In this document: positions 1 to 64,000 of the stretch, piece after piece
Layout of the letters: every line of letters starts with the position of its first letter
How positions within the stretch are numbered: position 1 is the stretch's first letter
Assembly: GCF_009371985.2 (NCBI RefSeq)
Contig: NZ_VIKU02000003.1
Location: forward strand, 1-64,000
Source: Pelagihabitans pacificus
Lineage (GTDB): Bacteria; Bacteroidota; Bacteroidia; Flavobacteriales; Flavobacteriaceae
Direction of reading: 5' to 3'
Length of the DNA: 64,000 bases
The notes under the pieces: generated by a model
What the model was told of the DNA's origin: nothing
What the model saw: only the letters and a program-made list of their open reading frames with translations
Databases searched by the model: none
Program-made: the position numbers and the translations under genes

Positions 1-2868
1 AGGACGGTCAACGTGGTAATGACCGACGCCACCCCGCCGGTCATCACGCTCAACGGGGCGAACCCCCAGGAAATCGAACTGGGAGCGGGCTATACCGAAC
101 TGGGGGCGACCACCGACGACGGTTCGCAGGTCGTCATCGACGCCACGGAGTTCGTGGATGCCGTGGGCAGCTACACCATCTACTACAACGCCACCGATAC
201 CGCTGGTAATGGCGCGGTCGAGGTGACCCGTATGGTCAATGTAGTCCAAATCAACCCAACCCAGACCTCTGTGCCCAATGTGGTAAACCTGGAGCAAGCA
301 GCCGCGGAGACAGCTATTGAGGATGCAGGTTTAGTAGTGAGCAGCATCGCTACGGCCAATAGCGATTTGATTCCCTCGGGCAATGTCATCGTTCAGAACC
401 CGACTGGAGGAACATTGGTAGCTATCGGCACCAGAATTGAATTGGTCATTTCCCTTGGAGCCCCATGTCAGGTAGTCATCCTGGAACAACCAGAAGGATT
501 GGCGGTATGCCCTGGTGCTTGTCCATCCCTTTCCGTAGTCACCGAAGGGTCGGGAACGATAACTTATCAATGGCAACTGAACGGTGAAAACCTCTTGGGA
601 CCACAAGCGACCAATGCGACCATCACTTTGGATGCTGTTGATGTACAGAACGACGGTGATGCGTATGCTTGTATCATTACCTCCGATAACGGCACACCCG
701 ACGATCGCTCGGACGATTGTTCGGTGACCACCGATGTGGCGGTTTTGAATGTGGGTCCATTACCGGTAGTAAACTTTAGCGCCTTGGCCGATATTGATTT
801 GAATGCTGGAATACAAACCGGGCTTACTGGGGGACTTCCCATAGGGGGTGTGTATTCAGGCCCCGGGGTTACAGATGACGGAAACGGACAAACCTACAGT
901 TTTGCCCCGGTAATAGCTGGTCAAGGAATACATACACTTTCCTATACCTATACAAATCAGGACGGATGTTCCAATTCAGCTAGTGATGAAGTGGTGGTGG
1001 TGCTAGATCGGGCAGTAGTGCCCGATGTAGTAGGACTTTCTGAAGAAGAGGCGACTTTGGTCCTTGAAGGGGTCGACCTAACGATCGGTACGGTGACCAT
1101 GACCAATAGTGACACGGTTCCGGCAGGCTTCGTTATCGGTCAAGATCCCGGGGAGGGTTCTTCGGTTATACAAGGCGCCGCGGTAGACCTGGTGGTGTCC
1201 GCAGGTACTACCGAGGTTTCCGTACCCGATGTAGTTACTATGAGTCAGGAAGCTGCGGAGAACGCTATCATAGCCGCTGGTTTAATCGTGGGTATAATCA
1301 GTTACAGTAGTAGCGATATCATTCCGGCAGGAAGTGTAGTCGATCAGAATCCACTCGGAGGAACCTTAGTAGGTATTGGCACTAGAATCGATTTGGTCAT
1401 CTCTTCTGGGGAAGAAACCCCGACACCTTCTATAACAGGTTTTATCTTGATGAATGCGATCACCGGGGAAAATCTAATGACCCTATCAGAGGGAGCTATT
1501 ATTGATATTTCGACCCTTCCTAGCGACCCATTGAATATAAGGGCGATTGTTTCAGAAGATACCGGAAGTGTTCGATGGGTACGTTCCGGCACTGATAATT
1601 ATAACAGAACGGACAATGTTGCTCCCTTTGAAATATTCGATGGTGATGGAAGCACTTTCATACCTGGTAGGTATAGCATCCAGGCCACTCCCTACTCAGA
1701 TAGTGATTTGGCCGGTAACCAAGGTATGACCAGGACGGTCAACTTTGAGATTATCGACCAAATATCGGATTGTGCAACTTTCGAAATAAACGTGGATTCC
1801 TTCCAAGACCCCTCCAGGTGTGGCGGTACGGACGGACGTATCACCCTTCAAGCACTCGGGGCGTCCGGAGCCGTGACATACCAATGGAGTCATGATGCCC
1901 ATATAACAGGGAATGAGGCAAACAACCTGGCGGCAGGTACGTACACGATTATTGCCACGGATGACGATTGTATGGATACAATAGTTTTTATACTAACAGA
2001 CCCGCCGTTGCCAGAAGTAAGTTTGGACGCATTTGTCGATGTTCAGGAAACTGATGATGCCTTTTCATTAACAGGTGGTTTCCCTTCAGGAGGCGTTTAT
2101 AGCGGAATGGGAGTCGAGAATGGGTCATTCAATCCGTCGGAAGTCGGTGAAGGCACCTATGAAATCTCCTACACGTATACCGATGAATTAGGTTGTAGTA
2201 ATAGTGCTATCTCAAGTATTACTGTCCAGCCTGTTGGCGCACTTTCCATTAACGGTTTTGTTCTTGTGGATGCCGATACCGATGAGGACATCATGCCATT
2301 GACCGATGGTATACAAATCAATCTTTCGGATTTGACAACTGAAAACCTAACCATTCGAGCTGAATATTCGGGAGCGGTAAAAAGTGTTCGTTTCTTGCTG
2401 ACCGGTGCGTTTGACAGTGAATCTACCGTGAGTCTGGTGCCCTATGCAATTTTTGGATACGGCCCCCAAGGTTATATGGGACAACAATTTTTGATCGGTA
2501 CCTATGAATTGATGGCAACGCCGTATTCGCAGAATGAGGGAGGGGGAATTCGGGGAAATACCGCAGCCATTAGTTTTGAGATGGTACTACCCTCATCATC
2601 AGGACGGCCAGATCGCAAAGGAATGATCGTATACCCGAATCCGGCGGACCAAAAAGTAATGGTCAGTATTGAAGGAGGTGCAAAAATTCAAAAAATTGGT
2701 GTATACGATATGTTAGGCCGTCCCATGTTAATTTCTGATATGGAACGTTTGGGCGGCAGCCAGGAATATGAATTAGAGGTTGCGCAATTGTCACCAGGGA
2801 GATATGTTCTTTTTACGATAAACGGGCAGGGAGAGACATTGCAACAACAGCTTTTAATAAATCGATAA
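1..2868 (+). CDS. T9SS-secreted multidomain protein with PASTA and Ig-like domains (5' partial)
   Basis: The frame is open from base 1, so the N-terminus lies upstream. Counting from base 13, a DUF5011/HYR-like Ig fold covers about residues 1-77. PASTA-like modules begin VPNVV (about 86-146), VPDVV (about 337-398) and VPDVV (about 404-466). An Ig-like domain with a YQWQLNG core lies near 150-245, and a SprB-like repeat with YQWSHD lies near 587-665. A module of about 110 residues occurs twice (about 475-583 and 747-857), with shared GFxLxxAxTxExxM starts and ATPYS near the ends. The last 80 residues form a type A T9SS sorting domain (VYPNPADQ, DMLGR, LSPGRYVL), so the protein is probably exported through the outer membrane and anchored or released at the surface. 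Ligand unknown; PASTA domains in other bacteria can bind muropeptides, but here that is only a possibility. Confidence 0.88.
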   Translation, partial: RTVNVVMTDATPPVITLNGANPQEIELGAGYTELGATTDDGSQVVIDATEFVDAVGSYTIYYNATDTAGNGAVEVTRMVNVVQINPTQTSVPNVVNLEQAAAETAIEDAGLVVSSIATANSDLIPSGNVIVQNPTGGTLVAIGTRIELVISLGAPCQVVILEQPEGLAVCPGACPSLSVVTEGSGTITYQWQLNGENLLGPQATNATITLDAVDVQNDGDAYACIITSDNGTPDDRSDDCSVTTDVAVLNVGPLPVVNFSALADIDLNAGIQTGLTGGLPIGGVYSGPGVTDDGNGQTYSFAPVIAGQGIHTLSYTYTNQDGCSNSASDEVVVVLDRAVVPDVVGLSEEEATLVLEGVDLTIGTVTMTNSDTVPAGFVIGQDPGEGSSVIQGAAVDLVVSAGTTEVSVPDVVTMSQEAAENAIIAAGLIVGIISYSSSDIIPAGSVVDQNPLGGTLVGIGTRIDLVISSGEETPTPSITGFILMNAITGENLMTLSEGAIIDISTLPSDPLNIRAIVSEDTGSVRWVRSGTDNYNRTDNVAPFEIFDGDGSTFIPGRYSIQATPYSDSDLAGNQGMTRTVNFEIIDQISDCATFEINVDSFQDPSRCGGTDGRITLQALGASGAVTYQWSHDAHITGNEANNLAAGTYTIIATDDDCMDTIVFILTDPPLPEVSLDAFVDVQETDDAFSLTGGFPSGGVYSGMGVENGSFNPSEVGEGTYEISYTYTDELGCSNSAISSITVQPVGALSINGFVLVDADTDEDIMPLTDGIQINLSDLTTENLTIRAEYSGAVKSVRFLLTGAFDSESTVSLVPYAIFGYGPQGYMGQQFLIGTYELMATPYSQNEGGGIRGNTAAISFEMVLPSSSGRPDRKGMIVYPNPADQKVMVSIEGGAKIQKIGVYDMLGRPMLISDMERLGGSQEYELEVAQLSPGRYVLFTINGQGETLQQQLLINR

Positions 2869-3093
2869 TAAATAAAGACCCAATAGAAATTTAGAGTTTC
2901 CGGTACGTATCGAAAAGATTCATTCGGTTTATTGGTCTACGGTACCCAATGTATAGGTCGATGAACGATTCCTGTCTCTTGGCGTGAAGGTGCCCGTCCC
3001 AAGAATTCGACTAAGACTATACACCGTCCGTCTCTCTAGCATCCGACCGCTGATTAGGAAAGCTTCCTATCAAATCCTCTTACTTTGAACGGG

Positions 3094-3122
3094 TTGATTT
3101 ATTATAGGTAATGCTATCTTTG
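3094..3122 (+). promoter_or_regulatory. Bacteroidota-type promoter for the TauE/SafE gene
   Basis: TTG at 3094-3096, an 18-base spacer, then TATCTTTG at 3115-3122 match the flavobacterial pattern TTG-N17-23-TAnnTTTG. The ATG follows only five bases after the -7 box, so the transcript would be almost leaderless. Confidence 0.55.
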
Positions 3123-3126
3123 CGCC

Positions 3127-3885
3127 ATGGAAGAATGGTACCACTACCTGCTCCTGATCGGGGTGGGTTTTGTTGTGGGGTTTATCAATACGGTGGCCGG
3201 GGGTGGGTCGCTTCTTTCCCTGCCCGTACTTATTTTTTTGGGGCTCCCGCCAAGTGTGGCCAATGGGACCAATAGGGTAGCGGTCGCCATTCAGAATACG
3301 ATGGGTACCGCGGGCTTCGCCAGCAAAGGGGTGTCGACCTTTCCTTTCAATATGTATTTGGGAGTCTCCGCACTATTCGGTGCCATACTGGGAGCGTACA
3401 TCGCCGTTGATATCAAAGGGGAGACGTTTAATAGGATTCTGGCCATTATCATGATCCTCGTGGTGCTGGTCATTGTGTTTAAGCCTAAAATGAAGGTAGA
3501 GGAAATGCAGGAACTCGTACTGGGTAGACCCCGCTGGATAGCGACTGCGGCTTTTTTCTTTTTTGGTATCTACGGAGGTTTTATCAACGCTGGGCTAGGC
3601 TTTGTAATTATCTTATTTTTGCACTATGTAAACAAGATGACCTTGGTAAGGGCCAATGCGACCAAAACAGTTGTGGTGCTTATCTATACGCTGGCTGCCT
3701 TGGCCGTTTTTATAGCAAACGACAAAGTCGATTGGAAAGTAGGACTGGTCTTGGCTATCGGGAATGGTACAGGGGCTTGGATAGCCAGTAGGTTTTCGGC
3801 AAGTAAAGGAGACGGATTCATAAAGGCCTTTTTAGTGGTCATGGTGGTCGTCTTATCGATCAAACTTTGGTTCTTTGATTCATAA
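3127..3885 (+). CDS. TauE/SafE family sulfite/anion permease
   Basis: A 252-residue very hydrophobic protein with about seven or eight membrane segments. The family hallmark GFINTVAGGGSLLSLPVL is near residues 18-36, followed by ANGTNR. The second half carries the internal-repeat counterpart (GGFINAGLGF, then RANATK). TauE/SafE proteins are inner-membrane exporters or importers of sulfite, sulfoacetate or related organic anions; the actual substrate cannot be told from sequence. Length is normal for the family. The gene stands alone behind a good promoter, with a weak hairpin after it. Confidence 0.9.
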   Translation: MEEWYHYLLLIGVGFVVGFINTVAGGGSLLSLPVLIFLGLPPSVANGTNRVAVAIQNTMGTAGFASKGVSTFPFNMYLGVSALFGAILGAYIAVDIKGETFNRILAIIMILVVLVIVFKPKMKVEEMQELVLGRPRWIATAAFFFFGIYGGFINAGLGFVIILFLHYVNKMTLVRANATKTVVVLIYTLAALAVFIANDKVDWKVGLVLAIGNGTGAWIASRFSASKGDGFIKAFLVVMVVVLSIKLWFFDS

Positions 3886-3895
3886 TTAAAAACCT

Positions 3896-3920
3896 ACTTC
3901 CCTCAAGATGGAAGTTTTAT
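3896..3920 (+). terminator. Weak intergenic hairpin with T-run
   Basis: ACTTCC (3896-3901) pairs with GGAAGT (3910-3915) across an 8-base loop and is followed by TTTTAT. It lies between the permease stop and the nitroreductase start, six bases before that ATG, so it could be a terminator or part of the leader. Confidence 0.35.
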
Positions 3921-3925
3921 AACAA

Positions 3926-4561
3926 ATGAAAGATAGTATTACCAGTTTGGAATGGCGCTACGCCGTAAAGAAATTTGACTCGGGTAGGATGTTGGACGAT
4001 GAACAGGTAGAAAAACTTAAACAGGCCTTTAACCTTACTGCTACGTCCTACGGTTTGCAGCCTATTAAAATGATGGTGCTGCAAAACAAGGAAGTACAGC
4101 GTGCGTTGGTAGCCCATTCTTATGGACAGGAACAGGTAGCACAGGCATCCCATGTCCTAATCCTTTGTATCGAGAACCAAATCGATGCTCGCTATATTTC
4201 CGACTATTTTGAACAGGTACGAAAGGTTAGGGGAACCAGCGAGGAGATTTTGAACCCGTTTAAGGAGGATTTGGTGAATAGTTTTTCGAAAAAAGATGTG
4301 GACGAAATCAAGCGATGGTCTACCAATCAAGCCTATTTGGCCATGGGAAATCTGTTGACCATCTGTGCGTTGGAAAAGATTGATTCCTGTCCCATGGAAG
4401 GTTTTGTACCCGAAGCGTACGATGCGCTCTTAGGACTTCATGAAAAAGGGCTTACTTCGGTATTGGTCCTACCGATAGGCTACCGCGCCGAGGATGACAT
4501 GTTTGCCGATTTTAAAAAAGTACGAAAGAATCTGGAAGAAAGTGTCATTGATATCAATTGA
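3926..4561 (+). CDS. NAD(P)H-dependent nitroreductase family oxidoreductase (NfsB-like)
   Basis: A 211-residue protein of the FMN-dependent nitroreductase fold. The N-terminus WRYAVKKFD, with the following SYGLQPIKMMVL, matches the NfsB/FRase I subgroup, where these residues contact FMN phosphate and isoalloxazine. AYLAMGNLLTICALEKIDSCPMEGF is the conserved helix and substrate/FMN segment; VLPIGYRAEDD is the typical C-terminal strand. Family members reduce nitroaromatics, quinones or flavins with NAD(P)H in the cytosol. The physiological substrate is not evident and the neighbours give no clue. Confidence 0.9.
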   Translation: MKDSITSLEWRYAVKKFDSGRMLDDEQVEKLKQAFNLTATSYGLQPIKMMVLQNKEVQRALVAHSYGQEQVAQASHVLILCIENQIDARYISDYFEQVRKVRGTSEEILNPFKEDLVNSFSKKDVDEIKRWSTNQAYLAMGNLLTICALEKIDSCPMEGFVPEAYDALLGLHEKGLTSVLVLPIGYRAEDDMFADFKKVRKNLEESVIDIN

Positions 4562-4652
4562 AAGGCGAGAGGATCAAGCCTATGGAAGATGTACGATCAA
4601 TTTAAGAAATAGGACCGATATGCCGTTCGTTCAAATCAAATCCTATTTTGCC

Positions 4653-4690
4653 ATAACCAATAACCAATAACCAATAACCAAAAAAAAAAA
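4653..4690 (+). repeat. Perfect 4 x 7 bp tandem repeat (ATAACCA) plus poly-A just before a start codon
   Basis: Four exact copies of ATAACCA occupy 4653-4680 and run into a stretch of eleven A (4680-4690). The ATG of the DegT-type aminotransferase begins at 4692. Both elements are prone to slipped-strand length change. The reverse strand reads as a YWLLVIGYG-like peptide, which I regard as spurious. Confidence 0.95.
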
Positions 4691-4691
4691 T

Positions 4692-5885
4692 ATGCCAGGA
4701 TTTGAACTGTTTGGGGATAAGGAACGAGCGGAAGTACAGCAGGTACTCGATACAGGAGTATTGATGCGGTATGGTTTCGATGGGATGCGTAACGGTTATT
4801 GGAAGGCCAAGGAACTTGAAGAGGCCCTGGCTGCCCGAATGCAAACAAAATACGCCCAAGTTTTGAGCAGTGGCACGGCCGCGTTGACGGTGGCTTTGGC
4901 CAGTGCGGGAGTAGGAGCAGGAGATGAGGTCATCATGCCGACCTTCACGTTCGTGGCAAGTTTCGAGTCAATTTTGGCAATCGGCGCCATTCCAATATTG
5001 GTCGATGTCGACGATACCCTCACCTTGGATCCCAAAGCGGTTGAAACAGCGATTACCAAACGGACCAAAGTGATAATGCCGGTTCACATGTGCGGCTCTA
5101 TGGCCGACCTAAGAGCCTTGCATGTTATATGTCAAAAGCACGGATTGCTGTTATTGGAAGATGCCTGCCAGGCTATTGGAGGTACTTTTGAAGGAAAACC
5201 GCTGGGAAGCTATGGGGATTTGGGTTGCTTCTCCTTTGATTATGTCAAGACTGTCACCTGTGGCGAAGGAGGGGCGATGATTACCAACAATGAGACCTAT
5301 TATAAAAATGCCGATCATTACTCCGACCATGGGCATGATCATTCAGGAACGGATAGGGGAGCGGAGCACCACCCTTTTTTAGGGTATAATTATCGGATTT
5401 CGGAGTTGAATGCTGCGGTCGGTTTGGCACAAATAGGCCGTTTGGACGAGTTTTTGGACCTTCAGAAAAAGCATTATTCCATTTTGCGAAACGCCTTGGA
5501 AACGGTAGAGGGCATTTCGTTCCGACGCGTGCCTAAAGGCGGCGAGGAGAGCTATGCGTTTCTAAACTTCTTTCTTCCAGATGAGACAAAGGCCAGGGCT
5601 GCCCATAAGGCGCTAGGCACCGCTGGTGTTGATGGATGTTTTTACTGGTACGACAACAACTGGCACTATTATCGTAAATGGGAGCATTTGATCGGGAAAA
5701 AATCCTTGGGAAAATTGCCAAAGGAAGTATATGAACAATTACCCGACTATCGTAAAGCCAATTTTTCAAAGTCCGACCATTGGATGGGTCGCACGATTTC
5801 CTGTTTGATTAAGTTGGGATGGAACGAGGAAGCGGTGCATCAAAGGGCCACGACCATGGTCGATACCCTCCGTCCTATAGTTTAA
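4692..5885 (+). CDS. DegT/DnrJ/EryC1/StrS family PLP-dependent aminotransferase
   Basis: A 397-residue fold-type I aminotransferase. SSGTAAL (59-65) is the PLP-phosphate loop, EDACQ has the PLP-pyridine Asp157, and SFDYVKTVTCGEGG carries the Schiff-base Lys186. The family usually installs amino groups on keto-sugars of nucleotide-sugar pathways, but no sugar-nucleotide genes are adjacent, so the substrate is unknown. The motif DHYSDHGHDHSG after the active site is unusually His/Asp-rich. The stop codon overlaps the stop of the convergent ribB gene by three bases (5883-5885 against 5882-5884 on the other strand, a 4-base gene overlap). The start lies directly behind a heptamer microsatellite. 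Confidence 0.9.
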   Translation: MPGFELFGDKERAEVQQVLDTGVLMRYGFDGMRNGYWKAKELEEALAARMQTKYAQVLSSGTAALTVALASAGVGAGDEVIMPTFTFVASFESILAIGAIPILVDVDDTLTLDPKAVETAITKRTKVIMPVHMCGSMADLRALHVICQKHGLLLLEDACQAIGGTFEGKPLGSYGDLGCFSFDYVKTVTCGEGGAMITNNETYYKNADHYSDHGHDHSGTDRGAEHHPFLGYNYRISELNAAVGLAQIGRLDEFLDLQKKHYSILRNALETVEGISFRRVPKGGEESYAFLNFFLPDETKARAAHKALGTAGVDGCFYWYDNNWHYYRKWEHLIGKKSLGKLPKEVYEQLPDYRKANFSKSDHWMGRTISCLIKLGWNEEAVHQRATTMVDTLRPIV

Positions 5886-7024
5886 TAGGGTACATATTCC
5901 ACAATTTCCAGACCGTATCCTACCATACCCACTCTTTTTGCCTGGGTGTTGTTGGTCAGTAAGCGCAGCTTGCTGATGCTGAGATCATGAAGAATCTGGG
6001 CACCCACTCCAAAATCCTTGGCATCCATTTCAATTTTTGGCGCTTTATAAATACCCTTTTTCTGTAGTTCCTGTAATTCCGATAGTCGGTTCAGCAGGTT
6101 CAAATTGCTCGATTCCTGATTGATAAAGACAAAGGCGCCTTTTTCCTCCGTATTAATGGCGGCAAACATATCCTCCAATTTCTTATCGGGATTATTGGTG
6201 AGTGTACCCAAAATATCATTGTTGACCAAGGAGGCATTAATGCGCGTCAATATCGGCTCATCCGCTTTCCAATTTCCTTTGGTAAGGGCGATATGAATCT
6301 GGTTATTCGTCGTCTGTTGATAGGCACGCAATCGAAATTCACCAAAGCGGGTGGTGATGTTGAAATCCTCTTTCTTTTCGATTAGACTGTCGTTTTCCAT
6401 ACGATATGCCACCAGGTCTTCGATGGATATAATCTTTAAATCGAACTTTTTGGCGACTTCGACCAATTGGGGCAAACGGGCCATTGTACCATCTTCGTTC
6501 AATATTTCCACCAAAATCCCTGCGGGATGCAGTCCGGCCAAACGAGCAAGGTCGATGGCAGCTTCGGTATGCCCGGTACGTCTTAGGACACCTCCATTTT
6601 TTGCACGTAAAGGAAAAATATGTCCGGGCCGTCCCAATTCGTGCGGTTTGGTGTTTTCATCGACCAAAGCCAAAATGGTTTTCGAGCGATCATGCACTGA
6701 AATACCGGTGGTACACCCATGGCCTATTAGGTCTACCGAAACGGTGAACTGGGTTTGATGCAAGACGGTGTTGTTTTGCACCATCATTTCAAGTTCAAGT
6801 TCCTTACAACGATCTTCGGTAAGCGGGGCGCAAATAAGACCGCGGCCGTATTTGGCCATGAAATTGATCATTTCAGGGCTCACCTTTTCCGCTGCGGCGA
6901 TAAAATCCCCTTCATTCTCCCGATTTTCGTCATCCACTACAATAATGACCTTTCCTTGGGCAATATCGGCAATGGCCTCCTCTATGGTATTAAGCTCTAT
7001 ATTCTTTTCCATCGTGGTTATCAT
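5882..7024 (-). CDS. ribB: 3,4-dihydroxy-2-butanone-4-phosphate synthase with degenerate GTP cyclohydrolase II domain
   Basis: 380 residues. The N-terminal half is a complete DHBP synthase (DDENRENEGDF, GRPGHIFPLRA, RRTGHTEAAIDLARL), making the four-carbon unit of riboflavin from ribulose 5-phosphate. From about residue 215 on the sequence follows GTP cyclohydrolase II (KDFGVGAQILHDL, KLRLLTNN, GYGLEIVEYVP). However, the zinc-site Cys residues of HSECLTGD and RCDCG are absent: the aligned stretch reads RINASLVNNDILGTLTNN, and the catalytic RQEGRG is NQESSN. I infer that only the RibB activity remains, which requires a RibA elsewhere. The start ATGA overlaps the stop of the upstream permease gene, so the two are translationally coupled. 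Confidence 0.9.
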   Translation of the reverse strand: MITTMEKNIELNTIEEAIADIAQGKVIIVVDDENRENEGDFIAAAEKVSPEMINFMAKYGRGLICAPLTEDRCKELELEMMVQNNTVLHQTQFTVSVDLIGHGCTTGISVHDRSKTILALVDENTKPHELGRPGHIFPLRAKNGGVLRRTGHTEAAIDLARLAGLHPAGILVEILNEDGTMARLPQLVEVAKKFDLKIISIEDLVAYRMENDSLIEKKEDFNITTRFGEFRLRAYQQTTNNQIHIALTKGNWKADEPILTRINASLVNNDILGTLTNNPDKKLEDMFAAINTEEKGAFVFINQESSNLNLLNRLSELQELQKKGIYKAPKIEMDAKDFGVGAQILHDLSISKLRLLTNNTQAKRVGMVGYGLEIVEYVPY

Positions 7025-8607
7025 GTAGTCGCTATTTTACTTTTCTTTTTGAAAAGGTTCTTAAAGTAATCGGAAACGGCTCCAAAGTTCATCATGCCCT
7101 TATCCGCTGTCGCCCTCTTGGTGAGATAGATGCCCAAAGGTAGCATAATCAGTGTAGATAACCATGCCCCCAAGATGGGGTGAATATTGTTTTCCTTGGA
7201 GTAGTTTCCCGCAAAAACCCCTACGAAGTAATACACTAAAAACAGGATAATCGCGATGACCATGGGCAAACCAACCCCGCCCTTACGAATAATGGCACCT
7301 AATGGCGCTCCTACAAAGAATAAAATAATGCAGGATAGTGCGAGGGCATATTTTTTATGCAATGACAAAATATGCATATTATAAATTTTGTAGCGTTTCT
7401 GCATTTCATCCTTTTTAGCCGACACCGAACTCAGTATACTAGCGGTGGAATTTCTGGCGGAGTTCATAATCTGCATTTTTTGCCAATCCTGAAACAAGTC
7501 TAAAACGTTAGCGGAAGCGGACAGGGAATCGCCAACAATAGTGTCTACACTATCTGAGAATTTCGGATCAGGCATCGAGTCTTTACCACCGTCACTTTGC
7601 GACTGGGCAATCACCTTGGTAGTCGCAGCAACTGAGGGTATGACCCTTCCTGTCGTTGATTCTTCCCCAATTGGTTCCGGGGTCGACAGGGAATCCTCCG
7701 GGCTCAACGGTACGAACCCTCCCTTGCGATTCACGATGTTTTTGGAGAAAGCCTCAATAATGCGAATATTATCTTTCTTTATGGAGTCGATATCCTTCTT
7801 CAATCGGCTTACGTTCTTCATTTTATCGGTACTAATGTTCCGCTCCTCCTCCAAATCTTGATCCATTTCGGGAATCTCGATATTGATGCGGTATACTTCA
7901 AAATTAGCCCTTGCAAAGGGATATTTTCGCTTGTACTTGGACCTTTTCGTCTCCAGATCACGATAATAATGGCCATCGTTTAATACTAGTTGAATAACGT
8001 CGGAGTTCTCGCTGCTGACCAACTCCCCAGTTTTGGCCTTAATGACGGTGTTATTGATATTGGTGGCCGTTTTTTGATGAATGATGACATTCCTGAGATA
8101 TCGGTCCTTTTCCCCATACTTTTCGTCAACCTTGATACTCATTCCTTCAAAATCGCTAAAAACACCTTCTTCAATAGCGGCAGCGGGTTTTACCTTAGCG
8201 ATATTACGCCGCATGTTGTATATTTTTTGCTCGGAGGCGGGAATCACACTATTGGCAAAGTAAAAAGTGACACCCCCCAAAAAAGTAACGAATATTATGA
8301 GGCTTAGCATTGAACGTTGCAAAGAAATGCCCGAGGCCTTCATGGCGGCAAACTCATAATTTTCGGCAAAGGTGCCAAAAGTGAGAATCGATGATAGCAA
8401 TACGGTGAGCGGAAGTACCTTTTCGGTAAGGTTGGGCATTAGATAGAACAGGAACTTCCCGATGATAATAATATCGAGCCCTTTTCCGGCCAAATCATCG
8501 ATAAACAGCCATATCGTTTGAAATATGAAGATGAACATCAATATGACAAACGAACTAAAAAAATTAAAGAGAAATCTCGATAAGATATACCGGTCTAGAA
8601 TTCGCAA
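7021..8607 (-). CDS. LptF/LptG family permease (YjgP/YjgQ)
   Basis: 528-residue inner-membrane protein of the LPS-export ABC transporter family. N-terminal IRDRY-like start (MRILDRYILSRF) and helices near residues 13-35, 55-75 and 100-120 precede a periplasmic beta-jellyroll region. Three further helices lie at the C-terminus (LSCIILFFVGAPLGAIIRKGG is the conserved coupling segment). The loop between is longer than in Proteobacteria, with a Ser/Asp-rich insert near 310-370. LptF/G pull lipopolysaccharide from the inner membrane with LptB. Four bases separate it from the lolA stop, and it overlaps ribB, so one transcript is likely. Whether it is F or G is not resolved. Confidence 0.9.
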   Translation of the reverse strand: MRILDRYILSRFLFNFFSSFVILMFIFIFQTIWLFIDDLAGKGLDIIIIGKFLFYLMPNLTEKVLPLTVLLSSILTFGTFAENYEFAAMKASGISLQRSMLSLIIFVTFLGGVTFYFANSVIPASEQKIYNMRRNIAKVKPAAAIEEGVFSDFEGMSIKVDEKYGEKDRYLRNVIIHQKTATNINNTVIKAKTGELVSSENSDVIQLVLNDGHYYRDLETKRSKYKRKYPFARANFEVYRINIEIPEMDQDLEEERNISTDKMKNVSRLKKDIDSIKKDNIRIIEAFSKNIVNRKGGFVPLSPEDSLSTPEPIGEESTTGRVIPSVAATTKVIAQSQSDGGKDSMPDPKFSDSVDTIVGDSLSASANVLDLFQDWQKMQIMNSARNSTASILSSVSAKKDEMQKRYKIYNMHILSLHKKYALALSCIILFFVGAPLGAIIRKGGVGLPMVIAIILFLVYYFVGVFAGNYSKENNIHPILGAWLSTLIMLPLGIYLTKRATADKGMMNFGAVSDYFKNLFKKKSKIATT

Positions 8608-8611
8608 CAGT

Positions 8612-9256
8612 CTAATTTCTTATGATATAGTACCCGTTATCCTTGTACTTTTCTTCATCAAAAGTAAATAAGGTTTCCGACAAAGGCTGATCCGTTTTAA
8701 AAGAATTAACAGTAATGGTAGTGGTGGTTCCGTTTTTTCCGGTTTCGATCAACTTGTAGATATGCTTGGTCTCCACGTCGATTCCCAATAAAATTGATTT
8801 GATTTCCGTATTCGTATCAATGGGAACAAGTTTTACAAACTGTATTTTTCTGCCTTGCACGTTTTGAAGAATATCCCAGGAGTACGTATGGCCTTCTTTG
8901 TAAAAAGTGAGCATTTTGGAAGGTGTGATGGTGTTTTCGTCATTTGATTGGGTGTCGATGATGACCTCCTCATTTTCGGGGACAATGTTGTACACCATTC
9001 TTCCATCATATAACTGTTGGGCTCCCAAGTAATTGAACAAATACTTATCTCCCTGTAAGGTAACGTCGCCACGCGTCTCCGTATTCACATTGGCCTCGGC
9101 GTTGTTCAGGGAATATTTGAAATCAACATAAATATTATCGTAGCTTTTCACCTTGTTATAGACTTCATCCAACAAAGCCTTTGCCTTTTCCGCATTCTGT
9201 GCGGAGGCAAAAGCCGAGACAAATAGGGTACACGCTACTAGTAGAATTTTTTTCAT
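8612..9256 (-). CDS. LolA-like periplasmic outer-membrane lipoprotein carrier
   Basis: 214 residues with a signal peptide (MKKILLVACTLFVSAFASA, cleavage before QN). The mature part has the LolA/LolB-like half-barrel pattern: YDNIYVDFKYSLNN, GDVTLQGDKYLFNYLG, LYDGRMVYNIVPENEEV, and LTFYKEGHTYSWDI. LolA ferries lipoproteins across the periplasm to the outer membrane. It lies seven bases after ftsK and four before the LptF/G gene, so envelope biogenesis functions are grouped here. The Bacteroidota proteins are divergent from E. coli LolA, so the assignment rests on fold pattern and context. Confidence 0.82.
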   Translation of the reverse strand: MKKILLVACTLFVSAFASAQNAEKAKALLDEVYNKVKSYDNIYVDFKYSLNNAEANVNTETRGDVTLQGDKYLFNYLGAQQLYDGRMVYNIVPENEEVIIDTQSNDENTITPSKMLTFYKEGHTYSWDILQNVQGRKIQFVKLVPIDTNTEIKSILLGIDVETKHIYKLIETGKNGTTTTITVNSFKTDQPLSETLFTFDEEKYKDNGYYIIRN

Positions 9257-9262
9257 GGTGGT

Positions 9263-11626
9263 TTAATTTTTCTCGTTTTCCAATAATTGATGCAAGGCTG
9301 CCAAATCCGATATAAGAACCTGTCTTGCCTTACTACCTTCGAACGGACCTACAATGCCGGCGGCTTCCAGTTGATCAACGATACGCCCGGCCCGGTTATA
9401 CCCTAATTTGAGCTTTCGCTGAATCAAGGAGGCGGACCCTTGCTGGGCTGTAACGATAACTTCTGCCGCTTCACGAAACATCGAATCGCGTTCCGAAATT
9501 TCATAATCAATACTTGTGCCAGAATCTTCACCAACGTATTCCGGGAGTTCATATGCTTCCGGATAGCCCCGTTGTGCCCCGATGTAGGCGGTTATCTTTT
9601 CCACCTCAGGAGTGTCGACAAAGGCGCACTGAAGCCGGGTTACATCGTTCCCTTGCGTAAACAGCATATCGCCCCGACCAATCAACTGATCCGCACCCTG
9701 GGCATCCAAAATGGTTCTGGAATCGATTTTGGAGGTTACCCTAAACGCAATACGCGCCGGGAAGTTCGCTTTGATAATTCCCGTAATCACATTTACCGAA
9801 GGTCGCTGGGTCGCAATGATCAAATGGATACCAATGGCACGCGCCAACTGTGCCAACCGGGCAATCGGGGTCTCGACCTCTTTCCCGGCCGTCATGATCA
9901 AATCGGCAAATTCGTCGATGACCAAAACGATATACGGCAAAAATTTATGGCCGTCATGGGGATTCAATTTACGGGCCTTGAATTTTACATTATACTCCTT
10001 AATGTTTCGCACCATCGCCGCCTTTAATAGCTCATAGCGATTGTCCATTTCGATACAGAGGGAGTTTAGCGTGTTGATTACCTTTGTGTTATCGGTAATG
10101 ATGGCGTCTTCCGAATCGGGTAGTTTCGCCAAAAAATGACGTTCGATCTTATTGTAGAGGGTCAATTCGACCTTTTTGGGATCGACCAACACAAATTTTA
10201 CCTCTGCCGGGTGTTTTTTGTAGAGGAGGGAAGTCAAAACGGCATTCAACCCTACCGATTTACCTTGTCCCGTTGCGCCGGCCATCAAGAGGTGGGGCAT
10301 CTTGGCCAGGTCCACAACAAAAGTTTCATTACTAATGGTTTTACCAAAGGCAATCGGCAGCTGCATTTCCGCCTTTTGAAATTTGCTAGAAGCGATGACC
10401 GATCGCATCGAAACAATCGTGGCATTCTTATTGGGCACTTCGATACCGATAGTACCTTTCCCAGGAATCGGAGCGATAATGCGGATACCCAAGGCCGCCA
10501 GCGACAACGCAATATCATCTTCGAGGTTCTTGATTTTTGAAATGCGAACGCCCGCATCGGGTACGATCTCATAGAGTGTTACAGTAGGGCCTATGGTCGC
10601 TTTGATCTGTGCAATCCCGATTTTATAATTCTTGAGGGTTTCAACGATCCTGTTCTTGTTTTCCTCCAGTTCTTCTTGATTGATGGTGATTCCACCTGTG
10701 GCGCCGTGTTGATCGAGAAGTTCAAGGTTGGGGAATCTATAGTTCCCCAATTCCAAGGTAGGGTCAAATTCCCCAAAGTCTTCCACCAACTTGTCGGCTA
10801 TATTGTCTTTCTCCTCCTTTTCCTCGACCACTTTCTCTACTTTCATGGCCAATTCCTCCTCGACTTCTTCCGTCACAGGGGCGGTAACCTCCAAAGTTTT
10901 TTCGGTCTCTTCCTTTACCAGGGGCGGAATATCTTTTTTATGGGTATAGGTATCTACAATCACTGGTTGATCCTCCTCCAAATCGACCCTTATAGTGGTA
11001 TCTGCGGCTGTTTTTCCTTCCAATTCGGCCGCTAAACTTGTTTTTTTGCTTTGGAAGTAGCTAAGAAATACTTCTGGGTTAAAGTCAAAAAACCGCACCA
11101 GAATAAATATCAATCCGAAAAGAAGTAAAAGAAACACCCCGATTTTACCGGTGTAGTCCTGTAAAAAATCGTTCATTTCGAATCCAACCAACCCCCCTAA
11201 AAGAGGTTGCTCCACCGCGAAAAAACCGAGGGCGATCGATATCCAAATCATGAATAATAGGCCCCATATCCATTTCCTGAGCAATCCTTGTTTGGTGAGG
11301 CTCAGGAACAGTTGTAGACCGGTCAAGAATAACAAGGCCGTAATAATAAGTGAGGCCAAACCAAAGCCTTTGTAAAGCGCAAAGTGGCTTACCGCGGCCC
11401 CAAATTTGTTCAGCAAGTTTTGGGCTTCTTGGTTACGGTCGTGGAACTCGCTCAAAAGGCTCTGATCGTCTTGCCAGGTAAAATAGAACGATATAAAGGA
11501 AAAGAATAGGGCGATACTGAAAAGCATCAAGAGGCTTCCCAGTATTATTTTATTTTGCTTGGATATCTTAAAAGGCTGCTTTTTTTTGGTAGATTTTGTT
11601 TTAGCCTTTGTTGCCTTCTTTGCCAT
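9263..11626 (-). CDS. ftsK: DNA translocase FtsK/SpoIIIE
   Basis: 787 residues. A Lys-rich N-terminus precedes four membrane helices (about 27-50, 85-110, 120-140 and 162-180), then an acidic linker (about 200-285). The motor follows: alpha region near 310-420, Walker A GATGQGKS at 450-457, Walker B VLVIDEFADL near 570, and LIIATQRPSVNVITG. The C-terminal winged-helix gamma domain (ASLIQRKLKLGYNRAGRIVDQL) reads KOPS-type polar sequences. It pumps chromosomal DNA at the septum and activates dimer resolution. The linker is short compared with E. coli FtsK, as usual for Bacteroidota. Confidence 0.97.
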   Translation of the reverse strand: MAKKATKAKTKSTKKKQPFKISKQNKIILGSLLMLFSIALFFSFISFYFTWQDDQSLLSEFHDRNQEAQNLLNKFGAAVSHFALYKGFGLASLIITALLFLTGLQLFLSLTKQGLLRKWIWGLLFMIWISIALGFFAVEQPLLGGLVGFEMNDFLQDYTGKIGVFLLLLFGLIFILVRFFDFNPEVFLSYFQSKKTSLAAELEGKTAADTTIRVDLEEDQPVIVDTYTHKKDIPPLVKEETEKTLEVTAPVTEEVEEELAMKVEKVVEEKEEKDNIADKLVEDFGEFDPTLELGNYRFPNLELLDQHGATGGITINQEELEENKNRIVETLKNYKIGIAQIKATIGPTVTLYEIVPDAGVRISKIKNLEDDIALSLAALGIRIIAPIPGKGTIGIEVPNKNATIVSMRSVIASSKFQKAEMQLPIAFGKTISNETFVVDLAKMPHLLMAGATGQGKSVGLNAVLTSLLYKKHPAEVKFVLVDPKKVELTLYNKIERHFLAKLPDSEDAIITDNTKVINTLNSLCIEMDNRYELLKAAMVRNIKEYNVKFKARKLNPHDGHKFLPYIVLVIDEFADLIMTAGKEVETPIARLAQLARAIGIHLIIATQRPSVNVITGIIKANFPARIAFRVTSKIDSRTILDAQGADQLIGRGDMLFTQGNDVTRLQCAFVDTPEVEKITAYIGAQRGYPEAYELPEYVGEDSGTSIDYEISERDSMFREAAEVIVTAQQGSASLIQRKLKLGYNRAGRIVDQLEAAGIVGPFEGSKARQVLISDLAALHQLLENEKN

Positions 11627-11675
11627 TAAAATTCGGGTTCTGGGGTCAAAAATACAAATTTAGCAGGGAAGCTGC

Positions 11676-12041
11676 TCAAAAAACCTTTGGTAGGTAGATG
11701 ATAAGACCAACGATACTCGAGGCGATGGAGACCAGCATTACCGCCCCGGCGGCAATGTCTTTGATAAAGCCGATTTTCGGGTTGTGGTCGGGATGCACAA
11801 AATCGGAAATCTTCTCTATGGCAGTATTGAGCCCCTCGATACCCATGACCAAACCGATGGCCAATATTTGTAAAATCCACTCGGTACTTGAAATATTGAA
11901 GTAAAAACCGGCGGCAGTTACTATGATTGCGATAAATACCTGAATCTTGATACTCGCCTCGGTACGTATCAAAAGAAGGGCTCCACGTAAAGCGAAGCCC
12001 ACACTCTTGATTCTATTTGTCAGAAATGATTCCTTAGCCAT
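11676..12041 (-). CDS. dgkA: Diacylglycerol kinase family protein
   Basis: 121 residues, the usual size for prokaryotic DgkA/UdpK. Three membrane helices and the signature GLNTAIEKISDFVHP match the catalytic and ATP-binding segment (EaiNSAIE in E. coli). The N-terminal FALRGALLLIRTEASIKIQ is the conserved amphipathic start. The enzyme phosphorylates diacylglycerol or undecaprenol in the inner membrane; which one is not decidable here. Its start overlaps the end of tpx by eight bases and ftsK begins 49 bases downstream, so all three may be co-transcribed. Confidence 0.92.
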   Translation of the reverse strand: MAKESFLTNRIKSVGFALRGALLLIRTEASIKIQVFIAIIVTAAGFYFNISSTEWILQILAIGLVMGIEGLNTAIEKISDFVHPDHNPKIGFIKDIAAGAVMLVSIASSIVGLIIYLPKVF

Positions 12042-12540
12042 TCGCTAGTGCTTCAAGGGCCCCGGCATAGTCGGGCTCGTCGACGATTTCCGGAACCTGT
12101 TCCGTGTAGACCACCTCACTATCTTCATTCAACACGACCACTGCCCGCGAATGCAGGGGCATGAGCGGACCGTCTGAAAACGAGAGTCCGTACGATTCCC
12201 CGAAATTACCATCCCTGAAATCCGAGAGCATCTCCACGTTTTCTATGCCCTCGGCTCCGCAAAAACGCGCTTGGGCAAAAGGAAGGTCTTTGGAGATACA
12301 CAGTACCACGGTATTATCCAATCCAGCGGCCTCCTTGTTGAATTGCCGTACCGATTGGGCACAAGTACCGGTATCGATACTCGGGAATATGTTCAAAACC
12401 ACCTTTTTTCCCCGATAGTCCGAAAGGGTCGCATCGGATAGGTCGCTTTTAGTTAGCTGAAAGTCTGGGGCGTCACTTCCTTTGGAAGGCAATTCGCCCA
12501 TTGTATGTATTTGAGTTCCTTTAAGTGTTACTGTTGCCAT
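12034..12540 (-). CDS. tpx: Thiol peroxidase (2-Cys, atypical)
   Basis: 168 residues, the exact family size. Peroxidatic Cys60 sits in PSIDTGTCAQSVRQFN and resolving Cys94 in ARFCGAEGIENV, spaced as in E. coli Tpx (61/95). The N-terminal VTLKGTQIHTMGELP is also typical. It reduces H2O2 and alkyl hydroperoxides with thioredoxin in the cytosol or periplasm. It heads the tpx-dgkA-ftsK cluster. Upstream on the minus strand an imperfect -7 box TAAATTTT is visible about 30 bases before the ATG, but no clear -33 box. Confidence 0.96.
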   Translation of the reverse strand: MATVTLKGTQIHTMGELPSKGSDAPDFQLTKSDLSDATLSDYRGKKVVLNIFPSIDTGTCAQSVRQFNKEAAGLDNTVVLCISKDLPFAQARFCGAEGIENVEMLSDFRDGNFGESYGLSFSDGPLMPLHSRAVVVLNEDSEVVYTEQVPEIVDEPDYAGALEALANG

Positions 12541-12664
12541 AGTATGGTTTAATTTTGTCGTGAAATTATAAAATTTAGAGGTGTTATGTAAGAAATTGAC
12601 CGGAAAAAGATCTTTCCCATAGCAATGGGTGATACGTTTTTGGCTTGTACTGGTTTGAGTAGGT

Positions 12665-14170
12665 TTAGGCGGCTTCCTGACTTTGGACCAATTGTTTGAT
12701 TTTTATTTGGAAGGCTGCAAAGGTAAGGGTCATAAACGGACTCAGCCAATTGAAGATGGCGTAAAAGAAGTAGTCGGCGACGCTCACCCCCAAAACACCA
12801 CTGTGATAGGCACCGCAGGTATTCCATGGTATGAGCACAGAGGTAACGGTACCTGAATCCTCTAAAGTCCTACTTAAATTTTCAGGGGCTAACCCCCTGT
12901 CATTATAAGCTTTAGCGAACATTTTTCCAGGAACAACGATGGCCAGGTACTGATCCGAGGCGGTGACATTCAGGGCCAAGCAACTGCCTACTGTGCTGGC
13001 GAATAGGCCGAAAGTAGTCTTCGCCATTCCGAGTAGGGCTTTCGTAATACGCGAGAGGGCACCGATTCCGTCCATAACGCCTCCAAAGACCATGGCACAG
13101 ATAATCAGCCAGATGGTGCCCAGCATTCCTTCCATTCCCTTGGCAGAGAATAGATCGTTCAAGGCCGGGTTGTCGGTTGCAACACTGGTACTCACCGTAA
13201 TGGCGTTCATTATCCCTTTGTATCCCGATACGAAATCAAGGCTGTCGGAGCCTCCGACAGTGGCAACGATGCCTGGTTGGAACAAGAGCGCGAAAAGCCC
13301 TCCTAATAGGGTGCCGATCAATAGGGCCAAAAGGGGAGGGGCCTTTTTCACAATTAAGAATACGACGGCAACCGGCACTAAAAATAACCACCCGTTGATG
13401 TTAAATGCGGCGTCGATGGAATCCAAAATCGCCTTGGTATCCGTCGTACCGGAACTGTCGATGACAAAGCCCAATATTATAAAAACGGTCAGGGCCACGA
13501 TATAGGTGGGTACGGTGGTCATGCTCATATATTTGATATGACTGAACAATTCCCCACCCGCCATGGCCGGGGCGAGATTGGTCGTATCGCTTAGCGGCGA
13601 GAGTTTGTCCCCAAAATAAGCTCCTGAAAGTACGGCGCCCGCAGTCATTCCAAGGGAAATTCCCAAGGCGCTTCCAATACCTACCAAAGCAATGCCAACC
13701 GTGGCAGAGGTGGTCCAGGAACTTCCCGTGGCAATGGAAATGATAGAGCAGATGACCACACAGGCGGCTAGAAAAATAGTGGGATTCAAAATTTGCAGAC
13801 CATAATAGATCATGGAAGGGATGATGCCGCTGATCAACCAAGTACCCGCGAGGGCGCCGACCATTAAAAGAATCAGCAAGGCACCGGAGGTAGACCGCAC
13901 ATTCTCGGCAACCTCGGTCATCATCTGTTTAAAGGATACTTTATTAAAATGACCGACAACGGCTGCCACTGCCGCGCCCATGAGCAAGATAAACTGGTTC
14001 GAGCCACTGAGCGCATCATCACCGAAAACAAAAACATTGTAAGCCAGCATTCCAACCAGGATGAGCACCGGAAGAATGGCTTCCCAGATGTTCAGTTCCT
14101 TATTTTCGATAATATTTTCTTCTGTGGGTGGGTTCGGTTGAATGTTTTGGCTCTCCATAAACTGGTACAT
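12665..14170 (-). CDS. nhaC: NhaC family Na+/H+ antiporter
   Basis: 501 residues with about eleven to thirteen hydrophobic segments. Family-typical stretches are GTWLISGIIPSMIYYGLQI, GSSWTTSATVGIALVGIG, AVLSGAYFGDKLSPLSDTTNLAPA, and ALNVTASDQYLAIVVPGKMF. NhaC-type carriers exchange Na+ (or in relatives malate/lactate or arginine) for protons in the inner membrane; Na+ export is the likely role in a marine organism. The start could be the first Met or the Met five codons later (MESQNIQ). A perfect 12-bp palindrome lies ten bases upstream of the first ATG. Confidence 0.9.
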   Translation of the reverse strand: MYQFMESQNIQPNPPTEENIIENKELNIWEAILPVLILVGMLAYNVFVFGDDALSGSNQFILLMGAAVAAVVGHFNKVSFKQMMTEVAENVRSTSGALLILLMVGALAGTWLISGIIPSMIYYGLQILNPTIFLAACVVICSIISIATGSSWTTSATVGIALVGIGSALGISLGMTAGAVLSGAYFGDKLSPLSDTTNLAPAMAGGELFSHIKYMSMTTVPTYIVALTVFIILGFVIDSSGTTDTKAILDSIDAAFNINGWLFLVPVAVVFLIVKKAPPLLALLIGTLLGGLFALLFQPGIVATVGGSDSLDFVSGYKGIMNAITVSTSVATDNPALNDLFSAKGMEGMLGTIWLIICAMVFGGVMDGIGALSRITKALLGMAKTTFGLFASTVGSCLALNVTASDQYLAIVVPGKMFAKAYNDRGLAPENLSRTLEDSGTVTSVLIPWNTCGAYHSGVLGVSVADYFFYAIFNWLSPFMTLTFAAFQIKIKQLVQSQEAA

Positions 14171-14179
14171 CGGTTAGAA

Positions 14180-14191
14180 CGTAATATTACG
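14180..14191. promoter_or_regulatory. Perfect 12-bp palindrome upstream of nhaC
   Basis: CGTAATATTACG is an exact inverted repeat in the 54-base gap between the PLP enzyme stop and the nhaC start. It could be an operator near the nhaC start; no regulator is identified. Confidence 0.35.
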
Positions 14192-14224
14192 ATTTTGATG
14201 CCTGTCTTGCAAACCTTGGTCAAA

Positions 14225-15451
14225 TTAGGAAGTAGCCCTGGTAACTTGCCTATTCAATATTCCGACCGATTCCATACATTCCGTCATCAGCGTGTAGGTG
14301 CGTTCGATATCGTCGTCAAGCCCTACAGAGAAACGTATCAATCCAGCGCCCAATCCTATTTTGGTCTGCTCCTCCAACGGAATTTCGGAAGAAGTGGAGG
14401 TCCCCGGAGCACTGAACAAGGTTTTATAAAATCCAAGGCTTACGGCCAAATAACCCAATTTTCGGTCTTGCATGCGTTCCATTAAAGCATTGGCATTTTC
14501 CAAAGACCCCACATCCAAGGTCATCAACCCTCCATAACCATAGGCTAGGTTCATTTGATTTTGAAAAATCGTATGTCCAGGGTGCGAGGGAAGCCCTGGG
14601 TAGACTACCCGTAAACCATCGTTTTCAAACCTTTGTGCCAAATAAAGGGCATTTTCGCTGTGTTTTTTCATTCGTATATGGAGTGTACGCATGTTTTTGA
14701 GAATGGAAGCCGCCCGAAGACTGTCCAACGTACTTCCCAAAAGCATCCCTGCACCATTATTTACATCCTTGAGTGAAAGGCAAAATTCCTTGGTTCCACA
14801 TACTACTCCGGCCACACAGTCACTCGTCCCGTTGATAAATTTGGTAAGACTATGTATTACGACGTCGGCCCCCAACCTGGCCGCGGGTATCGACAATGGC
14901 GAAAAGGTATTGTCGACTACCAATGGAATACCGTATTTCCTGGCCAATTGGGAAAGTGCCTGGATGTCGGCCACTTCCAAAAGCGGATTGCTGACACTTT
15001 CACAATAAATCATTTTAGTGTTAGGGACGATGGACTGTTCTATCGCCTCCAGGTCGGTGATTTCTACGAAAGAAGTCTCGGTGGCGAACCTTTCGAGAAA
15101 GTTTTTCAGAAACGCGTAGGTGCCTCCATAAATGGTACGGCTACTGATAATATGGTCGCCGGCACCACAGATTTGCATGATAACGGAAGCAATCGCCCCC
15201 ATACCACTGGCATATACATTGGCGGTTTCCGTACCCTCCATTGCGGCCAGGGCTTCGCCTAGATATAGGTTGGAAGGCGATGAGTGGCGGCTGTAGAGAT
15301 AGCATCCTTCCGTATTCCCCTCAAAGGTATCGAACATCGTTTTTGCCGATAGGAAGGTATAGGTCGAGGAATCGGAGATAGATGGGTTTACGCCACCATA
15401 TTCCCCGAAATATTGTAAATCCTGTAATTCGTTCACTGCCTTATGGTCCAT
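14225..15451 (-). CDS. Trans-sulfuration family PLP enzyme (methionine gamma-lyase / cystathionine gamma-synthase-like)
   Basis: 408 residues, fold-type I Cys/Met metabolism family. YSRHSSPS (53-60) is the PLP-phosphate segment, ASGMGAI (81-87) the cofactor loop, Asp180 in VVDNTF pairs with the pyridine N, and Lys204 in HSLTKFINGTSD is the Schiff-base lysine. Typical methionine gamma-lyases have a Cys after the active-site Tyr (YGCT); here it reads YGGTY, so substrate preference is uncertain. A divergent Lrp/AsnC gene on the other side of a 150-bp AT-rich gap suggests regulation by an amino acid. Cytosolic. Confidence 0.88.
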   Translation of the reverse strand: MDHKAVNELQDLQYFGEYGGVNPSISDSSTYTFLSAKTMFDTFEGNTEGCYLYSRHSSPSNLYLGEALAAMEGTETANVYASGMGAIASVIMQICGAGDHIISSRTIYGGTYAFLKNFLERFATETSFVEITDLEAIEQSIVPNTKMIYCESVSNPLLEVADIQALSQLARKYGIPLVVDNTFSPLSIPAARLGADVVIHSLTKFINGTSDCVAGVVCGTKEFCLSLKDVNNGAGMLLGSTLDSLRAASILKNMRTLHIRMKKHSENALYLAQRFENDGLRVVYPGLPSHPGHTIFQNQMNLAYGYGGLMTLDVGSLENANALMERMQDRKLGYLAVSLGFYKTLFSAPGTSTSSEIPLEEQTKIGLGAGLIRFSVGLDDDIERTYTLMTECMESVGILNRQVTRATS

Positions 15452-15471
15452 AGTCTTTGATTTGATCCATA

Positions 15472-15500
15472 AAAATATAACGGATTAGTTTATTTTTCAA
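15472..15500 (-). promoter_or_regulatory. Promoter for the trans-sulfuration enzyme
   Basis: On the minus strand TTG (15500-15498), an 18-base spacer and TATATTTT (15479-15472) match the flavobacterial promoter except for T in place of the final G. It lies about 20 bases before the start codon in the divergent, AT-rich region shared with the Lrp/AsnC gene. Confidence 0.5.
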
Positions 15501-15601
15501 TCTAAATGCAATAACTTAGAAAATAAATCTACCATATAAGTTTTTAGTAATATAATAATCTAATTAACGAATTTTTCCTCCATAAAAAATGAAAATAAAA
15601 C

Positions 15602-16066
15602 ATGATGAAACTGGATAAAATAGACAAGGAACTACTGAACCTGTTGCAAAACGATAGCAAAAGGACCACCAAGGAATTTGCCAATGAGCTCAAGCTTTCG
15701 ACCACGGCAATTTATGAACGTATCAAACGTCTTGAAAGGTCGGGAATCATCACGGGCTATGTCGCTTTGATCGATAGAACGAAAGTGGACCGGTCGTTTA
15801 CCGTCCTATGTCATGTAAAACTGATACAACATATCAAGGATTTTGTCATTCAATTCGAGCGAGAGGTGCTCAAGTTGAAGGAGGTGGTCGAATGTTTCCA
15901 TACCAGCGGGGATTATGACTACATATTGAAGATACATGTGAGCGATATGCAAGCCTATCGTGACTTTATGATTACCAAACTGACTGCCATCAGGCACATT
16001 GGAAGCACCCAGAGTTCCTTTATAATCAACGAAGTTAAGAACAGTACGGCTGTCTTTCTGGAATAG
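15602..16066 (+). CDS. Lrp/AsnC family transcriptional regulator
   Basis: 154 residues, standard family length. N-terminal winged HTH (DKELLNLLQNDSKRTTKEFA, then LSTTAIYERIKRLERSGII), followed by the RAM ligand-binding domain (VLCHVKLIQHIKDFVIQFE, VVECFHTSGDYDYILKI, LTAIRHIGSTQSSFIINEVK). These proteins form octamers and bind amino acids. Divergence from the PLP gene suggests it controls that gene and itself. Two consecutive ATG codons (15602 and 15605) are possible starts. Confidence 0.93.
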   Translation: MMKLDKIDKELLNLLQNDSKRTTKEFANELKLSTTAIYERIKRLERSGIITGYVALIDRTKVDRSFTVLCHVKLIQHIKDFVIQFEREVLKLKEVVECFHTSGDYDYILKIHVSDMQAYRDFMITKLTAIRHIGSTQSSFIINEVKNSTAVFLE

Positions 16067-16145
16067 GAAACCACACCCAAATTGTTGTTAAATAGTAATC
16101 TGTCGGTTGATTTATATGCTACATTACGGTTTTAATTACCATACG

Positions 16146-16646
16146 ATGAATAGAAATCATTTTTTACGGAACATCGGGCGTGGCAGTCTTGCTTTAGGCG
16201 TTTCACCTTTAGTATCATTCAACAGACAGGACGGGGAAAAAATGGACCCAAAAGTCGTACAGGAGTTTGTTGGGGCCTGCCATAGGGATATGGACAAAGT
16301 GAAGACCTTGCTCGAAGAATATCCCACCTTGCTCAATGCGGCCCATGATTGGAAAAAGGGGGATTTTGAAACGGGATTGGGGGCCGCTTCCCATGTTGGC
16401 TATAAAGAGCTGGCCCAGTTCTTATTGGATGAGGGCGCTCAGGCCAATATTTTCACAGCCTGCCTATTTGGTAAAATGGATATCGTAAAACCGATGCTTA
16501 CCGCTTTTCCAAAATCACTGAACGCCCTGGGTCCGCATGGATTCACATTGCTGCACCATGCGGAAAAAGGAGGGGACGAAGCGTTGGAGGTCAAGGAATA
16601 TCTCCTCTCGTTAGGGGCCAAAGAAACGAAAGTGGCACTTTACTAG
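16146..16646 (+). CDS. Small exported ankyrin-repeat protein
   Basis: 166 residues from the Met at 16146; an upstream in-frame ATG (16107) would add 13 residues unlike a signal. The N-terminus RNHFLRNIGRGSLALGVSPL looks like a Tat-type or hydrophobic export signal, although a twin-Arg pair is not exact. About three degenerate ankyrin repeats follow (FVGACHRDMDKVKTLLEEYP, LGAASHVGYKELAQFLLDEG, and FTLLHHAEKGGDEALEVKEY). Ankyrin arrays bind proteins; the partner is unknown. It sits 155 bases before lpd on the same strand without clear functional tie. Confidence 0.8.
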   Translation: MNRNHFLRNIGRGSLALGVSPLVSFNRQDGEKMDPKVVQEFVGACHRDMDKVKTLLEEYPTLLNAAHDWKKGDFETGLGAASHVGYKELAQFLLDEGAQANIFTACLFGKMDIVKPMLTAFPKSLNALGPHGFTLLHHAEKGGDEALEVKEYLLSLGAKETKVALY

Positions 16647-16801
16647 ACGAGCTCGAAGGGAATATCTTAGAACAGGTATCAACACACCGTTCCCGTTTAT
16701 TTTCTGCATTGCCCAACAACAAAACATTCGTACTTTTGTGTCTTGAAATTTGGGATCGTTCCTTTCAAGGAAGAATACCCGGAATTGACAAAAATTACAC
16801 T

Positions 16802-18208
16802 ATGACTCAATATGATGTAGCCGTTATTGGCTCTGGTCCCGGGGGTTATGTAGCAGCGATACGTTGCGCCCAATTGGGAATGAAGACCGCGATTATCGAA
16901 AAGTACAGTACCTTGGGAGGTACGTGTTTGAACGTTGGATGTATTCCTTCCAAAGCCTTGTTGGATTCTTCCCATCACTTTGAGGATGCCACGAAGCATT
17001 TCGAGGAACACGGCATTGAAATTCCAGGGGAAATAAAAGTGAACCTGGAAAAAATGATAGCCAGAAAACAAGGCGTGGTCGATATGACGACCAAGGGTAT
17101 TCAATTTTTGATGGACAAGAATAAAATCGATGTCTACCAGGGACTGGGCAGTTTTAAGGATGCGACCCATATCAATATCAAAAAAAGCGATGGAAAGACC
17201 GAGACCATCGAAGCTAAGAATACCATTATAGCTACCGGTTCCAAGCCTGCAAGCTTACCATTTATCGAAATTGACAAGGAACGGATTATTACCTCGACGG
17301 AAGCCCTTGAATTAAAGGAGATACCGAAGCACATGATGGTTATTGGGGGTGGAGTCATCGGATTGGAACTGGGGCAGGTATATAAAAGGCTAGGTTCCCA
17401 AGTAACGGTCATCGAATATATGGATCGTATTATTCCTGGAATGGATGCCGCTTTGTCGAAAGAGCTGATGAAGGTCATGAAGAAGCAGAAAGTCGGTTTC
17501 CACCTATCCCATAAGGTGAAGTCCGTTGAAAGAAAAGGCAAGGAGGTCATCGTAAAAGCCGATACTAAAAAAGGGGAGGAAGTAGAATTTAAAGGAGATT
17601 ACTGTCTAGTATCCGTTGGCAGGCGCCCTTATACCGATGGGCTCAATGTGGAAGCGGCCGGAGTAGAGATGGGTGAAAGGGGGATGATTGCCGTTAACGA
17701 CCATCTTCAGACCAACGTTCCCAACATCTACGCCATTGGTGATGTGGTACGCGGTGCGATGCTAGCCCATAAGGCCGAGGAGGAAGGCACCATGGTCGCT
17801 GAGATTTTAGCGGGTCAAAAACCCCATATCGATTACAACCTGATTCCCGGGGTAGTCTATACCTGGCCCGAAGTGGCGGCGGTTGGCAAGACCGAAGAGC
17901 AATTAAAGGAGGCCGGGGTCGAATATAAGTCTGGACAGTTCCCTATGCGTGCCTTGGGCCGTGCCCGTGCCAGTATGGATATTGACGGATTCGTAAAAAT
18001 ATTGGCCGATAAAAACACCGATGAAGTGTTAGGGGTACATATGATCGGCGCCCGTTGTGCCGATTTGATAACCGAAGCGGTGACGGCCATGGAATTTAGG
18101 GCCTCTGCCGAGGATATCGCCCGTATGAGCCATGCACACCCAACCTATGCCGAAGCGGTGAAGGAAGCAGCTTTGGCGGCTACGGACAATCGAGCCTTAC
18201 ATGTCTAG
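16802..18208 (+). CDS. lpdA: Dihydrolipoyl dehydrogenase (E3)
   Basis: 468 residues from the ATG at 16802; a longer frame from 16709 adds 31 residues that do not match the family. VAVIGSGPGGYVAAI binds FAD, GGTCLNVGCIPSKALL has the redox pair Cys42/Cys47, GGGVIGLELGQVYKRLG binds NAD, YAIGDVVRGAMLAHKAEEEG is the second FAD motif, and HAHPTYAEAVKEAAL carries the catalytic His. It reoxidises lipoamide in pyruvate/2-oxoglutarate dehydrogenase and the glycine cleavage system. No other complex subunit is adjacent. Confidence 0.97.
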   Translation: MTQYDVAVIGSGPGGYVAAIRCAQLGMKTAIIEKYSTLGGTCLNVGCIPSKALLDSSHHFEDATKHFEEHGIEIPGEIKVNLEKMIARKQGVVDMTTKGIQFLMDKNKIDVYQGLGSFKDATHINIKKSDGKTETIEAKNTIIATGSKPASLPFIEIDKERIITSTEALELKEIPKHMMVIGGGVIGLELGQVYKRLGSQVTVIEYMDRIIPGMDAALSKELMKVMKKQKVGFHLSHKVKSVERKGKEVIVKADTKKGEEVEFKGDYCLVSVGRRPYTDGLNVEAAGVEMGERGMIAVNDHLQTNVPNIYAIGDVVRGAMLAHKAEEEGTMVAEILAGQKPHIDYNLIPGVVYTWPEVAAVGKTEEQLKEAGVEYKSGQFPMRALGRARASMDIDGFVKILADKNTDEVLGVHMIGARCADLITEAVTAMEFRASAEDIARMSHAHPTYAEAVKEAALAATDNRALHV

Positions 18209-18256
18209 TGAAGGCCTACTATGCGCCCTTCTAAGCGCAATAAAAATGCTTTAAAG

Positions 18257-18493
18257 TCAAATCAAACTGTTATGTGACCCATCGCAAAAGGGTGGGTTAC
18301 CTGTTTGTTTGCAGGTGCAAAGCCAAGCTTCTTTTGCCTCTTCGGCCGTAAAACCAAGGGCACCCGGCTTATCATGGGCCCTATGGGAACCGTCACAAAA
18401 AGGTTGCTGTTCGCTATGGCTGCAAGTGCACCAGGCATAGCGTTTGTCTTTCACTAAATCAACTTTGATAGGTGCGTATGGTTCGTTGCTCAT
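18257..18493 (-). CDS. Double CDGSH iron-sulfur protein
   Basis: 78 residues with two complete CDGSH motifs: Cys22, Cys24, Cys33, His37 (ending FCDGSH) and Cys59, Cys61, Cys70, His74 (ending FCDGSH). Each should bind a 2Fe-2S cluster through three Cys and one His. Paired-motif proteins correspond to the class 3 type (mitochondrial Miner2-like and bacterial counterparts), thought to act in redox or cluster transfer. It is a single gene convergent with lpdA. Confidence 0.93.
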   Translation of the reverse strand: MSNEPYAPIKVDLVKDKRYAWCTCSHSEQQPFCDGSHRAHDKPGALGFTAEEAKEAWLCTCKQTGNPPFCDGSHNSLI

Positions 18494-18541
18494 GGTTCTA
18501 ATGAATTATTGAAGTAACGAATATAACAAAAGAAAGGTTAG

Positions 18542-19738
18542 TTAGCTTTTCACCAGTCCGATAAGTCTTAGAAATCTATAAAATGAATTTTTTAGCAGTT
18601 CCGCTACATAAAGAACTGCCAATTCCGACTTGATCCAAGTGAACCGAAGAATTGTACGCATAGTTAATTTGATAAACTCTTTTTGTTCCTCGTAACGCAA
18701 AGCGGTAAATGTACAAATGACCATAAAAATTAAGGCTCCCGAGATGGCAGTCACCGGATGAAGCGAATGGTTGAAAAACGCATAGAGTCCTAGGCCAGTA
18801 AAGCTTCCGTATAAAATGATGAAGTGTATCACGTAAATCGAAAGCGTACTCTGTCCGATTTTTAAAATGGTACTGTTCTTAAGAAGACTTCGTATCGACA
18901 TAAAAGTTGCAAAAACCAAGAATACATCCCCCAAACGAATAAACAAGTAATTATTGAAATAGATATCGGCAAACAATTGAATATCAGTGACTCTTGATAT
19001 CGACAAAAACAAATCGGAGGAATAGAGTATGAGTCCACTACCGATGGCTATAGATAGGGTGATGGCAGTAGGGTATAGGTACTTATGACTTCTATACTTG
19101 GTGAATAAGAGCGATAGAAAGCCCCCGAAAGTTGCATAACCGAACCAGGGAAAAATAGTAAACACCGAACCGTTCACCCGGGTGAAGTAATTCGCAATGG
19201 CTTGCGGTAAAAATTCAAGCTGCATGCCTTTGTAGGCCGGTTCAAACAGAAACAGCATCGTTGTAATGCCGAACAGGATGGACGGAAAAACGTTCTTCTT
19301 CAATTGATTGGTCAGTAAATAAACCCCAATAATTCCTAAAATCGAAAGTCCGATACAATGCAACACATCGACCAGGTAAAATGAATCGTAGACTTCCCCT
19401 TGTAGTAATCCGAATAGGTTCATGCGAAGCAAATAACCTATGAAAAGCAGCTGCAATCCTCTACGGACACCCTTGCGTACCCTAGGGTTTTCAAGGCCCG
19501 TTTTATCACCGCGTACCAACAAATAAGTAAAAATAAAACCTGAAACGGTAAAGAAAACAGGAGCGGTGATTCCCCTGAAGTATTTCCATATTGAAAAAAC
19601 AATGTTGTTGTTATCCCTGAATATAGGGTCTAGCAACCCATCTATGAAATGGCCCTGCAGCATCATCAAGATGGCCCATGCGCGCATGGCATCGATGAAG
19701 TATAGTCTAGCTGTTTTGTTATCCACCTTCGGGGTCAT
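18542..19738 (-). CDS. Integral-membrane acyltransferase (DUF1624/HGSNAT-like or OpgC-like)
   Basis: 398 residues with about ten membrane segments. The N-terminal YFIDAMRAWAILMMLQGHFID, with the His after the first helix, and the GITAPVFFTVSGFIFTYLL segment match the heparan-alpha-glucosaminide N-acetyltransferase-like and acyltransferase-3 superfamily, in which a membrane His takes part in acyl transfer. Substrate cannot be predicted. The C-terminus is Arg/Lys-rich and cytosolic. It is monocistronic and divergent from the FMN reductase gene. Confidence 0.75.
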   Translation of the reverse strand: MTPKVDNKTARLYFIDAMRAWAILMMLQGHFIDGLLDPIFRDNNNIVFSIWKYFRGITAPVFFTVSGFIFTYLLVRGDKTGLENPRVRKGVRRGLQLLFIGYLLRMNLFGLLQGEVYDSFYLVDVLHCIGLSILGIIGVYLLTNQLKKNVFPSILFGITTMLFLFEPAYKGMQLEFLPQAIANYFTRVNGSVFTIFPWFGYATFGGFLSLLFTKYRSHKYLYPTAITLSIAIGSGLILYSSDLFLSISRVTDIQLFADIYFNNYLFIRLGDVFLVFATFMSIRSLLKNSTILKIGQSTLSIYVIHFIILYGSFTGLGLYAFFNHSLHPVTAISGALIFMVICTFTALRYEEQKEFIKLTMRTILRFTWIKSELAVLYVAELLKNSFYRFLRLIGLVKS

Positions 19739-19823
19739 TATTTAAGTTGATAGGTCGTTTGCAAAATTTCCTCAGTATGCCCGCTTTCCATGCTTCAAGG
19801 TATCCTATATACTTGTATTGCAG

Positions 19824-19831
19824 TATCTTTG
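19824..19831 (+). promoter_or_regulatory. Candidate -7 box upstream of the FMN reductase gene
   Basis: TATCTTTG fits TAnnTTTG. No TTG lies at the ideal spacing upstream, and the predicted leader would be about 85 bases. Confidence 0.35.
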
Positions 19832-19921
19832 GATCTTTTGCGCTGCAAAATTAGACAAAATACGAACAAGTCACGATGATTTGGGGTATTTTCGAGGCTT
19901 TGAAAATTGTAAAACGTAACT

Positions 19922-20458
19922 ATGGCAACAATATTGGCATTCGCGGGAAGTAATTCCTCCACTTCGATCAATTATCAGTTAGTTCGCTATACCGCATCAT
20001 TGCTTAGCGACCATGAACTTCTGGTATTGAATATGAGCAATTATCCCTTTCCGATGTACAGCGAGGATTATGAACGGGAAAACGGGTATTCAAATTCGTT
20101 GGTCGAGTTGCGCGACGACATCAAAAAAGCCGACGGGCTCATCATTTCTGTCAATGAACACAATGGGAACCCATCGGCCTATTTTAAAAATGTAATCGAT
20201 TGGTTATCCCGATTGGAGCGAACCTTTATTGCCGACAAGAAAATTTTCTTGATGGCTACTTCCAACGGCAAGCGGGGAGCGATTGGATCCTTGAAGGTAA
20301 GTGAGGAATTAGTATCCGGTCGGTTTAAGGCACAGGTGGTAGAGACTTTTTCTTTACCCTCTTTTAAGGATAATTTTGACCCAACCACCGGTATTCAAGA
20401 TGAAGAACTGGCGAAGGAGCATCAAGAAAAATTAAAGTCTTTTCTGGCCAAACTATAG
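19922..20458 (+). CDS. NADPH-dependent FMN reductase family protein
   Basis: 178 residues with a flavodoxin-like fold. AGSNSSTSINYQLVRYTASL is the FMN-phosphate loop, MYSEDYE and IISVNEHNGNPSAYFKNVIDWLSR correspond to the conserved isoalloxazine-contacting segments (usually PEYNxSxPGxLKNAIDW), and MATSNGKRGAIGSL follows. Enzymes of this group reduce FMN, azo dyes or quinones with NAD(P)H in the cytosol. The pabB-like gene begins three bases after the stop, in the same frame, so co-transcription is probable. Confidence 0.88.
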   Translation: MATILAFAGSNSSTSINYQLVRYTASLLSDHELLVLNMSNYPFPMYSEDYERENGYSNSLVELRDDIKKADGLIISVNEHNGNPSAYFKNVIDWLSRLERTFIADKKIFLMATSNGKRGAIGSLKVSEELVSGRFKAQVVETFSLPSFKDNFDPTTGIQDEELAKEHQEKLKSFLAKL

Positions 20459-20461
20459 CAG

Positions 20462-21760
20462 TTGAGAAGAACGGTATCCTTTAAAGTCGATGGTATCCAA
20501 AAGTTTAAGGCCCAAACCTTGCAGTGGTCCCATCAGTTTCATGAAAGTTTATGGCTCGATAGTAACGGGCATTCGAATCGCCATAGTTCTTTTGAATCCC
20601 TTCTGGCAATCGATGCCCTTACCGTGCTGCAGACCGATGCCGTAAATGCTTTTGATGCCCTGGAGGAATACCAGGCAAGGGTCAACGACTGGCTTTTTGG
20701 CTATTTGTCATACGATTTAAAGAACGATGTGGAGCAACTCGATTCCAGCAACCCGGATAGGTTGCAATTTCCGGAGCTTTATTTTTTTCAGCCAAAGAAA
20801 ATAATCCGAATTCGCCACAACGCGGTCGATTTCATCTATTTAAAAATGGTGGAGGATGAAATTGAGCTGGATTTTCGATCCATTATGGAAGGTGATTTTC
20901 GTATCGACAAGGAGAGCGACCCGAACAATGCGCTTCGAATTCGAATGGGTATTTTCAAGGATGAGTATTTTAAACGGGTACGACGAATGTTGGACCACAT
21001 CCATCGGGGTGATATTTATGAGGCGAATTTTTGTCAGGAGTTTTATGCGGAAGACATCCAAATCAATGCGTTGCGTTCCTATCAAAAGTTAAATGCCATT
21101 TCAAAACCACCATTTGCCTGTTTTCTAAGGTTTGGTGACAAATACGTGCTTTCGGCCTCCCCGGAGCGCTATCTAAGGAAGCACGGGAATAAGGTGGTTT
21201 CGCAGCCAATCAAAGGCACCGCAAGGCGTTCAAAGGATGATGTTCAAGATGAGAGCTTGAAAGCTTCCCTGGCCAACGATACGAAGGAGCGGGCCGAAAA
21301 CATCATGATAGTCGATTTGGTGCGCAACGATTTATCGAAGAGCGCACTAAGGGGGAGCGTAAAGGTCGAAGAGCTTTGTGGGGTGTATTCCTTCGAACAG
21401 GTGCATCAGATGATTTCAACAATAAGTGCCGAAGTAGCCGAGAGCCAGAACCCGGTAGCATTGATACGGGAGACCTTTCCCATGGGAAGCATGACCGGGG
21501 CGCCAAAGGTGTCCGCAATGAAAATTATCGAGGAACTGGAAGCGTTCAAACGGGGACTATACAGCGGGACTGTGGGGTATTTTACGCCCGATGGGGATTT
21601 CGATTTTAATGTGGTCATCCGTAGTATTCTCTATCATGAGACGAAAAAAAAGGTCTCGTTTTCAGTGGGAAGCGCCATTACGGCCAAGGCTATCCCCGAA
21701 AAGGAATACGAGGAATGCCTATTGAAGGCCAAGGCCATGCGGGAGGTTTTGGAGGGCTAA
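20462..21760 (+). CDS. pabB: Aminodeoxychorismate synthase component I (PabB-like, chorismate-binding)
   Basis: 432 residues of the anthranilate synthase I/PabB/menaquinone chorismate-binding family. The core motifs are HRGDIYEANFCQEF, SASPERYLR, QPIKGTARRS, IMIVDLVRNDLS, FPMGSMTGAPKVSAMKIIEELE and YSGTVGYFTPDGDFDFNVVIRS. PIKGT with the following Arg and the TGAPK motif are typical of PabB. It would form 4-amino-4-deoxychorismate for folate using ammonia from a PabA not present here. The start must lie after the in-frame stop at 20456-20458; TTG at 20462 is the only good candidate. Component I of anthranilate synthase is a less likely alternative. Confidence 0.87.
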   Translation: MRRTVSFKVDGIQKFKAQTLQWSHQFHESLWLDSNGHSNRHSSFESLLAIDALTVLQTDAVNAFDALEEYQARVNDWLFGYLSYDLKNDVEQLDSSNPDRLQFPELYFFQPKKIIRIRHNAVDFIYLKMVEDEIELDFRSIMEGDFRIDKESDPNNALRIRMGIFKDEYFKRVRRMLDHIHRGDIYEANFCQEFYAEDIQINALRSYQKLNAISKPPFACFLRFGDKYVLSASPERYLRKHGNKVVSQPIKGTARRSKDDVQDESLKASLANDTKERAENIMIVDLVRNDLSKSALRGSVKVEELCGVYSFEQVHQMISTISAEVAESQNPVALIRETFPMGSMTGAPKVSAMKIIEELEAFKRGLYSGTVGYFTPDGDFDFNVVIRSILYHETKKKVSFSVGSAITAKAIPEKEYEECLLKAKAMREVLEG

Positions 21761-21870
21761 GGGAGCTTGACAAATACTTAGGGACCAAGAATATGTGTGT
21801 CCAAATATGTAAGCTGGTCCATTCCAAAGCACCCATCCTAGAAAGCATTGCTCAAGTAAGAAAAATACAA

Positions 21871-22692
21871 ATGGAAGAATTTCAATTGAAAGCCTTTGGC
21901 CTGAAAATTCGGGGGGGATACCTGCGACCGGAACGCCCAAGAGGGTCGGTGGTGTTGGTGCACGGCTTTGGCGAACATTCGGGACGCTATTTGGAGAGCG
22001 TGGCACCCATGCTGCTTGAATGTGGGCTTGCGGTAGTGCTCTACGATAATATCGGCCATGGAAAATCGGGCGGTAAGCGTGGCCACTGCCCCAGTTATGA
22101 AGCATTATTGGACGTTTTGGAAATGGTGGTGGCCAAGACAAAAAACTTGTTTCCAGAACTACCCTTGTATTTATATGGGCATAGCATGGGCGGTAATCTG
22201 GTACTGAACGTGGCGATACGTCGGTCACTGGACATCAGGGGCTTAGTGGTGACAAGTCCGTACCTACGTTTGGCCTTTGACCCACCGAAATGGAAACTAC
22301 TGCTCGGTCGATGGATGCTCCACATCATGCCTTCGATAACCTTACCATCCGGTCTGGACCCCAAAGGAATCTCGAGAATCCCAGAGGAGGTGGAAAAATA
22401 CAAGACAGACCCCCTTACTTTTGATCAGGTAAGTCCTATGTATTCCCTTCCGGTGATGGAAGCAGGGGAGTGGGCCGTGCAACATGCGGCAGATTTAAAG
22501 ACCGAAGCGCTGCTGCTCCATGGGACGGGCGACCCGATAATCGACTTCCGGGCTACGGAGGAATTGCACAAAGGAGCTACGGGCACCTCTTTGTATTTGT
22601 TTGAGGGCGCCTTTCACGAACTGCATCATGATCGTTGTAAAGAAGAGTTGCTTTCAATCGTTCAGAAGTGGTTGGACGCGCGAATTCCATAA
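21871..22692 (+). CDS. Alpha/beta hydrolase, monoacylglycerol lipase / lysophospholipase-like
   Basis: 273 residues from the ATG at 21871; the frame extends upstream into pabB but the extra 52 residues do not resemble the family. HGFGEHSGRY (31-40) is the oxyanion-hole segment, GHSMGG carries Ser105, HGTGDPIID gives Asp221 and FEGAFHELHHD gives His249. This set and length match the monoglyceride lipase (Hydrolase_4) group. No signal peptide, so cytosolic. It hydrolyses monoacylglycerols or related esters; exact substrate unknown. Confidence 0.88.
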   Translation: MEEFQLKAFGLKIRGGYLRPERPRGSVVLVHGFGEHSGRYLESVAPMLLECGLAVVLYDNIGHGKSGGKRGHCPSYEALLDVLEMVVAKTKNLFPELPLYLYGHSMGGNLVLNVAIRRSLDIRGLVVTSPYLRLAFDPPKWKLLLGRWMLHIMPSITLPSGLDPKGISRIPEEVEKYKTDPLTFDQVSPMYSLPVMEAGEWAVQHAADLKTEALLLHGTGDPIIDFRATEELHKGATGTSLYLFEGAFHELHHDRCKEELLSIVQKWLDARIP

Positions 22693-22726
22693 CGGATAAA
22701 AAGTGCCAAAAAAGGTATTTTCTACC

Positions 22727-22734
22727 TAACTTTG
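22727..22734 (+). promoter_or_regulatory. Candidate -7 box for tilS
   Basis: TAACTTTG fits TAnnTTTG and lies four bases before the GTG start. No convincing -33 TTG is seen. Confidence 0.4.
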
Positions 22735-22738
22735 TGGC

Positions 22739-24043
22739 GTGTTGGAAGCATTTAAGGGGCATGTAAAAAAATCTTTTCCGGAATTATTGTCCGAACGGTT
22801 CCTATTGGCCTGTAGTGGGGGGCTAGACAGTGTGGTGTTGGCGCATTGTTGTACGACAATGGACATGGAGTTTGCCCTAGCGCATTGTAACTTTCGACTA
22901 CGGGGCGAAGAAAGCGATGGGGACGAGCGCTTTGTTGCCAATCTCGCCAAGAGTTTGAATAAATATTTGTTTATAACACATTTTGATACAATAGGTTACG
23001 TAAATAAAAATAAAGTATCAGTTCAAATGGCTGCCAGGGAACTTCGCTATACATGGTTCGCTGAAATAATGAAACAGCAGGGTATCGATACCTTGGTGAC
23101 CGCACATCAGGCCGATGATAACTTGGAAACCTTTTTTATTAATTTATCAAGAGGTACAGGTATCGACGGACTTAAAGGAATCCCTCCCAAAACCGATACA
23201 GTGAGTAGGCCTTTACTTGCTTTTTCAAGGGCGGAAATTTTGGAATATGCGAAGGCTTCACGACTAGAATGGCGGGAGGATAGCAGTAATAGGGAAACCT
23301 ATTATTTGCGCAATAAGATTCGGCATGAAATCGCACCCATTTTGAATGAACTGCATCCCGCGTTTCAAGATAACTTTGATCGTACCCAGGCCTATTTGGG
23401 TGATACGGCCTTGGTTTTAGAGGCTTACAATAAAAAATTGAGGTCGGAATTGTTTCAATCAGAAAATGGTGTCGTTCGCATAGAAATTACGGATTTACAG
23501 CAATTACATCCGCTCAAGCCCCATATGCACTTGCTTTTAAAGGATTTTGGTTTTACCGCTTGGAACGATATTGAAGGTTTGCTGACTGCCACCAGCGGAA
23601 AGGAAGTACGGTCGAAAACCCATCGTTTGGTAAAGGATAGAAAACAGTTGTTGCTTGAAAAACTGGGCTATTTGGACACACGGACATACCACATCCATGA
23701 AAACCAAAGAGAGATGACACATCCCTTTCGGTTGAAGATCGAGTGCTCGGATGAATTAGGTGAAACCGCTGTGAATACACTATATGTGGATAAAGAAACG
23801 TTAAAGTATCCCCTAACTGTTAGGAAATGGCAAAAAGGCGACTATTTTCATCCATTGGGTATGAAAGGGAGAAAAAAGTTATCCAAGTACTTTAAGGACG
23901 AAAAAGTGGATGTCATTTCCAAGGATAAGCAGTGGTTGCTCTGTTCGGACAACCAAATCGTATGGGTGGTCGGAAAGCGCGCGGACGAACGTTTTAAAGT
24001 ACGGAAAGATACCCGGAAAATTGTAAAATTTGAATTGATATAA
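22739..24043 (+). CDS. tilS: tRNA(Ile)-lysidine synthase
   Basis: 434 residues starting at GTG (22739) or the following TTG. The PP-loop ATP motif SGGLDS is at 26-31. AHCNFRLRGEESDGDERFV, MAARELRYTWF, TAHQADDNLETFFINLSRGTG and RNKIRHEIAPIL are conserved TilS segments, and the C-terminal TilS_C domain contains KWQKGDYFHPLGMKGRKKLSKYF. It converts C34 of the CAU-anticodon tRNA-Ile to lysidine, which is essential for AUA reading. The TAA stop shares its last base with the ATG of the dsbD-like gene, so they are coupled. Confidence 0.96.
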   Translation: MLEAFKGHVKKSFPELLSERFLLACSGGLDSVVLAHCCTTMDMEFALAHCNFRLRGEESDGDERFVANLAKSLNKYLFITHFDTIGYVNKNKVSVQMAARELRYTWFAEIMKQQGIDTLVTAHQADDNLETFFINLSRGTGIDGLKGIPPKTDTVSRPLLAFSRAEILEYAKASRLEWREDSSNRETYYLRNKIRHEIAPILNELHPAFQDNFDRTQAYLGDTALVLEAYNKKLRSELFQSENGVVRIEITDLQQLHPLKPHMHLLLKDFGFTAWNDIEGLLTATSGKEVRSKTHRLVKDRKQLLLEKLGYLDTRTYHIHENQREMTHPFRLKIECSDELGETAVNTLYVDKETLKYPLTVRKWQKGDYFHPLGMKGRKKLSKYFKDEKVDVISKDKQWLLCSDNQIVWVVGKRADERFKVRKDTRKIVKFELI

Positions 24044-26031
24044 TGAAACAGCTAGTTGTATTTATAGCATTGATTGTCAATGTGTTACCTGTGTTTTCAC
24101 AGGATGATGACAATCCGGTGCTGTGGTCGCATGAGGTGAACAAAATTTCAGATACTGAATATGAGTTGGTCATGACCGGGAAGATTCATGAAGGCTGGCA
24201 TGTGTATTCCCAATTCACCGCCGAGGGCGGATCTTTGCCCAGTGAATTCACCTACCTAAAAGCCGGAGAAGATTATGAGTTGGTAGGGCTAACTGGCGAA
24301 AGCAAGACCCTAACCGAATACAGTGATATTTTTGAGGTTGATGAAACCTTTTTCAAAAAGGAGGCCGTCTTTACCCAAAAAATCAAATTGTTGGATAAAA
24401 CCGTAAGACAAGTCGATGTGGATTTGTTTTATCAAGTGTGCAAGGAGGTCTGTATTCCAGCGGATGTTTCCTTCAATTTTTCGTTGGATGGAGGCTCTGT
24501 TAGGTTGGAAGAAAAAACCTTGGATGAACGAAGTCTTACCTTAGGGAATTCCCTTCAGCTGAATCTGAAGAACAAGGAGCTTCTAAATACTCGTGGTGAG
24601 GCCAATGTCTATGCCGATTCCGGCTTGTGGACGATTTTCGGGCTGGGTTTCTTGGGAGGTCTCATCGCCCTCTTGACCCCTTGTGTCTTTCCCATGATTC
24701 CGTTAACGGTTTCCTTTTTTACGAAACAATCGCAAAACAAGTCGAAGGGCATCGTAAATGCACTGCTTTACGGCTTCTTCATTGTACTGATTTACTTTTT
24801 ATTGAGCTTGCCCTTTCATCTCTTCGACTCGGTAGATTCGCAAATCTTGAATACCATCGCTACAAATAGTTGGTTGAATATCGCATTCTTTGCCATCTTC
24901 GTGTTTTTTGCCTTTTCTTTTTTCGGATATTATGAGTTGACCCTACCAAGTTCCTGGGCGAATAAGATGGATGCCGCCTCGACCCAGGTAGGCGGTTTTT
25001 TGGGTATATTCTTTATGGCGGTGACGCTGGCGATTGTTTCCTTTTCCTGTACCGGACCTATATTAGGTGGATTGCTGGGGAGTACGACACTCGCCCAAGG
25101 CGACGTAGCGACTAACCTATCTGCGGGTATGAGCGGTTTTGGAGTGGCTTTGGCATTGCCATTTGCCTTGTTTGCCTTATTTCCTGCTTGGTTGAACTCC
25201 CTTCCAAAATCAGGTGGTTGGATGACCACCGTGAAAGTAGTTTTGGGATTTTTGGAACTGGCGTTGGCGTTCAAGTTTCTTTCCAATGCAGATTTGGTAG
25301 GGCACTGGGGAATTTTAAAGCGGGAGGTTTTTATCGTCATTTGGGTGGTTTTGTTCCTCTTGATGGCCGCTTATCTTCTTGGTCTCTTCCGATTTCCACA
25401 TGATGGCCCTAAGCAGAAACTTTCCCCGACACGTAAAGTCTTCGGATTATTCAGTGCCGCCTTTTCGGTCTATCTCATACTGGGATTGGCAAAGCTTGCA
25501 CCGCTCAATGTGTTAAGTGGATTGGTTCCACCCGATTTTTATAGTGTTTTTGAACAAGAAAGTGATTGTCCGCTCGGCATAGATTGCTTTAAGGATTTTG
25601 AGCAGGGGGTGGCCTTTGCTAAATCGGTGAATAAGCCCATTTTGCTCGACTTCACGGGTTGGGCCTGTGCCAACTGCCGGGATATGGAAGAAAACGTGTG
25701 GAGCGATTCGGAGGTATATCCGCTTATCAAGGACAAGTATGTACTCATCTCATTATACGTAGATGATAGCGCCGAACTTCCTGTTGATGAACAATTCGAT
25801 TTTAAGTATGAAACGGGTCGTGTAAAGACCATTGAAACGATAGGGCAGAAGTGGGGTACTTTCCAGACCCTGAATTTTGGGGCTGCCTCCCAACCATACT
25901 ACGTACTTTTATCACCTGATATGGAGGTATTGAATCAGGCTATTCAAAAAACGGATGTTTCGAGCTATAGGGCTTGGCTGACCACCGGCCTGAGCAAGTT
26001 TGAAGAAAATCGGTTGATATCCGTAAAATAA
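24043..26031 (+). CDS. dsbD: DsbD-like thiol:disulfide interchange protein
   Basis: 662 residues. Signal peptide (MKQLVVFIALIVNVLPVFS), then an N-terminal DsbD-alpha-like domain (about 30-160) with YQVCKEVCIPADVSF supplying the Cys pair. A CcdA/DsbD membrane core (about 195-470) has the Cys-bearing TPCVFPMIPLTV and FSCTGPILGGLLG. A C-terminal thioredoxin domain carries Cys542/Cys545 (WACANCRDME). It passes electrons from cytosolic thioredoxin across the membrane to periplasmic partners, including cytochrome c maturation. All six expected cysteines are visible. Confidence 0.95.
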   Translation: MKQLVVFIALIVNVLPVFSQDDDNPVLWSHEVNKISDTEYELVMTGKIHEGWHVYSQFTAEGGSLPSEFTYLKAGEDYELVGLTGESKTLTEYSDIFEVDETFFKKEAVFTQKIKLLDKTVRQVDVDLFYQVCKEVCIPADVSFNFSLDGGSVRLEEKTLDERSLTLGNSLQLNLKNKELLNTRGEANVYADSGLWTIFGLGFLGGLIALLTPCVFPMIPLTVSFFTKQSQNKSKGIVNALLYGFFIVLIYFLLSLPFHLFDSVDSQILNTIATNSWLNIAFFAIFVFFAFSFFGYYELTLPSSWANKMDAASTQVGGFLGIFFMAVTLAIVSFSCTGPILGGLLGSTTLAQGDVATNLSAGMSGFGVALALPFALFALFPAWLNSLPKSGGWMTTVKVVLGFLELALAFKFLSNADLVGHWGILKREVFIVIWVVLFLLMAAYLLGLFRFPHDGPKQKLSPTRKVFGLFSAAFSVYLILGLAKLAPLNVLSGLVPPDFYSVFEQESDCPLGIDCFKDFEQGVAFAKSVNKPILLDFTGWACANCRDMEENVWSDSEVYPLIKDKYVLISLYVDDSAELPVDEQFDFKYETGRVKTIETIGQKWGTFQTLNFGAASQPYYVLLSPDMEVLNQAIQKTDVSSYRAWLTTGLSKFEENRLISVK

Positions 26032-26207
26032 TTCTACGTATTTGGCGCGTTAGTCCCGGCCGAACTTCTTCTCTAAAGCCTTGGATGGTTGATATCTCGG
26101 TGAACTTTAGGGAACTCCCGACAAGCTAGGGCAATCCTGATACCCGTTTCTCCCCACTTTGTTTATCGTTTGAATACCTGTATTTTAGTTTAAATATTTG
26201 ACCGAGG

Positions 26208-28607
26208 ATGAAACGATTGAAAAAAATAGGGCTGTGGTTGCTGGCATTACTAACTATTGTGCTGGTGGGTATTGCCCTGTTCGCCTACACCCTAAAACCG
26301 GCATACGAAGGAGAAAAGCAGCTAAGCGGACTAGCTGAGAAAGTCGATGTTTATTTCGATGCGTATGGCATACCGCATATCTACGCGAACAACGAAATGG
26401 ATGCCATGCGTAGTTTAGGCTATGTGCACGCCCAGGACCGATTATGGCAAATGGAGGTCTTAAGACGAATAGGACGGGGAGGCTTATCGGAGGTATTCGG
26501 GAAGGATATGCTTGGAACCGATAAGTTTTTCCTTGCACTGGGTATCGACGACGCTTCTAAGGAAACAGTGGCTCAATTGGATGTAAATAGTACTTCGGTT
26601 CGGTTGTCCCAGGCCTATCTCGATGGTATCAATACATTTATAGAAGAGGGTCCGACACCAATAGAGTTTTATTTGACCGGATTGGACAAAGAGAAGTTTC
26701 AATTAAAAGACGTTTACAACATCATGGGTTACATGGCGTTCAGTTTTGCCATGGCACACAAGACCGACCCTTTTTTGACCAACATAAAGGAAACACTTGG
26801 GGAGGCGTATCTGAAGGATCTGGAAATCGATGTTGATCCCGAAACCGTTTGGATAAAAAACTATGAAAACGAACGTGCCGATACAATTCACTCGAATCTT
26901 ACCGCATCGGTCATGCAGTCCCTCAAACAACTGTCGATTCCTTTGTTCGAAGGGAGTAATAGCTGGGTTTTGGGGCCTGAAAAAACAAAGGCGGGCAAGG
27001 TGATTTTTGCCAACGACCCGCACATAGGATTCTCTCAACCAGCAGTTTGGTACGAAGCCCATTTAAATACACCAACCTATGAAAAGTATGGCTATCACCT
27101 TGGTGGGGTGCCATTTCCTCTGTTGGGGCACGATAGAAGGTTGGCCTACGGACTCACCATGTTCGAAAACGATGACGTCGATTTTTATTTTGAAGAAAAC
27201 CATCCTACCGATAGCACGAAATACAAATTGGGTAATGACTGGGTATCCTTTGAATACGTTGCCAAAAAAATTAAGGTGAAAGATGCGGAAGCAGTCGACT
27301 TCGTTTACAAGAAGTCGGTTCGTGGACCTGTTCTTAACGATATCGCGGTTCAGGTGAATGGGGAGCGACCTATTTCGATGTGGTGGGCGTACACCAATGG
27401 GGAGAATAGGGTGATGGATGCTGTTTATGGAATGTCCCATGCACGGAATATAGGCGAATTTGAAGAAGCACTTCCAATGATTCATGCACCAGGGCTCAAC
27501 GTCATGTATGGGGATGCCGAAGGAAACGTGGCATGGTGGGCAACGGGCAAGCTCTATCACATTCCGGATAGCGTGCAGACCAAGTTTGTACAAAATGCCG
27601 ATACCGGTTTTTCGGTCAAAAGGGAATACCTCGATTTTTCAAAGAATCCACGGGCCATAAATCCACCTTGGCACTATGTATATTCGGCCAATAACCAGCC
27701 CGATTCCATTGCGGGCATGTTGTACCCTGGGTATTATTTGCCCGAAAATAGGGCCAGACGAATCGTAGCATTGTTACGACCCAAAAATAATTGGGAGCTC
27801 GAATCGGTCGGTGAAATGATAACCGACGGGACCTCGGCGGTGAATCCGTCGGTATTGACCGACTTGGCAAAAAATATCGATATAAAGCAGTTATCGGGGA
27901 AACAGGTGAAACTATTAGATCGGATGAAGGCTTGGAAAGGTGACTATGGCTTGAAAAGTGTGGAAGCTACCGTTTATTCGAGATGGATTTATTTTTTTCT
28001 GAGGCTTACGTTTTTGGATGAATTGGGCAAAGATCGATTCGACCAGCTGCTTTCGACACATTTGCATAAACGATTGATTGCCCCGATGGCCGCCAATCCC
28101 GGTTCTATTTGGTGGGACGATGTCACCACCGAAGACAAGAAAGAGTCACAAAAAGACATCGTGCAAAAGGCCCTTGATGAAGTCTTGGCCTCCTTGGAAA
28201 AAGACTTCGGACCGGAAACCGATACTTGGATTTGGGAGAAGGTACACACGGTCGAGCATCCGCACCCGATAGGCCAAGTAGAACTGCTTCGTTCTTTTTT
28301 TAACGTTGGGCCTTTTCCGGTTCAGGGTACCCGTGAGGTCATTAACAACATGTATTTTGGCTACGATGGTGATGGATTTTATCAGGTAGGTTCCGGTCCT
28401 TCCACCAGGCGTGTCATCGATTTCTCCGATGTCGAAAATAGTATGAGCATACTCCCTACTGGACAATCTGGCAATCCTTTTAGCAATCATTATAGGGATC
28501 AAGCCGAAATGTTCGTCAAGGGCGATTTTCGAAAAATGATGATGAATGCAACAGAAATTCGTGACACGGCAGAATCGCTCTTGGTTTTTAAGCCTGTTTC
28601 TGACTAG
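26208..28607 (+). CDS. Penicillin acylase family Ntn-hydrolase
   Basis: 799 residues. The N-terminus is a signal anchor (about 8-28), then an alpha-chain with VYFDAYGIPHIYA and GYVHAQDRLWQMEVLRR. The beta-chain should begin at Ser250 in the SNSWVLGP motif, the autocatalytic nucleophile of penicillin G acylase-type enzymes (SNxW in E. coli). NDPHIGFSQPAVWYE, the AYGLT oxyanion region, and YSANNQPD are also family features. The enzyme cleaves amide bonds in the periplasm; natural substrates may be acyl-homoserine lactones, phenylacetyl amides or cyclic lipopeptides. Monocistronic. Confidence 0.93.
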   Translation: MKRLKKIGLWLLALLTIVLVGIALFAYTLKPAYEGEKQLSGLAEKVDVYFDAYGIPHIYANNEMDAMRSLGYVHAQDRLWQMEVLRRIGRGGLSEVFGKDMLGTDKFFLALGIDDASKETVAQLDVNSTSVRLSQAYLDGINTFIEEGPTPIEFYLTGLDKEKFQLKDVYNIMGYMAFSFAMAHKTDPFLTNIKETLGEAYLKDLEIDVDPETVWIKNYENERADTIHSNLTASVMQSLKQLSIPLFEGSNSWVLGPEKTKAGKVIFANDPHIGFSQPAVWYEAHLNTPTYEKYGYHLGGVPFPLLGHDRRLAYGLTMFENDDVDFYFEENHPTDSTKYKLGNDWVSFEYVAKKIKVKDAEAVDFVYKKSVRGPVLNDIAVQVNGERPISMWWAYTNGENRVMDAVYGMSHARNIGEFEEALPMIHAPGLNVMYGDAEGNVAWWATGKLYHIPDSVQTKFVQNADTGFSVKREYLDFSKNPRAINPPWHYVYSANNQPDSIAGMLYPGYYLPENRARRIVALLRPKNNWELESVGEMITDGTSAVNPSVLTDLAKNIDIKQLSGKQVKLLDRMKAWKGDYGLKSVEATVYSRWIYFFLRLTFLDELGKDRFDQLLSTHLHKRLIAPMAANPGSIWWDDVTTEDKKESQKDIVQKALDEVLASLEKDFGPETDTWIWEKVHTVEHPHPIGQVELLRSFFNVGPFPVQGTREVINNMYFGYDGDGFYQVGSGPSTRRVIDFSDVENSMSILPTGQSGNPFSNHYRDQAEMFVKGDFRKMMMNATEIRDTAESLLVFKPVSD

Positions 28608-28762
28608 CCCGCTCATTGTGAAATCGTTATAAAAACGTTATCTATTGTGGGATTTGTATTCAGTTGACGGTTGTATAATACAATTTTGTCAATTTTTTCA
28701 TGACGCTGTGGAGTGGTATTTTTTTTACTTATCTTGAAGCTGATAGCTAATACCACTTTACC

Positions 28763-31600
28763 TTGAATGAACCATTACCACCTTCGTTTACTAAGCCTTT
28801 TCTGTTCCTTTTTCAAACTTCGTATTGTAAGTTAAGGGCGCTCTTGGTCTGTCTTTTTTTTTACGTTCAATTTGGCCTGTCCCAAGAGGCTATTCCTAAA
28901 ATATCCCTTTCCTATGAGAATCGACCGGTGTCGGAGGTGCTGCAACTCATCGAAGAAGCGTCCGGGCTTCCATTTTATTATGTGGAGCAATGGCTTGGAG
29001 AAAAGACAATTTCAGGGAGCTTTGACAATGCATCGGTCCCTGTCATTCTGGAATCTATTTTCAAGGATACGCCCATCAATTTTTACGTGCTCGATGGTCA
29101 ACGGGTAATCCTTACGAGAAATACCATTATTTACGATGAACTCCCAGGCGGATTTTTTGGTAGAAAGGATAGCATCGCGATGGTCGAAAGAACCGAAAAG
29201 AGGACCACCGTGGTCAATCCGGTTTTCTATAATGAAAATAGGACTTCGACTACAAGGAAACTGGAGACCGTACGCATTGGGAAGGCCGACCCGGACAACA
29301 GTGCCCAAAGTTTTCTTCTTCAGGGATATGTGCGAAACAAGAATACTGGTGAACCGCTTCAAGACTTGACGATTTTGGTAAAGGGGAGGGGGATCGGTGC
29401 GGTTACCGATGCCAACGGTTTTTACAGTATCCGACTGCCGGCGGGACAAAATGTTTTAAGAACTAGTTCAATGGGAATTCAAGGCTCCGAACGGGAAGTG
29501 GTTATTTACAACAATGGTACATTGGACTTTGAGTTGGAAGAAAGTCTGGAATTACTCGAAGAGGTTGTGGTGGAGGCAGATGCCGCCAAAAACGTGGAGG
29601 AAGCAACCACCGGTACCACACAGATAGTGTCCGAGGAATCGAAGAACATTCCTTTGGTGCTGGGAGAAAGGGATATCCTCAGGGTGGCCACTACCTTGCC
29701 TGGGATAACCACCGCAGGCGAAGGGGCAGCTGGTTACAATGTCCGAGGCGGAAAAACCGACCAAAATTTAATCCTATTGGATGATGCGGTCATTTACAAT
29801 CCTTCACACTTTTTTGGAATTTTCCAAGCCCTGAACCCATACACCACAAAGGGGGTTGACATTTACAAAGGAAATATTCCGGCGGAATATGGAGGGCGTC
29901 TTTCGTCTGTTTTCGATATCGAAACAAAAGACGGTAATGTAGAGAAGTTTGCCGGAGAAGCCTCCATAGGGCCGGTAACAGCCAATATTGCTTTGGAAAT
30001 TCCTTTAAAGAAAGAAAAGTCATCATTGGTAGTCGGCGGTCGGGGTGCCTATTCCGATTGGATTCTACGTTCGTTGGATGATGAACAATTGAGCAACAGT
30101 ACCGCTTCTTTTTATGACGGAATCGTTAAGTTCAACAGCAACATCAATGAAAACAACGACATTAGGGCTACTGGTTACTACAGTCGGGACGCTTTCAGTA
30201 TTACCTCCGATTCATTGTTCAACTATAGCAACCGTGGGTTTTCATTGCGATGGGACCACAAGTTCAATGAGAAAAATACGGGAAGCCTTATAGCGGCCAA
30301 CAGCCAATACCGCTTCAATATCGATTTTGATGGCGAATCGAACAATGATTTTGGACTTGGTTATAAAATCGATGAGACCGAACTAAAACTCAAATTGAGG
30401 TATTTGCCCAACGATAAACACACGTTTACTTACGGCTTGGCGGCGAAATATTATGGCGTAGACCCCGGCAGTATAGAGCCCGAGGGGTCGAATTCGATTA
30501 TACAACCTGTGGCTATCCCCAGGGAGTCGGCCATCGAATCGGCCGTATACCTTTCAGACGAATATCAAATCAGTGATAAATTGTTGTTCGATTTAGGGCT
30601 TCGCTATTCTTTTTTCGCATCCTTGGGCGCTACGGAAAAACGAACCTATGCCGACGGACTCCCCAGAAGCGAAGGCACCTTAATTGCTGCCGAGGCGGTC
30701 GACGGCGGCGATGTCATTGCAACCTATGGTGGACCCGAAATAAGGGCTTCGGCTAGGTATTTCTTAGGTCCCGACTTATCGGTAAAGGCAAGCTTTAACA
30801 GCGGCTATCAGTTTATCCATACGCTTTCAAACAATACCACCGTTTCCCCTATAGACACTTGGAAACTTTCGGATAACAATATCGAACCCCAAACGGGTAA
30901 TCAGTATTCCCTGGGATTCTACAAGAATTTAAAGGAGAACGAATACGAAATTAGTTTGGAAGGCTATTACAAAACCTCCAAAAATGTATTGGATTTCAAG
31001 ACCGGGGCGCAATTACTTTTGAATCAAACCATTGAGACCGAGGTGTTACAAGGCAACGGGAGGGCTTATGGAGTTGAGTTTTTGATTCGAAAAGACAAAG
31101 GGAAACTGAATGGTTGGTTGGGGTACACCTATAGCCGGTCGCTGATTCAGTTCGATAGTGAATTTAGCGAGGAACGCATCAATAATGGGGAGTTCTTTCC
31201 TTCCAACTTTGACAAGCCCCACGATATTAGCCTAGTTGCCAATTACAAGTTTACACGTAGGTATAGCCTTTCCGCGAATTTCGTATATCAGACGGGGCGG
31301 CCAGTGACCTATCCCATCGGCACCTATCAATTTAACAACTCCGAGTTTGTTTTCTACAGCAATCGCAATGAGTTTCGCATACCGGACTATTATCGCTTAG
31401 ATCTAGGTATCAACATAGAGGGGAATCATCGAATCAAGAAGTTCGCCCATAGTTTTTGGACGATTTCCGTGTATAACGTGCTGGGCAGAAACAATCCCTA
31501 TTCGGTCTTCTTCGTAACGGAAGAAGGGGAGGTAAAGGCATTGCAGAGTTCCATTTTCGCTATTCCAATTCCTTCCATTACATATAATTTTAAGTTTTAA
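28763..31600 (+). CDS. TonB-dependent outer-membrane receptor with STN and carboxypeptidase-like domains
   Basis: 945 residues. No in-frame ATG precedes the signal sequence, so TTG at 28763 is the likely start. Signal helix about 25-41 (LLVCLFFYVQFGLS). STN domain about 48-118 (ISLSYENRPVSEVLQLIEEA, ISGSFDNASVPVILESIF). Carboxypeptidase-regulatory-like beta sandwich about 185-260 (GYVRNKNTGEPLQDLTILVKG). Plug about 290-395 (GYNVRGGKTDQNLILLDDAVIYNPSHFFG broken in two motifs: NVRGG and LLDD). The rest is a 22-strand barrel. STN domains in FecA relatives signal to FecR anti-sigma factors, yet none is nearby. First gene of a six-gene cluster with four DUF4249 lipoproteins. Substrate unknown. Confidence 0.92.
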   Translation: MNEPLPPSFTKPFLFLFQTSYCKLRALLVCLFFYVQFGLSQEAIPKISLSYENRPVSEVLQLIEEASGLPFYYVEQWLGEKTISGSFDNASVPVILESIFKDTPINFYVLDGQRVILTRNTIIYDELPGGFFGRKDSIAMVERTEKRTTVVNPVFYNENRTSTTRKLETVRIGKADPDNSAQSFLLQGYVRNKNTGEPLQDLTILVKGRGIGAVTDANGFYSIRLPAGQNVLRTSSMGIQGSEREVVIYNNGTLDFELEESLELLEEVVVEADAAKNVEEATTGTTQIVSEESKNIPLVLGERDILRVATTLPGITTAGEGAAGYNVRGGKTDQNLILLDDAVIYNPSHFFGIFQALNPYTTKGVDIYKGNIPAEYGGRLSSVFDIETKDGNVEKFAGEASIGPVTANIALEIPLKKEKSSLVVGGRGAYSDWILRSLDDEQLSNSTASFYDGIVKFNSNINENNDIRATGYYSRDAFSITSDSLFNYSNRGFSLRWDHKFNEKNTGSLIAANSQYRFNIDFDGESNNDFGLGYKIDETELKLKLRYLPNDKHTFTYGLAAKYYGVDPGSIEPEGSNSIIQPVAIPRESAIESAVYLSDEYQISDKLLFDLGLRYSFFASLGATEKRTYADGLPRSEGTLIAAEAVDGGDVIATYGGPEIRASARYFLGPDLSVKASFNSGYQFIHTLSNNTTVSPIDTWKLSDNNIEPQTGNQYSLGFYKNLKENEYEISLEGYYKTSKNVLDFKTGAQLLLNQTIETEVLQGNGRAYGVEFLIRKDKGKLNGWLGYTYSRSLIQFDSEFSEERINNGEFFPSNFDKPHDISLVANYKFTRRYSLSANFVYQTGRPVTYPIGTYQFNNSEFVFYSNRNEFRIPDYYRLDLGINIEGNHRIKKFAHSFWTISVYNVLGRNNPYSVFFVTEEGEVKALQSSIFAIPIPSITYNFKF

Positions 31601-31605
31601 GGCAG

Positions 31606-32871
31606 ATGCTAGTGTTGAAAAGCAAGAAAACATACCTGTTATTTTTGCCGATAGTGGTTGGCTTCTTACTCGCTGGCTGTATCGAACCTTTCAATGCCAC
31701 GACAGAAAAATTCGAGGATGTCTTGGTTGTCGATGCACTTTTGACCGACGAAATGAAGCGGCAAAAAGTGGTATTGCAAAGAGCCTTCCGTTTTGAGGAA
31801 ACCGATCCCCAAGGAGAGACCAATGCGATTGTTAAGGTAGTCGATGGCAACGGAAACGCCTATGATTATGAGGAAACCGACCCCGGTGTCTATCTCTCTC
31901 AAACTGAATTTGCGGCCCAACAAAATGACTCCTACGAATTGGAGATCAACACTTTCGATGGACGCACGTATCGCTCGATTACTGTTGGAACGCCCAGACA
32001 AGTGCCAATCACCGATTTGACGGCGAAAAGAATGGTGGATGATTCGGGGGAAGAAGGTGTAGGTATTTTACTCGACAATGAGGCCAGTTCCTCCGAACCG
32101 ACCTTTTTCCGCTACGAATACGACGAGACTTATAAGATTATTGCTCCAAGATGGGACCCTTTTGAATTCGAGATTGTCCATTATGTAGCCTGTGATACCA
32201 TTCCCTATCAAGTTGATATAAAACCGCGTACCCAAGAGCAACGAGTTTGTTTTGGTAATGCAGCTTCCAGAAAGCTTATTCAGGTTACTACCACGGACCT
32301 CACAAAAAGCCAGGTCGATGATTTTCAGGTACATTTTTTGAACCGAGACAATTATATCATCTCACATCGTTACAGCATTGAAGTACGGCAGTATTCACAG
32401 ACGCCCGACGCTTATTCCTTTTATCAGCGGCTCGACGATTTTTCGTCGTCGGACAACATATTTTCACAGGTACAACCTGGTTTTTTCCAGGGGAACGTTT
32501 TTTCTGTCGACGACGAAAATGAAAAGGTATTGGGTTTTTTTGAGGTGGCATCGGTTTCTTCCCAACGCCTTTATTTCAATTATGCAGACCTTTTTCCCGA
32601 GGAACCATTGCCACCGTATGCTATTAACTGTGAAACCCCAAGAAGTCCGCCACTTTACGGTAGGGCATATCATTGTTTGGACTATTTGGTCTGTGACGGC
32701 AATTGTGATTCGCCCCTCATCGAGGCTATCATAGCAGGTTTGATTACTTATGCCGGCGTAAATGAGAATCCCGGCATCGATATGGGTCCTTATTTCACAT
32801 GGCCGAGCCCCTGCGGCGATTGTACAAAGCTTGGTAGTAATGTGGTACCGGATTTTTGGGCGGAGGAATGA
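31606..32871 (+). CDS. DUF4249 outer-membrane lipoprotein, copy 1
   Basis: 421 residues. A lipoprotein signal ends in LLAGC (Cys near 25), followed by IEPF. The internal signatures shared with the next three genes are DETYKIIAPRW, EQRVCF, ISHRYSIEVRQYSQ, FSQVQPGFFQGNV and LYFNYADLFP. The C-terminus carries CGDCTKLGSNVVPDFW. DUF4249 proteins are Bacteroidota surface lipoproteins commonly beside TonB-dependent receptors, and may act as ligand-binding lids like SusD. It starts five bases after the receptor stop and its own stop overlaps the next gene as ATGA. Confidence 0.9.
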   Translation: MLVLKSKKTYLLFLPIVVGFLLAGCIEPFNATTEKFEDVLVVDALLTDEMKRQKVVLQRAFRFEETDPQGETNAIVKVVDGNGNAYDYEETDPGVYLSQTEFAAQQNDSYELEINTFDGRTYRSITVGTPRQVPITDLTAKRMVDDSGEEGVGILLDNEASSSEPTFFRYEYDETYKIIAPRWDPFEFEIVHYVACDTIPYQVDIKPRTQEQRVCFGNAASRKLIQVTTTDLTKSQVDDFQVHFLNRDNYIISHRYSIEVRQYSQTPDAYSFYQRLDDFSSSDNIFSQVQPGFFQGNVFSVDDENEKVLGFFEVASVSSQRLYFNYADLFPEEPLPPYAINCETPRSPPLYGRAYHCLDYLVCDGNCDSPLIEAIIAGLITYAGVNENPGIDMGPYFTWPSPCGDCTKLGSNVVPDFWAEE

Positions 32872-34148
32872 AAAGGAATGCTATGAAAAAAGGAATTTTT
32901 TATGGATTAACGTTGGTTTTGTTCACGGGGTGTATCGAGCCGTTCGATGATCTGTCGGTGGAGGAGTCGGAGGCATCACTTGAAACCACTTTAGTCGTGG
33001 AGGCTTCCCTGAGCGATGAAATGAAAAGGCAGCGCATCTTGTTAAGTAGGCCGGCCCCACTTCAATTTATTGAACCCTTGGATAGCGTAACAAGCAATGG
33101 TTCGGTATTGCTTTCGACGCTTCCGCCGGTGATATACGAACGCAATGCCTCGGTAATCGTGGACGATGATCTTGGAAATCAGTATCGGTTTGTGGAAGAA
33201 GCCCCGGGAACCTACCTTTCGGAAACGGAGTTTGCCGTAGAGGTAGGGGTTGAATATACCCTTACTATTGAAACAACCTCGGGCAATCGCTATGTTTCCG
33301 AACCGGAAATGGTTCCCTCCGGTGAGTCGACAATCACCCGGCTCTACGCTGAAAAAACGGTTAACGAAGTTGGGGAGGAGGGAGTGGCTATTTTTTTAGA
33401 CAATAGCAGTACCAATACCGAACCCGACTACTATCGTTTTGATTACGAGGAAACCTATAAGATTATCGCACCGAATTGGAACGCACTTGAATTTGCGTTG
33501 CGGGGAGACAGTTATCCCTTCGAAGTAATTACGGTTCCTAGGGAACAGGAAGAACGTGTTTGCTATGCGACCAGCGGCTCCGATCAGATAATATTGGGTA
33601 GCACCGTCAACCTTTCTGCCAATCGCATTGAACGATTCCCCCTTCGGTTTCTCCCAAAGGACGATTTCAAGATTGCGAATCGTTACAGTTTGCAGGTACG
33701 ACAGTACAGTCAGTCTGTAAATGCCCAGGGCTACTTCGAGGCCTTGCGGGATTTCGCAAAGAACGAGAACATTTTTTCGCAGGTGCAGCCAGGATTCATT
33801 GAGGGTAACATCAGTGAAGAGTCGGGTATTTCGGGGCGGGTTATCGGGTATTTTGAGGTGGTATCGGTCGCTTCCGAAAGGTTGTTTTTTAATTTTGAGG
33901 ATTTTTTTGAGAGGGAAGGAGAGGCCGCCTATCCTCTTAACTGTAGTTTTATAGGATCGCCTCCTTTGACCACCCCAGGAGGTACATTTCCCCTGTTAGA
34001 TGGGGTTCAGGCAGACCTCATAGAATACGTCGGACCAAACGAGGGACAAGTATCCGACGGAGGACCTTTTTTGGTCACAGCAAAAGCTTGCGGTGATTGT
34101 ACCGTGCTAGGTAGCAATGTGGTACCCGAATTTTGGATAGAGGAATAA
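32868..34148 (+). CDS. DUF4249 outer-membrane lipoprotein, copy 2
   Basis: 426 residues from the ATG at 32868, which overlaps the previous stop (ATGA); ATG at 32883 (MKKGIFYGL) is also possible. The lipobox ends FTGC, followed by IEPFDD. It shares YEETYKIIAPNW, REQEERVCY, RYSLQVRQYSQS, FSQVQPGFIEGN and LFFNFEDFF with its paralogues and ends CGDCTVLGSNVVPEFWIEE. About half of the positions look shared with copies 3 and 4 near these motifs, but the ligand-facing loops differ. Predicted periplasm-exported lipoprotein on the outer membrane. Confidence 0.9.
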   Translation: MKRNAMKKGIFYGLTLVLFTGCIEPFDDLSVEESEASLETTLVVEASLSDEMKRQRILLSRPAPLQFIEPLDSVTSNGSVLLSTLPPVIYERNASVIVDDDLGNQYRFVEEAPGTYLSETEFAVEVGVEYTLTIETTSGNRYVSEPEMVPSGESTITRLYAEKTVNEVGEEGVAIFLDNSSTNTEPDYYRFDYEETYKIIAPNWNALEFALRGDSYPFEVITVPREQEERVCYATSGSDQIILGSTVNLSANRIERFPLRFLPKDDFKIANRYSLQVRQYSQSVNAQGYFEALRDFAKNENIFSQVQPGFIEGNISEESGISGRVIGYFEVVSVASERLFFNFEDFFEREGEAAYPLNCSFIGSPPLTTPGGTFPLLDGVQADLIEYVGPNEGQVSDGGPFLVTAKACGDCTVLGSNVVPEFWIEE

Positions 34149-34149
34149 T

Positions 34150-35463
34150 ATGAGAAAATACGTACTATTTATTTTAATTGGTATTTGTTGCCAGAATTGT
34201 ATCGAACCCTTTAACGATATCCCTAGGGAAGTATCGGAAAGCGGTTTGGCCGGCACACTTGTGGTGGAAACCACCCTTACCAATGAATTAAAAAGACAAC
34301 AGGTGGTACTAAGTCGTCCTGCCGATCTGGGCTTTGTAAACCCGCCTGACAGTGTTATTAATCCAGTGGCGGTGCTAAGCCCCATTAAACCACCGGTGGA
34401 TTACGAACGTAACGCAGCGGTGACTGTCAGCGATGACCAAGGGAACGACTATTTATTTGAAGAAGATGCCCCGGGTATCTATCAATCACAAACGGCTTTT
34501 GCCGCGCAGGAGGGTATTTCGTATACCCTATCGATAGAAACGGATGATGGAGTTCGCTATTCCTCTACGCCTGAAAGCTTTCAAGGTTTGGCCACTATCG
34601 ACTCGGTTTATGCAGTACGTGAGCAAAATGATTTTGGAGAGGAGGGTGTTTTTATTTTCTTGGACGGTAACAGCCCCGATACCAATGCCAATTACTATCG
34701 ATATACCTACGAGGAGACGTTCAAGATTATTGCTCCTGAATGGCGCGTACAGGATTTTGAACTAACAAATTATGATCCCTGTGCATTGCCCGTAATTACC
34801 TTTGATCTTGAAATCATTTTTAGGGACAATGGGGAGGGGAGGGTCTGCTATCGTACCGATGCCTCCAATACCATTATCCAAAATAGTACCTTGGGCCTTC
34901 AGGAAAACACTATTCAGCGCTTTCCGGTACGTTTTCTAAGCCGCAATAATTATATCATCTCCCATCGGTACAGCGTTTTAGTAAGGCAATATTTGCAGTC
35001 TCAAGGAGCTTATGATTACTACCGTACCTTGGAAAGTTTTTCCTCGTCGGAAGATATCTTTTCCACCGTACAGCCTGGTTTTCTGGAAGGAAATATTCAA
35101 TCCGTGGATGGAGAGGAAAATAGGGTCATCGGATATTTCGAAGTAGCCCCGGTTACAGAGAAACGAGTGTACTTTAATTATGACGATCTATTTCCCGGTG
35201 AGGCTTTACCGGAATACCCGGTTTCCTGCAATCCTACGGCCCCCCCCTTAGATCACGTGTCGTATTGTTTTACAGGATTAACCACGAATTCCTGTCCCTT
35301 CTCCATTGTAGAGTCGGTGAACCTTAACCTAATCAGTTATTATGATCTAAACACTGATGGAATCGGAGTCTGTCCAGGCCCTTATTTGGTAACCAATCGG
35401 GCCTGCGGCGATTGCACCGTGTTGGGCGACACCCCGGTACCTGTTTTTTGGGAAGAAGAATGA
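34150..35463 (+). CDS. DUF4249 outer-membrane lipoprotein, copy 3
   Basis: 437 residues; the ATG lies one base after the copy 2 stop. The signal MRKYVLFILIGICCQNC is followed by IEPFND; the lipobox CQNC is atypical, since Leu/Ala usually precede. It has YEETFKIIAPEW, GRVCYRT, ISHRYSVLVRQYLQS, FSTVQPGFLEGN and VYFNYDDLFPGEALPEYPV. The C-terminus reads CGDCTVLGDTPVPVFWEEE. Additional cysteines near 360-390 (SYCFTGLTTNSCPFS) are peculiar to this copy and could form an extra disulphide. The stop overlaps the ATG of copy 4. Confidence 0.9.
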   Translation: MRKYVLFILIGICCQNCIEPFNDIPREVSESGLAGTLVVETTLTNELKRQQVVLSRPADLGFVNPPDSVINPVAVLSPIKPPVDYERNAAVTVSDDQGNDYLFEEDAPGIYQSQTAFAAQEGISYTLSIETDDGVRYSSTPESFQGLATIDSVYAVREQNDFGEEGVFIFLDGNSPDTNANYYRYTYEETFKIIAPEWRVQDFELTNYDPCALPVITFDLEIIFRDNGEGRVCYRTDASNTIIQNSTLGLQENTIQRFPVRFLSRNNYIISHRYSVLVRQYLQSQGAYDYYRTLESFSSSEDIFSTVQPGFLEGNIQSVDGEENRVIGYFEVAPVTEKRVYFNYDDLFPGEALPEYPVSCNPTAPPLDHVSYCFTGLTTNSCPFSIVESVNLNLISYYDLNTDGIGVCPGPYLVTNRACGDCTVLGDTPVPVFWEEE

Positions 35464-36767
35464 TGAAAAAAACGATTGCATACATAGTATTATACGGTTC
35501 GGCCGTCGGTTGTGTGGAAACGTTCACAATTCCTCCGGAGGTATTGGAAGTCGTGCCGATCTTGGTGGTCGAGGCGACGGTAACCGATTCGCTTCAAAGG
35601 CAAAAAGTGATACTTAGTAGAACGGATGAGCTCGACAGTATCGTAAATATTGGTTCGAGATTCGAACCGAGTCTCAACGCCCCGTTCGCCTCGGCACAAC
35701 GGAGAGCCATACGGTACGAACGTGATGCCACGGTGATGGTAATCGACCGTTCCAACAACGAATACCTTTTTGTGGAGGAAGAACCGGGAAAATATTATTC
35801 ACAGGAGGCCTTCGCGGCGGAACAGGGTATGGCGTATCAATTACAAGTGACCACGGCCAATGGGGAAATGTATCGATCGGAATATGAGGAAGTTCGGGGT
35901 AAGTCCCAAATAGATGCCCTTTACGCCGATAGGATTACTTCCGATTTAGGCCAAGAGGGCATGGCTATTTATGTGGATAGCTCCGACCTGTTGAAAGAGA
36001 CCGATTATTTTCGGTACGAATACGAGGAAACCTATAAGATTATTGCCCCGAATTGGACCGCCTTTGAGTTCAAGATCTTGAACGACGGCAGTGTTCCCGG
36101 GGAAGTTCCAGCAGTTGAATTGGTTCCCCGGCAGCAGGAAGAAAGGGTTTGTTACAACACAGAGGCTTCTTCCGACATCAAGTTATTGAATACCAATAGT
36201 CTGCAAAATCCTGTTTCTACAAGAAACCTGGTACGCTTTATCGACCGGTCAAATCCCATCATATCGCACCGATACAGTATTTTGGTAAGGCAATACACGA
36301 CCTCTTTGGAAGCGTATAATTATTATGATAATTTACGACGATTCTCGGGTACCGAAAATGTTTTTAGCAATGTGCAACCGGGTTTTTTGGAAGGAAATCT
36401 GTCTTCGGCCAATGGTAATTTGATAATTGGATATTTTGACGTGGCAAGTATTGAGGAAAAAAGACTGTATTTTAATTATGAAGACTTTTTTCCTGGGGAA
36501 CCTTTGCCGCCATATTTTACAGACATCAATTGTGAACGGGCCATAAGCCCCCCTTTGGGAGACCCCGAACGCGATGGTCCGCCATCTCCTTTTGGCCCAT
36601 GCCCCGAACCTTTGATTCCACGAATCAAAACACAACGAATTGAATTTTTTGGATTTACCGGTAATCCTCCGGAAGTATGCCAAGGTCCCTATTTAGTCAC
36701 CCCCACGGTATGCGGTGATTGCACCACATTGGGAAGTAATCAAGTCCCTGATTTTTGGATAGAATAA
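35460..36767 (+). CDS. DUF4249 outer-membrane lipoprotein, copy 4
   Basis: 435 residues from ATG at 35460, which overlaps the copy 3 stop (ATGA); the longer frame from 35412 lies inside copy 3 and is rejected. MMKKTIAYIVLYGSAVGC gives an AVGC lipobox followed by VETF rather than IEPF. The shared motifs YEETYKIIAPNW, RQQEERVCYNT, ISHRYSILVRQYTTS, FSNVQPGFLEGN and LYFNYEDFFPGEPLPPYF are present, and it ends CGDCTTLGSNQVPDFWIE. It is the most divergent copy at the N-terminus. The next gene starts ten bases on. Confidence 0.9.
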   Translation: MMKKTIAYIVLYGSAVGCVETFTIPPEVLEVVPILVVEATVTDSLQRQKVILSRTDELDSIVNIGSRFEPSLNAPFASAQRRAIRYERDATVMVIDRSNNEYLFVEEEPGKYYSQEAFAAEQGMAYQLQVTTANGEMYRSEYEEVRGKSQIDALYADRITSDLGQEGMAIYVDSSDLLKETDYFRYEYEETYKIIAPNWTAFEFKILNDGSVPGEVPAVELVPRQQEERVCYNTEASSDIKLLNTNSLQNPVSTRNLVRFIDRSNPIISHRYSILVRQYTTSLEAYNYYDNLRRFSGTENVFSNVQPGFLEGNLSSANGNLIIGYFDVASIEEKRLYFNYEDFFPGEPLPPYFTDINCERAISPPLGDPERDGPPSPFGPCPEPLIPRIKTQRIEFFGFTGNPPEVCQGPYLVTPTVCGDCTTLGSNQVPDFWIE

Positions 36768-36777
36768 AACAAATAGT

Positions 36778-38550
36778 ATGAATAAGAAAAATGTAATCCT
36801 CGCCTTATTAGCAGCTGCATCGTTTGTTACCGTTCGGGCACAATATGTCATTCGGAGCGAGAGCGAATTGGAATCCCTCAAAAAACTTCCGCTGGAGAAG
36901 ATGTACCTCCATACAAATACCGCCCTTCTTTTTCCAGGGGAGTACCTTTACTATAGCCTCTACAATATCAATGCGGCGACCAATAAGTTGAGCAGCATTA
37001 GCCGAATGGGGTACGTAGAATTGGTAGGCGAGGATTTGCAGACCGTTTTCAAACAAAAAGTTCGGCTTAAAGGCGGTAGGGGGCAAGGAGATTTCTTTAT
37101 TCCCGTTTCGGTACCCTCCGGTAACTATAAGTTGATCGGGTATACACAATGGATGAAAAATGCAGGACTTGATCAGGTATTCCAACAAGATATCGCCATT
37201 GTTAATCCATATCGAACGGATCAGCAACGTGTCTTGACCGGAGAGGCAGTCGATTCGATATCCACTTCAGAAGAAACCAGCCTGGGCGAAGATCGTTCCA
37301 TTCTTTTGCTGACCGACCGGGATGCCTATGGAAAAAGGGAAATGGTTAGCTTGACGCCTAGAAATTTCCGTGGTCCCTTGGGATATGGTGATTACTCCAT
37401 CAGCGTGCGTCGTAAGGGTTCCTTGAACGCGAAAAACGCCATGAGAGCACGGGAATTTGGAACAAAGTACTTACAGGTAACGAAAACGTTGCCGAAAACC
37501 GTCAACGATTCCATCTTTTTGCCGGAACAGCGGGGGGAACTATTTTTTGGTACGGTAGTAGATTCCAACAATCAGCCTGTGCAGGACGAGACCGTCATAC
37601 TATCCATACCCGGTGATGACTTTCAGCTAAAATCGGCAGTCACCGATCGAAACGGGAATTTTTATGCTTACATCTATAAACCTTACGATGCATCGAAACT
37701 CCTGGCCCAAACCCTGGACGGAGGTCGTGAAGACCAGCGTATAATCCTCAAAAGGAAGCCTTCCATGAACTATGAAGGCTTGCAATTTGGCGATTTCACC
37801 ATTGACCGAAAGGATGAAAAAGCCATTCTAGACCGTAGCGTTTACAACCAAATCGAGAATGCGTACTACAGCGTGAAGCCCGACTCTATATTGGCGATCA
37901 ACGAAAAAGATCCTTACGATGGCGGAACCCCGGACGTCATCTATTTGGATGAGTATACCCGCTTTCCCACCCTGAGGGAGACCTTGATCGAAGTGGTGCC
38001 CAACTTATGGGTGCGAAAGTTGGATGATGGTTCTTATAGCTTCTGGGTACGGGAAGAGCAAGAACGTTATGAGAAAGACTTCGAATCAGATCCACCACTG
38101 GTGTTGGTCGATGGTATCTTCGTTCCCAATCATAATAGTTTGTTGGAGTTCAATGCGCGTTTGATCGAAAAAATAAGTATCCTAAGAGATCCGTTGGTCC
38201 TTGGGTCTAAAAAATATCTGGGCATGGTCGTTATCGAAACCTATGAGGGCGATTATCTGGAGCGCATGGGAACCTCGAAAATGGCGCAATATGACTTAAA
38301 TTTACCGGCTTTGGAGAAGAATTATTTTTTTCAGTCCTATGCCCCGGAAACGAGTGGGGAATACCAGCGAATTCCGGATTTTAGATATCAGTTGTTTTGG
38401 ATGCCCCAGTTCGAAATCGGCAAGGATACGGCTGAACAGTCGTTCGAGTTTTATACCTCTGACGTGCCCGGGGAATATGAGATCGTCTTGGAAGGATTCA
38501 CTACCTATGGCAAACCGATTTCTACCCTAACGACGATAACTGTCGACTAA
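36778..38550 (+). CDS. Periplasmic MG2-like protein with a plug-like C-terminal domain
   Basis: 590 residues; not a named family that I can assign with certainty. Signal peptide MNKKNVILALLAAASFVTVRA. Residues about 35-130 resemble a macroglobulin MG2 domain (EKMYLHTNTALLFPGEYLYY, SGNYKLIGYTQWM). Residues about 255-310 look like a carboxypeptidase-regulatory beta sandwich (FFGTVVDSNNQPVQDETVIL, VTDRNGNFYAYIY). Residues about 440-490 resemble a TonB plug (PPLVLVDGIFVPN, ISILRDPLVLG, GMVVIETYEG). Similar proteins occur beside TonB receptors in Bacteroidota. As the last gene of the DUF4249 cluster it may bridge receptor and lipoproteins; this is inference. Confidence 0.75.
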   Translation: MNKKNVILALLAAASFVTVRAQYVIRSESELESLKKLPLEKMYLHTNTALLFPGEYLYYSLYNINAATNKLSSISRMGYVELVGEDLQTVFKQKVRLKGGRGQGDFFIPVSVPSGNYKLIGYTQWMKNAGLDQVFQQDIAIVNPYRTDQQRVLTGEAVDSISTSEETSLGEDRSILLLTDRDAYGKREMVSLTPRNFRGPLGYGDYSISVRRKGSLNAKNAMRAREFGTKYLQVTKTLPKTVNDSIFLPEQRGELFFGTVVDSNNQPVQDETVILSIPGDDFQLKSAVTDRNGNFYAYIYKPYDASKLLAQTLDGGREDQRIILKRKPSMNYEGLQFGDFTIDRKDEKAILDRSVYNQIENAYYSVKPDSILAINEKDPYDGGTPDVIYLDEYTRFPTLRETLIEVVPNLWVRKLDDGSYSFWVREEQERYEKDFESDPPLVLVDGIFVPNHNSLLEFNARLIEKISILRDPLVLGSKKYLGMVVIETYEGDYLERMGTSKMAQYDLNLPALEKNYFFQSYAPETSGEYQRIPDFRYQLFWMPQFEIGKDTAEQSFEFYTSDVPGEYEIVLEGFTTYGKPISTLTTITVD

Positions 38551-38624
38551 TCTTACAATAAAATACGTCGAATTATTTTTCCTATAGGAGTAAAAAGGAC
38601 TACATTTAGTGGTAAATACCAGCC

Positions 38625-40160
38625 ATGCTTACAAAAGTTTTTGGAAGTGCGGTATTCGGTGTCGAAGCAACCACCATTACCGTTGAAGTGAATGTAGATA
38701 TCGGGGTAGGGTACCATCTAGTAGGCCTTCCGGACAATGCCATCAAGGAAAGTAATTACCGCATCGCGGCTGCCTTAAAGAATAATGGGTATAAGATTCC
38801 CGGAAAGAAAATCACCCTAAACTTAGCCCCGGCCGATTTACGCAAGGAAGGTTCCGCCTATGATCTTACCCTGGCGATGGGCATTTTAACAGCCTCGGAT
38901 CAAATTAGGGCCGAACACCTCGAACAATTCATCATCATGGGCGAGCTTTCGTTGGATGGAAGCCTTCAACCCATAAAAGGGGCCCTCCCAATTGCGATTA
39001 AGGCAAAGGAAGAGGGTTTCAAAGGTTTTATACTTCCCAATGATAATGCGAAGGAAGCGGCCATCGTAGACGGACTCGAAGTGTACGGCGTCGACAATAT
39101 TGCCGAGGTGATTGCTTATTTCGACAAGAACGAGCCTCTCGAACGCACTGTGGTCGACATTCAAGAGGAATTCTACAAAAATTTGGACTTTCCGGAGTTC
39201 GATTTTTCCGATGTCAAGGGGCAGGAAAGCATCAAACGCTGTATGGAAATTGCGGCGGCAGGCGGGCATAATATTATTTTAATTGGTCCGCCCGGGGCCG
39301 GAAAGACCATGCTGGCCAAACGATTGCCCTCTATCTTGCCGCCCATGACGATGAGCGAGGCCTTGGAGACCACCAAAATACATAGCGTGGTAGGTAAAAT
39401 CAAGAATATGGGTTTAATGAGCCAACGTCCGTTTCGGAGCCCTCACCATACCATTAGTGATGTGGCACTGGTCGGGGGAGGTGCTTACCCGCAACCGGGC
39501 GAGATTTCCCTGTCGCATAACGGGGTTTTGTTTTTGGACGAGTTACCAGAATTCAAAAGAGGGGTACTGGAAGTCATGCGCCAACCCTTGGAAGACCGGG
39601 AGGTCACTATTTCGAGGGCGAGGTTCACGGTAACCTACCCCAGCAGTTTTATGTTGGTCGCCAGTATGAATCCCAGTCCCGGCGGGTATTTCAACGACCC
39701 CGATGCCCCCGTAACCTCTTCTCCGGCCGAGATGCAGCGCTATTTGAGCAAGATTTCGGGACCACTTTTAGACCGTATCGACATTCACATCGAAGTAACG
39801 CCCGTACCTTTTGAAAAATTATCGGAAGACCGAAAAGGGGAGGGGAGTGTTGAAATTCGGAAAAGAGTAACCAGCGCCCGGGAAATCCAATCACGACGTT
39901 TTGAGGGCTTGGAGAATGTACACTATAACGCTCAAATGAATACGAAGCAGATCCGGGAGTTCTGCCAATTGGACAAGGCATCCAAGACTATGCTTAAAAA
40001 TGCCATGGAACGCCTGAACCTTTCGGCCCGCGCCTACGACCGCATCCTCAAAGTGGCACGGACTATTGCCGACCTCGAACGTTCGGAAGCCGTACACGGG
40101 AATCACATTGGGGAGGCCATTCAGTATCGGTCGTTAGACAGAGAGGGATGGTTGGGGTAG
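38625..40160 (+). CDS. comM: YifB/ComM family Mg-chelatase-like AAA+ ATPase
   Basis: 511 residues, standard length. The N-terminal ChlI-fold/Lon-like domain (VGLPDNAIKESNYRIAAALK, MGELSLDGSLQPIKGALP) precedes Walker A GPPGAGKTML and the Mg-chelatase core (RSPHHTISDVALVGGGAYPQ, PGEISLSHNGVLFLDELPEF, LVASMNPSPGGYF). A C-terminal helical domain has LSARAYDRILKVARTIADL. ComM hexamers drive branch migration during natural transformation. Monocistronic, 75 bases after the MG2-like gene and probably separate. Confidence 0.95.
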   Translation: MLTKVFGSAVFGVEATTITVEVNVDIGVGYHLVGLPDNAIKESNYRIAAALKNNGYKIPGKKITLNLAPADLRKEGSAYDLTLAMGILTASDQIRAEHLEQFIIMGELSLDGSLQPIKGALPIAIKAKEEGFKGFILPNDNAKEAAIVDGLEVYGVDNIAEVIAYFDKNEPLERTVVDIQEEFYKNLDFPEFDFSDVKGQESIKRCMEIAAAGGHNIILIGPPGAGKTMLAKRLPSILPPMTMSEALETTKIHSVVGKIKNMGLMSQRPFRSPHHTISDVALVGGGAYPQPGEISLSHNGVLFLDELPEFKRGVLEVMRQPLEDREVTISRARFTVTYPSSFMLVASMNPSPGGYFNDPDAPVTSSPAEMQRYLSKISGPLLDRIDIHIEVTPVPFEKLSEDRKGEGSVEIRKRVTSAREIQSRRFEGLENVHYNAQMNTKQIREFCQLDKASKTMLKNAMERLNLSARAYDRILKVARTIADLERSEAVHGNHIGEAIQYRSLDREGWLG

Positions 40161-40414
40161 AAGGGAAGTAGGAAGAACGACAATAGAAAATCGAAGTTTG
40201 AGAGGTGGAAATACAAAATTTATCCTTGACGACGATTAGGAGCGTGCATGTCAACCCTATTTTGTAAGTAAAGTATTCGGGAATAAGCCCAAAATAAAAC
40301 AACTTCATAGCTGCTTAAATCCCATTATTCCTTATTTTAGAGGTGAAAAAGTGACCGTCCACCGGCTACTACAAATTTTCTGGAGTGAACAACTACGACT
40401 AAATATGTATCGAA

Positions 40415-41893
40415 ATGCGCCGCTCTGTAACTGTTTTTGCCATTTATGCTTGGAAAGACAAAGATGCCGTAGGCCGACTAATACATCGTTTAAAGCCTTT
40501 GGGAGGCAAAGTTGACCTGACCATTTGGCAAGAGGATCCCATTTATCCCGAACAAGCATGGGCGCCCCGAATACCCTCCCGCATACAGAAAGCCGAGGTA
40601 TTTCTTTTCTTGTTGAGCAACGCCTTTATGTATTCGGAATTCATTAATCAAAACGAATTCAAAGCGATCATCGATCGGTATAAGGAGGGGTCCGCAACGG
40701 TAATCCCCGTGCTTCTCGAGGAGTGTCCCTGGAATACCGATTTTAAATCGGATGACTACGATTTTAATTTTAACGAATTACAGGTTTTACCAGAGGAAAG
40801 GAAACCTATCAAGAGTTGGGGTTCCGAGGAGGAAGCCTATGTGAATATCGCATCCCATTTAGAACGGACCATACTTTCATTTAGTGGGGTAGCGGACCCC
40901 GAGCCATCCAACCAAGACCAGAAAGAGCATATCGAGGATGATTTCACGGCGGATCGGTTGGCGATCCCATTTTCTGAAGAAGAAGCCGAAGCCAAGCGCA
41001 TCGCAGGCGAGGAGCAAAGATCACAGGAGGAGGTTGAGACCGCGAGAAGGGCCAAGGAGCGGAAACGATTGAAGGAAGAAGCGGAATCCAAAAGAAAGAA
41101 CGAGGAGGAAAAGAGGCGTCGTATAGAAGCGGAGAATTTGGAAAAGATCGAGAAAGAGAATCGACTAAGGGATGAGGCAGAGGCGAAGCGAAAGGCCGAA
41201 GAGGCAAGACAAAGCCATGAAAGTGCAACTAAAAAAGGAGTAAAGCAAGAATATCGTCACAGCGATAAGGAGGCAATTCATGCACCATTTGCTGATGGGA
41301 ATACAGCAAAAATTAAAAAATCCCGGAAGAAAACGAACATAAAAAAAGGAGTTTTCGCAGTATTATTTATAGCATTGGTCGCGTTGACGGCACTATTCTT
41401 TTTTTCACTGTTCAATACAGGTCCGGAATTAAAATCAAGTCCATTGCCCGTAAACGACAGTTTGGCCGTACCCAACGACAGAAAACCCAAAATCGATTTA
41501 CCGGAAGAGAAAGCACCTATTTTGAAATTGGCCATAGGGGATACCTATGGGGGAGGTATTGTTTTTTCATTTGATGAGGCCTCGGCTACCGGCAAAATAG
41601 CCCATTTAAATGATGCGGGACCTATGCCTTGGAAGAATGCCATGAATATCCATGAGCAATTGGGTCAGGGGTGGCGGCTACCTACTTTTGATGAATTGCG
41701 ATTGATGTACCGGACGATTGGTCAAGGTGCCGACAACAGCGGTCAGTTTGCCGATGCGCTGTATTGGAGCGCCACTCCCTACGAAACCTATCAAGCCCGG
41801 CTATTACGGTTTCGCGACGGTAATACATCCTATCATTACAACAAGGAGGTGGAACATCGGAAATTTTTGGTTCGGGCCATAAAGGATTTTTAG
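40415..41893 (+). CDS. Membrane-spanning TIR-domain protein with periplasmic DUF1566-like domain
   Basis: 492 residues. The TIR_2-type domain spans about 4-155: VFAIYAWKDKDAVGRL, the WQEDPIYPEQAW loop, VFLFLLSNAFMYSEF, and VIPVLLEECPW. Glu81 in INQNEF aligns with the NADase catalytic Glu of TIR enzymes. Residues 188-270 form a charged coiled coil rich in EEAEAKRK-type repeats. KKSRKK just before a single TM helix (312-333) predicts N-in topology. The outer part about 373-492 matches DUF1566/Lcl_C (YGGGIVFSFD, GWRLPTFDELRLMY, YWSATPY). The layout resembles a receptor: outside sensor, inside TIR. No companion effector is adjacent. Confidence 0.88.
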   Translation: MRRSVTVFAIYAWKDKDAVGRLIHRLKPLGGKVDLTIWQEDPIYPEQAWAPRIPSRIQKAEVFLFLLSNAFMYSEFINQNEFKAIIDRYKEGSATVIPVLLEECPWNTDFKSDDYDFNFNELQVLPEERKPIKSWGSEEEAYVNIASHLERTILSFSGVADPEPSNQDQKEHIEDDFTADRLAIPFSEEEAEAKRIAGEEQRSQEEVETARRAKERKRLKEEAESKRKNEEEKRRRIEAENLEKIEKENRLRDEAEAKRKAEEARQSHESATKKGVKQEYRHSDKEAIHAPFADGNTAKIKKSRKKTNIKKGVFAVLFIALVALTALFFFSLFNTGPELKSSPLPVNDSLAVPNDRKPKIDLPEEKAPILKLAIGDTYGGGIVFSFDEASATGKIAHLNDAGPMPWKNAMNIHEQLGQGWRLPTFDELRLMYRTIGQGADNSGQFADALYWSATPYETYQARLLRFRDGNTSYHYNKEVEHRKFLVRAIKDF

Positions 41894-41950
41894 CCATAAT
41901 TCCGTAAGGTTGTGCTTTTGGCATTTTTGGTGTGGATTACCGTACATAGA

Positions 41951-42391
41951 TTACACTTTCTCGACCAATCGCTTAAAATTCCCCATTACTTTAGGGAGTA
42001 CTTTTTTAAATCCACCACCCAAAAGAAGGCCATATAGTCTTTTTAAAGGCCCGGTAAACCGAATGTCGTCGGTGAAATAGGTCATTAGTTCCTTCGATTC
42101 CAGGGTCCGGCGAATGACCAGATGGCCAAGCGGCATCTCGGTGTTAAATGCGTAGGATTGAAAGGGCACCAATTCTGAGATGAAAAAGTCGAGTTCCGGC
42201 CCTTTTTTTGGAGTCAGTTTTCCTTTTGTGCCGAGCTCAAAATCACCTAACAGTTTAGCGGATTTCAGCTCGGTATCCCAGTTCGTCCATTTTGTGACAT
42301 CGGTGAGATACTCCCATGTTTTTTCCAGGGAGCTATCTATTTCGATCGTATAACTGAAGTGGTGCTTGGTCTGTTGAAGGTTTTTTGACAT
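41951..42391 (-). CDS. SRPBCC superfamily protein (polyketide cyclase/START-like)
   Basis: 146 residues with a helix-grip fold: SYTIEIDSSLEKTWEYLTDV and WTNWDTELKSAKLLGDF at the front, then LTPKKGPELDFFISEL, and a C-terminal amphipathic helix (VLPKVMGNFKRLVEKV). Such proteins bind hydrophobic ligands in a cavity in the cytosol. Ligand is unknown. It stands between a convergent TIR gene and the response regulator on its own strand. Confidence 0.8.
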   Translation of the reverse strand: MSKNLQQTKHHFSYTIEIDSSLEKTWEYLTDVTKWTNWDTELKSAKLLGDFELGTKGKLTPKKGPELDFFISELVPFQSYAFNTEMPLGHLVIRRTLESKELMTYFTDDIRFTGPLKRLYGLLLGGGFKKVLPKVMGNFKRLVEKV

Positions 42392-42485
42392 GGTTCAATT
42401 TTTACCAAATTTCGATACTTCTAACCAAGTATCGGTTACCTTATGGTAAATTCACCACTTCAGCTTTTTGAATCACCTTTAAAAG

Positions 42486-43124
42486 TCATCCAACCTTGGA
42501 ATACTCCAGCTCCCGCAACTTGTTCAATGCTTCGGATTTCGAGTTTACATCGAGCTTCAAATAAATATTTTGTATATGAAAATTGACCGCACTGGCCGTT
42601 ACAAAAAGCTTTTCCGCAATGGTTTTATAAGTGGCGCCTTGTGACAGGTATTCAATCACCTGATTTTCCCTCTCGGAAAGAAAGTCATACGATTTTCGCT
42701 GGAACATCGAGATAACCTTCTTGGCGATGTCATTGCTAATGGTGGCGCCCTCGCATTTGATAGAGTCCAGCGCATTGTAAAGGGTCCGCTCATCCACTGG
42801 TTTGGTCAAATAGCCATTGGCACTCTTTTTAAAAGCGGTCTTGACAAGCTCAAAATCGTTTTGGGCACTCAGCATAATGATTTTCACATGCGGGTCTTTG
42901 TTTCTCAAATGCTCGATGCCTTCAATACCGCATTCGTCCTGTAGTGCGACTTCCGAAAAAATGATATCGGGGGCTACTTTCTCGAAATCGGTTAAAGCCT
43001 CCTTTATCGATACGTAGATGCCGGTCAATACATATTCCAAATACATATCAAAATAGGTTCGGTAAGCTTGGTGCAATGATCGATCATTATCGATGACTAT
43101 AATCCTTAGGGTATTCGTAATCAT
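42486..43124 (-). CDS. LuxR/NarL-type response regulator with Glu at the phosphorylation site
   Basis: 212 residues from ATG at 43124; the frame extends 29 residues upstream without family similarity. The receiver covers about 6-120: acidic pair Asp12/Asp14 (IVIDND), Ser86 (IIMLSAQ) and Lys108 (GYLTKPV) are present, but the phospho-accepting position in PDIIFSEVALQDECG is Glu58 instead of Asp. A LuxR HTH follows (LSERENQVIEYLSQGATYKT, ASAVNFHIQNIYLKL). Glu can mimic phosphoaspartate, so constitutive or non-kinase control is plausible. No kinase gene is adjacent. Confidence 0.88.
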   Translation of the reverse strand: MITNTLRIIVIDNDRSLHQAYRTYFDMYLEYVLTGIYVSIKEALTDFEKVAPDIIFSEVALQDECGIEGIEHLRNKDPHVKIIMLSAQNDFELVKTAFKKSANGYLTKPVDERTLYNALDSIKCEGATISNDIAKKVISMFQRKSYDFLSERENQVIEYLSQGATYKTIAEKLFVTASAVNFHIQNIYLKLDVNSKSEALNKLRELEYSKVG

Positions 43125-43426
43125 GCTACTTGGTTTTGCCGCATGACCGTAAGCTGCCGTTGGCAGGCCGGAACATGCGATAGTGGGTTTGGTGAACTTT
43201 GGGCGATACAAGATTGCTTGGGTAACAACTTGTTAACACTAAGACGCAGGAAGAATTACCCGATTGCCATACGCAATCGTGGGAGGTGTTCCGCTACCGA
43301 AAAGACATGGGTTGGGCCCTAGCACTAGGAATTCTTGGGTTCCTGATACCAGCGACTATTCCGTCGGTACAGTTTCTATTCTATGTTACGCTTAATGGGG
43401 TCTCTTTACTCTGAGCGCTTCCAAGG

Positions 43427-43564
43427 CTATTGCTCAAAGTAGGCATGCGGATTGCATCTAAGCACCAAACTCTTTTCGGTGAAGGCAGAAATTCCAAGGT
43501 TGGATGCGGAATTTTTGCAGGTGCTGTTTTCTTGGATTTGTTGTAAGTAAGTATACGTTTTCAT
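43427..43564 (-). CDS. Possible 45-residue small protein
   Basis: An ATG at 43564 opens 45 codons to a TAG, preceded about 55 bases upstream by a TAnnTTTG-type box. The peptide has Cys17 and Cys37, no signal peptide and no recognised family. Codon use is not obviously unlike that of neighbouring genes, but the short length makes it a weak call. Confidence 0.22.
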   Translation of the reverse strand: MKTYTYLQQIQENSTCKNSASNLGISAFTEKSLVLRCNPHAYFEQ

Positions 43565-43616
43565 GTAGTGGGGGGATTTGGGGTTTCACAATTTGGTTAC
43601 ATGCTGTTAGTGATTT

Positions 43617-43624
43617 CAAACATA
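43617..43624 (-). promoter_or_regulatory. Candidate -7 box upstream of the small ORF
   Basis: On the minus strand TATGTTTG matches TAnnTTTG. No TTG is seen at -33. It could serve the small ORF or the response regulator about 500 bases downstream. Confidence 0.35.
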
Positions 43625-43763
43625 GAAAAATTTTAAAGTAGCCTACATTTTGTTGTGGTATTTTCGTTCAACTGCAGTCAATTGTTAAATTTTTGTGTTC
43701 TTCATCGAGGTTTGGAGAAGGGCTATTCATGGGTTTTAAGTATCCACCTGAAAACAAAAACAT

Positions 43764-43794
43764 AAAAAAACCTTCCCGACAGCGCGGAAAGGTT
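43764..43794 (-). terminator. Rho-independent terminator (minus strand)
   Basis: AACCTTCC (43769-43776) pairs with GGAAAGGTT (43786-43794) with one bulged A and a 9-base loop. In minus-strand reading the stem is followed by a run of seven T. It is the second hairpin after the PorP/SprF-like gene. Confidence 0.7.
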
Positions 43795-43805
43795 CTTTCA
43801 AATAG

Positions 43806-43837
43806 AAAATAGCGGGGGCATGTCCCCGCTATTTTTT
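43806..43837 (-). terminator. Strong GC-rich terminator hairpin, probably bidirectional
   Basis: AAAATAGCGGGG (43806-43817) pairs perfectly with CCCCGCTATTTT (43824-43835) over a 6-base loop, with T-runs on both strands. It lies 135 bases after the stop of the PorP/SprF-like gene. Confidence 0.85.
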
Positions 43838-43970
43838 CCCGGCTCCAAGTAAACCGGGACCCACTAACCCAAAATTAAGCTGTCGATATTCTAATTTTTT
43901 TGCTTCAAGGTTCTCCTATTATCTTCTATGTGTAAGAAATGATTTTCTTGCAATAGAAGTCCTTTGGCTT

Positions 43971-46085
43971 TTAATCGAGATACATATTGTCTACGATGGC
44001 CGAGTTATCGGCAACTTCCATAATCCATTTTTCATCCTGGTATTTGCCGTCCAGATTGGATACATAGGCATCCTTTGCCTCTTCCTTATAGTTGAAGTCC
44101 GCCAGATATACGTAGTACAATCCATTTTCCTTGTTATAGAATTGCCTGGCATCCAACCCCTGCTTCTTGAGATCGTTCATAAATAGGGTTAAATACTTTT
44201 TATTACTATAAACATTTACGATTACATAATAACCGGACTGCACGCCCATTAGGGCTGCCTGATCCATCATCTTGATAGGTAGGTCTTTATAGTCCGGATG
44301 TTCAATAGTATTCAAGCCATCAATGTTAGCTATCTCCGTGGTTGCTGTTGTTGGTACTTTAACCATTGGCTTTTTTGTTGCTTCATTTTCCCCCTTACCG
44401 TCGGTTTCTACTTTAGGCAGTGTGGCTCCTAACACTTGGTTGGTGCGTGTTACTCTTTGAATTTCCTGTTCAACCCGTGCTTTTTGGATGGCTGTCAGCA
44501 CCCCTGTGCTTTTAACAGTGACAGGTGCCTGGCTCGTTGTTTCCACTTTCGGAAGCCTAGCTCCAAGTGCTTCGTTTGTACGTGTAATCTTTTGGATTTC
44601 CTCATCTGCGCGCGCTTTTTGGATATCAGTAAGTACTCCTATCTTTTTAACCGGCTCAGCTGCCGCGATGTCGGTTCTTTTACGAGACGCTTTTTTGCTG
44701 GCTGGTGTCTGTTCCGTTTGTGCAATCGCGATATTTCTTTGGGTTCCCATACTATTTTGCGGTTGGATACCCATATTTTGTTTGAGATCGTTTCGCAAAA
44801 GGGTGAACATGGTCTCGAATCGCTTTTCGAAAGCTGCGGCACGGGCCTGTTCTATAGAATCCTGTCTTAATATCAATTCATCCAGTATCAGTCTATTTTC
44901 GTAGGCCAAGGAATAGGTATCCGCCTCTTGGACCTCCCTTTTTGCCCCTTTTCGTTCCGAACGTTTTTTGGTGGAACGTTTGATGGGCCTCTCTAGTTTA
45001 CTTTCAGGAATTTTTCCGTTTTCAAGGTTTGCGACCAGTTCTTTTTTATCTGCCATTAGCTGTAAAATCTGCTCTTCGTAGTTTCGGATGATTTGATTTA
45101 CCTTCGCATCTTCCGAGGTAGATGCATAGGCGCCCGGGCTGTTGTTGTCCTTGAAAGTATATGCTAGGGATACTTCATGGTTCCAGCCGAGATTGGCATC
45201 CTCCTGGGCAATGTCTTTTTCCAACAAATACCCTAATGACATTTTTTTACTTAGATTAAACCCTAAGCCCATTGACAGCCCGTAGGTTTCATCATATGTG
45301 GTCTGAAGCCAACCATAATTAGGCAAATCGAGCAACAGCGAGCCCACGTAGTCCAAACTGCCATCTTGGTTTTTGCCTAGCTGCACGAGAGGCATTAATC
45401 GGGCATCTTCAAACAAGCCTCTTGATGCCATAAAAGGGTGATTGTATTGGAGGGTAGCTTTCATATTTTGCACATTGAGACCTGTTAAAAAGTCATTGGT
45501 CGTCTGATTGTACTGAAACATATCCTCGGCGTATAAACCGAAATCGAATTTTCCGATGGACAGGGTGATCCCTGGTTGAATGGCCAGCTTACTTTCTTTA
45601 CGTGATTCCGAAATTTTTAAATCTTCCTCGGTCGCTACCACACGATTTTTGTCCAAGCCTTCGTTGAAATAGGTGATATTCGTACCAAAGGCCAATTTGC
45701 TTTTGGCACCCAATTGAATCGACTTGGCATAGTTGGCATTGAATCCAAACTCTTGTACTACTCCCGACCACTGACTGTAAACGCTGACACCAAGGGCGGT
45801 ATGGTCGTTTATCTTATTGCTAAAACCCAGAAAATAGTTCTGGCTGTTATCTTCAAAAGCGGCATACTGGTTTCGATGTAAAATGTTGATATAAGACTTG
45901 TTTTCCCGTACTAGGGAAAATGTCGGGTTTATCAAGAATCGATTAAAAAACAATTGGTTGTGATAGGTGTTTTTTGAATCTAAGTTTGTATTAAGCTCTT
46001 GGGCATTCATGGTTAGTTTACCAAGGAACAGAACAAGAACGAGTAACAAGCCTACTTTATTGGGGATAGTGAAATTGCAGCTCAT
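43971..46085 (-). CDS. PorP/SprF family T9SS membrane protein with C-terminal SPOR-like domain
   Basis: 704 residues from ATG at 46085 (the frame extends 19 residues upstream without signal character). Signal peptide ends LTMNAQ. Residues about 35-320 match PorP/SprF outer-membrane barrel proteins (FFNRFLINPTFSLVRENKSY, LGFSNKINDHTALGVSVYSQ, LQYNHPFMASRGLFEDARLM, TYDETYGLSMGLGFNLSKK). A coiled linker and two near-identical 34-residue repeats follow (483-516 and 528-561, GVLTxIQKARxxxEIQxxTR). Residues about 618-692 resemble a SPOR peptidoglycan-binding domain (GYYVIVNVYSNKKYLTLFMN). PorP/SprF proteins serve T9SS and gliding adhesin delivery. The SPOR fusion is unusual among them. Confidence 0.85.
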   Translation of the reverse strand: MSCNFTIPNKVGLLLVLVLFLGKLTMNAQELNTNLDSKNTYHNQLFFNRFLINPTFSLVRENKSYINILHRNQYAAFEDNSQNYFLGFSNKINDHTALGVSVYSQWSGVVQEFGFNANYAKSIQLGAKSKLAFGTNITYFNEGLDKNRVVATEEDLKISESRKESKLAIQPGITLSIGKFDFGLYAEDMFQYNQTTNDFLTGLNVQNMKATLQYNHPFMASRGLFEDARLMPLVQLGKNQDGSLDYVGSLLLDLPNYGWLQTTYDETYGLSMGLGFNLSKKMSLGYLLEKDIAQEDANLGWNHEVSLAYTFKDNNSPGAYASTSEDAKVNQIIRNYEEQILQLMADKKELVANLENGKIPESKLERPIKRSTKKRSERKGAKREVQEADTYSLAYENRLILDELILRQDSIEQARAAAFEKRFETMFTLLRNDLKQNMGIQPQNSMGTQRNIAIAQTEQTPASKKASRKRTDIAAAEPVKKIGVLTDIQKARADEEIQKITRTNEALGARLPKVETTSQAPVTVKSTGVLTAIQKARVEQEIQRVTRTNQVLGATLPKVETDGKGENEATKKPMVKVPTTATTEIANIDGLNTIEHPDYKDLPIKMMDQAALMGVQSGYYVIVNVYSNKKYLTLFMNDLKKQGLDARQFYNKENGLYYVYLADFNYKEEAKDAYVSNLDGKYQDEKWIMEVADNSAIVDNMYLD

Positions 46086-46323
46086 CTTAGTAAATTTTAA
46101 TTTTAGGGCTATCGCATAAGGTCCGATAGAAACCAAGGGCACTCATAACAGTTCCCGTAAGGATACATGCCTTCCTTGTTGGGACCGCTTAACATTTGTC
46201 GAGAGATTACGGTGTACCATCACTCGACGTTTTTCTTGGGATTGATTATTCAAAGCACAGGAAAAGGTTCTTTGCTGCTGCTACGACCATTTGGGTTGGT
46301 GGTAGCAGTTGCATGATGTCCTT

Positions 46324-47559
46324 TTATTCATCTTCGAATAGGGTAGAGGAGTAGTCGATTTTTTGTTCGTCGTTTAGTGCCTCCAGCACGTCGTACTCCC
46401 TCTTTTGAAGCGTGGTATGCCGCTTGTTTTTTAACGAGAAGGCTACCCGGTGAACAGAGTTCTTATCCCTGCCACGGTTTGATAGTACATAGCCCATACC
46501 TCCACCTTTTTGCAGGGAGATGGAAAAATCGTCATCCTCACTATTAATATCGCTTCCAAGGTTGGCCGACCATACGACACTCTTATGGCCTACCTCTGCC
46601 ATATATACATCGAGGCCACCGAACCCTTTGCGCCCTTCCGAGGCAAAGAACAGCGTATTCCCGGCGGCAAGCTTTGGATATAGGTCGTTCTTTTTGGTGT
46701 TGACCTTTTGTCCTAGATTTTTTGCTCTTCCGACCCTGCCATCCTTTCCGATAGTTGAAACGTAGATGTCAAACTCCCCGAATGTTCCCGGCATGTTGGA
46801 GGCGAAAAACAGACGTCTTCCGTCTTCCGAAACAGCTGGATGCATCGCAGAGGCATATTTAGGGCATACCGGTACCTCTTTCACATTTTGCCATTGCCCA
46901 TTGATCTTTTCAGCGCGGTATATTTTATGAACCAATTCCTTTTTGGAAAATATCCCATAGGCCGGCTTTTGGTAGATCGCTTTGCTGAAATAGGCAATAT
47001 TGCCATCCGCTGTCATCGCAAGGGGCGCTTGGTAGCCACCTTTCGTGTTGGGGTTTTCCCCCACAAGCGATTCATAGGCCCGCTGCATTGATAGCGCGTT
47101 TCCGGTAAGTAATTCACCGTTCGATTGAATCTTGAAATCCTTGAATTTACTGGTCTTCTTTTTGACTTGATAGTCGGATCTGACATCGGCCAACCAGTCC
47201 TTTTGGTTTGCATCAAGGGAAGCTTGTCCGCCGCCCTTTTTCATCAAAGCATGTTCGTATCGGTCCTGATAACGGCCGCTCAAGGTCTTACTTTGGCTCA
47301 CCTCTTTTAACTTATCATACCAAAACAAGGCGGCCTCATACTTTGCGGCCAGAAAGTTGGCATTTCCGAGATCTTGATAAATCTCTTTGTTCGTAAGCCC
47401 CAACTTTTTAAGTTCGAGATAATTGTTTAACTGTTTGTCGGTGTCATTGCCAACGAAACGGTCATTGTTCAAATTCGCCGTTGTCTGGGCAGACAGCGAA
47501 TAGCTGAATAATGTTATTGCACATGCACAAATAACATTGTAGGTTAGTATACTTTTCAT
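46324..47559 (-). CDS. Secreted PD40 beta-propeller protein
   Basis: 411 residues from ATG at 47559, whose signal peptide is MKSILTYNVICACAITLFSYSLSA. An alpha-helical front (TPR-like, LKKLGLTNKEIYQDLGNAN, FLAAKYEAALFWYDKLKEV) is followed by WD40-like PD40 blades (HPAVSEDGRRLFFASNMPG, FGEFDIYVSTIG, LYPKLAAGNTLFFASEGRKG, FGGLDVYMAEVG). The layout matches the N-terminal part of PorE-type proteins of T9SS (TPR, PD40), but the usual OmpA domain is absent. It lies 238 bases upstream of the PorP/SprF-like gene, an expected partner. Confidence 0.85.
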   Translation of the reverse strand: MKSILTYNVICACAITLFSYSLSAQTTANLNNDRFVGNDTDKQLNNYLELKKLGLTNKEIYQDLGNANFLAAKYEAALFWYDKLKEVSQSKTLSGRYQDRYEHALMKKGGGQASLDANQKDWLADVRSDYQVKKKTSKFKDFKIQSNGELLTGNALSMQRAYESLVGENPNTKGGYQAPLAMTADGNIAYFSKAIYQKPAYGIFSKKELVHKIYRAEKINGQWQNVKEVPVCPKYASAMHPAVSEDGRRLFFASNMPGTFGEFDIYVSTIGKDGRVGRAKNLGQKVNTKKNDLYPKLAAGNTLFFASEGRKGFGGLDVYMAEVGHKSVVWSANLGSDINSEDDDFSISLQKGGGMGYVLSNRGRDKNSVHRVAFSLKNKRHTTLQKREYDVLEALNDEQKIDYSSTLFEDE

Positions 47560-47980
47560 AGGGGAAAGATTTTTATTATCGAAGGTATGGGACTCTCCTT
47601 TTACACTTTGATCAAGGAACCGAACTTTAGTGGCTTTTTTCATCATACTATCGATAAAGGGTTAATAATCTTCGACAAAGTACACGAAAAGCGCGCAATC
47701 GTTACTTAATAAAAATTCATAGGTTTTTCACAAAAGGAAGCCCTTTTTTGTTAAAATCACCTGTCAAAATGAATGTTTTTTGAGGAGAGAAAAATGCTGT
47801 ATGGCCTTAAACTATTGGGATAACAGCGTTTTGAGAACTAGTACCGGAAACATGGATGGCTGAACGGGTACTTTTTAGCCGATTTTGTTCGTTTCTTTTG
47901 CGAACCTAGTATTTTTTCATTTCTTAATCAACCTATTTCCTGAAATAAAATTTCAGTTTAGGCCCTTGGGGTATCCTATC
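47560..47980. other. Intergenic region of about 420 bp
   Basis: No gene is supported. A small hairpin with AAAAGG (47732-47737) pairing CCTTTT (47742-47747) and T-runs on both strands may be a weak terminator for the gene on the right. An in-frame 29-codon extension of the PD40 gene (47560-47646) lacks signal-peptide character. Confidence 0.5.
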
Positions 47981-48856
47981 TTACTCCTTTACATTGATCA
48001 ACACCGCTTCACAGCTCTTCAGGTCGGAATTCAGTACGATATTTTCCGACGCGTCACCATCAACAATTTCGATTGAAACCGTGTTTGGGGGATACTTGCC
48101 AAGGTTGTGGGCATACAGAAACAAGTCGTTTGGTCGGGTAGGGTCCAATTTTATTTCAAATCCTTTTTTATGGTAGTCAAGGAAATATTTGTAGACAACG
48201 GCTTCCCCGTTTAGGTAGATTGAAACAATGTCATCATCTTTTCTACCGTGGTCCCAAATGTTTATTTGAATGGTTTCGCTGGAAACTTCCAATTTCTCCA
48301 CATATGAAATGTCTCGCCCATCAAACGTATGCCGTATGGCATTTTTTTCAACAACTTTGCTTTCTACAGGTCTTGGCTTTCTGGAAAGGCCTTTGATCGT
48401 GAAAAAAGAAGTGGCAAACTTTGCGATACTTTTGGTGTCATTTGGAAATAGTTCAATCCCCATGACCCGGTAATTATTGCCCGTCTGAAGACTTTTATTT
48501 AGTTGTATGCCGTCTGCAAACCTTTTGTTCTCAAAGATTCCCAACTCCTGCACGACCATATCATCCTTGACCAAATAGAATTTGATGGTTTTATCGACGG
48601 GGATATTCTTCGTGTCCCAGACTATTTCCACTGGGTCGGAAACATTCCATATAGTATTGCTATTGGGAGAACTAATTTTGATGGCCGTGGGGGATGGACT
48701 TTGAAATTCCGTAGGTTGATGTAGTGGTGTCCCAAGAAAAAAATAGGGAACGTTGTTGGCATTTAAACGGTTTGCGGTTCCTGTTAAGAAAATAGCCAAT
48801 AACCATACAATACCTTGTATACTTAATTTCACTTGGCAATGAAAAACTGCTTTCAT
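47981..48856 (-). CDS. Secreted Kre9/Ig-like protein of the T9SS-associated type
   Basis: 291 residues with a hydrophobic signal (LSIQGIVWLLAIFLTGTA). Residues about 55-150 resemble the Ser-Thr-rich GPI-anchored/Kre9-Knh1 Ig-like fold (IKISSPNSNTIWNVSDPVEI, NYRVMGIELFPNDTKSIAKF). The C-terminal domain (about 195-290) has the Bacteroidota pattern DxDxVSIYLNG...LYAHNLGKYPPNTVSIEI...LNSDLKSCEAVLI, often attached to OmpA or propeller proteins. It follows the same strand as the PD40 and PorP/SprF-like genes and may belong with them. Exact role unknown. Confidence 0.72.
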   Translation of the reverse strand: MKAVFHCQVKLSIQGIVWLLAIFLTGTANRLNANNVPYFFLGTPLHQPTEFQSPSPTAIKISSPNSNTIWNVSDPVEIVWDTKNIPVDKTIKFYLVKDDMVVQELGIFENKRFADGIQLNKSLQTGNNYRVMGIELFPNDTKSIAKFATSFFTIKGLSRKPRPVESKVVEKNAIRHTFDGRDISYVEKLEVSSETIQINIWDHGRKDDDIVSIYLNGEAVVYKYFLDYHKKGFEIKLDPTRPNDLFLYAHNLGKYPPNTVSIEIVDGDASENIVLNSDLKSCEAVLINVKE

Positions 48857-49376
48857 AATCCTTAAAGTAGGCCTATCGGTATGCTATTACGGGTTAGGGG
48901 AGGGTGCGTTTAGCAAAGTTCACGAATTTCTTAACCTTTGGTCTAGTTGATAATTTAACGCTAAATCACGTCTCTTATTGTGAATTCGGAATAGCGGGAA
49001 TGTCAGGTATAGGAAAGTGCCTACCAATTTTCAGCTCGTATTGATGTAGGGCTTTATGTATCATGGGGTTCTTTGGTGAAAACCGATGGTGGAATATCAC
49101 TCAGAAAAACAAAATATAAATTGCCCATACTATACAAAAGCCACAAAAAACATATACCAGGTAATCGTTCAGGGTAGTTTTTTGCTTCATAAGATTAGGT
49201 TTACCTATAAAACCCATAAAAGGACCGAAGGTTGTAAATCGACCGAGCAAAGGAAGGAATATTCGATTTGTGGTTTGAAATCGGTTCAAAGGGCTTTTTC
49301 ATCCATAAAAGTAAACCATTGAAACAGCTGTAAAACCAGTAAAAGAAGCAGTTCATCGACCAGCGGTATACATCGC
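48857..49376. other. Intergenic region of about 520 bp
   Basis: Apart from the possible 29-residue membrane peptide on the minus strand I see nothing that supports a gene. Frames of 60 to 80 codons here lack protein-like composition. Confidence 0.5.
49101..49190 (-). CDS. Possible 29-residue single-pass membrane peptide
   Basis: An ATG at 49190 gives MKQKTTLNDYLVYVFCGFCI followed by VWAIYILFF and a stop. A basic/polar N-terminus and about 18 hydrophobic residues form one TM helix. A longer frame upstream is less convincing. Its length excludes firm assignment, but the composition is that of small flavobacterial membrane peptides. Confidence 0.35.
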   Translation of the reverse strand: MKQKTTLNDYLVYVFCGFCIVWAIYILFF

Positions 49377-50489
49377 TTAGCCTAGTACTTTTTTTAGTGC
49401 CGTGCCAAACCGTTCCATTTCCTGTAGTGTACCGGTGCTTATTCTTGCCCATTCAAAAAACGGAGGGAAAGGTCTGCCGATGATCACTTGCTCATTGGCC
49501 ATATCGGTAATGAGTTTGCCAATAGGTCTTCCCGTTTTAAAGAACACAAAGTTGGTATGCGAAGGAATATATTGTAGCCTTAAGTTGTTCAACGTACGAT
49601 AAACGTGTTCCTTTGCCTCTACATTCTTAGCGAGGCTGAATTTATAGAAATCGTCGTCTCTCAAAGCTTCCTTAGCAGCCTCGATGGCCAGAATATTGGT
49701 GTTTGCCATCACACTTGCCTTTAAACGGTCTGCAATATCAGGTCTGGCTATCAAATAACCGATGCGAAGTCCGGCAAGGCCAAATACTTTCGAGAAAGTC
49801 TTGGAAACGATTACATTCCTACCCTGCTTTACCAGTTCGACCATAGAAGGATAATCTGGTTCGGTAATATAGTCATAATAGGCCTCATCGCTAAATACCA
49901 CTGCCCGATGGTCCACCGCGCTACAGAAATCCTTGAGTTTGTCCTTATCCAGAAGTGTTCCGGTCGGATTATTGGGATTGCAAACGAAAATGAGACCTGT
50001 ATTGCCGGTCACCCGACGTTCCATTGCTTCCAAATCATGTCCGAAATTATCATCTACCGGCACACGGTGTACATGGGCACCAAAAGTTTCCGCGTATCGG
50101 AGCATTGCTTGGAAGGTAGGGTCGGCCGCTATGATTTCCTTTCCGTGCAGTCCGTAAGTAATTCCTGCTGCTTTAAGACCTTCCGTAGACCCGCCGGTCA
50201 CTACCACATGGTCTTTGGTCACGCCTTCCTTATCTGCAATTATAGGGACCAGCCCGGAAAGTGCTTGAAACGGATAGCGACAAGCGTCATCGAAAGTCTC
50301 GGTAATGACGGCCCGTACCCGGTCCGATGGGCCAAAGGGATTTTCGTTGGAGTTGAGTTTGGCCACTCTATTGGCAATGCGGGTTGTCGTGGTAGTATTT
50401 AGCGCTAAAGCGTCGAGTCCGCCCAATAAGGCAAAACCACCGGAAAGTCCCATGGTTTTGAGCCAATTTCTTCGATCTATAGTTCTCAT
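49377..50489 (-). CDS. Tat-exported HisC-like PLP aminotransferase
   Basis: 370 residues. The N-terminus has a twin-arginine signal (DRRNWLKTMGLSGGFALLGG, alanine-rich cleavage after about residue 30). The enzyme part is a class I/II aminotransferase near histidinol-phosphate aminotransferase: KLNSNENPFGPSDRV, YPFQALSGLVPIIADKEGV, GGSTEGL, CNPNNPTGTLL, FSDEAYYDYI, and Lys234 in SKTFSKVFGLAGLRIGYLIA. The export signal argues for a periplasmic role rather than histidine synthesis. Substrate unknown. It stands alone on the minus strand. Confidence 0.88.
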   Translation of the reverse strand: MRTIDRRNWLKTMGLSGGFALLGGLDALALNTTTTTRIANRVAKLNSNENPFGPSDRVRAVITETFDDACRYPFQALSGLVPIIADKEGVTKDHVVVTGGSTEGLKAAGITYGLHGKEIIAADPTFQAMLRYAETFGAHVHRVPVDDNFGHDLEAMERRVTGNTGLIFVCNPNNPTGTLLDKDKLKDFCSAVDHRAVVFSDEAYYDYITEPDYPSMVELVKQGRNVIVSKTFSKVFGLAGLRIGYLIARPDIADRLKASVMANTNILAIEAAKEALRDDDFYKFSLAKNVEAKEHVYRTLNNLRLQYIPSHTNFVFFKTGRPIGKLITDMANEQVIIGRPFPPFFEWARISTGTLQEMERFGTALKKVLG

Positions 50490-50652
50490 AATAGGATTGA
50501 TTATGGGAAATAAGATACGAATTATTACGTATGATATAAGGATTCTTTGGTCATGCCATTGTAAGCACGAACCTCAACTCCCAATGCGATATCAGATTCC
50601 GCTCAGAATCCAATTACTGGCTAATTTAGGGTTTATAGCGTATGGGAAGGTA

Positions 50653-51216
50653 TTATAATTGAAACTCTTCGCTACTGGAATCTTCTTTCTTGATTCTCGC
50701 AGTGCTAAAGAGATCTTTCACTATATAAAGGGCCACCATTACAATGCCCAGCACCAGTAAAGCACTTGCAAACTCCCACTGCAAAATCTTCATCAGGCCT
50801 CCAATAATGATGCATAGCGTTCCCAGCACCATGGCGATGTTCCACCATATCTGTAGGGAACTATTTTTGGCCCTGCGGTCTTCATCCATAAAATAGGCGG
50901 TTCCCTCCATTATGAACCAAAAGATAAAACTACCACCCATAACTATCTGAAAGAAAATAGTATACTGGAGATGGAACATGGTCAAGATTCCGTAAGTGGA
51001 ACAGGTTAGGACCAATATCAATTTGATGTAATCAAGAAAGACCTTAGGCTTTTTTTTCCAAAAACGTATGGCGTACAAAATAGCTATTCCGCTTAAGGAT
51101 GTAATGACCAATTCCGTACCGAATGGCCACTGAACGATGCGTGCCAATACCCCGATCAACAGTACCACCAGTGCGACCCTTAACGGGGATTTGAGAACTT
51201 TCTTTTTTGCAGACAT
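50653..51216 (-). CDS. GldL-like integral membrane protein
   Basis: 187 residues with about five hydrophobic segments (VVLLIGVLARIVQWPFG, LVITSLSGIAILYAIRF, LILVLTCSTYGILTMF, WWNIAMVLGTLCIIIGGLMK, FASALLVLGIVMVALYIVKD). The IGGLMKILQWEFASALLVLG repeat recalls the GldL N-terminal membrane region (the T9SS/gliding motor), but GldM is absent, the length is short, and the match is distant. It begins 15 bases after the DUF559-like gene and probably shares its transcript. Confidence 0.62.
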   Translation of the reverse strand: MSAKKKVLKSPLRVALVVLLIGVLARIVQWPFGTELVITSLSGIAILYAIRFWKKKPKVFLDYIKLILVLTCSTYGILTMFHLQYTIFFQIVMGGSFIFWFIMEGTAYFMDEDRRAKNSSLQIWWNIAMVLGTLCIIIGGLMKILQWEFASALLVLGIVMVALYIVKDLFSTARIKKEDSSSEEFQL

Positions 51217-51231
51217 AGTTTTGTATTTAGT

Positions 51232-51675
51232 TTATATTGCCTTTATATTGGCTTTTAGACCCTCCATAATACCTAGGATATTATGAACGGTTTCCTTGAG
51301 GTAATGTCGGATTAGAATGTGCGGGATGCGGATGGTCGTGAAACCATTTTTAAAAGAATGCATGGCCTCCTCCAAATCGTTCATCGCCTGTTCATGGGTC
51401 AACATGTGATATTCCACATCGATTTCAATGTTGAGCTTTACCCGTGATATGGCAATGTCCACTGACTTTTTACCATCCCACCATTCCAACATCGCTTGTA
51501 CGCCCGCTTCCTTTAGGCCATAGTACAATTGAATGGCTTCCATGGGGGTGTTGTTCTTTTCTACAAGTCGTTCCATTCGTTCCTGGTGCTTCGCACATAG
51601 CTCGACACCCAACGAGTCCATAGCATTTCTGTGGTCCAGATAACTCAGTTCTTTGTTACATTCTAAACAAGTCAT
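51232..51675 (-). CDS. Zinc-finger protein with DUF559/Vsr-like putative nuclease domain
   Basis: 147 residues. N-terminal treble-like finger with Cys3, Cys6, Cys27 and His30 (CLECNKEL, LCAKH). Residues about 58-135 recall the PD-(D/E)XK fold of DUF559/Vsr endonucleases: MLEWWDGKKSVDIAISRVKL, NIEIDVEYHMLT, DLEEAMHSFKNGFTTIRIP. The candidate acidic residues are in VDIAI and NIEID. An intact catalytic Lys/Gln is not certain, so activity is unproven. It lies directly upstream of the GldL-like gene. Confidence 0.6.
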   Translation of the reverse strand: MTCLECNKELSYLDHRNAMDSLGVELCAKHQERMERLVEKNNTPMEAIQLYYGLKEAGVQAMLEWWDGKKSVDIAISRVKLNIEIDVEYHMLTHEQAMNDLEEAMHSFKNGFTTIRIPHILIRHYLKETVHNILGIMEGLKANIKAI

Positions 51676-51880
51676 TCAGTAGGTCGATTTTACACTCCAA
51701 GCTCAGCTCGAAGGCGGGGGTTATTTCATGTGATTTGGGATAATAATAACCGTACGATTCTAGGATTATTATAAACCTTCGACGTATGACACCCTACTTT
51801 TAGACGAACTGCATTTTTTTAGATGAAATGCAATCAAAAGTGTTAAATGTGTTGTGAAAATCACCCTTTGAAAAGTCCTT

Positions 51881-51907
51881 TTGTATGCTGTTTATCGATT
51901 ATATTTA
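51881..51907 (+). promoter_or_regulatory. Candidate promoter for the Nramp-like gene
   Basis: TTG at 51881-51883, a 16-base spacer and TATATTTA at 51900-51907 loosely match the flavobacterial pattern; spacing is one short and the last base is A. Confidence 0.3.
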
Positions 51908-51930
51908 CTATACATCCTTAATTCAAATGC

Positions 51931-53124
51931 ATGTTCAAAAAAATGGGTCCCGGGGTACTGGTGGCCGCTGCCTTTATCGGACCCGGAACCGTAACGGCCT
52001 GTATGCTTGCAGGGGTCGGATTTGGTTATAGCCTCCTATGGGCCATGTTGCTTTCGGTGGTCGCTACCCTGGTGTTACAGGAAATGTCGGCCCGTTTGGG
52101 GGTGGTCACCCAAAAGGGATTGGCCGATACCATCAAAAACGAATTGAGTTCTCCGGTACTCCGAAATACGGTTATCGGTATAATTCTCGCTGCGATTGTT
52201 ATAGGCAATGCGGCTTATGAGGGAGGTAATATCGGTGGAGCTACCTTGGGTTTGGAGGCACTTTTTGGAACGGAGTATACGACCAGCTATCCTTTTATCA
52301 TCGGGGGTATGGCCTTCGTACTTTTATATCTGGGCAACTATAAATTTTTGGAAAAAGTATTTGTGGGCTTGGTTTTGGTTATGAGCCTTTCTTTTTTGGT
52401 CACTGCGGTTATAACAAAACCAAATCTCGGGTCGGTTCTAAAAGGGTTGTTCGTTCCTAGTGCTCCGGAAGAAAGTATATTGACAATCATCGCATTGGTC
52501 GGTACAACGGTGGTGCCCTATAATCTTTTTCTGCATGCCTCTTTGGTAAGTGAGAAGTGGAAATCAAAAGATGACCTGAACTTGGTCCGCAGGGATACTT
52601 GGGTGGCTATTATGCTAGGGGGCCTGGTATCGATATCGATCATTATAGCAGCTGCGGCCATTCCAGGCGGAGAGGTGCGAAATGTGATGGATATGGCTCG
52701 AGGTCTGGAACCCCTCTATGGGAACGCCGCCAACTATTTTATAGGCATTGGTCTTTTTGCGGCAGGGGTTACCTCCGCTATCACGGCACCTTTGGCGGCT
52801 GCCTATGTAGTGAACAGTTGTTTTGGTTGGAATGCGGGGCTAAAGGATTTTCGATTTAAACTGGTTTGGATGGTTATCCTCTTTCTAGGAGTCTTTTTTA
52901 TGTCGTTTGGCATACAACCTATCGAAATCATCAAATTTGCCCAAATCGCTAACGGATTGTTGTTACCCGTCATCGCCATTTTTTTGCTTTGGGTAGTGAA
53001 CAAAGCGACGGTTATGGGTAACTATAGGAATTCATTTATCCAAAATGCTTTTGGGATATTGATTATCTGCCTTTCGATACTGTTGGGTGTCCGAAGTATT
53101 TTAAAGGTCTTTGGGATGTTCTAA
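51931..53124 (+). CDS. Nramp-like transporter with substituted metal-binding residues
   Basis: 397 residues with eleven predicted membrane helices in Nramp order. The helix 1 motif DPGN, whose Asp and Asn bind the metal, reads GPGT (17-20, in AAFIGPGTVTACMLAG). The helix 6 motif A-x-x-MPHN reads TVVPYN (193-198), lacking the methionine ligand and the proton-relay His. Other family features such as LLWAMLLSVVATLVLQEMSARLG and YNLFLHASLV are kept. Canonical members carry Mn2+/Fe2+ with protons; this one very probably does not by the same site. Ligand unknown. Confidence 0.88.
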   Translation: MFKKMGPGVLVAAAFIGPGTVTACMLAGVGFGYSLLWAMLLSVVATLVLQEMSARLGVVTQKGLADTIKNELSSPVLRNTVIGIILAAIVIGNAAYEGGNIGGATLGLEALFGTEYTTSYPFIIGGMAFVLLYLGNYKFLEKVFVGLVLVMSLSFLVTAVITKPNLGSVLKGLFVPSAPEESILTIIALVGTTVVPYNLFLHASLVSEKWKSKDDLNLVRRDTWVAIMLGGLVSISIIIAAAAIPGGEVRNVMDMARGLEPLYGNAANYFIGIGLFAAGVTSAITAPLAAAYVVNSCFGWNAGLKDFRFKLVWMVILFLGVFFMSFGIQPIEIIKFAQIANGLLLPVIAIFLLWVVNKATVMGNYRNSFIQNAFGILIICLSILLGVRSILKVFGMF

Positions 53125-53177
53125 GCGCCCAACGCTGTGCTGTTGGGTCAAAGGGACTCCTTGAGGGGCGCTCCGTG

Positions 53178-54062
53178 CTATTCGAACAAGTTGGAAGATA
53201 AATAGCGGTCTCCCCGGTCACAGATAATTGATACGATGAGCCCCTTCTCTAGCGTACTGGCTAGTCTAAGGGCGGCGGTCGCGGCACCTCCGCTGCTCAT
53301 TCCGGAAAAAATGCCTTCCTCTTTTGCCAGTCTTCTGGCCATATGGGCCGCTTCGTCCTCGCTGACCTCCATTATCTGGTCTACTTTTTTGGGATCGAAT
53401 ATTTTAGGCAGGTACTCCTCAGGCCATTTTCTGATTCCTGGAATTCGGGAACCCTCCTTGGGCTGTACTCCAATAATCTGTATTTCAGGATTTTGCCCTT
53501 TCAAGTAGGCCGAAGTGCCCATAATCGTTCCTGTGGTGCCCATGGAAGACACGAAATGAGTAATTTTTTGATGGGTGGCAGACCAGATTTCGGGACCTGT
53601 AGACCTATAGTGAGCTTTCCAATTATCATGGTTGGCGAATTGGTCCATCATTATATAGCCTTCTTCCTTCACCTTTAGTTCTGCATAATCCCTCGCACCT
53701 TCAATACCTTCATCTGCCGCAGTAAGCGTCACTTGTGCGCCGTATGCCCTCATTGTTTGTACCCGTTCCATGGTGCTATTCTCTGGCATGACCAGTTCAA
53801 TGTTTAGCCCGTAAATTCCCGCGATCATCGCCAAGGCAATACCGGTATTGCCGCTGGTGGCTTCAATAAGTTTGGAATTTTTATCAAAATCGCCTCTTTC
53901 GAGTCCACTCCGGATCATATTCAGTGCGGCCCTGTCTTTTACACTTCCTCCCGGATTATGCCCCTCCATTTTAAAAAGTAGTCGTACATTGGGATTTTGG
54001 TTCAATACCCTGGATTCAACCAAAGGGGTATCTCCAATGAGTTCAATGAGGCTATACGGCAT
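53178..54062 (-). CDS. cysM: Cysteine synthase B (O-acetylserine sulfhydrylase)
   Basis: 294 residues, CysM/CysK family. [11 protein letters not shown] and [16 protein letters not shown] include Schiff-base Lys42. [18 protein letters not shown] is the substrate-binding loop, [18 protein letters not shown] is the PLP-phosphate loop, and [15 protein letters not shown] is the C-terminal signature. It makes cysteine from O-acetylserine and sulfide (or thiosulfate) in the cytosol. It overlaps the upstream cysE gene by 11 bases, so the two steps are translated together. Confidence 0.96.
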
Positions 54063-54846
54063 TCGGCAATGTTTTAATTTTGATTTCGGGAGTGTGGAAA
54101 ACGGTCGAGTTGGCAGGTACTGAAGCGGTTACCCATGCGTTACCACCAATGATGCTATTCTCACCGATCACGGTGTCGCCACCTAATATAGTGGCATTGG
54201 CATAAATAGTGACATTGTTCTCAATGGTAGGATGCCGTTTGGTCCGCTGTAAATTTTTGGCCACATACAAGGCCCCGAGGGTAACCCCTTGGTACACTTT
54301 CACGTGGTCTTTGATGACCGCGGTTTCCCCAATAACCACACCCGTGGCATGGTCTATGAAGAACGACTTTCCAATTTTCGCACCCGGATTAATGTCGACC
54401 CCGGTTTGTCTATGTGCGTACTCGGTCATCAGTCTTGGTACTAAGGGAAATCCCTTTTCATAGAGTTTATGGGCCAACCGATAAATCGCAATGGCATAAA
54501 AACCCGGATACGCCATATACACCTCCTCGATAGAGAGTGATGCGGGATCACAACTGACAATGGCCTCGGCATCCAGGTTCAACTTTTCGAGTATCCCTGG
54601 CAATTGGGCCATATAGTTTTCCCAAACCTTTTTACAGGGTTTGTCGGTTTCCCAGCAGGCCAATGTGACGAGTTCATCAAATTTGGTTTCCAGTACGGCC
54701 ATATTCTCTTCTACAGGAGTCTCTATATCAAAAAGAGTGTAAAAAAGAAGATCTGTAAATGTTTCAACTTTCTTCTTTAGGCGAAAACGCAGATTGGGTT
54801 GTTTTTTGTGCTTTTGTATTTTCCTGATAATCGCTGTTTTATCCAT
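54052..54846 (-). CDS. cysE: Serine O-acetyltransferase
   Basis: 264 residues. An alpha-helical front (about 1-130) is followed by the left-handed beta-helix with hexapeptide repeats ([80 protein letters not shown]). [14 protein letters not shown], and HPTIE are the conserved His-bearing active-site segments. It acetylates serine with acetyl-CoA. Together with the overlapping cysM it forms a compact cysteine operon behind a good -7 box. Confidence 0.96.
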
Positions 54847-54865
54847 AGTAACTTGCTAGACTATT

Positions 54866-54873
54866 CAAATTTA
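54866..54873 (-). promoter_or_regulatory. Candidate -7 box for cysE-cysM
   Basis: On the minus strand TAAATTTG fits TAnnTTTG and lies about 20 bases before the cysE ATG. No TTG is placed at -33. Confidence 0.45.
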
Positions 54874-54962
54874 GAAATTATTACCAGAGTACTTTGGCGC
54901 AAATGGTTAACTTTAGCTTAAAATATGCACCCTATCAGGGGTTCGGTCAACATATTCGTCGC

Positions 54963-55643
54963 ATGGCACAAGCTATCATTACCAAGGAAGTTTTCGATTT
55001 TCTACGAACTTTGGAAAAAAATAATAACCGGGAATGGTTTACGGAACATAAGAAGCAGTTTAAAACCTTGGAGTCGGCCGTTAAGGAGGTATTCGCGACC
55101 ATTTCCGAAAAAATGAAGTCTCACGACGAGATTGAAAAGTTAAAAGTTTTCAGAATTTATAGGGATGTGCGTTTCTCCCATGACAAGACCCCCTACAAAA
55201 TCAATTTCTCTGCCTCCATGTCCCGCGCCGGGGCCCACCAGCGTGGCGGTTATTATGTGCATTTACAACCCAATGGCAGTTTCATAGCTGCAGGATTCTG
55301 GAACCCCAATAAGGAAGATTTACTACGAATTCGAAAAGAATGGGAGTTTGATGCCGAGGAGCTTAGAAAAATTATCGAAAACAAAGACTTCAAGGATGTA
55401 TGGGGAGAATTAATCGGCGACGAGGTCAAAACCGCACCCAAGGGTTTCGACAGGGAACACCCCAATATCGATCTGATTAGAAAGAAACAATTTCTTTTTG
55501 TCAAGAACTTCACGGATAAAGAAGTACTCTCACAACATTTTACCGATCGTGCAAATGAAGCCTTTAAGGCGATTCGGCCCTATTTTGATTTGATGAGTAC
55601 TGTATTGACGACAAATTTGAACGGGGAATCCCTGCTTAATTAG
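54963..55643 (+). CDS. DUF2461 family protein
   Basis: 226 residues from ATG at 54963; the frame begins at 54894 but the first 23 residues look unlike the family. FDFLRTLEKNNNREWFTEHK opens the domain, RIYRDVRFSHDKTPYKINFS and HQRGGYYVHLQPNGSFIAAG are the strongest DUF2461 hallmarks, and KEDLLRIRKEW follows. Function of the family is not established. It is cytosolic, divergent from cysE, and alone on its strand. Confidence 0.9.
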   Translation: MAQAIITKEVFDFLRTLEKNNNREWFTEHKKQFKTLESAVKEVFATISEKMKSHDEIEKLKVFRIYRDVRFSHDKTPYKINFSASMSRAGAHQRGGYYVHLQPNGSFIAAGFWNPNKEDLLRIRKEWEFDAEELRKIIENKDFKDVWGELIGDEVKTAPKGFDREHPNIDLIRKKQFLFVKNFTDKEVLSQHFTDRANEAFKAIRPYFDLMSTVLTTNLNGESLLN

Positions 55644-56043
55644 GAACAACCGTAGGGTATTGCACTTTGGTCGGTAAAGGTTTTTTTCCGAAAAATGCCA
55701 ATGCAAACCAACTTACTTGGAGTACCGTAGGTTTTCCTTAATCATTCCATATGCAATAAAAAGAATGGTGCCTCCCCCAAAGCAGAGACTCGCTGCTAGA
55801 AAAATGTTGATGATGGTAGCCATTTCAAATAGTGGTTATAGTTCTTATGACAGGCTAAAAATATATTCAAACCGGTGAATACTTTTATTGAAATGTATAG
55901 TTGGTATGAAAATCGGTGTAAATGGTCAAATTATTTCGAAACCTATAATCTGTGCCTATTCTGAAGAGCCTGAAATCCAAGAAGAACAGGGAAAAGACCA
56001 TAGTAGCTATCCATGAGTGGTGATCGGAAAGAAGAAAATAGGA
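55644..56043. other. Intergenic region of about 400 bp with a small ORF
   Basis: Besides the 36-residue minus-strand ORF (55713-55823), no coding or structural signal is seen. Confidence 0.5.
55713..55823 (-). CDS. Probable 36-residue single-pass membrane protein
   Basis: ATG at 55823 opens a frame reading MATIINIFLAASLCFGGGT followed by ILFIAYGMIKENLRYSK and TAA. One hydrophobic helix (about 3-26) with a glycine triplet is followed by a basic tail, giving a protein-like positive-inside layout. It is too short for routine annotation. No family known to me. It is the best-supported of the small frames seen here. Confidence 0.5.
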   Translation of the reverse strand: MATIINIFLAASLCFGGGTILFIAYGMIKENLRYSK

Positions 56044-56457
56044 TCAAGGGAGCGCTACAACCTGTCTTTCAAAAACCTGCAGTTGATCTTGTAACCGTTT
56101 TACCACCATGTTCATCATCCGCTTGTTCAATGAAGAGGAGTTTTTAATGTAGTCGATGTACTCTTGCTCCGTAAACTGGCCTATTATTATACCCTTTAGT
56201 GCATTACGGAATTTGATATCTTTTTGAATGGCATTTTCAATATACTCCAACCGCTTCTGAAGCGTAAGTTCATAGAATCTATTTTTGTGTTTTACTATAT
56301 AATTTGCAAAAACAGCGAGGAGCAAGGGGTTCTGTAGCTTGATAATAGGACGAAGTGTAGCGTTTTGAAAATACTCATCGCTCGTCATTTCAGCAGAGAC
56401 CTTGGCCGATGGAATAACAGGGCGTATGGCTAAAAGATGTTGGGACCGCTCGTTCAT
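56044..56457 (-). CDS. Conserved hypothetical protein, helical
   Basis: 137 residues, mostly alpha-helical by composition, no signal peptide. SAEMTSDEYFQNATLRPIIK and QNPLLLAVFANYIVKHKNRF precede a KxxRxIxIxNAIQKDIKF-type helix and GIIIGQFTEQEYIDYIKNSS. I do not recognise the family. The acidic/basic helix pattern suggests a cytosolic protein. It faces the BNR gene with a strong terminator between them. Confidence 0.7.
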   Translation of the reverse strand: MNERSQHLLAIRPVIPSAKVSAEMTSDEYFQNATLRPIIKLQNPLLLAVFANYIVKHKNRFYELTLQKRLEYIENAIQKDIKFRNALKGIIIGQFTEQEYIDYIKNSSSLNKRMMNMVVKRLQDQLQVFERQVVALP

Positions 56458-56538
56458 TTGAAATATTTTTATAAAGGTAGGAAATCAAAAGAGGTGCCAA
56501 ATAGGGTAGATGGGTTAGTTTTTAACGGGCTTATGAAC

Positions 56539-56572
56539 AAAAAAAGGCCAACGATTGTATCCGTTGGCCTTT
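56539..56572 (-). terminator. Rho-independent terminator of the BNR gene
   Basis: AAAGGCCAACG (56543-56553) pairs perfectly with CGTTGGCCTTT (56562-56572) over an 8-base loop. In minus-strand reading the stem is followed by seven T. Confidence 0.88.
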
Positions 56573-56589
56573 AGGTGTTTTGCAAAAAA

Positions 56590-59500
56590 TTATTTGCTTT
56601 CCAAGAACTCTTCAAAGCTCTTTACGGCAAGCGCATCGGAATGTTTAAACTTCTTTTTTAACTTTTCAAAATCGTTTTTGGCGGTTTCAAAACGCTTTTC
56701 AATAACCGCCAGGTTCTGAAGTTCGGTCGATGAGGGCTTATCATAACTATTTGCCAATTTGCTAAACAAGTCTGCCATTTTCTCCCGCAATTGGGGTTCT
56801 GCCGCACCAACATAGTTATCACCGGTGGTGATTACCAATGTTTCCTTCAACGCATTGAGTTTCTTGGCGGTCTTGGTATCGTTTGCTTCCTCCGATTTTG
56901 CGATCATCTCATCGAGCTCATAGACCAAATATGCCAGTTTCTCTGTCATATCGTAGAGCTTCATGGTAGTTTCGTTCTTGAGTTTACGGTCCGTCTCGTT
57001 CAAGAGCGATTTGGAATCATACACCAAGTCGAATGTGTGTTCGTAGGTGTCCTTTCCTTTGGTCATGACCACTTTGTAGGTGCCCGCAGGTACTTGCGGA
57101 CTTGTAAAACCTCCGAAAGAAAAGGTTTTTCCTTTGGCTACTTTGGGCTGCTTTCTGGTATAATTCCAGTTAACGATATTGATCCCTTTGGATTTACCTG
57201 GTCCCAACTCGACAATTTTATTGCCCTCCATGTCCTGTATCTCCATAATCATTTTTCCGAAAGTATGCCGCTTGTTCAAATAATACTTTATTTGAGCGCT
57301 TTTTGTCTTATTACGGCCTACAAACTGGGTTTCTCCTCCAAAACTTCCTGAGAATTCACTCTCCTCATTGATTACCGTAGGCTCGCTTTTAAAGAAATGT
57401 ACTTTCTTGGCGAGCACTTCCTCGTTCAATTCCCTTAGTGGTGAAATATCGTCGATGATAATGACGCCACGACCATGGGTACCCATCACCAAATCATCAG
57501 TGGCCTTTTGCAACTCGATCGCGTGAACGGCCACCGACGGCATATTGTTGGTAAACTTCTTCCAGTTGGCACCGCCATCCAGCGTGATATAGAGTCCGAA
57601 TTCCGTGCCGAGGAACAAAAGGTCCTGATTTACGTAATCCTCTTGGATGCTACGGACAAACCCGGTCACATCGTCGGAAATTATGCTGTTCCATGTTTTC
57701 CCAAAGTCGGTCGTTTTATATGCATAAGGATTCATATCGTTTTGGGTATGACCATCAAAAACGGCATAGGCGGTACCCTTATCGAAGGTACTGGCCTCAA
57801 TCTGATAACACCAGGTATTGACCGGAAGCCCGGGAATATTCGCAACCGTATTGGTCCACGTTTTTCCACCATCTTGGGTTACCTGTACATTTCCATCGTC
57901 GGTACCGACCCAAATCACGTTTTCATCCAACGGCGATTCCACAATGGTAAAAACGGTCGTATGGTTTTCGGCACCGGAATTATCCTTTGAAAGTCCGCCA
58001 GAGTCTTCCTGCGTCTGTTTGGCCGGGTCGTTGGTAGTTAGGTCAGGGGAGATTATTTCCCATGTATCACCCATATCCTCCGATTTGTGCAAAAACTGGC
58101 TTCCCATATAAAATCGGTCTGGTTGATGGGCGCTTACCGCCATTGGGGCGTTCCAATTAAAACGAAGTTTGGGAACCCCTTCGGTCTGCAACGGTTGTAT
58201 TGTCTTTAACACCTTTCGGTCGGTATCGTATCGCCAAACATTTTCGGCGCCCTGCATTTCCGAGTAAATGATATTTTTGGTGGGATGTTTTAGCACACGA
58301 AATCCATCTCCATAACCGACCGAGTTCCAATCGCGTGCCTGCACGCCTCCGGGAGCTGATGAAGGCCCGTACCAAGATCCGTTATCTTGCAGACCTCCAT
58401 ACACATTATAAGGCGTCGCATCGTCTACGCTGATGTGGTAGAATTGTGAAAGCGGCAGGTTTTCCACGATTTCCATATTGGTTCCTCCGTCCCAGCTGCG
58501 ATAGACACCGCCATCGGTTCCCACGTACATGATATCGGAATCCTTGATACTGAAAACGATGTCGTGAATGTCACTGTGCATATTGCCCAAATTTTTGAAG
58601 GTCTTTCCTCCATCGCGTGAAATGGAACCGCTTAATCCGCCTTTGACAATTACATTTTCGTCCTTGGGATCAACGACGATTCTCGAAAAATAGAAAGGCC
58701 GCACCGTAATTCCGAAATCGTTGTTCAATTGAGACCAGCTTTCCCCGGCATCGTCGCTTCGGTAAAGACCTTTGCGTTCATCTTTTTCAGCTTCAATTAC
58801 GGTGTATAACACCTTGGGATTCGAAGGAGCAATCGCTATCCCCAACCTTCCCAATTTTCCTTCCGGAAAACCGTTGTGTATTTTATTCCAACTTTTGCCA
58901 CCATCCGTAGATTTATAAAGAGCGCTGTTTTCTCCTCCCGATTCAAAAGACCATCCGGTTCTTCTAAATTCCCACATAGAGGCGTATAGCACATTGGGGT
59001 CTGTTGGATCCATGGCTAGGTCGGCACAGCCTGTTTTGGGATTAACATATAGTAATTTGGTCCAGGTGGCACCTCCGTCCTCCGACTTAAAAACACCTCG
59101 TTCCTCACTATCGCCCCATAAGGCCCCTAATACACCGACGTAAATTTCCTGTGAATTTTTGGGATTGACAATGATGTTCGCAATGCGTTCCGACTTGTCA
59201 AATCCGATTTTATTCCAATTGGCACCGCCGTCGGTCGACTTATATAGTCCGTCACCAACCGAAACGCTATTTCGCGTCCAGGTTTCCCCTGTACCTACAT
59301 AAATCGTGTTATCGGGATCGTTTGGGTCTAAGGAAACCGCACCGATTGATTGGCAATACTCATCGAATATCGGTGTAAATGTGGCTCCTGCATCATTGGA
59401 TTTCCAGACTCCGCCACCAGCTGTTCCCGCATAGATTATTCTGCTGTTCGTAGGATGTACTTCCATATCGTTGATACGGCCGCTCATGAGCGCCGGACCG

Positions 59501-59616
59501 ATGTGCCGGGCGGTCATATCACCAAATAACTGTTTTCCGTCGTTGGTCGACTGGGCGGTAGAAGTATAGGTAGCCAACGACACCAATGCCAGTGTGGCAA
59601 ATAGTATTTTTTTCAT
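56590..59616 (-). CDS. Secreted VPS10/sortilin-like BNR-repeat propeller protein
   Basis: 1008 residues. Signal peptide MKKILFATLALVSLATYTSTA. At least eight BNR/Asp-box blades (SDGGANW-type) follow from residue 60 onward: KSNDAGATFTPIF, KSTDGGANWNKIGF, KSEDGGATWTKLLY, KSTDGGKSWNKIHN, RSDDAGESWSQLNN, ITLDGGANWKKFTN. The last third is a beta-sandwich-like region (TFGKMIMEIQDMEGNKIVEL) plus a helical tail rich in Lys/Glu. The family is common in Bacteroidota and often annotated as glycosyl hydrolase; catalytic residues are not evident, so I do not assign enzymatic activity. Probably periplasmic or surface-exposed. Confidence 0.9.
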   Translation of the reverse strand: MKKILFATLALVSLATYTSTAQSTNDGKQLFGDMTARHIGPALMSGRINDMEVHPTNSRIIYAGTAGGGVWKSNDAGATFTPIFDEYCQSIGAVSLDPNDPDNTIYVGTGETWTRNSVSVGDGLYKSTDGGANWNKIGFDKSERIANIIVNPKNSQEIYVGVLGALWGDSEERGVFKSEDGGATWTKLLYVNPKTGCADLAMDPTDPNVLYASMWEFRRTGWSFESGGENSALYKSTDGGKSWNKIHNGFPEGKLGRLGIAIAPSNPKVLYTVIEAEKDERKGLYRSDDAGESWSQLNNDFGITVRPFYFSRIVVDPKDENVIVKGGLSGSISRDGGKTFKNLGNMHSDIHDIVFSIKDSDIMYVGTDGGVYRSWDGGTNMEIVENLPLSQFYHISVDDATPYNVYGGLQDNGSWYGPSSAPGGVQARDWNSVGYGDGFRVLKHPTKNIIYSEMQGAENVWRYDTDRKVLKTIQPLQTEGVPKLRFNWNAPMAVSAHQPDRFYMGSQFLHKSEDMGDTWEIISPDLTTNDPAKQTQEDSGGLSKDNSGAENHTTVFTIVESPLDENVIWVGTDDGNVQVTQDGGKTWTNTVANIPGLPVNTWCYQIEASTFDKGTAYAVFDGHTQNDMNPYAYKTTDFGKTWNSIISDDVTGFVRSIQEDYVNQDLLFLGTEFGLYITLDGGANWKKFTNNMPSVAVHAIELQKATDDLVMGTHGRGVIIIDDISPLRELNEEVLAKKVHFFKSEPTVINEESEFSGSFGGETQFVGRNKTKSAQIKYYLNKRHTFGKMIMEIQDMEGNKIVELGPGKSKGINIVNWNYTRKQPKVAKGKTFSFGGFTSPQVPAGTYKVVMTKGKDTYEHTFDLVYDSKSLLNETDRKLKNETTMKLYDMTEKLAYLVYELDEMIAKSEEANDTKTAKKLNALKETLVITTGDNYVGAAEPQLREKMADLFSKLANSYDKPSSTELQNLAVIEKRFETAKNDFEKLKKKFKHSDALAVKSFEEFLESK

Positions 59617-59634
59617 TTCTCGGTAGGATTATGG

Positions 59635-59664
59635 AAAAAGACCCTTCAATCAAAGGGTCTTTTT
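59635..59664 (-). terminator. Terminator hairpin after the LolA-like gene
   Basis: AAAAAGACCCTT (59635-59646) pairs with AAGGGTCTTTTT (59653-59664) over a 6-base loop. It lies between the LolA-like stop and the BNR start and should limit read-through. Confidence 0.8.
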
Positions 59665-59675
59665 ATGTTTAGCTA

Positions 59676-60449
59676 TTATTTTTCCTCTTCTTTAGTGGTC
59701 TCTTCCTCTGGAAAGGCGAAGGCATTTTCGTCAACGGTAGGGTTAAGTTCAACGGTTTCCATCGTAATGGGTGAACCGGGCTGGCCCTTGACTCCCTGGG
59801 TCATGGAGAAGGGGAAATAAAGACCATCTACCTCTTGGTAGTCGCTGAAGGTTACCTCTTGCGTCATACCTTTTCCTGGACCGGACTTCACTTCGGATTG
59901 CATGGCAATCGGCACGTAGTTTTCGGTATCGAAAAAGTAGAAAGAGACATCTTCTTCCTGCTTACCATCCACGGTGATGGGTTCCTTCACCAATTTGATC
60001 TTATATGCTTCGGCACCATCGATCGTTTCTTTCCCGATAAGCTCCACGGTGTATCCCTTTTCTTTATAATCTACAAAGGAATCGGGGAAATCATTGGTAT
60101 TTAATTTAAAATTGGCAGTAGCCTCGGCATCACTTTTTTCAGCCTTCATGGTCATAAAGTTATGGCTCCATAAAGTCTCACCGTCAAAGACGCCTTGTTT
60201 GATTTCCTTTCCTTGAAAATTGATGGATGTCATTTGTCGTCCATCGCTCATTTGCACAATTTCTATCGGGATTTCCATTCCCTGCTGATTAACTTTTGCC
60301 GTCATCTTTACACCCTTTAAAGCCTTAAAATTCTCAAGCCCTCCGATATTCTCGAAATAAGTGCTGATGATTTCATCGGCTGTTTGCGCCTGGGTGGGGG
60401 CCATAATCATTAAAGTGATTACGGCGATACATACTTTTAGTGTTTTCAT
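59676..60449 (-). CDS. Outer-membrane lipoprotein-sorting-type (LolA-like) periplasmic protein
   Basis: 257 residues with signal peptide MKTLKVCIAVITLMIMAPTQA. The mature domain has the LolA/LppX-like half-barrel (IISTYFENIGGLENFKALKG, GETLWSHNFMTM, VSFYFFDTENYVPIAMQSEV, VTFSDYQEVDGLYFPFSMTQ). This type, often listed as outer membrane lipoprotein-sorting protein, is distinct from the lolA near 8.6-9.3 kb and its partner is unknown. It has its own -7 box upstream and a terminator after it, so it is monocistronic. Confidence 0.85.
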   Translation of the reverse strand: MKTLKVCIAVITLMIMAPTQAQTADEIISTYFENIGGLENFKALKGVKMTAKVNQQGMEIPIEIVQMSDGRQMTSINFQGKEIKQGVFDGETLWSHNFMTMKAEKSDAEATANFKLNTNDFPDSFVDYKEKGYTVELIGKETIDGAEAYKIKLVKEPITVDGKQEEDVSFYFFDTENYVPIAMQSEVKSGPGKGMTQEVTFSDYQEVDGLYFPFSMTQGVKGQPGSPITMETVELNPTVDENAFAFPEEETTKEEEK

Positions 60450-60482
60450 TTTCTATTTTTTGAGATTACTTTTCGTTAGTAT

Positions 60483-60490
60483 CAAATATA
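60483..60490 (-). promoter_or_regulatory. Candidate -7 box for the LolA-like gene
   Basis: On the minus strand TATATTTG fits TAnnTTTG, about 33 bases before the ATG. No clear -33 TTG. Confidence 0.45.
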
Positions 60491-60609
60491 GGGCGAATGT
60501 TACAGAATTTCGAGTTTTTTTGCGCATACGACGACTTTTACATTGGAAGGGATATGAATGAAGTATGATGGAAATCGTTACATTTAAACTGGATTTATAA
60601 GTTGATAGG

Positions 60610-61503
60610 ATGAAATTTGGAAAAGTAGAACACCCAGAGTTGATTGACTTTAGTTTCCCACAGGATCACCCCGATACCGAGGTGGTACTTTCAAAATACA
60701 AGGAAAAGGGCACCGAAAGTATCTACGTTGGCTGTGCCAAGTGGAACCGCCAAGATCTGAAGAACTTCTATCCGCGCGGCACAAAAGACGAATTGCAATA
60801 TTATGCTTCCCAATTTAACTGCATTGAGCTCAACGCCACATTCTACCGTATTTTTCCAGGGGAGCAATACGAAAAATGGTATGCCAAAACACCGGCAGGG
60901 TTTAAATTTTTTCCCAAAATAGCACAGGATATTAGTCATTTAAGACGTTTGAACGATGCCGTCTACCCCATCGTAGACCGGTATTTGGAGGTTACTTCCA
61001 ACCTAAAGGAAAAGTTGGGCACTATCTTTTTGCAAATGCATGGGAATTTCGGCCCTAAGAATTGGGACAGGGTGGTACGTTTCGTGGAATATTGGCCGAA
61101 AGAATTTTCCCTAGCAATCGAATTTCGTCACACCGATTGGTTCAATGACAATACCGTCGCAAACGAACTTTATTATCTTTTGGAAGAAAACAACATCGCC
61201 AACATTTTAGTCGATACTGCGGGCAGGCGGGATTTAATGCATATGCGTTTGACCAATGACGAGGCTTTTATACGTTATGTCGGGGCCAATCATGAAAGTG
61301 ATTATGCCCGACTGGACGATTGGGTAGACAAGTTGGCCGATTGGCAAGAAAAAGGGCTGAACAATATTCATTTTTTCGTGCATCAAAATATGGAATTGGA
61401 ATCCCCCTTACTATCGGCGTACTTCATTGGTAAACTGAACAACAGATTGGGTTGTGACCTAAAAATTCCACAGACCTTGGTGCCACCCAAAACACTTTTT
61501 TAG
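60610..61503 (+). CDS. DUF72 family protein
   Basis: 297 residues with a TIM-barrel-like DUF72 fold: VGCAKWNRQDLKNFYPRGTK, YYASQFNCIELNATFYRIF, GFKFFPKIAQDISHLRRLND, LGTIFLQMHGNFGPKNWDRV, LAIEFRHTDWFND and MHMRLTNDEAFIRYVG. The biochemical role of the family is not established. It lies alone on the plus strand and faces the M19 dipeptidase gene. Confidence 0.9.
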   Translation: MKFGKVEHPELIDFSFPQDHPDTEVVLSKYKEKGTESIYVGCAKWNRQDLKNFYPRGTKDELQYYASQFNCIELNATFYRIFPGEQYEKWYAKTPAGFKFFPKIAQDISHLRRLNDAVYPIVDRYLEVTSNLKEKLGTIFLQMHGNFGPKNWDRVVRFVEYWPKEFSLAIEFRHTDWFNDNTVANELYYLLEENNIANILVDTAGRRDLMHMRLTNDEAFIRYVGANHESDYARLDDWVDKLADWQEKGLNNIHFFVHQNMELESPLLSAYFIGKLNNRLGCDLKIPQTLVPPKTLF

Positions 61504-61582
61504 AGTCTTTCCTCGCGGGGCGAATTAATGGTTTTTATTAGTATTATACCATTGATTTACAATAGATAAAAGTTGGTAATCG

Positions 61583-62872
61583 TTAGTTTTTGTCCATGCT
61601 ATTCGCTACTGACTGCACTTCATCCAAAACGCGGAGCAGGTTACCTCCCCATAGCTTGGCGATTTCCTCTTCGATATAGCCACGCTTCACCAACTCCAAG
61701 GTTACGTTGAAGGTCTCCGAGGCATCGTTCCACCCGGCGATACCACCACCACCATCGAAATCGGAACTGATACCGACATGATCGATTCCCATTACTTTGA
61801 CCATATAGTCGATATGATTTACAAAGTCGGCTACATCTACCGCTGGTGGTGCATCGGACTTATTCTCCGCTTGCTTTTTTGCGATTGTCATTACCTTGGG
61901 ATAGTTTGCGATAAAAGCTTCTTTTTGCGCATCGGTCAGGGATGAAAACTGTGACCGCTCGTACCACTCGATTCCCAAAGAATCCGCTACTTGTTGATAA
62001 ATCGCCTTCATATAGGCAGCGCGGGCTTCGTGCTTCTCGGTATTCAGATACGAGCTGAATGCTACGGCCTGTACCACACCGCCATTTTCCTTCATCAATT
62101 TTAACTGCTCGTCATCTAGGTTCCTACTATGGTCACAAAGTGCCCGAGCCGAGGAATGCGAAGCAATAATCGGTGCTTTCGATAAGGCGATCATCTGCTC
62201 CATAGCTTTTTTGGATGGATGTGAAACGTCAATCATTATTCCCAATCTATTCATCTCATTTACAGCTTTTTTACCCAATTCACTTAAACCATCATGTAAC
62301 CATAAGCTATCGGCCTCCCCTGTATTGGAATCCGAAAATTGGCTGTGGCCATTGTGTGCGAGGGAAACGTAACGGGCTCCCAAATTGTGATATCTTTCGA
62401 ACTCCGAAAGGTCTTTTCCGATCGGATAAGCGTTCTCGACCCCGATCATGGCCACTTTTTTGCCAGCTGCATGTATTCTTCGTACGTCATTCGAAGTCAG
62501 TGCGAGCTCAATCTGATCGGGAGCCAGCTCCTCGCAAAAACGGTGTATGGCATCGAACTTCGCCATGGCATTTTCTTTTGCCTTGGCGTAGCCATTGTCG
62601 TTCAACGAATCCTGACCGGTGTATACAATTAGCCACGCAACATCCAATCCGCCTTCTTGCATTTTTGGAAGGTTCAATTGTGTTTCCAAACGTTGGGTGT
62701 AATTGATGCTATCGGTAAAATTCTTCACGTTAATGTCATCATGCGTATCAATGCTTATCACTTTCGCATGGATTTTCTTTGCTTTCTCTTCTACCGATTC
62801 AGCGACCTCTTTGGGAGCTTCTTGACAGGACAACGCTAATAAAATACAGAGCTGGAGGATGCGAAACTTCAT
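61583..62872 (-). CDS. M19 (renal-type) dipeptidase lipoprotein
   Basis: 429 residues. The signal MKFRILQLCILLALSCQE predicts a lipoprotein anchored at Cys16. VISIDTHDDIN supplies the HxD zinc ligands, MIGVENAYP the bridging Glu, IMIDVSHPSKK and APIIASHSSARAL the two His ligands, and VGISSDFDGGGGIAG the active-site Asp. M19 dipeptidases hydrolyse dipeptides, and in bacteria also D-amino-acid dipeptides or beta-lactams. Probably on the outer membrane, periplasm- or surface-facing. Confidence 0.93.
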   Translation of the reverse strand: MKFRILQLCILLALSCQEAPKEVAESVEEKAKKIHAKVISIDTHDDINVKNFTDSINYTQRLETQLNLPKMQEGGLDVAWLIVYTGQDSLNDNGYAKAKENAMAKFDAIHRFCEELAPDQIELALTSNDVRRIHAAGKKVAMIGVENAYPIGKDLSEFERYHNLGARYVSLAHNGHSQFSDSNTGEADSLWLHDGLSELGKKAVNEMNRLGIMIDVSHPSKKAMEQMIALSKAPIIASHSSARALCDHSRNLDDEQLKLMKENGGVVQAVAFSSYLNTEKHEARAAYMKAIYQQVADSLGIEWYERSQFSSLTDAQKEAFIANYPKVMTIAKKQAENKSDAPPAVDVADFVNHIDYMVKVMGIDHVGISSDFDGGGGIAGWNDASETFNVTLELVKRGYIEEEIAKLWGGNLLRVLDEVQSVANSMDKN

Positions 62873-63070
62873 ATTGTAAGAATTTTAGACCTACAAATAA
62901 AGCGATTTGACAACAGAAAAAGGGCATTCGGTAACATTTAATTGTTCACTCCTGAGAATTTGAGGATTTTTAAGCCATAGGAACTTTATTGAATGTAAGC
63001 GAAATTAACAAGACGATGTAAGAAAAAGTTTTTATCCCAAATTTTACTGTATAACCAAATCAATCCCCCA

Positions 63071-64000
63071 TTGAAACCAAAAGACCTACTTGCGCAAATT
63101 ACCCACGTCGAATCGTTGCTAAACGAGTTTTCTTTTGATGAACTCAGCTCCGATGAGGCCGGTCAACTGAAAAAGTCGTTTGAATCGTTCAAACACCACC
63201 TTCAGGAAAAGGTCTTGACCCAAAATGGCATTACTTCCGAAAGCCTGAATAATTCATCTTCGCCAACCGGTAAAAGGTCTCACGATAAGCTTCAAAGGGA
63301 CAACCAAAGCGAAGCTTCCCTGTTAGTGGCCCATGTGAGTCATGAAATACGTACCCCTTTGAACGGCATAATCGGTTTTACCGATCTTTTGAAGGAAGAC
63401 AGTCTGAGCACCACACAGCTAGAACTTGTAAACGCCATTCAATCCGCTTCCTACTCGTTAATGGAAATTATTAACGAGCTTTTGGAGTATTCGAAACTAT
63501 CGGCGGGATTGGAGACTTTCGAATCTGTCCATTTCAATTTTTATGCGCTTACAAGAGACATTCTCTACCTCTGCAAAACACTTATCGTGGAGGAAAAAAT
63601 GAATCTTGAGGCCGATATCGATACCTCCATTCCGGAAGTATTGGTTGGTGATCCCGCAAAATTGAGCCAAGTATTGCTCAACCTTCTGGGCAATGCCATC
63701 AAATTCGCGCAAAAGGGTGAAATACGTCTCCGAATCGTTTTGAAAAAGCAAAAAGATGGCCAATTGCTGCTGGAATTTTTGGTCTCTGACCAAGGTATCG
63801 GCATTGGGGAGGAGGAACTCCCTTACATCTTCGATTCGTATCGACAGGTGGGGGAAAATACTTCCACAAAGTATGGGGGTACTGGCCTGGGCCTTTCCAT
63901 TGTGAAAGAAATAATTGTAAATCAAGGAGGGCATATAACGGTCGCCAGCAACTTGGGAGAAGGGACTACCTTTCGATTCGTATTGCCCTATCTCGTAGGC
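63071..64000 (+). CDS. Hybrid-type sensor histidine kinase, N-terminal part (3' truncated by window)
   Basis: 310 codons from TTG at 63071 run to the window edge without a stop. An in-frame stop lies upstream at 62996-62998 and there is no in-frame ATG before the kinase core, so TTG is the best start. After a helical front of about 95 residues, the H-box reads VSHEIRTPLNGIIGFTDLLK, the N-box NLLGNAIKFAQKG, G1 SDQGIGIGEEELPYIFDSYR, and G2 YGGTGLGLSIVKE. No membrane segment is seen in the visible part. The remaining length, possibly receiver or Hpt domains, is outside. Input signal unknown. Confidence 0.9.
   Translation, partial: MKPKDLLAQITHVESLLNEFSFDELSSDEAGQLKKSFESFKHHLQEKVLTQNGITSESLNNSSSPTGKRSHDKLQRDNQSEASLLVAHVSHEIRTPLNGIIGFTDLLKEDSLSTTQLELVNAIQSASYSLMEIINELLEYSKLSAGLETFESVHFNFYALTRDILYLCKTLIVEEKMNLEADIDTSIPEVLVGDPAKLSQVLLNLLGNAIKFAQKGEIRLRIVLKKQKDGQLLLEFLVSDQGIGIGEEELPYIFDSYRQVGENTSTKYGGTGLGLSIVKEIIVNQGGHITVASNLGEGTTFRFVLPYLVG

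Follow-up and report, generated by a model that had tools for sequence, protein, structure and literature searches.

A TonB-dependent receptor operon with four tandem DUF4249 lipoprotein genes in Pelagihabitans pacificus: a candidate uptake system with alternative surface lids

In the window, a 64,000-nucleotide stretch of the Pelagihabitans pacificus genome (contig NZ_VIKU02000003.1, positions 1 to 64,000), six plus-strand genes between positions 28763 and 38550 encode a TonB-dependent receptor (R), four DUF4249 lipoproteins (D1 to D4) and a protein with macroglobulin (MG) domains (M), in the order R-D1-D2-D3-D4-M and with intergenic gaps of at most 10 bp (Table 1). We lean towards the view that they serve uptake across the outer membrane, with several surface lids acting as alternatives on a single TonB-dependent receptor. 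The one to eight presumed lid genes per operon in related species suggest that different ligands can enter through the same gate. The cluster is best described as a DUF4249-linked transporter in which the presumed lid is multiplied.

Organization of the gene cluster

The original prediction of a tightly spaced six-gene cluster combining a receptor, four DUF4249 lipoproteins and an MG/plug-like partner is confirmed. The quadruplet is not an assembly artefact, as D1 to D4 are distinct and intact and the closest relative of the locus, L054, carries an array of equal size. A recent mobile island was likewise rejected, since homologues of TilS, DsbD, an acylase and ComM lie nearby in 26, 24, 28 and 29 of 71 loci, respectively (window counted), with many of the remaining loci either devoid of these homologues or too short to judge. 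The genome holds eight PF14054 matches in total, namely the four of the cluster and four that adjoin three further receptors; a ninth DUF4249-like frame was detected with a custom model built here in one of those three neighbourhoods (L084).

Table 1. Coordinates of the receptor operon within the window
Feature	Position	Strand	Remarks
R, TonB-dependent receptor	28763..31600	+	945 aa, TTG start; STN-like N-terminus, CarbopepD_reg_2, Plug
D1, DUF4249 lipoprotein	31606..32871	+	PF14054 E 1.4e-40; predicted lipid-bearing Cys is residue 25
D2, DUF4249 lipoprotein	32868..34148	+	E 4.5e-37; ATGA overlap with D1
D3, DUF4249 lipoprotein	34150..35463	+	E 4.8e-38; closest copy in the tree is copy 3 of L054
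D4, DUF4249 lipoprotein	35463..36767	+	E 6.1e-36; overlaps D3 by 1 bp
D1 C-terminal tail	32569..32868	+	Mature residues 298-397, past the Pfam DUF4249 core; CGDC...FW motif
M, MG domains and plug-like stretch	36778..38550	+	590 aa

The receptor and its partner proteins

R matches CarbopepD_reg_2 (E 6e-18) and the Plug domain (PF07715, E 9e-9, 36.2 bits against a cut-off of 23.9) and, at E ≤ 0.01, matches no barrel domain of Pfam. Its N-terminal match to FecR_C/STN is sub-threshold in the window, and among ten relatives scanned STN exceeded its cut-off in one (L059) and FecR_C in another (L010). Within the genome, the top four receptor matches, R of the window included, all adjoin DUF4249 genes.

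With 125 to 140 bits against a curated cut-off of 28.5, D1 to D4 all belong to PF14054, which is their only Pfam match at E ≤ 0.01, the SusD family not being among the hits. D2 to D4 share 43-46% identity with D1, and all four have intact frames and common motifs. The AlphaFold2 model of mature D1 (pLDDT 94.6) is mostly beta, whereas SusD is helical, and a SusD-like fold is rejected on these grounds; SusD was also not among the matches listed in fold searches, which alone excludes nothing. As such, the earlier description of the array as "SusD multiplied" holds as an analogy and fails with respect to fold.

Each of the four carries a lipobox-like Cys. By anchoring on the first core strand, the mature N-terminus could be located in 158 of 160 D copies, a count that makes no demand on the residues after the Cys (the two missed copies look alike by eye), and it follows the pattern C-[IV]-[ED]-[PE]-F-[ED]. 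An acidic residue (E or D) occupies position +3 in 156 of these 158 copies and position +6 in 110, and position +5 is F in 119. In Flavobacterium johnsoniae the consensus from +2 to +6 is reported as SDDFE, and in Capnocytophaga this sequence is reported to direct export (PMC5080379). The N-terminus of the D proteins thus resembles, and is not identical to, a known surface-export signal, and we infer from this likeness that the D proteins are probably exposed on the cell surface.

M has a signal-peptide-like start, no lipobox that we could see and the MG-domain fold. Its translation, read by eye, contains no cysteine and hence no thioester, so that M differs from alpha-2-macroglobulin and complement C3 in this respect as well as in its length of 590 residues and its plug-like stretch. 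M is present in 64 of 66 complete operons, both exceptions being from Algoriphagus, and is mostly the last gene, with some or all D copies following it in six operons (M alignment: 52 of 57 references plus the window).

A further partner is absent from the window. In 53 of 72 operons, R is directly preceded by a gene, here called U, for a protein of about 230-260 residues (for example at L024:9132-10013; alignment of 26 of 52 copies), for which no Pfam match above cut-off was obtained with four proteins scanned. U is missing for all 13 receptors of the clade to which the window belongs (the window, L054, L009, L010 and the Croceivirga/Croceitalea group), and no match to it was found anywhere else in the window's genome; this pattern is most simply explained by one loss. 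Outside the clade, U was scored as absent from four distant operons (L068 to L071), from L045 and from L055, the last of which is cut off.

DUF4249 copy number in related operons

A search with R in a collection of one genome per species returned 65 loci, mostly from Flavobacteriaceae. The final set comprises 72 R operons in 69 loci, namely 64 loci from that search, which were gathered by similarity to R and are hence a non-random sample, the window and four loci from genomes that belong to the same genus or are otherwise related. A 900-bit score rule defined R operons; L066, whose receptor lies in two frames, fell below it. Copy number beside the receptor, the survey of which had been proposed as a check on the original prediction, ranges from one to eight D copies per operon across the 72 operons. 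The 66 operons with a complete 3' end carry one (35 operons), two (10), three (7), four (8, window included), five (1), six (2) or seven (3) copies, with L009 entered by hand as three copies from fragments; six of the 72 operons are cut by the end of the locus, and two of these have eight copies.

In samples drawn more widely such arrays were scarce. No run of three or more adjacent DUF4249 genes occurred within the contigs of 40 other genomes sampled across the phylum, 25 of which have DUF4249. Among 39 other genomes of the family, for which matches at E ≤ 1e-20 were listed, one within-contig run of three was seen (G007), whose third member (E 1.8e-15) falls short of that threshold and which precedes a different receptor type; contig breaks may conceal some runs in both samples. 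These figures support the expectation that DUF4249 genes usually appear singly or in pairs, and quadruplets are unusual overall yet recurrent beside this receptor subfamily.

Several loci show unusual arrangements. In Maribacter halichondriae (L009:12779-18496) the D and M frames of the operon are in pieces, owing either to sequencing error or to decay. At L083:6752-12684, a receptor of another type stands behind three DUF4249 frames (D-D-D-R); the last two of these frames form one 707-aa open frame in the whole-genome search and are split in our own scan. The whole operon is repeated in tandem in L032, giving three receptors, and in L081 an eight-copy operon is followed by a second operon ordered D-M-D-D.

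Evolution of the DUF4249 arrays

A tree of 160 D copies was built (D alignment: 86 of 89 non-redundant references plus the four window copies). Copies that scored below 300 bits, were shorter than 370 aa or lay on the minus strand were omitted, as were duplicate loci and the broken L009 frames. In multi-copy loci, the closest copy lies in the same locus for 35 of 130 copies and in another locus for the other 95. For D2 and D4 of the window, the closest copies lie outside L054, the window's nearest relative, a point against the reading favoured here. In the sets compared by eye (L014/L015, L024/L025 and L022/L027/L067), slot order is kept between related species. Since nearest copies are mostly found elsewhere and order is kept, the arrays may evolve, as the tree suggests, through tandem birth and loss of long-lived slots. 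The receptor tree, in which array size is known for 68 of 72 rows, requires at least 25 changes of that size.

Related D copies are under purifying selection. In hand-picked pairs with unsaturated dS, dN/dS was 0.07-0.17 for D and 0.02-0.14 for R and M, and positive selection on whole D genes is rejected on the basis of these values (at most 0.17 in unsaturated pairs). Between the window and L054, dS is saturated in all comparisons, so that selection on the window's own copies can be deduced only from their intact frames and common motifs.

The Pfam match of D1 stops at precursor residue 321, which is mature residue 297, and is followed by a tail of about 100 residues; D2 to D4 have a corresponding tail, and none of the four tails has a Pfam match. 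Core and tail differ in how they diverge within a locus. When the closest pair of each locus was taken (28 loci having a pair of at least 55% identity), the tail was less alike than the core in 24 loci, by a mean of 11.4 points, and was the more alike part in the other four. In reciprocal best (orthologue) pairs between loci, the tail was less alike in only 8 of 23, with a mean difference of +1.2 points. The contrast between the two kinds of pair gave P=2e-5 (Mann-Whitney), a value that, like the other P values given here, is approximate because loci share ancestry (L038, L040 and L073 are closely related, to name one case). A split into three parts pointed the same way. The C part was the least alike in 31 of 41 pairs within loci and in 15 of 34 pairs between loci (Fisher P=0.008), and 46 of 130 N parts, 35 of 130 middle parts and 23 of 130 C parts had their nearest copy in the same locus. 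The 12 paralogue and 16 orthologue pairs that were picked by hand showed the same trend (permutation test, P=0.0001 with pN and P=0.0028 with pS).

In the five youngest of these 12 paralogue pairs, pS was 0.21-0.42 in the first two parts and 0.58-0.82 in the C part, a difference that indicates exchange among the copies and not just selection. The contrast at synonymous sites is clear only in these five, and in several older paralogue pairs (among them L019_4/5 and L031_2/4) pS of the C part is not higher. In a quartet test, three paralogue pairs combined a homogenised N domain with a slot-orthologous C part and none showed the reverse; four pairs combined a homogenised N domain with a slot-orthologous middle domain, again with no reverse case. 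No pair qualified when the C part had to be slot-orthologous and homogenisation was demanded of the entire core or of just the middle domain. As only the N domain passed the test, its probable homogenisation is a firmer claim than that of the whole core. From our point of view, gene conversion may be the cause of the contrast between core and tail.

Discussion

In the mechanism that we propose, each DUF4249 lipoprotein would be exported to the cell surface and would dock on the common receptor via a core of two beta-sandwich-like domains, while its C-terminal tail may help to choose the captured ligand or could, instead, contact the receptor. M would reside in the periplasm below R, where its MG domains and plug-like part might aid the handling of cargo or of the receptor plug. 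The arrays would gain and lose D copies through tandem duplication. Exchange among the copies would keep the core similar, at least in its N-terminal part, and the tails would stay slot-specific. A more specific version, which we put forward tentatively and regard as possible rather than probable, is a combinatorial gate, that is, one receptor with up to eight interchangeable lids. Gene conversion would homogenise the docking core of these lids, and their C-terminal specificity module, which lies beyond the known domain, would diversify slot by slot. The confinement of the contrast at synonymous sites to the youngest pairs slightly lowers our confidence in this version.

Four other explanations can be imagined. 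An unlikely one is that the D copies diversify as exposed targets on the gate, in escape from phages, bacteriocins or predators and with no part in ligand choice. The lids do change faster than the receptor, as in L014/L015, where R is 96% identical and three D orthologue pairs are 81-88% identical, and variable tails joined to similar cores recall antigen arrays. However, the low dN/dS of the D pairs speaks against escape, and the tails of orthologues are about as conserved as their cores, which is slower change than an arms race would suggest.

We consider it quite unlikely that the copies of an array all join one or several receptors in a single, hetero-oligomeric surface complex. The tight operon with its short gaps and overlaps would fit such a complex, as would the large share of copies with their closest relative in another species instead of in their own array. 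Sister receptors on short branches, however, carry two versus four copies (L020/L032, L029/L031) or seven versus eight (L015/L014), and 35 of the 66 complete operons carry a single copy, so that a fixed stoichiometry is not needed. Between the two options raised by the original prediction, different ligands sharing one pore is therefore favoured over a fixed hetero-oligomer, given that near-identical receptors bear different copy numbers.

It is very unlikely, in our view, that the D proteins are not lids at all and act as separate surface binders or sensors that relay a signal via the STN-like part of the receptor. Alignments of R with the other three DUF4249-linked receptors in the genome begin no earlier than residue 165, and the STN-like N-terminus hence seems particular to the receptor of this operon type, as a signalling role would have it. 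Against this role stand the flanking genes, the scanned part of which contains no sigma/anti-sigma pair, and the report that BT2172 and BT2173 act as a joint transporter pair (PMC11003636). Lastly, that the extra copies are redundant and retained by chance or dosage is highly improbable even with copy number changing as often as it does, given the intact, motif-sharing copies of the window at their level of divergence, the purifying selection on related arrays and the slot order kept between related species.

The proposal of alternative lids on a common receptor can be set beside several known systems. In Bacteroides thetaiotaomicron, BT2172 and BT2173 form a conserved operon of a TonB-dependent transporter and a DUF4249 protein; the transporter subfamily almost always adjoins a DUF4249 gene, and disruption of either gene has similar consequences, the two functioning together as a transporter pair (PMC11003636). 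The window shares with them the gene neighbourhood of a TonB-dependent transporter beside a DUF4249 gene. It differs in that the published pair is named as one transporter and one DUF4249 protein, whereas four DUF4249 genes occur here, with one to eight in relatives, together with the MG/plug protein M; gene U of the relatives is a further difference from the pair as named there. To call the cluster an undescribed uptake system, as had been done at the outset, is consequently too strong. Nor is the idea of a DUF4249 lid new, since PMC11003636 cites a 2023 preprint on lids by Price, Deutschbauer and Arkin, which may cover more, including arrays. A limited search of the literature, with preprints and most subscription papers outside its scope, found neither a variable number of lids nor DUF4249 arrays in print.

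The presumed lid role is shared with BtuB-BtuG, in which a non-SusD surface lipoprotein is the lid on a TonB-dependent transporter for vitamin B12 (PMC10404256). BtuG is described there as a beta-propeller on its own BtuB, whereas the presumed lid here has two beta-sandwich-like domains and a tail and occurs in arrays.

SusCD and RagAB likewise consist of an outer-membrane TonB-dependent transporter and a surface lipoprotein lid, the counterpart of which we presume the D proteins to be. They differ in that R scores far below the cut-off of the SusC/RagA model TIGR04056 (44.3 bits against 368.25) and that the D proteins belong to PF14054, with a modelled fold unlike that of SusD.

In the lid-receptor transporters compared here, there is one kind of lid per barrel. 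A near-constant receptor with two, four, seven or eight presumed lid genes would place the choice of ligand in exchangeable lids, and near-identical receptors bearing different lid sets represent natural experiments in this regard. M and, in relatives, U are further conserved partners for functional work on DUF4249 transporters.

Three other genes or gene pairs of the window are worth recording. The protein encoded at 40415-41893 has a TIR domain followed by a stretch rich in K, E and R, a probable membrane segment judged by eye, and an Lcl_C match that narrowly misses its cut-off; relatives were seen in two of the other loci (L009, L030). On the minus strand, at 43971-47646, a PorP/SprF protein with a C-terminal SPOR domain adjoins a PD40 protein, and the region 56590-59616 encodes a protein of 1008 aa with sortilin-like and BNR matches.
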